Of a stretch of 20,048 nt of DNA, positions 1-20,048 are shown piece after piece. Positions within the stretch are counted from its first letter, which is position 1. Each line of letters begins with the position of its first letter. The position numbers and the translations under genes were made by a program. The notes below the pieces were generated by a model. That model searched no databases, was not told the origin of the DNA, and saw only the letters and a program-made list of their open reading frames with translations. The DNA comes from a virus, in the IMG/VR virus record IMGVR_UViG_3300000362_000006, positions 1 through 20,048 of that record; one strand, written 5' to 3'.

Positions 1-108
1 GGCAGTTATGAAATGTCACCAAGAATTGGTAATTTGACTACAGCTGCAATAAAAGGGATCCATGATGGGGCAGGTAATAAAGGTTTACTTGTGACTGAAG
101 GTGAGTAG
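1..108 (+). CDS. 3' end of an unidentified phage head gene (partial)
   Basis: The first 35 codons of the window form an open frame ending in TAG at 106-108. It enters from the left edge, so only the C-terminus is visible. That tail is hydrophilic and glycine-rich and ends in TEGE, with no motif I recognise. In modules of this kind the gene before an XkdF-like prohead protease is usually the portal or a minor head (MuF-like) protein, so one of these is the likely identity. This is inferred from position only. The next gene's ribosome binding site begins about 18 bases after the stop. Confidence 0.6.
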   Translation, partial: GSYEMSPRIGNLTTAAIKGIHDGAGNKGLLVTEGE

Positions 109-140
109 TAGTAACTATGCATAATTAGGAGGTGTTGTTT

Positions 141-539
141 TTGGGCGATGATTTTGAAATTATAAAAATTGATACTACAAGAAACTTAGTTTTTGGCTGG
201 GCAAACGTATCTTTAAGAAAAGATGGCCAACAAATATTAGATACTCAAGATCATAGAGTTGATATTGAAGAGTTAGAAAATGCGGCCTATGTATTTAATA
301 TTGAATACCGGGCAAGTGGTGAAATGCACAAAGGTAATGCGGTGGGGCAGATGGTAGAATCATTTGTAGTTACTCCAGAAAAGCTTGAAAAGATGGGCTT
401 AGCTGAAGATGCTTTACCAAAAGCATGGTGGGTTGGATTTTATTTTGAAGATGATAATGTGGTTCAAAAAGTGAAAGACGGCACCTATAAAATGTTTTCT
501 ATTCAAGGAAGAGCAAAATTGGAAAGGGAGGATGCATAA
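141..539 (+). CDS. XkdF-like prohead maturation serine protease
   Basis: Predicted capsid maturation protease that cleaves scaffold and capsid proteins inside the prohead, matching the XkdF-like group (peptidase S78-like). From the TTG at 141 the protein has 132 residues. The pattern is right for the family: a His at residue 63 (EMHKGNAVG), a Ser at 74 in MVESFVV, then PKAWWVGFYFED and a FSIQGRA strand near the end. His63 and Ser74 are the likely catalytic pair. The start is set by AGGAGG at 127-132: it lies 8 bases before TTG 141, whereas an upstream GTG at 132 overlaps it and a TTG at 135 is too close. The protein stops right after the protease core, whereas relatives often continue into a GANPDA-type segment that here begins the gene at 1211. 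The next gene's ATG follows the stop directly. Confidence 0.82.
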   Translation: MGDDFEIIKIDTTRNLVFGWANVSLRKDGQQILDTQDHRVDIEELENAAYVFNIEYRASGEMHKGNAVGQMVESFVVTPEKLEKMGLAEDALPKAWWVGFYFEDDNVVQKVKDGTYKMFSIQGRAKLEREDA

Positions 540-1175
540 ATGAAATTATACGGTATTAGAAGTTCTGATGCATTAAATGTAAAAGATTTGAAAGCGTCTG
601 ATAACTTTCAAAAAACAGGTATACCATATACTTATATTGAAATGTTAAAAGTTGGAGCACCCGAAGTTAAAACAGATGATCATATTGTTGCCGAAGCTGA
701 TATGAAGGTTGGAGAATATACAATTGCTAATCAGCCAGATGTACCATGTAAATTAAATATTACACATGCAGTTCAAGTAAATGTTGATGATTTAGGTACT
801 ATTGAGATTACTGGAACTAATGTTTTAGATGAAGAAATAATGGAAGTAATTACCCCAGTAGAAGCAGATGAAGTAATTACCGAAAATATATTCAAAACAG
901 TTACTAAGGTTGAAGGCAAAGATTGGGTAGTAGATGATACTGCCGATAAAATTAAAGTAGGTGTAGATAATTTAATTGGATTAAATATTGATATTGATGA
1001 TTCTGTTCAAATAATTTATGCAGTGCTAGGAACAGAAATTATTGCTCCTGAAGATATTGATACTATTGTAGTAGGAAAAATGCCTACGGCAGCTATTGAT
1101 GTAAATACAGCCACATATGATAGTACTAAAGTATTATATGTATTTGCTACTTTTGATAATAAGCATGTATCATAA
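540..1175 (+). CDS. Beta-sandwich virion protein, probable capsid decoration or head fibre protein
   Basis: This 211-residue acidic protein begins at the base after the protease stop, with AAAGGGAGG (523-531) eight bases before its ATG. Residues about 70-150 follow a pattern I know from phage head decoration proteins: LNITHAVQV, then TIEITGTNVLDEEIMEVI, then NIFKTVTKVEGKDWV, then IKVGVDNLIGLNI. That is an Ig-like beta-sandwich with the GTN and IKVGV...GL signatures. There is no signal peptide or membrane segment. It sits between the protease and the scaffold-like gene, where a decoration gene is not usually found. The beta-sandwich reading rests on pattern recognition and the decoration role on family analogy. 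It could instead be another structural head protein. Confidence 0.55.
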   Translation: MKLYGIRSSDALNVKDLKASDNFQKTGIPYTYIEMLKVGAPEVKTDDHIVAEADMKVGEYTIANQPDVPCKLNITHAVQVNVDDLGTIEITGTNVLDEEIMEVITPVEADEVITENIFKTVTKVEGKDWVVDDTADKIKVGVDNLIGLNIDIDDSVQIIYAVLGTEIIAPEDIDTIVVGKMPTAAIDVNTATYDSTKVLYVFATFDNKHVS

Positions 1176-1210
1176 GTAAGCTTAATTACTTTTAAGGTGG
1201 TGAAAAAGTA

Positions 1211-2071
1211 GTGCCTTTTAAACTAAAAAATATGTTGATAGACAGGGTTGATTTAGTTGATAAAGGAGCAAATCCAGATGCACAGATAGTATTATTTAAA
1301 CGTGATGGAGGTGATGATGTATTAAAAATAGATGAAAGTATACTTAACAAATTTGAAAATAGGTTAAAAAATGCTATTGAAAGTTTATTAACTAAGAAAG
1401 GAGCGGATAAAATGCCGGAAGAATTTGATGTTAATAAGTTTTTAGAGTCTCTGCCAGAAGAGCAGCGTCCAGAAGTTAAGGCTCGGTTTGATAAAGCGGC
1501 TGCCTTAGAAGTTGATTTGGCTAAAAAAGATGAAGATATTGATAAATTGACAAAAGAAATTGAAGCCCTAGCCAAAAATACTCCTAATGATCCTGAAAGT
1601 ACTGATATTTGGAAAGGTGTTAATCCGGAAATTAAGAAAATGTTTGAACAGCAGCAACAAAAAGCAGACGAGGCTGAAAAATTAGCTAAAAAGCTTGAAG
1701 AAGATCAAAAAAATGCTTCTTTTATTCAAAAAGCTGCTGAGTTTAAAGCACTACCACTTAAGTCCGAGGAACTTGGCCCTATCTTTAAACGTATTAATGA
1801 TCAAAATCCAGACGATTATGCAAAAATTGAAGCCTTTTTGAAGTCTGTAAATAACCTTTTAGAAGAAAATAATGAAATAATGAAGACTGTAGGGTCCAGC
1901 CAAGGATCTGATGCAGGAAAAGGTGCTTGGGATGTTATTATAGGAAAAGCTAAGAATTTTATGGCTAATGATTCTTCACTAACTCAAGAAGCAGCTATTA
2001 ATAAAGTGCTTCAATTAGAACCCGGGTTGTATGAAGAATATGAAAAGCAGTTAGAAATGGAGGTGCAATAA
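1211..2071 (+). CDS. Scaffold-like head assembly protein with GANPDA N-terminal segment
   Basis: This 286-residue, highly charged protein should act in prohead assembly. Residues 8-31 carry IDRVDLVDKGANPDA followed by LFKRD, a segment usually seen at the C-terminal side of XkdF-type protease-scaffold proteins. Residues about 68-215 are rich in Glu, Lys and Ala (LAKKDEDIDKLTKEIEALAK, then QQQQKADEAEKLAKKLEED) and should form long helices or coiled coil, as in scaffolds. The start is a GTG, with AAGGTGG at 1194-1200 ten bases upstream. A second in-frame ATG at 1412 has a better ribosome binding site and is listed separately. The gene ends with GGAGGTG, serving the cement-like gene that follows directly. 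Position just before the cement and capsid genes supports the scaffold role. Confidence 0.72.
   Translation: MPFKLKNMLIDRVDLVDKGANPDAQIVLFKRDGGDDVLKIDESILNKFENRLKNAIESLLTKKGADKMPEEFDVNKFLESLPEEQRPEVKARFDKAAALEVDLAKKDEDIDKLTKEIEALAKNTPNDPESTDIWKGVNPEIKKMFEQQQQKADEAEKLAKKLEEDQKNASFIQKAAEFKALPLKSEELGPIFKRINDQNPDDYAKIEAFLKSVNNLLEENNEIMKTVGSSQGSDAGKGAWDVIIGKAKNFMANDSSLTQEAAINKVLQLEPGLYEEYEKQLEMEVQ
1412..2071 (+). CDS. Predicted internally initiated short form of the scaffold protein
   Basis: Inside the scaffold-like gene an in-frame ATG at 1412-1414 is preceded by AAAGGAG at 1397-1403 with an 8-base gap, an almost ideal ribosome binding site. It matches the consensus better than the site used by the outer GTG start. 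Initiation here would give a 219-residue protein starting MPEEFDVNKFLES. It would lack the first 67 residues with the GANPDA segment and be almost pure charged helix. The arrangement resembles nested scaffolds such as lambda Nu3 inside gene C. The site and frame are seen directly; production of two proteins is inferred. Confidence 0.5.
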   Translation: MPEEFDVNKFLESLPEEQRPEVKARFDKAAALEVDLAKKDEDIDKLTKEIEALAKNTPNDPESTDIWKGVNPEIKKMFEQQQQKADEAEKLAKKLEEDQKNASFIQKAAEFKALPLKSEELGPIFKRINDQNPDDYAKIEAFLKSVNNLLEENNEIMKTVGSSQGSDAGKGAWDVIIGKAKNFMANDSSLTQEAAINKVLQLEPGLYEEYEKQLEMEVQ

Positions 2072-2419
2072 ATGGGTTACGAAGTTCCCGGATTTGTTTA
2101 CAGTGAAACTGCTGCTGATGCTGAAATACCACGTTTTTATGCTGTTCAAGTATCTGCTAATGGTTTAATCATAGCACCTGCAGGTGAAAGAATTGATGGT
2201 ATTGCACAAATGGAGTCTGCTCTAAATGATAATGAAACTATACGGGTTATGAAAACTGGTATAAGTATTGCTATAGCTGGAGCAGGCGGAGTAACACGCG
2301 GTGAGTCGGTTGAAGTTGGAGCTGCTGACGGTGTTCTTCAAGATGGAGCAGGTACTACTGCAGGTATTGCTCTTGCTACAGCTGCTGCAGATGAGTGGTT
2401 TCCAGTATTATTAGTATAG
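2072..2419 (+). CDS. Capsid cement-like (DUF2190-like) head decoration protein
   Basis: This 115-residue, alanine- and glycine-rich protein resembles the small capsid cement family (DUF2190-like) that binds the capsid surface and stabilises the expanded head. The family pattern is visible: an early RFYAVQVSANGLIIAPAG strand, then ERIDGIAQMES (loss of the default state and return), then a VMKTGISIAIAGAGGVTRG turn, VEVGAADGVLQDGAG, and a closing GIALATAAADEWFPVLLV strand. The ATG directly follows the scaffold stop, and the GGAGGTG at the scaffold 3' end is its ribosome binding site. It lies just before the major capsid gene, its usual place. There is no signal peptide or membrane segment. Confidence 0.72.
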   Translation: MGYEVPGFVYSETAADAEIPRFYAVQVSANGLIIAPAGERIDGIAQMESALNDNETIRVMKTGISIAIAGAGGVTRGESVEVGAADGVLQDGAGTTAGIALATAAADEWFPVLLV

Positions 2420-2453
2420 TAAAATAAGTAATTAGAAAGGAGAGTGGAAATAA

Positions 2454-3431
2454 GTGCCTACGCGCCAAATGGTACACGTTGATCGTCCGTTAACTAATAT
2501 TAGTGTTGCATATGTACAAGATGCTTCTGCTTTTGTAGCTGGCAGAGTATTTCCGCCAGTCCCTGTTCAAAAACAATCTGACCGTTATTTTGTTTACTTG
2601 AAAGAAGACTGGTTCCGTGATGAAGCTGAAGAAAGAGCTCCAGCTACAGAATCTGCAGGGGGTAAATATGAAATTGATAATACTCCAACTTATTTCTGTA
2701 GAAAATATGCTTTTCATAAAGATGTAACTGAGGAAGATCGTGTAAATGCTGATTCTCCTCTTGCACCTAATAGGGATGCTGCAGAGTTTGTTACTCAAAA
2801 AATGCTTTTAAGGCGTGAGCTTGTATGGGCAAACAGTTATTTTACTAACGGTGTTTGGGCTACGGATCTTACAGGAGTTGCTGCAGCCCCCGGCGCTAAT
2901 GAATTTTTGCAGTGGGATGTCGCTAACTCAACGCCTGTTCAAGATGTATCTGAAGGTAAAATGCAAATTGCTTCTCAAACAGGTTTTAAGCCTAACACTT
3001 TAGTATTAGGTGCTAATGTTTATGAAGCATTGCGCAACCATGATGATATTCTTGGTCGTATTGTTTTTACTCAAAGAGGTTATGTAACAGCTGATATTCT
3101 TGCTCAATTATTTGATGTTGATAGATTAGTAGTAGGTTGGGCTGTTCAGAATAGTGCCCGTAAAGGCGCAGCTGAAGATACTGATTTTCTTATGGGTAAT
3201 CATGCGCTATTAGCATATTCCGCGCCTCGTCCGGGTATAAAGACACCGTCCGCTGGCTATATTTTCTCTTGGACTGGTTTACTTGGAGCAGGTGCATATG
3301 GTAATAGAATAGTAAGGATGCCTGTTCCTCTTCGCGGTATTGGTACAGAGCGTATTGAAGGTGAAATGGCTTTTGATTGTAGAGTAGTTGCTAACGATTT
3401 GGGAGTATTTTACCAAAACGCTGTATCTTAA
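2454..3431 (+). CDS. Major capsid protein
   Basis: This 325-residue protein is the main shell subunit, expected to have the HK97 fold. It matches a phage capsid family recognised by an N-terminal run of VAGRVFPPVPVQKQSDRYFV (residues 28-47), EDWFRDEAEERAPATESAGG (51-70), FHKDVTEEDRVNADSPL (87-103) and FVTQKMLLRRELVWA (112-126), all of which it has. The start is GTG at 2454, preceded by AAAGGAG at 2436-2442. The next Met is at residue 6 and has no suitable ribosome binding site, so GTG is preferred. A GTG start on what should be one of the most abundant products is unusual. The gene lies directly after scaffold and cement genes, as expected. There is no long N-terminal delta domain, in keeping with a separate scaffold. 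Confidence 0.9.
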   Translation: MPTRQMVHVDRPLTNISVAYVQDASAFVAGRVFPPVPVQKQSDRYFVYLKEDWFRDEAEERAPATESAGGKYEIDNTPTYFCRKYAFHKDVTEEDRVNADSPLAPNRDAAEFVTQKMLLRRELVWANSYFTNGVWATDLTGVAAAPGANEFLQWDVANSTPVQDVSEGKMQIASQTGFKPNTLVLGANVYEALRNHDDILGRIVFTQRGYVTADILAQLFDVDRLVVGWAVQNSARKGAAEDTDFLMGNHALLAYSAPRPGIKTPSAGYIFSWTGLLGAGAYGNRIVRMPVPLRGIGTERIEGEMAFDCRVVANDLGVFYQNAVS

Positions 3432-3448
3432 ACTAAGGGTGATATTTG

Positions 3449-3643
3449 ATGTTAGATAATCCGCGTTCATTCAAACAAATTAAAGAAGCCATGAACAAAG
3501 TTAATTCTCGTGGCGAATTATTAAGGCTTATTCAAGCCAGTTATAAGAATCGTTCGTTAGCAAATGAAATTATTGAGGATATTCAAGAAGTAGAGAACAG
3601 TATTGATGAGCCAGAAGATGAGGAGCAAGGAGGGGAATTTTAA
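3449..3643 (+). CDS. Small acidic protein of unknown function between capsid and neck genes
   Basis: This 64-residue protein starts at ATG 3449; a TTG codon lies directly before it, but AAGGGTGA (3435-3442) is spaced better for the ATG. The first half is basic and helical (NPRSFKQIKEAMNKVNSRGE). The last 20 residues are strongly acidic (VENSIDEPEDEEQGGEF). I recognise no family. Its position between the major capsid and the next head gene suggests a small head or head-completion protein, or an assembly factor. The last codons form one arm of a strong hairpin with sequence after the stop, and the stop overlaps a potential mini-ORF. Confidence 0.65.
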   Translation: MLDNPRSFKQIKEAMNKVNSRGELLRLIQASYKNRSLANEIIEDIQEVENSIDEPEDEEQGGEF

Positions 3644-3654
3644 TGTTCTCCTCC
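3629..3654 (+). other. Strong RNA hairpin across the stop codon of the small acidic gene
   Basis: GGAGGGGAA at 3629-3637 can pair with TTCTCCTCC at 3646-3654, giving nine consecutive pairs (one of them G-U) around an 8-base loop that holds the TAA stop and an ATG. No run of T follows, so it is not a typical intrinsic terminator. It could stabilise the mRNA 3' of the capsid genes, or hide the GGAGG and ATG of the mini-ORF at 3643. Confidence 0.5.
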
Positions 3655-3681
3655 AAGCTTCACTTTAAAAAGGAGGTATAA
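3643..3681 (+). CDS. Possible 12-codon leader-like mini-ORF (MFSSKLHFKKEV)
   Basis: An ATG overlaps the upstream stop (TAATG) and has AAGGAGG at 3627-3633, nine bases away. It opens a 12-codon frame that ends in TAA at 3679-3681, two bases before the next gene's ATG. The mini-ORF runs through that gene's ribosome binding site (AAAAGGAGGT, 3668-3677). It could couple translation of the flanking genes. The frame is short enough to occur by chance, so production of a peptide is uncertain. Confidence 0.25.
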   Translation: MFSSKLHFKKEV

Positions 3682-3683
3682 AG

Positions 3684-4031
3684 ATGGCACGAGTTGATAT
3701 AAGCACAGTATTAATTGTAACAACGGGTAAAGAATTTGAAGCTGAAAAAACTGCTATTGGTGCAGAGGGTTTAGCAGTGCCTAATGATGGTCGTGTTTAT
3801 TTACTTTTAAAAAATATCACTGCAGATATTATTGATGTAACTATCCCTACACCAGTTCTTTTTGATACTGATTTACCTTTAAACGATAGGGTGATTTCAG
3901 TTCCTGCTAATGATATGGTTCTTGCTGGTCCTTTTAACAGAAATTTATATAATCAAAATGACAATGTTATTCATTTAGATGTAGCGGGCACTGATGCTAA
4001 TGATATTGAGGTTGTAGCTTTTAAAATGTAG
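3684..4031 (+). CDS. Beta-rich virion protein, possible second head decoration protein
   Basis: This 115-residue protein is predicted to be nearly all beta strand. It resembles small virion proteins commonly encoded just after the major capsid gene, with the pattern: short N-terminal strand, GRVYLLLKNITADIIDVTI (a strand pair presenting the NIT turn), DLPLNDRVISVPANDMVLAGPF, then NLYNQNDNVIHLDVAGTD and a short hydrophobic end. I know the family only as uncharacterised head or neck proteins, and a decoration or fibre-anchoring role is inferred. The ribosome binding site AAAAGGAGGT at 3668-3677 is near perfect, which predicts high expression, as for a shell component. The next gene begins 11 bases after the stop. 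Confidence 0.6.
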   Translation: MARVDISTVLIVTTGKEFEAEKTAIGAEGLAVPNDGRVYLLLKNITADIIDVTIPTPVLFDTDLPLNDRVISVPANDMVLAGPFNRNLYNQNDNVIHLDVAGTDANDIEVVAFKM

Positions 4032-4042
4032 AGGTGAGTTAA

Positions 4043-4444
4043 ATGGCATGGAGCTACTCTGGTGATCCTTCAAGTTCTCCGCTAGATGCCGTAAGATTTG
4101 AAATAGGTGATACAGATGAAAGTGATGCACTACTACAAAATGAAGAAATTATGTATGTTTTAGATGAAGAAATGGATTCTGTATTAAGAGCTGCTTTAAG
4201 ATGTTGTGAAAATATTATAGCAAGATTTTCACGTGAAGTTAATAAGAAGATAGGACCAACTAGTATAAATGCCAGTGAAGCAGTTCAGCACTATCAGCAA
4301 TTAGCTGATAATATTCGGCGTAGACTTCAAATTAAAGCTATGATATATTGTGGTAGTTTGTCATTATCAGAAGAAGAAAAAGATACAAGAAATAAAGATT
4401 TGAAAAAGCCCATATTTAAGCGAAATATAATGTCGCATCAGTAG
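4043..4444 (+). CDS. Head-tail connector (adaptor) protein
   Basis: This 133-residue, mostly helical protein resembles the adaptor that docks beneath the portal ring (gp6/gp15-like). The N-terminal signature MAWSYSGDPSSSPLDAVRFEIGDTDESD (shown in part: SYSGDPSSSPLDAVRFEIGD), followed by LLQNEEIMYVLDEE, is typical of these proteins. A helix-rich region with RAALRCCENIIARFSRE (about 50-66) and a basic C-terminus follow. The start is ATG 4043 with GAGGTGA at 4031-4037. It is the first of four small genes in the standard neck order: connector, closure, gp10-like, terminator. That order is strong support for the call. Confidence 0.75.
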   Translation: MAWSYSGDPSSSPLDAVRFEIGDTDESDALLQNEEIMYVLDEEMDSVLRAALRCCENIIARFSREVNKKIGPTSINASEAVQHYQQLADNIRRRLQIKAMIYCGSLSLSEEEKDTRNKDLKKPIFKRNIMSHQ

Positions 4445-4452
4445 GAGTAATC

Positions 4453-4776
4453 ATGGACAAGCCGCTAAGAAATATGCTGCATAAAGAAGTTTTATATAAG
4501 GAAAGAATTGGTACAAATGATAGAAATGTGCCTACTTTTGCGTCATCACTTACTTTAATATGCTTTATTTATGGTAACAGAACTATTGCGCAGGATAGTG
4601 AAGGTGAAGAGATTGTCTCTAATATTACTTTAATTTTTGAGCCAAATGAAGTTACTAATAATATAAAAATTAATGATGTGTTTACTATAAGTGAGATTGA
4701 TTGGCCAGTAAGAGTATTACCAATACCTTATTATGATGATAAAGGACAAATTTATTGTGTTGAGGTGAGTTTATAA
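4453..4776 (+). CDS. Head closure (stopper) protein
   Basis: This 107-residue beta-rich protein is placed and patterned like the head closure protein that seals the DNA exit after packaging (SPP1 gp16-like). Visible elements are YKERIGTNDRNVPTF near the N-terminus, a central SLTLICFIYGNRTIAQDSEG strand pair, NDVFTISEIDWPVRVLPIPY, and a closing strand YCVEVSL. The family shares the design of a short beta-barrel with a plug loop. The TAG stop of the connector gene is part of its ribosome binding site (TAGGAG). Its own stop overlaps the next ATG by one base, which suggests translational coupling. The identification rests on size, beta pattern and position. Confidence 0.62.
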   Translation: MDKPLRNMLHKEVLYKERIGTNDRNVPTFASSLTLICFIYGNRTIAQDSEGEEIVSNITLIFEPNEVTNNIKINDVFTISEIDWPVRVLPIPYYDDKGQIYCVEVSL

Positions 4777-5219
4777 TGGCTAATGTTGTAAATATTAAAC
4801 TTAGAAAAAGTGATGAAAGACGCCTTAATGCAAGAATGGAAAAAGCTAATCATTATGTAGGTGTTGGAGCTAGAGAAGGTTTAAGAGAATTTGCAAGAAA
4901 AGTAATAAACCGCAGCCAACCGTTAGTTCCTGTATGGACAGGCGCTATGAAAAGTACCTATTATATTAGACCACCAAGAGTTTCTAAAAATAGAACTACA
5001 ATTGATTTTGGTTATGATGGTACTACACGAACTAATCCAAGAACAGGTATTCCGGTAAGTGAGTATCTTATGAAGCAGCATGAAGATTTGTCATTGAACC
5101 ATCCACGCGGCGGTCAAGCAAAGTTTTTTGAGCAACCTTTAGTAGAACTACAAACAGAGTTTTTAGCAAATATGGGAAATAATATATGGAAAGCACTAGG
5201 AACTTTAAGAAATAGGTAA
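4776..5219 (+). CDS. HK97 gp10-like neck / tail completion protein
   Basis: This 147-residue basic protein matches the HK97 gp10-like family, which acts at the head-tail joint or in tail completion. Family marks are an N-terminal helix with EGLREFARKVINRSQPLVPV (about 34-53), then WTGAMKSTYYI, the VPVWTGA substrate-like segment, and late in the protein HPRGGQAKFFEQPL, the usual Gly-Gly-x-x-Phe-Leu/Phe motif before a final helix. The ATG overlaps the upstream TAA (TAATG), so translation is probably coupled to the closure gene. No membrane segment is present. Confidence 0.78.
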   Translation: MANVVNIKLRKSDERRLNARMEKANHYVGVGAREGLREFARKVINRSQPLVPVWTGAMKSTYYIRPPRVSKNRTTIDFGYDGTTRTNPRTGIPVSEYLMKQHEDLSLNHPRGGQAKFFEQPLVELQTEFLANMGNNIWKALGTLRNR

Positions 5220-5239
5220 TTAAGAAAGGATTTGACTTA

Positions 5240-5620
5240 ATGCTTCTAGATGATTTTAAAACTTATATTATAAATAATAATCTACAGGGTAGTTTTGAGA
5301 CTTGGATTGATACAAGACCAGATCAACCAGACTCTGTTATATGTTTGTTTGAGTATTCGGGAGATTCAACGCAGACTGGTGTAGAAGCATTGAGTAGAAA
5401 TATACAGTTGTTAGTCAGGGCTTTTGATTATGATGAATGCAGAAACAAGATTAATCAGTTGTTTAATGAGTTTGACCAACCTGTTGACAGAGCAATTAGT
5501 TTAACTACTTCAAGATGGACATTAATTGCGGCAAAGCAGCCACCGTTTAAAATGGAAGTTGATGCTTTAAATAGGCAGGTTATGGTTTTTAATATGATTG
5601 TTGTTACACACCGAGACTAA
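5240..5620 (+). CDS. Tail terminator (minor capsid family) protein
   Basis: This 126-residue alpha/beta protein is the probable tail terminator, the ring that caps the finished tube and joins it to the head. The pattern fits the Firmicute phage minor-capsid/terminator family: an N-terminal helix (MLLDDFKTYIINNN), IDTRPDQPDSVICLFEYSGD, a core strand RNIQLLVRAFDYDEC with a following helix NKINQLFNEFD, and a final VMVFNMIVVTHRD strand. It lies between the gp10-like and major tail genes, the standard slot. The start is ATG 5240 with AAAGGA at 5225-5230. Confidence 0.72.
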   Translation: MLLDDFKTYIINNNLQGSFETWIDTRPDQPDSVICLFEYSGDSTQTGVEALSRNIQLLVRAFDYDECRNKINQLFNEFDQPVDRAISLTTSRWTLIAAKQPPFKMEVDALNRQVMVFNMIVVTHRD

Positions 5621-5638
5621 TTTTAAGGAGGTAATAAA

Positions 5639-6217
5639 ATGCCAGGCGTACCCATTGGTTTAAGAGACTTGCATTATGCGTTACTAACTAATGATGAGGT
5701 AGATCCAACTCCTGCAATTAATTATGAGGTACCGGAAAGAATTATTGGGGCTGTTCAAGCTAATATTAACCCCAACCCATCTTCAGAAAGTTTGTTTGCT
5801 GATGATGGTCCTATGGAAACGGCTACTACTTTAGGACAAATAACATTAGAACTAATAACAGCAGACTTACCTTTGGATGTTCAAGCTACTTTGTTAGGTC
5901 ATGATTATGATGCTGCAAATGGTATTCTTATTAGAAAGGCAGAAGATATTGCTCCATGGGTAGCGGTAGGTTTTAGATCATTAAAGTCTAATGGTAACTA
6001 TCGTTATACATGGCTAACTAAAGGTAGATTTAGTGTTCCTGAGCTTAATCATGAAACTAAGACTGATTCAATTAACTTTCAAACACCCACTATAAATGGT
6101 AGTTTTGTTAAAAGAGAAGCTGACGATGTTTATATTTTCCAAGGTGATGAAAATGATACAAACTTTGCACCCGGTACATGGTTTACTGCCGGTGTATTAG
6201 AAACAATCAGATCTTAA
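5639..6217 (+). CDS. Major tail (tube) protein
   Basis: This 192-residue protein is the tube subunit, resembling the phi13-type major tail protein of Gram-positive siphophages. Visible marks are VPIGLRDLHYALLTNDE near the start, AVQANINPNPSSESLFADDG (about 38-57), an ETATTLGQITLELITADLP strand, the LGHDYDAANGILI loop, and the VAVGFRSLKSNGNYRYTWL strand followed by KGRFSVPE. The ribosome binding site AAGGAGGTAA at 5625-5634 is nearly a full match to the anti-Shine-Dalgarno sequence, suiting a very abundant protein. The next genes, chaperone and tape measure, follow in the classic order. No C-terminal Ig-like domain is present, so this is the short form. Confidence 0.85.
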   Translation: MPGVPIGLRDLHYALLTNDEVDPTPAINYEVPERIIGAVQANINPNPSSESLFADDGPMETATTLGQITLELITADLPLDVQATLLGHDYDAANGILIRKAEDIAPWVAVGFRSLKSNGNYRYTWLTKGRFSVPELNHETKTDSINFQTPTINGSFVKREADDVYIFQGDENDTNFAPGTWFTAGVLETIRS

Positions 6218-6240
6218 AATAAAATTAAAGGGTGGGAATA

Positions 6241-6618
6241 ATGAGCGGCATTAAAGATGTAAAAGCGACTGCTGTTAAAATTACATTGGATAAAGAACGT
6301 TCTTTATTGTATGATTTAAATGCTTGGGGCGAGCTTGAAGAACAATTTGGTTCTATTGAAGAGGTTCTAAAAATACATGAAACTAAGAGTGTAAAAAGCT
6401 TTACTACATTATTGTGGGCTGGGTTAATTCATGAAGATGATACTCTTACTCAAAAAGATGTAGGTAAGATGTTAACTTTTAGAACCTTAACAGAAAATAT
6501 GCCACTAATAACTGAAGCAATTGAAAATAGTATGCCCGAACTTACAGAAGAACAAAAGAAAGAGGCAGATAAATTTTTAGAGCAGCAGGAGCAGCAACAA
6601 ACTGAGGGAAACATTTAG
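6241..6618 (+). CDS. Tail assembly chaperone, short product (gpG-like)
   Basis: This 125-residue acidic protein is the unshifted product of the tail assembly chaperone gene. It contains VKITLDKERSLLYDLNAWGE, then EEQFGSIEEVLKI, SFTTLLWAGLIHED and a Gln/Glu-rich C-terminus, the pattern of gpG-type chaperones that bind the tape measure. Translation starts at ATG 6241, with AAGGGTGG just upstream; a GTG nine bases earlier is inside that binding site. Two codons before the TAG stop (6616-6618) is the slippery heptamer GGGAAAC, where some ribosomes shift to the -1 frame to make the long product. It is flanked by the major tail and tape measure genes. Confidence 0.8.
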   Translation: MSGIKDVKATAVKITLDKERSLLYDLNAWGELEEQFGSIEEVLKIHETKSVKSFTTLLWAGLIHEDDTLTQKDVGKMLTFRTLTENMPLITEAIENSMPELTEEQKKEADKFLEQQEQQQTEGNI

Positions 6619-6812
6619 AGTGCACTTCTAATGATATATGGGATTGGGGTGAAATGTATTATATAGGACGAACACTTTTAGGTAAATCAGAAGATAATTT
6701 CTGGAGGTGCACTCCTCGCCACATTTATAGACAACTGGCAGTTCACTCAAAGTTTAATAGTACAGACGAAGACCCAAATAGGCAAGAGAAATATATAGAT
6801 CAAATATTGTAG
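6241..6812 (+). CDS. Tail assembly chaperone, -1 frameshift fusion (gpGT-like)
   Basis: This joins the gpG-like frame to a second frame through a -1 shift at 6606-6612, giving about 190 residues: 124 from the first frame, then 66 beginning HLECTSNDIWDWGEMYYIGR and ending YIDQIL before TAG 6810-6812. The -1 frame has a TGA at 6603-6605, so it opens only just before the slip site and has no good start of its own; it is reached by shifting. The added part has the usual T-domain look: WDW..MYYIGRTLLG, then DNFWRCTPRHIYRQL. As in lambda gpG/gpGT, the minor fusion should bind both the tape measure and the tube protein. This accounts for the whole stretch between the gpG stop and the tape measure gene. 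The -1 frame and heptamer are seen directly; the shift itself is inferred. Confidence 0.85.
6606..6612 (+). promoter_or_regulatory. -1 ribosomal frameshift site G GGA AAC
   Basis: In the gpG frame the codons read gaG GGA AAC, so the heptamer fits X XXY YYZ exactly (GGG, AAA, C). Slipping back one base re-pairs the tRNAs with GGG and AAA. The lambda site in the same gene is GGGAAAG. The zero-frame stop lies one codon beyond, and the -1 frame is closed upstream by TGA 6603-6605, so the shift must occur within about 12 bases here. Confidence 0.85.
6618..6714 (+). other. Possible long-range stem downstream of the frameshift site
   Basis: GAGTGCAC at 6618-6625, starting five bases after the slippery heptamer, is exactly complementary to GTGCACTC at 6707-6714. 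The 8-bp stem would begin where stimulatory structures usually start, closing an 81-base loop. A competing local hairpin exists at 6703-6715 (GGAG...CTCC). This is a candidate only. Confidence 0.3.
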
Positions 6813-6828
6813 TTGAGGAGGTTTATCT

Positions 6829-9800
6829 ATGGCTGATTTACATGCCGGTCGACTAAGAGCTGATGCTGAACTAAATACTGAAAGATTTAGACAAGGCATC
6901 TCAAGAATACGTGGCTCAATGGCTCATTTAGGCGCCGGTTTTCAAAAAGCCTTTGGTAGAGATCCTCAACGTGCTTTGCAGGAGACGGAGAAAACAGCAA
7001 AAAGAGTTACTTGGACAATACGTGGTTATATTAAAGATACTAGTAGAGTTATTACTGGTATCTTAATTTCACAGGTGTTTTATCATACTCTACGGCAGGT
7101 TAGAATGATGACTGCTGCTGTGTGGGAAAATGCTAAAGCAGTTGAACAAACTACTATTGCCTATGAACTCCTTTTGGGTAATCAAAAAGAAGCTAGTGAA
7201 TATATGTATGCACTTATTGATTTTGTAGCTAAAACACCTTTTGAATGGGAGGGTGTAGATCAAGCTGCAAAAAGACTATTAGCAGTAGGTTTTACAGCAG
7301 AACAAACTATTCCTATTCTAAGAACATTAGCTGACACAACGGCTCTTATGGGAGGTGACCCTGTTCAATTAGAAAGATTGAATAGGGCTATTTATCAAAT
7401 AGCTGCAAAAGGTAGATTACAAGGTATTGAAGTAAGGCAGTTAATGGAAGCTGGAATACCCGCTGCAGAAATATTAACAGAAAAATTAGGTTTAACAACG
7501 GATGAATTAGTTAATATATCACAGGCACAAATACCTGCTGGCGTAGCTATAGCCGCACTTTTAGAAGGAATGCATGAACGTTTTGAAGGTGCTGCTGAAT
7601 TAATTGAGAGAACTGTTGCTGGCATGACAACTACTATTCGTGATAATTTTTTAATGCTCAGTAGGATTTTAACTGAAGGCTTATTTGAACGTTACCGAGC
7701 ATTTTTAGAATCTTTTTTGGATAGAATTGTATATTTAAACGATGTAGTTATGAAATATGGTGTGCATGGATTTTTTCAAGCTATTATTCCAGAGCGCATG
7801 TTTGAACCTATAATGCATCTTATACAAGCAGTTCAATTATTCGTAAAAGAAATAGGAAAATTGTATAATGCTTTTAGACCTTTAATAACTGTACTTAGTG
7901 ACGCTTTTATTTATGCATTATCTGCTGTTTCTACAACTATGCTAGTAGTATTACGTGGTTTAAATGGGCTTATACAAGGTTTGCAAGCTGCTTATTATTG
8001 GGCAGTAACTAACATACCGGGTTTTAGTCAATTAGCGTATGTTTTAAGACAGCTTTTGGTAGCTTTTTTAGCCGCTCAAGCTATGTATCTCGTATATTCT
8101 GCTATGCGCCTTATGGTTATTGCAGGTCCATTAGCTTTTATTTTTGCACATTTAAAAACAGCCATATCGGCTTTAACTAGAGCAGTTATGGCTTTAAATA
8201 TAGCTTTATTATTTAATGTTAAAGTACTAATAATTGCGCTAGTTGGGCTTGGTATAGTATTAGCTGCTAATAGAATATGGAACTTAAAAGCTAGTTTTGA
8301 TGGTTTATGGAATTCTATAAAAGCCGGTTTAGGTTTTACAAAACCTGTAACAAGAGATCTTACTAATTTAGGTGAAAGTAGCGACAAATTTAATCAATCA
8401 TTAGAAGATGTATTAGACAGTATTCGTGGTATTGGTTCTGAAGCAAGTGATGAAATGGACAAAGCGGGCGATGGAGCAGGTAAAGCAGCAGATAAAGCTG
8501 AAAAAGGTTTTAAAAAGTTCTTAGCTTCTTTTGATGAAGTTTATAATGTACCAGATGCTCTTGATAGTGCTGCTGATTCTTTGTCTGGTATAGGTGATAC
8601 ACTAGATACAGATTTATTTGAAGAGTTACCGTTAGATGCAGCTTTAGCTGGAATAGGGGACGGTATAGATCCTGGTGTTTATTTTGATGATCTTTTTGAT
8701 GGATTATTTCCTGAAACTGATGTAAAAGCTTGGTGGCAAAAGCTTTGGGATGGTTTAAAAGGTATATATCAAGATTTTATAGTCGGTACTTTAAACGATA
8801 TATGGTCATTTTTTGATGCTGTATCTGCTACTCTTAGAACTCTTGCACAAGCATTTTTTGATTTTACTTTTACTACTATGAAGAGAATATGGGATTTATA
8901 TAATGATATAAGAGCAATTTATCATGAATTTGTTGAGCTAACTTGGGACAGTATTATAGATACATTAAAAACAACTGCTAAGCATATTTCTTGGTGGGCT
9001 ACTATTACTACTTTGCACTTTGAAGATTGGTGGGAAACTATAAAAGGCTTATGGGAAGAATTTAAAGAATTAACTATAGATGCTTTTATAGATATATTTA
9101 CAATAACAGTAGAAAGAATACGTAATTGGGCTACAAATACTTATAGTATATTTAGTGGGTGGTGGGAAGGCACAAAAGAAATATGGGAAGAATTTAAAAA
9201 GTTAATTATGGGTAATATAATAGAGTCTCTTGTAGTAACTTGGGAGGCTATAAAAGAATGGGTTAGCAATACAATGGAGTCTTATGAAAAATGGGGAGAA
9301 GGTTTATTAGAAATTTTTGAAGATATTTGGGATGAGCCTATTTTGGTTCTTCTATGGCGTTTCATAAAACTTACGTATGAGACTATAAAAGGGTGGGTTT
9401 CTGATACTCTTGATTTATATGAAGAATGGAAAGATGATATAGCTGCAATATGGGATGGATGGTGGGAAGAAGCTGTAACATTGTTTGAGGAATTTATTAC
9501 TAATACAAAAGAAGCAATAGAAGAATGGATAAAAGTAACATTAAAAGAATGGGAAGGTTGGAAAGAAGATGTTTGGGAAGTAATTGAAGAATGGTATATT
9601 GAGGCTAAAAGACTATTTGATACAGCAGTAGAAGAAACTAAAAAAACAATAGAAAGCTGGATAGGACATACTGAAAGATTATATGAATCATGGAAAACAG
9701 AAGTTATTGAAATATGGGAAGAATGGTATGAAGGTGTTAAAGATTTAGTAGAAGAAGCTATTAAGACCACAAAGAAGCATATAGAAGAATGGATAATAGA

Positions 9801-10488
9801 TATGGAAGAAAAGTTTGAATATTGGAAAGGTGCTATAATTGATATTTGGAAAAAATGGTATGAAGAGACTGAAAGTTGGTTTATAAAGACGTTTAAAGAA
9901 AACTATGATAGGTTAGTTACTTGGGTTAAAGATATGTATAAGAAATTTGTTGAATGGTACGATGATACAATAGAACTTATAGTAGAATGGGCTGAAGGTA
10001 TTGAGTCTACCTTTGAAGAACTGTGGGGAGATTTGTGGACTGCTGCTAAAGGCTTTTGGTCAGATTTATCTTCGTTAATAAAGCGCACTATAAATGATAT
10101 TATTGATTGGGTTAATATTTTAATCAGAGCTTGGAATAAATTAGGTTTTGAAACACCTGATTGGGCACGGCGTGCAGGTTTTGCAGATAGATATGGTACA
10201 ATAAATGTTAGAGAAATACCTAAACTTGAGACAGGCGGCATAGTTAGGAAGCACTCAGTAGTTGAAGTTGGAGAAGGTAATAAGCCAGAAGCGGTTGTTC
10301 CATTAACCGGTCCGCATGGTCAAAAATTTGCTAATATGATTGCAGAGCGTATCGGTGATATAATAGGAGACGATAGAATGCCTCCATTATACGTTGGTAC
10401 TTTAATAACTGATGAGCGCGGTTTAGTAGAATTAGAAAGAAGGATGAAAGTTGTTAGAGCAGATGAAGCCATTAGGGGGAGTGTATAA
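6829..10488 (+). CDS. Tail tape measure protein
   Basis: This 1219-residue protein sets tail length and is ejected ahead of the DNA. Residues about 95-290 match the tape measure N-terminal domain (VEQTTIAYELLLGNQKEASE, then KTPFEWEGVDQAAKRLLAVG, then ALMGGDPVQLERLNRAIYQI and LQGIEVRQLMEAGIPAAEIL). Residues about 405-445 and 455-484 are long hydrophobic stretches that could span the host membrane. Residues 676-1072 are nine 44-residue tryptophan repeats, listed separately. Near the end, LETGGIVRKHSVVEVGEGNK followed by PEAVVPL is the common C-terminal motif. At roughly 0.15 nm per residue the tail would be near 180 nm long (inference). No lysozyme or peptidase domain was seen. The ribosome binding site is GAGGAGGT at 6815-6822, and the stop overlaps the next ATG by one base. 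Confidence 0.92.
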   Translation: MADLHAGRLRADAELNTERFRQGISRIRGSMAHLGAGFQKAFGRDPQRALQETEKTAKRVTWTIRGYIKDTSRVITGILISQVFYHTLRQVRMMTAAVWENAKAVEQTTIAYELLLGNQKEASEYMYALIDFVAKTPFEWEGVDQAAKRLLAVGFTAEQTIPILRTLADTTALMGGDPVQLERLNRAIYQIAAKGRLQGIEVRQLMEAGIPAAEILTEKLGLTTDELVNISQAQIPAGVAIAALLEGMHERFEGAAELIERTVAGMTTTIRDNFLMLSRILTEGLFERYRAFLESFLDRIVYLNDVVMKYGVHGFFQAIIPERMFEPIMHLIQAVQLFVKEIGKLYNAFRPLITVLSDAFIYALSAVSTTMLVVLRGLNGLIQGLQAAYYWAVTNIPGFSQLAYVLRQLLVAFLAAQAMYLVYSAMRLMVIAGPLAFIFAHLKTAISALTRAVMALNIALLFNVKVLIIALVGLGIVLAANRIWNLKASFDGLWNSIKAGLGFTKPVTRDLTNLGESSDKFNQSLEDVLDSIRGIGSEASDEMDKAGDGAGKAADKAEKGFKKFLASFDEVYNVPDALDSAADSLSGIGDTLDTDLFEELPLDAALAGIGDGIDPGVYFDDLFDGLFPETDVKAWWQKLWDGLKGIYQDFIVGTLNDIWSFFDAVSATLRTLAQAFFDFTFTTMKRIWDLYNDIRAIYHEFVELTWDSIIDTLKTTAKHISWWATITTLHFEDWWETIKGLWEEFKELTIDAFIDIFTITVERIRNWATNTYSIFSGWWEGTKEIWEEFKKLIMGNIIESLVVTWEAIKEWVSNTMESYEKWGEGLLEIFEDIWDEPILVLLWRFIKLTYETIKGWVSDTLDLYEEWKDDIAAIWDGWWEEAVTLFEEFITNTKEAIEEWIKVTLKEWEGWKEDVWEVIEEWYIEAKRLFDTAVEETKKTIESWIGHTERLYESWKTEVIEIWEEWYEGVKDLVEEAIKTTKKHIEEWIIDMEEKFEYWKGAIIDIWKKWYEETESWFIKTFKENYDRLVTWVKDMYKKFVEWYDDTIELIVEWAEGIESTFEELWGDLWTAAKGFWSDLSSLIKRTINDIIDWVNILIRAWNKLGFETPDWARRAGFADRYGTINVREIPKLETGGIVRKHSVVEVGEGNKPEAVVPLTGPHGQKFANMIAERIGDIIGDDRMPPLYVGTLITDERGLVELERRMKVVRADEAIRGSV
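8854..10044 (+). repeat. Nine 44-residue (132-base) tryptophan repeats in the tape measure gene
   Basis: Units begin at 8854, 8986, 9118, 9250, 9385, 9517, 9649, 9781 and 9913. All are 132 bases except the fourth, which is 135. In most units Trp falls at positions 4 and 15, with another Trp or aromatic near 26, for example IEEWI...W...EEWYE, so each unit is four 11-residue turns. The DNA copies are diverged, so this is an old protein-level repeat rather than a recent tandem duplication. Such 11-residue aromatic spacing is known from tape measure proteins, where it fits a helix packed in the tube. Confidence 0.85.
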
Positions 10489-10859
10489 TGAGTGATGGTA
10501 TGAATATAAGACTCCGTCTAGCAGGTGGTACATGGATTAAAATAAAAGTACCTAATGGTTTTAATATTCAAAGGTATAATCTTACAAAATCTGGTAGAAT
10601 TGCTAACGGCGATATGACAATGGATTTTATAGCTAAAAAAAGAAAATTCTTATTTAGTTATGAATCAATATCTAAAAAGGACTTTAATGATATTCTTAAT
10701 ATAGTTGACACAACTACAATGTTTTTTGAAATACAGTATGTTGAAAATGATGTAACTAAGACGGCAACTGTTTATGCTGGACACATACCATCAGAAAGAT
10801 TTAGAACTGATATGGGTTGGTATTGGAAGGATGTCAACTTTGATTTGATAGAGGTGTAG
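10488..10859 (+). CDS. Distal tail (Dit)-like tail tip protein
   Basis: This 123-residue protein follows the tape measure gene directly, the usual place of the distal tail protein that starts the tip and carries the hub. It is mostly beta: RLRLAGGTWIKIKVPNGFNI, then SGRIANGDMTMDFIAKKRKF (the charged KKRKFLFSYESIS strand is typical of small Dit-like tail proteins), a short helix KDFNDILNIVD, and closing strands TATVYAGHIPSERF and WKDVNFDLIEV. It is shorter than canonical Dit proteins of about 200-250 residues and has only the N-terminal core. The start is ATG 10488 (overlapping TAATG) with AGGGGGAG at 10474-10481. Assignment is by position and pattern; a tail-tube-like adaptor is the alternative. 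Confidence 0.55.
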   Translation: MSDGMNIRLRLAGGTWIKIKVPNGFNIQRYNLTKSGRIANGDMTMDFIAKKRKFLFSYESISKKDFNDILNIVDTTTMFFEIQYVENDVTKTATVYAGHIPSERFRTDMGWYWKDVNFDLIEV

Positions 10860-10861
10860 AT

Positions 10862-12232
10862 TTGATAAGCACTAGTGCAGGTTTCAAAACTAATATAGAT
10901 AAGTTAGATAGAGACATAGGGGCTAAAGTTGAGATATTTTTTGATGGAGATAACAATAGTCCTACTGTTTTTTATAAAGATGATCAAATTGTTTCTATAG
11001 CAATCTTAGAAGAATTAAGAGCTGATACAATGAGTCCATTAGGCCACGTATCTGCTAATGAGCTTAGCTTAGTTTTAAATAACTCTAATAGAATATTTTC
11101 ACCAACTAATACTGAAAGCCCTTACTATAATAAGTTGTTACCAAACGTATTAATAAAGGCTTTTATAGGGGTGCATGTAAGCGGTAGCTATGAGTATATT
11201 TCATTAGGTGAGTTTAGAACTGGAGATTGGCGCTCACCTTCTTCACAAATACGTGCTTCAGTTAAGTGTCCTGATATATTAGCTTCAATAGGACAAAAAG
11301 ATATGCCTATGGTTCCTGTTATTGAGAATACAAATATAAAAGAAATGTTTGAAATATTATTTCAATCTTTTGGTTTAACTTCTGATGATTATATAATTGA
11401 TGAAGATCTTGTTCAGCCAATTAGATTTGGTTGGTTTAATCGTGATAAAGTAATTAATGAACTACAGAGGTTAGCTAGTTCTGGACACTGCTTTGTGTTC
11501 TTAAATAGGCAGGGCAAGATCAGAGTTAAAAATATATTTAGTGTAGGTGAGTCTGTTGCTACTTTGACAGATAATAATCAAATAGTGAATGTAGACTCTC
11601 CTCAAAAATATTCTGATACTTTTTCAAAAATATTTTTAAAATATCCTATGCCTACTTTAAATTTAGAATCTGAGCAAATAGTATCATTAGCAGATGTAAA
11701 AAGCGAAGTACCCGATACTACTTTAACTGGTATAACTTTTTCAAATGCTCCTATTTGTTTGGTTAATCAAGTTGCATTAACTAAGGGTAGATATTCAGAT
11801 ATTGAGTATATCAAACATGGGGCATTAGACTGCACTATAAAGTTAATAAATGATAATTTACTTGAGGAAGTTAGGCTAACTATATTTGGACAAAAAATGA
11901 ATAAGAATGAAGCTATATCTATGGCAACCAATGCTGCTTTAGTAGATTTAATTGGTGAAAAAGAACTGAGCTTAACAGTAGACTTAATACAGCAGCAAGA
12001 AGAAGCTAATAACTACACCAGTATACTTTTAAACTTTGTAGGTGATCCTTTTGCGTATTATTCAGCTGATATACGTGGTAATCCTTCATTAGAAGTTGGC
12101 GATGTTATTACTCTTATTGATACTGCTGATAAAGTTCCTTCAGCTGAGGTAGTAATAGTTCGACAAACAATGTCCTTTGCAGGTGGTTTAGATGGTAAAT
12201 TAATTGCAATAAAGAAAGAGTGTTTGGAGTGA
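10862..12232 (+). CDS. Tail hub / tail-associated baseplate protein
   Basis: This 456-residue protein fits the tail hub (Tal N-terminal, gp27-like) found between Dit and the fibres. Residues about 20-130 form the first beta domain (GAKVEIFFDGD, SPLGHVSANELSLVLNNSNR, LPNVLIKAFIGVHVSGSYEY, then SLGEFRTGDWR). A helical region follows (TNIKEMFEILFQSFGL, then FNRDKVINELQRLASSGHCF). The rest is beta-rich and ends with the hub-type phrase GNPSLEVGDVITLIDTAD, in which a path or strand is followed by VRQTMSFAGGLDGKLIAIKK. No peptidase or lysozyme domain is visible, so host wall digestion is probably carried elsewhere. The start is TTG 10862, with GAGGTG at 10851-10856 overlapping the upstream stop. 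Confidence 0.72.
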   Translation: MISTSAGFKTNIDKLDRDIGAKVEIFFDGDNNSPTVFYKDDQIVSIAILEELRADTMSPLGHVSANELSLVLNNSNRIFSPTNTESPYYNKLLPNVLIKAFIGVHVSGSYEYISLGEFRTGDWRSPSSQIRASVKCPDILASIGQKDMPMVPVIENTNIKEMFEILFQSFGLTSDDYIIDEDLVQPIRFGWFNRDKVINELQRLASSGHCFVFLNRQGKIRVKNIFSVGESVATLTDNNQIVNVDSPQKYSDTFSKIFLKYPMPTLNLESEQIVSLADVKSEVPDTTLTGITFSNAPICLVNQVALTKGRYSDIEYIKHGALDCTIKLINDNLLEEVRLTIFGQKMNKNEAISMATNAALVDLIGEKELSLTVDLIQQQEEANNYTSILLNFVGDPFAYYSADIRGNPSLEVGDVITLIDTADKVPSAEVVIVRQTMSFAGGLDGKLIAIKKECLE

Positions 12233-12238
12233 TAATAT

Positions 12239-15200
12239 TTGCCAGATAAAATCAGAATAAGAGAAAAAACAGAAAAGTGGATTCGCTGGGAGATATATAA
12301 TCTTCAGTATGATGCTGAGTTATATGATCAGTTTCGTATTCTTATTCTTGAAGGTGAAGATAAGATATACCGCGGAGAATATACTTGGCACTCTAAAAAT
12401 CCTGCTCCAAATACTTGGTTTGAAAGAGATGATCTTAAGCCTGGTGTTTTATATGAAGCGCATGGTTTTGCTACATGGGATGGTATAGAATATCGCTGCG
12501 GAATCATTCGTGGGTATACTAAGTCGACGGTTGACTTTAAACATAAACCTATGTGGTTTGCAGAAGATAATATTTTAAAAAATCCATATGCTGAAGAAGG
12601 ACTAGTAAATTGGACTAGCAGTGGTGTTTCTGTTCAAGAAGGTGGTATACGGAGAAGAGACGAAGAAGCACCTTATAATCATTTTAGACTTGGAAGTACT
12701 GCTTATATGAAGCAAACTTTTAAGAGAGAAGATTTTACTGATTCTAAGTGGGCAATCGAAAACCTTCTTGCACGCTTCTTTTTTAAATTTGATACATCGC
12801 CAGAGCCTTTAGAAACTCAAGTAAGAGCCTATGCTAAAATTACTTATAAATATCAAGAGTTATTAACAGAAGAGGGAACAGGAACTACTTCAGATCATAA
12901 AACAAGAATTACTAATATTGGAGAAACTTCAATAACTTGGGAAATTTTTGATTTGCAGTATGAAGCACACTTATATGATAAGTTTCGTTTTGTGATTGTC
13001 AATGAAGATTCAGGCGAGTACTTAGGGTCATGGAATGTATTACCACCAGATCCTCCCGGTGAAGGTGAAGAGCCTGTATATGAAGTTGATCTTACTCATG
13101 CAACACTTGAAACTGATACTAGATATACTTGTTATACTTATGGAACATGGAATGGTATAGAGTATTCAGCAGGTAGTGCCACTGGAACAACTGGTGGCGA
13201 AGATGAGGGTATGGGTCTTCCAGAAGTTGATAAAGATATTATTATACTACCAATTAATCCTTCTTTCTTTAACACTAGAGAAACTGAAGAAGACTGGATT
13301 AAACTTGAGCAAGTATGTTATGTAGATAATACTAAAGAATTGATTGAAGCAGAGTTTGAGATCCGCACAGTCGGAATAACTGGATATTTAAGAGTAGATG
13401 GTTTTGCTTTGTATGAAGGATTATTTGAAAGTGAAGAAGATGCTTTAAGAAGAGGCGCTCTTAGTCAAACAGGTGTAGGTATAAATGCTCATCTAGCATA
13501 TGATGAATGGGGTATAAACCCTGATTACATCAAACGGTTCCCCAACAAAGTAGTAGGTTCTGGTTACGAGTGGTATGACCCGGAAACAAAGAAGCCATTA
13601 TTTTGGGATACAGATGGTATTGTTACGGAAGATGCAAATTGGGAAGGCACTGTTGCATTAGAATTGGCACCGGGACAGACCGCAAAACAGTCCACGCTAG
13701 CAGAGATCGGCAGACCGCATGTTCCAGCAGGGGCTGACCCGGAGTGGTGGGATAATGTTCGCACAAGAATATCTTTTAAGCACAAAGGTGCCCGAGTTAA
13801 AGCTTGGGTAGAGCGGTACGATACCGGCGAAAAACTTTATATTTACGATAACTCAGAACAAGGCAATGTTAATAAATATGGTCAAGATTCAGGAATCATA
13901 CGTGAAGGTTATGAGTTGGAATGGGGACCAATACCTAATTGGGCACTATTTACTGAAGTAGATAGAATGAATGAAAAAGTTCCAGATATGAGTTATCTTA
14001 CTAAAGGATATGCCAGTTTTTATTTTATACCGGAGCAGGGGATAGGCCGTGTTAAGGTTTGCTTTCAGAACGCCGAAGTAGAAGAGGAGTTAAGCGGAGT
14101 AAGGCTGCCCTTCTGGGAGGTAGAGGAACCGCCAGAGGAATGGGGAAGCACCGATTTCAGGCCGCTTAAAACTATACAGGGCTACAATGATTATTCCAAT
14201 TCCAGGGTGTCTAATTGGGTTCCGACAGGGGACGGCAGGTTTATCTGTTCCTGGCCGCAGGACGGGGCTATTGTTCTCGGCTACACATCAAGCGAGGAAA
14301 AGTTTTTAAACACAGGTTACCCCGCAGAGGAAACAATAACTATAACTGACTTGGATTTTGGGACACTGGCCGACTGTTCCATGTTCAAGCTGGAGGACGG
14401 CAAACTTCTACTCTTCGTCAGGCACCAGATACCAGATCCCGGTGAAGAATACGGTACTATGTCCGAGCGGCGGGATGTAGCAGGTTCCCGCATTGACTGT
14501 TATATCTCTTCTTCCGGCAACGGCTACGCAATGGCGGGAGAGGACAAGGTAAGCGACTTTGTGCATCACACTCTGGTCAGGAAGAACACTCCCGGCTGGT
14601 CTGATTCTCAATATCCGTTCCTCGAAGTTAGTTGGGACAAAGGGATGCTCAATGAGCCATTTAGAACAGACAGCGGCGCGCTTTTGCTTTCTACCTGTAT
14701 GGCTGTTGGCTTCAAGGAGAGGGGGTTGGTATTTCGTAGCACCAACGACGGGGAGACATGGACTCTGACATTTCACTACGGGCTAACCCTGCTAAACGCG
14801 GGTTATTTTGGCTTCTGCAAGCCGTTCCAGATCGGTAACGGTGATATATTTGTGATGATGATGCAGGGGTCTGCTAACAAACACATGTATCGATCTACAA
14901 CTGATGGGCAGGCATTTACTGAGACACTTGGCGAGTGGGGCCAGCGGTTTGGGTATTCGATGACTGATATGCAGGAAACGCCCCGCTTTGCATCTTTTGG
15001 CTGTTCTTTCTGGTACGACAAAGAGCAGGACAGGCTGTATATGCACGCGGCGGGAACCTTTACCGGGTGTGGGATTTTTATCTTAGACGAACCGAACAAC
15101 AACAGAATTATGTCTTTCGCTTATCATAGGTGGAAACATTTCCAAGACGGGGACGAAGAATTAAACGAGCGCAGCGATTGGGAACAGCGGTTCATGTACA

Positions 15201-16390
15201 CGCACACTAACACGGGCGTATATTCCCGCCTCTACCGGACACCGAAAGACAGGCTGGCGGTGCAGTGGAGCGATTTAAGCACCAGAACCGTAATCATCGG
15301 CTTTGGAGGGCCAGCAGGCAACGCCTGGCTTGACGCTGTTCAAATAGAACCGGACTTCACCTTCAAGCACCCTTCCTTTTACACGAAGGGGCCGAGAAGT
15401 TTACCACCTATAGAGGTTATAGGTATGCCCGGCATGGGAGAGCCCGGCACAGACCCAGATACCGGGGAACCGATATTAAAGCCGAACAAACACGCCGAAA
15501 CGCATTGTATTGATGGTGGGGATCATGTCAGCCCGGAGTGTATCGGGGCTATCTCCAAAGAAGAATTTTTAGCCATGTTGGATAATTGCAGCTACCGGCA
15601 GGCTTATTTTAATTCCGACCAATGGGTTGTAGAACATTACATGAACACCGAGCCTGTAATTACTATTTGGAAAGGGCCGATAGGTGAGCACGGGTTTGGG
15701 ACACAGCCCTTTGGAACGAGTATCTTCGGCGGGGGGATTAACCCTGCTGATTTAGTAGAAGCTACGCATGAGCCGACTATTGAGGTACTGGACAAGGATA
15801 GGTTTGTGGTGAACTGGACATCACAGGAAAGCGGTATTGTGGTGGCATTGTCCCCGGAAATGGCAGCAGGATTGTCAAGTGAGCTTACTGCCTCCTGGGA
15901 ACAGATAACCGGCAAGCCCTCCACCTTCACCCCTTCTGAACACGGCAACGAGGCACACGACCCGAACTTTGCGAATGAAGGCCACGACCACGACCTTGCC
16001 TATGCCGATATTGACCATGACCACGATGACGATTACCTCAACAAAGCCAACACAGCCGAATACAACCCTTCCGGCGACTATCACCCGGCTACGAAGAAAT
16101 ACGTTGACGATAATGCAGGTGGCGGGGCGTTTACGGAGCTTACTGATACCCCTGCAAACTATACCGGACAGGCGGGGAAGGTTGCCACGGTTAACGTTGG
16201 GGAGGACGGCTTAGAGTTTGCAGACGGCCCGGCGGCGGCAAACGGTTTGCCCGCAGGCGGCACGGCAGGGCAGATGTTAGCTAAGATTGATGCTGCGGAT
16301 TATAACGCGGAGTGGGTGGAACCTCCGAGTGGCGGCGGTGGAGATACGGATGTTGGGCTTGTCAAAAAACTTGTAGCCTTGGGGATGTGA
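12239..16390 (+). CDS. Large multidomain tail fibre / receptor-binding protein
   Basis: This 1383-residue protein should bind the host surface. In order: an FN3-like module (about 13-97); a carbohydrate-binding-like jelly roll (111-208 and 333-394) split by a second FN3-like module (221-318); a second jelly-roll region beginning SGYEWYDPETKKPLFWDTDG (441-460); a sialidase-like beta-propeller (about 640-1005) with one good Asp-box, STNDGETW (834-841), and a degenerate one at 886-893; a jelly-roll strand GNAWLDAVQIEPDF (1027-1040); a His-rich stretch with HDH twice (1249-1251, 1260-1262); and fibre tail motifs FTELTDTPANYTGQAGKV and LPAGGTAGQMLAK. No catalytic sialidase set could be assigned, so glycan binding is safer than cleavage. 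The start is TTG 12239, nine bases after GGAGTGAT. Base composition changes sharply near 14030, inside the gene. Confidence 0.78.
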   Translation: MPDKIRIREKTEKWIRWEIYNLQYDAELYDQFRILILEGEDKIYRGEYTWHSKNPAPNTWFERDDLKPGVLYEAHGFATWDGIEYRCGIIRGYTKSTVDFKHKPMWFAEDNILKNPYAEEGLVNWTSSGVSVQEGGIRRRDEEAPYNHFRLGSTAYMKQTFKREDFTDSKWAIENLLARFFFKFDTSPEPLETQVRAYAKITYKYQELLTEEGTGTTSDHKTRITNIGETSITWEIFDLQYEAHLYDKFRFVIVNEDSGEYLGSWNVLPPDPPGEGEEPVYEVDLTHATLETDTRYTCYTYGTWNGIEYSAGSATGTTGGEDEGMGLPEVDKDIIILPINPSFFNTRETEEDWIKLEQVCYVDNTKELIEAEFEIRTVGITGYLRVDGFALYEGLFESEEDALRRGALSQTGVGINAHLAYDEWGINPDYIKRFPNKVVGSGYEWYDPETKKPLFWDTDGIVTEDANWEGTVALELAPGQTAKQSTLAEIGRPHVPAGADPEWWDNVRTRISFKHKGARVKAWVERYDTGEKLYIYDNSEQGNVNKYGQDSGIIREGYELEWGPIPNWALFTEVDRMNEKVPDMSYLTKGYASFYFIPEQGIGRVKVCFQNAEVEEELSGVRLPFWEVEEPPEEWGSTDFRPLKTIQGYNDYSNSRVSNWVPTGDGRFICSWPQDGAIVLGYTSSEEKFLNTGYPAEETITITDLDFGTLADCSMFKLEDGKLLLFVRHQIPDPGEEYGTMSERRDVAGSRIDCYISSSGNGYAMAGEDKVSDFVHHTLVRKNTPGWSDSQYPFLEVSWDKGMLNEPFRTDSGALLLSTCMAVGFKERGLVFRSTNDGETWTLTFHYGLTLLNAGYFGFCKPFQIGNGDIFVMMMQGSANKHMYRSTTDGQAFTETLGEWGQRFGYSMTDMQETPRFASFGCSFWYDKEQDRLYMHAAGTFTGCGIFILDEPNNNRIMSFAYHRWKHFQDGDEELNERSDWEQRFMYTHTNTGVYSRLYRTPKDRLAVQWSDLSTRTVIIGFGGPAGNAWLDAVQIEPDFTFKHPSFYTKGPRSLPPIEVIGMPGMGEPGTDPDTGEPILKPNKHAETHCIDGGDHVSPECIGAISKEEFLAMLDNCSYRQAYFNSDQWVVEHYMNTEPVITIWKGPIGEHGFGTQPFGTSIFGGGINPADLVEATHEPTIEVLDKDRFVVNWTSQESGIVVALSPEMAAGLSSELTASWEQITGKPSTFTPSEHGNEAHDPNFANEGHDHDLAYADIDHDHDDDYLNKANTAEYNPSGDYHPATKKYVDDNAGGGAFTELTDTPANYTGQAGKVATVNVGEDGLEFADGPAAANGLPAGGTAGQMLAKIDAADYNAEWVEPPSGGGGDTDVGLVKKLVALGM
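12278..12526 (+). repeat. FN3-like module, copy 1 of the fibre protein
   Basis: Codons 14-96 carry WEIYNLQYDAELYDQFRILI early and HGFATWDGIEY late. The same marks recur in codons 231-314 as WEIFDLQYEAHLYDKFRFVI and YGTWNGIEY. The two copies are clearly related in protein and still alike in DNA, so they come from duplication within the gene or from repeated acquisition of the same module. Confidence 0.7.
12929..13180 (+). repeat. FN3-like module, copy 2, inserted in a jelly-roll domain
   Basis: Codons 231-314 repeat the copy 1 pattern. The sequence before (RAYAKITYKYQELL) and after (DIIILPINPSFFN, then EDWIKLEQVCYVDNT and LRVDGFALYEG) reads as the two halves of one carbohydrate-binding-like jelly roll. 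The module therefore seems to sit in a loop of that domain. Confidence 0.6.
14031..14031. other. Base-composition junction inside the fibre gene
   Basis: Counting by hand, 13931-14030 has 29 G+C in 100 bases and 14031-14130 has 56 in 100. Sequence to the left is generally about one-third G+C and sequence to the right generally about half or more. An earlier G+C-rich patch, about 13531-13830 (59 in 100 at 13651-13750), is followed by an AT-rich piece (34 in 100 at 13831-13930). The reading frame is continuous throughout. Confidence 0.75.
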
Positions 16391-16394
16391 TGAA

Positions 16395-16718
16395 TTGAAC
16401 GAGAAACTTTTATTTCACGGCATACCTGACCATACAGCAGAGGCCGACCTGACCGCCGGCCCCGGTTCCGGCAAGGTGTGGATTGTGACGGCTCTTTGGA
16501 TCGCCAACACAAACGCAGCGGCCAAGACACTGACGCTGAAGCATTACATTGACGCTGGCAACACCCGGACGATTGTGCCGGGGGCGACTTTTGCGGCAAA
16601 GCAGACGGAGATCATCGGGCCGCTTGTGATCGAGAACGGACATAAGGTTGTAGCCGAGCAGGAAACAGAAAACGCCATTGAGATTACCGCTTACGGCTTG
16701 GAAGGGGACACCACCTAA
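16395..16718 (+). CDS. Small beta-sandwich tail-fibre-associated virion protein
   Basis: This 107-residue protein belongs by pattern to a common group of small phage beta-sandwich proteins encoded beside tail fibres: GSGKVWIVTALWIANTNAAA, KTLTLKHYIDAGNTRTI, then TEIIGPLVIENGHKVVAEQE and a closing IEITAYGLEG strand. The layout of a short lead (LLFHGIPDH), an IANTNAAAKTL turn and a GPLVIENGHKV strand is typical. Its exact role is unknown to me; it may cap or link fibres. The start is TTG 16395, because an ATG at 16390 runs into a stop after two codons and no other early start exists. The ribosome binding site is weak (GGGGAT upstream), so translation may be coupled to the fibre gene, whose stop lies four bases away. 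Confidence 0.6.
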   Translation: MNEKLLFHGIPDHTAEADLTAGPGSGKVWIVTALWIANTNAAAKTLTLKHYIDAGNTRTIVPGATFAAKQTEIIGPLVIENGHKVVAEQETENAIEITAYGLEGDTT

Positions 16719-17564
16719 ATGAGAAAACAATTTGTGCAGAAGATGCCGATGGTGAGGCAGCGGGTGGGGGTAGAAGTGGTTGTAGCAATATTTACCTCTG
16801 ACAGCACATTCCAGGTTCCCGGCAACGTCACTGCTGTTGATATACTCTTAGTCGGCGGTGGTGGTGGAGGTGGGCTTGAGTTTGGTGGCGGTGGCGGTGC
16901 AGGAGGATTATTGTGGGAAGCCGGACATCCTGTCGTGCCTTTGTCTAACATTGCGGTAACAGTCGGGCAAGGGGGGGCAGGCGCGACCTCTCGTGGAGAT
17001 GGTGGCGATGGAACAAGTAGCATCTTTGACACCCTTGAAGCCATAGGCGGCGGTGGCGGTGGAGGTTTTCAGAGACAAGGAAGAGACGGCGGCTCCGGTG
17101 GCGGCGGCGGCGGGCGAAGCACGGCTTCTGGAGGGTCCGCAATAGATACCGATCCTCCCAACGCAGTATATCAAGGATATGATGGCGGCGCTGCCGGTGG
17201 CGACACCACTGTTGACCCTGGCGGTGGCGGCGGCGGTGCTGGCGAAGCGGGCGGGAATGGAAACGACCCCAATGGTGGCGCAGGAGGCGCAGGGTTAGAC
17301 TTTGGTGCAGTATTCGGCACCACAGTAGGCGACAATGGTTGGTTTGCTGGCGGCGGCGGTGGTGGGACAGACGCCAGAGAAGCCACATCTATTGGCGGTG
17401 TTGGCGGTGCTGGCGGCGGCGGGGATGGCTCAGGGGCAAATAGGTCCCACGACGGGGAATCCGGCATGCCCAATACTGGCGGCGGCGGTGGTGGTGGCAG
17501 CATATCCGGTGACCAAGGCGGCAACGGCGGTTCCGGCATCGTCATTGTGCGCTATTACGTATAG
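16719..17564 (+). CDS. Glycine-rich tail adhesin (polyglycine domain protein)
   Basis: This 281-residue protein is nearly half glycine. After a basic start (MRKQFVQKMPMVRQRVG) comes TFQVPGNVTAVDILLVGGGG, then about eight glycine runs (mostly GGC/GGT codons) separated by short loops with Asp, Asn and Ser, and the end GGNGGSGIVIVRYYV. This is the layout of the phage glycine-rich domain family (VPaGVtsvdvlLVGGGGGG ... GGSGiViiRY). In related receptor adhesins such as T-even-like gp38, polyglycine type II helices pack side by side and the loops contact the receptor. A host-binding tip role is inferred. The ATG follows the previous stop directly. The family is mostly known in fibre tip and virion genes. 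Confidence 0.72.
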   Translation: MRKQFVQKMPMVRQRVGVEVVVAIFTSDSTFQVPGNVTAVDILLVGGGGGGGLEFGGGGGAGGLLWEAGHPVVPLSNIAVTVGQGGAGATSRGDGGDGTSSIFDTLEAIGGGGGGGFQRQGRDGGSGGGGGGRSTASGGSAIDTDPPNAVYQGYDGGAAGGDTTVDPGGGGGGAGEAGGNGNDPNGGAGGAGLDFGAVFGTTVGDNGWFAGGGGGGTDAREATSIGGVGGAGGGGDGSGANRSHDGESGMPNTGGGGGGGSISGDQGGNGGSGIVIVRYYV

Positions 17565-17581
17565 AAAGGAGTTGATACCTT

Positions 17582-18787
17582 GTGGCGATAACCTACACAG
17601 ACAATTTAACCCTGCCCATTGTCCCTGCGGATAATCAGGACTGGGCAAGCGACTACAACACCATGATTGAGAAGCTGGACAGAAACCCCGGCATCCGCAT
17701 TGTTGCCGATGAAGCGGCGATGGTGGCGCTGACCACGTTCACGGGGCGCATGTGCTGGCGCACGGACTTGGGGCAGTACTGGTACTATGACGGCACACAA
17801 TGGGCAGTTCTGCCGGGGCAGGTGGAAGGGGAAATGCCCGCATTTATGCCGATGAAGGGCACGGAGCAGGAGGTTACAGCAGAGGTTGCGGCAGAAGGAT
17901 CGCAGGACGGCACGATAGATTTTGACTATTACCCCGGTGTGGGTGAAGAAGTCCAGCTTTACATGCTTAAAGTTACCCTTGACGCTGACGAGGTTCCGGT
18001 GGAAAACGAAGAAGTAATTATGGAGGAAGAAACTGCCAAGCGCCTTGAACATAAACACGACCGGAGTTTGGACGAAACAGGCGACGAGGTGGATAACCTT
18101 GTAGTCAAGGCAGATGGCGAAACAGCCGAGATACAGACGCTATTCTTGGGCGGGGCGACAGGTGGAACCTATGATTTAGGTATAACGGGAAACATGGCGA
18201 CCCTCAACCATGATGACACGGCGGCAACTATCCAGACCGCACTCGAAGGCATCTTCGGGGCAGGCAATGTTACGGTAGTGCCGGACACGGATTTCACGAT
18301 TACCTTTGCTGTGAGTGTGGGGGACTCCAACCTGATAGCCGACTTTACCGGGCTTACCGGGGCGACTGATCCTGCCCTGACTGTTACGCAAGCCTACTCC
18401 GCGCATACGGTTTATGTGCGTGATACCGACTATGCTGTAACGGTTGACAGTTCCGGTTATACGAATATTGCCCGCATTGCGCTGGGTAGCATAACCGACC
18501 CGGAGACGGTGCTTGTAGATTACGATTACCAACCCGGTGTATCAGGTTTTAAGTTTAAACTTTACAGCGAAGCGGCACGGACAAACCTAATGTACGAACT
18601 GGACACGGAACAAGACCCGGACTGGCCGGGGGGCATAGCTATCCGCGATCCTAACTACGGGTATCTGCCGATCTGCTATTTTGTTGACGAGGACGAGAAC
18701 GGGCAGTTTTATTACCGGGTGGAGAATTTGGACGAGGCGCTTGCTTCACGGTTCAAGGTTGACATTAAATACAAGGCGCTAACATAG
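17582..18787 (+). CDS. Beta-rich tail fibre / baseplate protein with an inserted repeat-type domain
   Basis: This 401-residue protein starts at GTG 17582, ten bases after GAAAGGAG (17564-17571). Residues 1-75 contain LTLPIVPADNQDWASDYNTM and MCWRTDLGQYWYYDGTQWAV, the latter a short motif common in phage fibres (a displayed W-Y-Y-DGTQW strand pair). Residues about 182-271 match a domain found repeated in many phage and surface proteins: LGGATGGTYDLGITGNMATL, HDDTAATIQTALEGIFGAGN, VTVVPDTDFTITFAV, then DFTGLTGATDPALTVTQ. The flanks DNLVVKADGE and HTVYVRDTDYAVTVDSSGYT followed by GSITDPETVLVDYDY look like one beta domain interrupted by it. The C-terminal 80 residues are of unknown fold. Base composition is G+C-rich like its neighbours. 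Confidence 0.6.
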   Translation: MAITYTDNLTLPIVPADNQDWASDYNTMIEKLDRNPGIRIVADEAAMVALTTFTGRMCWRTDLGQYWYYDGTQWAVLPGQVEGEMPAFMPMKGTEQEVTAEVAAEGSQDGTIDFDYYPGVGEEVQLYMLKVTLDADEVPVENEEVIMEEETAKRLEHKHDRSLDETGDEVDNLVVKADGETAEIQTLFLGGATGGTYDLGITGNMATLNHDDTAATIQTALEGIFGAGNVTVVPDTDFTITFAVSVGDSNLIADFTGLTGATDPALTVTQAYSAHTVYVRDTDYAVTVDSSGYTNIARIALGSITDPETVLVDYDYQPGVSGFKFKLYSEAARTNLMYELDTEQDPDWPGGIAIRDPNYGYLPICYFVDEDENGQFYYRVENLDEALASRFKVDIKYKALT

Positions 18788-18799
18788 GGGGGTGAGGTA

Positions 18800-19939
18800 A
18801 TGGCAAGGATATTTATGGATGGGTTCGAGACGGGACGGCCGGACGGCCAAACACCCACTTTTGGATATTACCAAGGTAGTATTTGGCAGTACGATATGAC
18901 CGCTTATTTAAGCCGGTCTATTCTACGCGTGGTGGACTCCGGGGCCAAGACCGGCACTTATGCACTTTACGCCCAGCAGAACAGCGGCATCTCTTATAGG
19001 CATACATTATTCAAAAACCTGGGATCTAATATTGTAGAGCATTATGGCAGAGTTGAGTGTGATGTAAACTTGCAAGAGGATGGCGTTGTGCCGATTGTTT
19101 GCTTCAGGGACGATACGTATGCCACTGCCGGTGATACTAATAGCATCGTTGCCACCATAAGGGTGTCAAGGACGGCAGACCTTGTTAATTTGCACCTGTA
19201 TGTGGGGGCGGTAGAAGTAGCGTCTTCGTCAGAGGCGTTTATCAATGATGGGGGCTACGTAAGGATAGAATGGCGTTTACTTGTAGATGACACTAATGGA
19301 GTTTTCGAGGTAAAGGTAAACGGTAATTCAGTAATATCGTTCCAAGGTGACACAGATCCCACAATTGAGGGACATATCAGGTTTTTATGCCTGGGGAAGC
19401 CTTATGCTGGAAGCACTAATTATATTGCACGTTTTGACGACGTTGCCATAAACGACACCACCGGCACGGTGAACAACTCATGGGTAGGCAGGGGCTATAT
19501 CTACCTTGCCAAGCCTAAAGGGATAGGCAACTACAGCCAGTGGACACCGAGCAACGAAACTTACGACAACTGGGAAATGGTCAATACTGTCCCCGACGAT
19601 GGCGACACAACCTACGTGGAATCGGAAACTCCGGGCCACAGGGACAGCTACCAGATGGAAACGATAGAGGACGCTTTAGGGGTGGCGATAGGCGACGGCG
19701 TTATCAAAGCCGTCCAGCACGTATTTAAAGGACGCTACGAGGACGCTCACGCAGCCGTAGAGCCGTTTGTAAGGATAGGCGCTACAGACTATGACCTTGA
19801 CCCTGCTACGGACATGCAGAACGCTTATTATAGGTACTGGGATCGGGTGTTAAACGTGAACCCTGCTACAAGCGCAGCGTGGACGCAGGAAGCATTTGAC
19901 GGTATGGAAGCAGGGGTCAAGTTTGATGATTCCGAGTAG
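18800..19939 (+). CDS. Concanavalin/LamG-like jelly-roll tail protein
   Basis: This 379-residue protein opens with ARIFMDGFETG, a phrase I know from phage virion proteins with a jelly-roll (concanavalin-like) fold. Residues 1-210 follow that fold: YALYAQQNSGISYRH, EHYGRVECDVNLQEDG, VRIEWRLLVDDTNGVFEVKV, then YIARFDDVAINDTTG, the last being the usual FDDV.INDTTG strand. Residues about 220-379 form a second region (NNSWVGRGYIYLAKPKG, then DDGDTTYVESETPGHRDSYQ) that appears with this fold in other phages. Binding a host or capsid surface is a reasonable guess. The start is ATG 18800, with GGGGGGTGAGGT directly upstream. Nothing suggests an enzyme. Confidence 0.65.
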   Translation: MARIFMDGFETGRPDGQTPTFGYYQGSIWQYDMTAYLSRSILRVVDSGAKTGTYALYAQQNSGISYRHTLFKNLGSNIVEHYGRVECDVNLQEDGVVPIVCFRDDTYATAGDTNSIVATIRVSRTADLVNLHLYVGAVEVASSSEAFINDGGYVRIEWRLLVDDTNGVFEVKVNGNSVISFQGDTDPTIEGHIRFLCLGKPYAGSTNYIARFDDVAINDTTGTVNNSWVGRGYIYLAKPKGIGNYSQWTPSNETYDNWEMVNTVPDDGDTTYVESETPGHRDSYQMETIEDALGVAIGDGVIKAVQHVFKGRYEDAHAAVEPFVRIGATDYDLDPATDMQNAYYRYWDRVLNVNPATSAAWTQEAFDGMEAGVKFDDSE

Positions 19940-19951
19940 GGGGGATAAGCT

Positions 19952-20048
19952 GTGAGCGAAGAGGAAAAAGTCTATACGACCTCCGTAGCCGAGCAGGTGG
20001 ACATAGACCAACCATCGGAGCATCTACCCGGCAGGATTACCTCCGTCG
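19952..20048 (+). CDS. 5' end of a downstream gene, unidentified (partial)
   Basis: A GTG at 19952, with a strong TAGGGGGGAT ribosome binding site starting just after the previous stop, opens a frame that runs off the right edge. The first 32 codons read SEEEKVYTTSVAEQVDIDQP, then EHLPGRITSV. I recognise no family in this short piece. It continues the G+C-rich adhesion block, so a further tail fibre or baseplate protein is likely. Confidence 0.6.
   Translation, partial: MSEEEKVYTTSVAEQVDIDQPSEHLPGRITSV

Follow-up and report, generated by a model that had tools for sequence, protein, structure and literature searches.

Phages are known to exchange receptor-binding modules (PMC10579305, PMC8432352). 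Alteromonas phages A5 and V22, which are otherwise unrelated, have a host-recognition module in common, and this has been ascribed to horizontal transfer and recombination (PMC10579305). Tail spikes of the Ackermannviridae have exchangeable receptor-binding modules, and in them the N-terminal part is conserved and the C-terminal receptor-binding part is variable (PMC8432352). Like A5 and V22, the locus described here would carry a putative host-recognition module gained by horizontal exchange, and, like the Ackermannviridae tail spikes, its central gene is proposed to combine an N-terminal tail part with a variable C-terminal receptor-binding part, here without relatives showing that the N-terminus is conserved.

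Organization of the contig

The window, that is, the whole stretch of DNA analysed, is the complete IMG/VR virus record IMGVR_UViG_3300000362_000006, a metagenomic contig of 20,048 bases that may be a genome fragment. According to the ORF list and PHROG matches, it holds a siphovirus-like structural region, which from left to right comprises the capsid, the tape measure, two tail-tip genes, one gene encoding 1,383 aa and, after it, four or more further genes. The window was also searched for tRNA genes as possible integration-site marks, and none were found. The main features are:

132-12,232, plus strand: AT-rich head-tail module of 15 genes, 35% G+C (PHROG matches; synteny with IMG/VR contigs)
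2,454-3,431, plus strand: major capsid protein, phrog_1005 (PHROG match)
6,829-10,488, plus strand: tape measure protein, phrog_167 and others (PHROG match)
10,488-10,859 and 10,862-12,232, plus strand: two tail-tip genes (PHROG matches)
12,239-16,390, plus strand: putative tail-tip / receptor-binding gene of mosaic make-up, encoding 1383 aa from a TTG start codon (ORF listing; role assigned from position and motifs)
12,239-13,525, plus strand: AT-rich first part of this gene (codon use like the upstream genes, z -0.1)
13,526-13,831, plus strand: upstream GC-rich patch with intermediate codon use (z +5.9 from the AT type, -3.9 from the GC type)
13,832-14,029, plus strand: AT-rich stretch from the patch to the join (z -0.9 from the AT type, -7.5 from the GC type)
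14,006-14,039, plus strand: interval in which the compositional join is placed, with the best break at 14,029/14,030 (codons TTT ATA / CCG GAG) (segmentation and codon tests)
14,030-15,421, plus strand: GC-rich middle part with Asp-box-like motifs (motif search; putative sialidase-like beta-propeller)
15,422-16,390, plus strand: GC-rich tail-fibre-like C-terminus with an HDHD / TKKYVDDN motif at 16,091 (phrog_33012, 18179, 11660)
16,395-19,939, plus strand: GC-rich genes after the join, encoding a 107-aa protein, a Gly-rich tail protein (PF21722), a 401-aa protein and a 379-aa protein (phrog_2448) (PHROG and profile matches)

The compositional join lies within one putative tail-tip gene

The G+C content is 34.7% in positions 1-13,530 and 53.2% in 14,031-20,048; it stays at about 35% up to 14,029 and at about 53% beyond, and in the 100 bases on either side of 14,030/14,031 it rises from 29.0% to 55.0%. 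When the entire window was segmented recursively by likelihood, a sole break resulted, at 14,029/14,030 (2LR 579), and it falls within the single ORF 12,239-16,390.

Codon usage was considered using synonymous codon tables trained on 15 upstream and four downstream genes, with the gene at 12,239-16,390 left out; this test is independent of amino-acid content. Within the 1383-aa gene, the codon log-likelihood ratio was -190 for 12,239-14,029 (the upstream type) and +321 for 14,030-16,387 (the downstream type). The two-state Viterbi path through all coding sequence of the window switched only once, at 14,030, which was also the best codon break, the positions within 3 nats of it spanning 14,006-14,039. 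Arginine codons of this gene illustrate the shift: before 13,526, AGA accounts for 14 of 23, and after 14,030 the 28 codons include 11 AGG, six CGG, four CGC and four AGA. Dinucleotide distances (x1000) were 45 between two upstream stretches and 111-145 from these to the GC-rich stretches; the short first part of the 1383-aa gene was 78-79 from the upstream genes, nearly as much as its distance of 92 to the part after the join.

The preliminary description had placed a G+C jump across 14,030/14,031 inside an open gene with the frame kept, had noted that everything downstream remains G+C-rich and that codon choice shifts, arginine included, and had proposed to follow G+C and codon usage along the sequence. 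All of these observations hold, and both measures place the step at about 14,030. There is a compositional join in the putative tail-tip / receptor-binding gene, and the reading frame is open across it.

In the region 12,000-16,500 no long direct or inverted repeats were found around the join, only short imperfect ones. An invertible or repeat-bounded tail-fibre cassette was rejected because long flanking repeats are absent from this region.

The first part of the gene and the upstream GC-rich patch

In the AT-rich first part of the gene there are two repeat copies of about 95 aa, at aa 4-94 (12,248-12,520) and aa 221-318 (12,899-13,192), which are 37% identical and, judged from their sequence, may adopt an FnIII-like fold. 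The second copy is perhaps inserted in a beta-rich spacer. Searches of phages, plasmids, viral contigs and 545 sampled genomes gave no match to the N-terminal half of the gene.

A second, smaller GC-rich patch at about 13,531-13,830, followed by an AT-rich stretch, had been described previously. It is indeed present (49.7% G+C), yet its codon use is intermediate: the segment 13,526-13,831 lies 5.9 sd above the codon use of the upstream genes and 3.9 sd below that of the downstream ones. The 66 codons after it (13,832-14,029) are plainly of the AT-rich upstream type (z -0.9).

There are two ways to read the patch. One is an older import that has since ameliorated, perhaps left over from a previous exchange; the other is a local departure. 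The second reading, local variation inside the AT-rich part with no second recombination event, has a probability only slightly short of even. The intermediate codon use, 3.9 sd from the GC-rich type, agrees with it, as does the fact that at a looser Viterbi setting the patch breaks into short alternating runs. What speaks against local variation is the synonymous score of the patch, +7.6, which exceeds all 774 of the overlapping 102-codon reference windows of AT-rich genes (mean -38, sd 7.5, maximum -18.6). The in-frame compositional join is well supported; the initial suggestion of at least two recombination events is weaker, because the patch has intermediate codon use.

The GC-rich side

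Three Asp-box-like motifs, at 14,510, 14,738 (STNDGETW) and 14,894, were found in the middle part of the gene (one near-canonical, two relaxed) and in no other protein of the window. From the motifs, 14,030-15,421 may form a sialidase-like beta-propeller; no profile matched this part. AF2 models built without an alignment had confidence too low for interpretation, both for the Asp-box part (pLDDT 36.9) and for the join region (pLDDT 38.7).

In the C-terminal half, the fibre motif is the only matching part, and a similar stretch is present in 117 viral contigs; the profile matches to tail-fibre and tail families (phrog_11660, 19961, 988) are partial and weak. Among eight genomes carrying the capsid family and 545 genomes of two classes, the only match to the 1383-aa gene was a 32-residue one in the fibre motif. 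The preliminary description had proposed to compare the best-hit lineages of the two halves; the first half gave no hit, and the second gave hits through its fibre motif only. The genes after the join are on the same strand as the upstream ones and of kinds expected at that position. Distant relatives of the 379-aa phrog_2448 protein occur mainly in Caulobacter and Brevundimonas phages. The Gly-rich tail protein (PF21722, phrog_2295; 16,719-17,564) reaches a local G+C of up to 64%.

The Asp-box motifs, the tail-fibre motif, the Gly-rich tail protein and the phrog_2448 protein would all fit a host-contact module, which is what the GC-rich part resembles. The earlier suggestion that host-recognition parts had been swapped agrees with the position and the motifs, the function itself being putative.

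Relatives of the upstream module

We compared the window with 37 loci containing capsid relatives (up to 72% identity) and 32 loci containing tail-tip relatives. In these loci the genes follow the order seen in the window as far as 12,232. Their G+C content before the tail tip varies from phage to phage (32-52%). The capsid family as a whole spans phages of about 32 to 67% G+C, with two capsid relatives, L147 and L035, at 66-67%. The best genome relatives of the upstream module are mostly Bacillota MAGs; thus, its host is likely to belong to Bacillota.

The comparison of G+C around the tail tip covered contigs that extend beyond the last tail gene in common with the window; L002-L006, which are nearest by capsid, stop before that place. 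In the contigs covered, the largest 3-kb G+C change around the tail tip was 0.087, as compared to 0.174 in the window. In two of these contigs the change reaches 10 points elsewhere, and among 215 loci of at least 8 kb, of several kinds, the largest change was 16 points. None of the relatives reaching past the last shared tail gene encodes the 1383-aa gene or the genes after it, and HMMER and hhalign detected no homology between the 1383-aa gene and the same-place gene in six relatives. Hence the G+C step is not a trait of the upstream-module family, as such relatives shift there by no more than 9 points over 3 kb and have other genes. One relative, L055 (G009), passes from about 0.36 to about 0.5 G+C some 7.4 kb past the tail-tip gene; the rise coincides with a gene boundary and follows its receptor-binding genes.

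Proposed module exchange and its alternatives

The explanation that we favour, with somewhat better than even confidence, is an in-frame exchange of a host-recognition module by recombination inside the tail-tip gene. An AT-rich siphovirus would have gained a GC-rich module, consisting of the C-terminal 786 residues and at least four genes after them, by recombining with a phage whose base composition differed from its own; the crossover would have occurred inside the tail-tip gene with the reading frame kept. The AT-rich N-terminus would presumably still attach to the tail after the exchange, and the host would be contacted by the newly gained part with its Asp-box and fibre-like features, with a presumed effect on host range.

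Several observations are consistent with exchange. The G+C and synonymous codon steps occur at the same codon and are single and sharp, the frame is open across the join with an intermediate patch close by, and relatives hold unrelated genes in place of the 1383-aa gene and those following. On the other side, an artificial join would also keep the frame by chance in one case in three, and the join was seen in no other contig. The searches yielded no DNA match in phages, no close relatives of either half among viral contigs, and neither a donor nor a recipient in the databases searched. A degenerate search with the peptide across the join gave seven matches, all of them unrelated proteins or random ORFs, and they were rejected as chance matches. 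The absence of a second contig with the join is weak evidence, since near-identical records may be missing from the searched sets.

The main alternative is a chimeric assembly, the metagenome assembler having fused an AT-rich and a GC-rich phage inside their tail-tip genes. We regard this as a real but clearly lesser possibility. The sequence is a viral contig from a metagenome, judged without reads, the join has no second occurrence, and among 255 loci not one carries proteins from the two sides together, all of which would fit a chimera. However, the frame and the strand are preserved, and the GC-rich side begins within a tail-tip gene and runs on into tail genes, as it would in one genome; moreover, no long repeat is present at the join, and one false join would leave the nearby second compositional patch unexplained. 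That the host-binding end is GC-rich intrinsically with no exchange, for example through selection on protein composition or expression, is very improbable, as Gly-rich proteins may account for a local rise such as that at 16,951-17,550 but not for a switch in synonymous codons, and same-position genes of relatives hold their own genome's G+C.

A fuller version of module exchange, in which the whole host-recognition module was recently exchanged in nature between phages of hosts differing greatly in base composition and the upstream patch is a remnant of an earlier exchange, is rather unlikely. A real join here would be a natural one, placed with precision, between phage lineages of different G+C, and it would probably be recent, because it is little ameliorated. 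It would then show a site at which a tail-tip gene can take on a foreign end and be useful for timing such exchanges, without introducing a new principle: if biological, this is an ordinary, well-known kind of phage mosaicism.

Comparison with known systems

Unlike A5 and V22, where both partners are known, the join here is intragenic and accompanied by a G+C step, and neither donor nor recipient has been found. In the comparison with the Ackermannviridae tail spikes, no conserved recombination motif was found at the join. The phrog_1005 siphovirus head-tail modules (IMG/VR L002-L038; Bacillota MAG loci L145, L147 and L148) resemble the window in the order of their genes as far as the tail tip, the capsids being at most 72% identical; unlike the window, those that extend beyond the last tail gene in common carry another gene there, with no G+C step.
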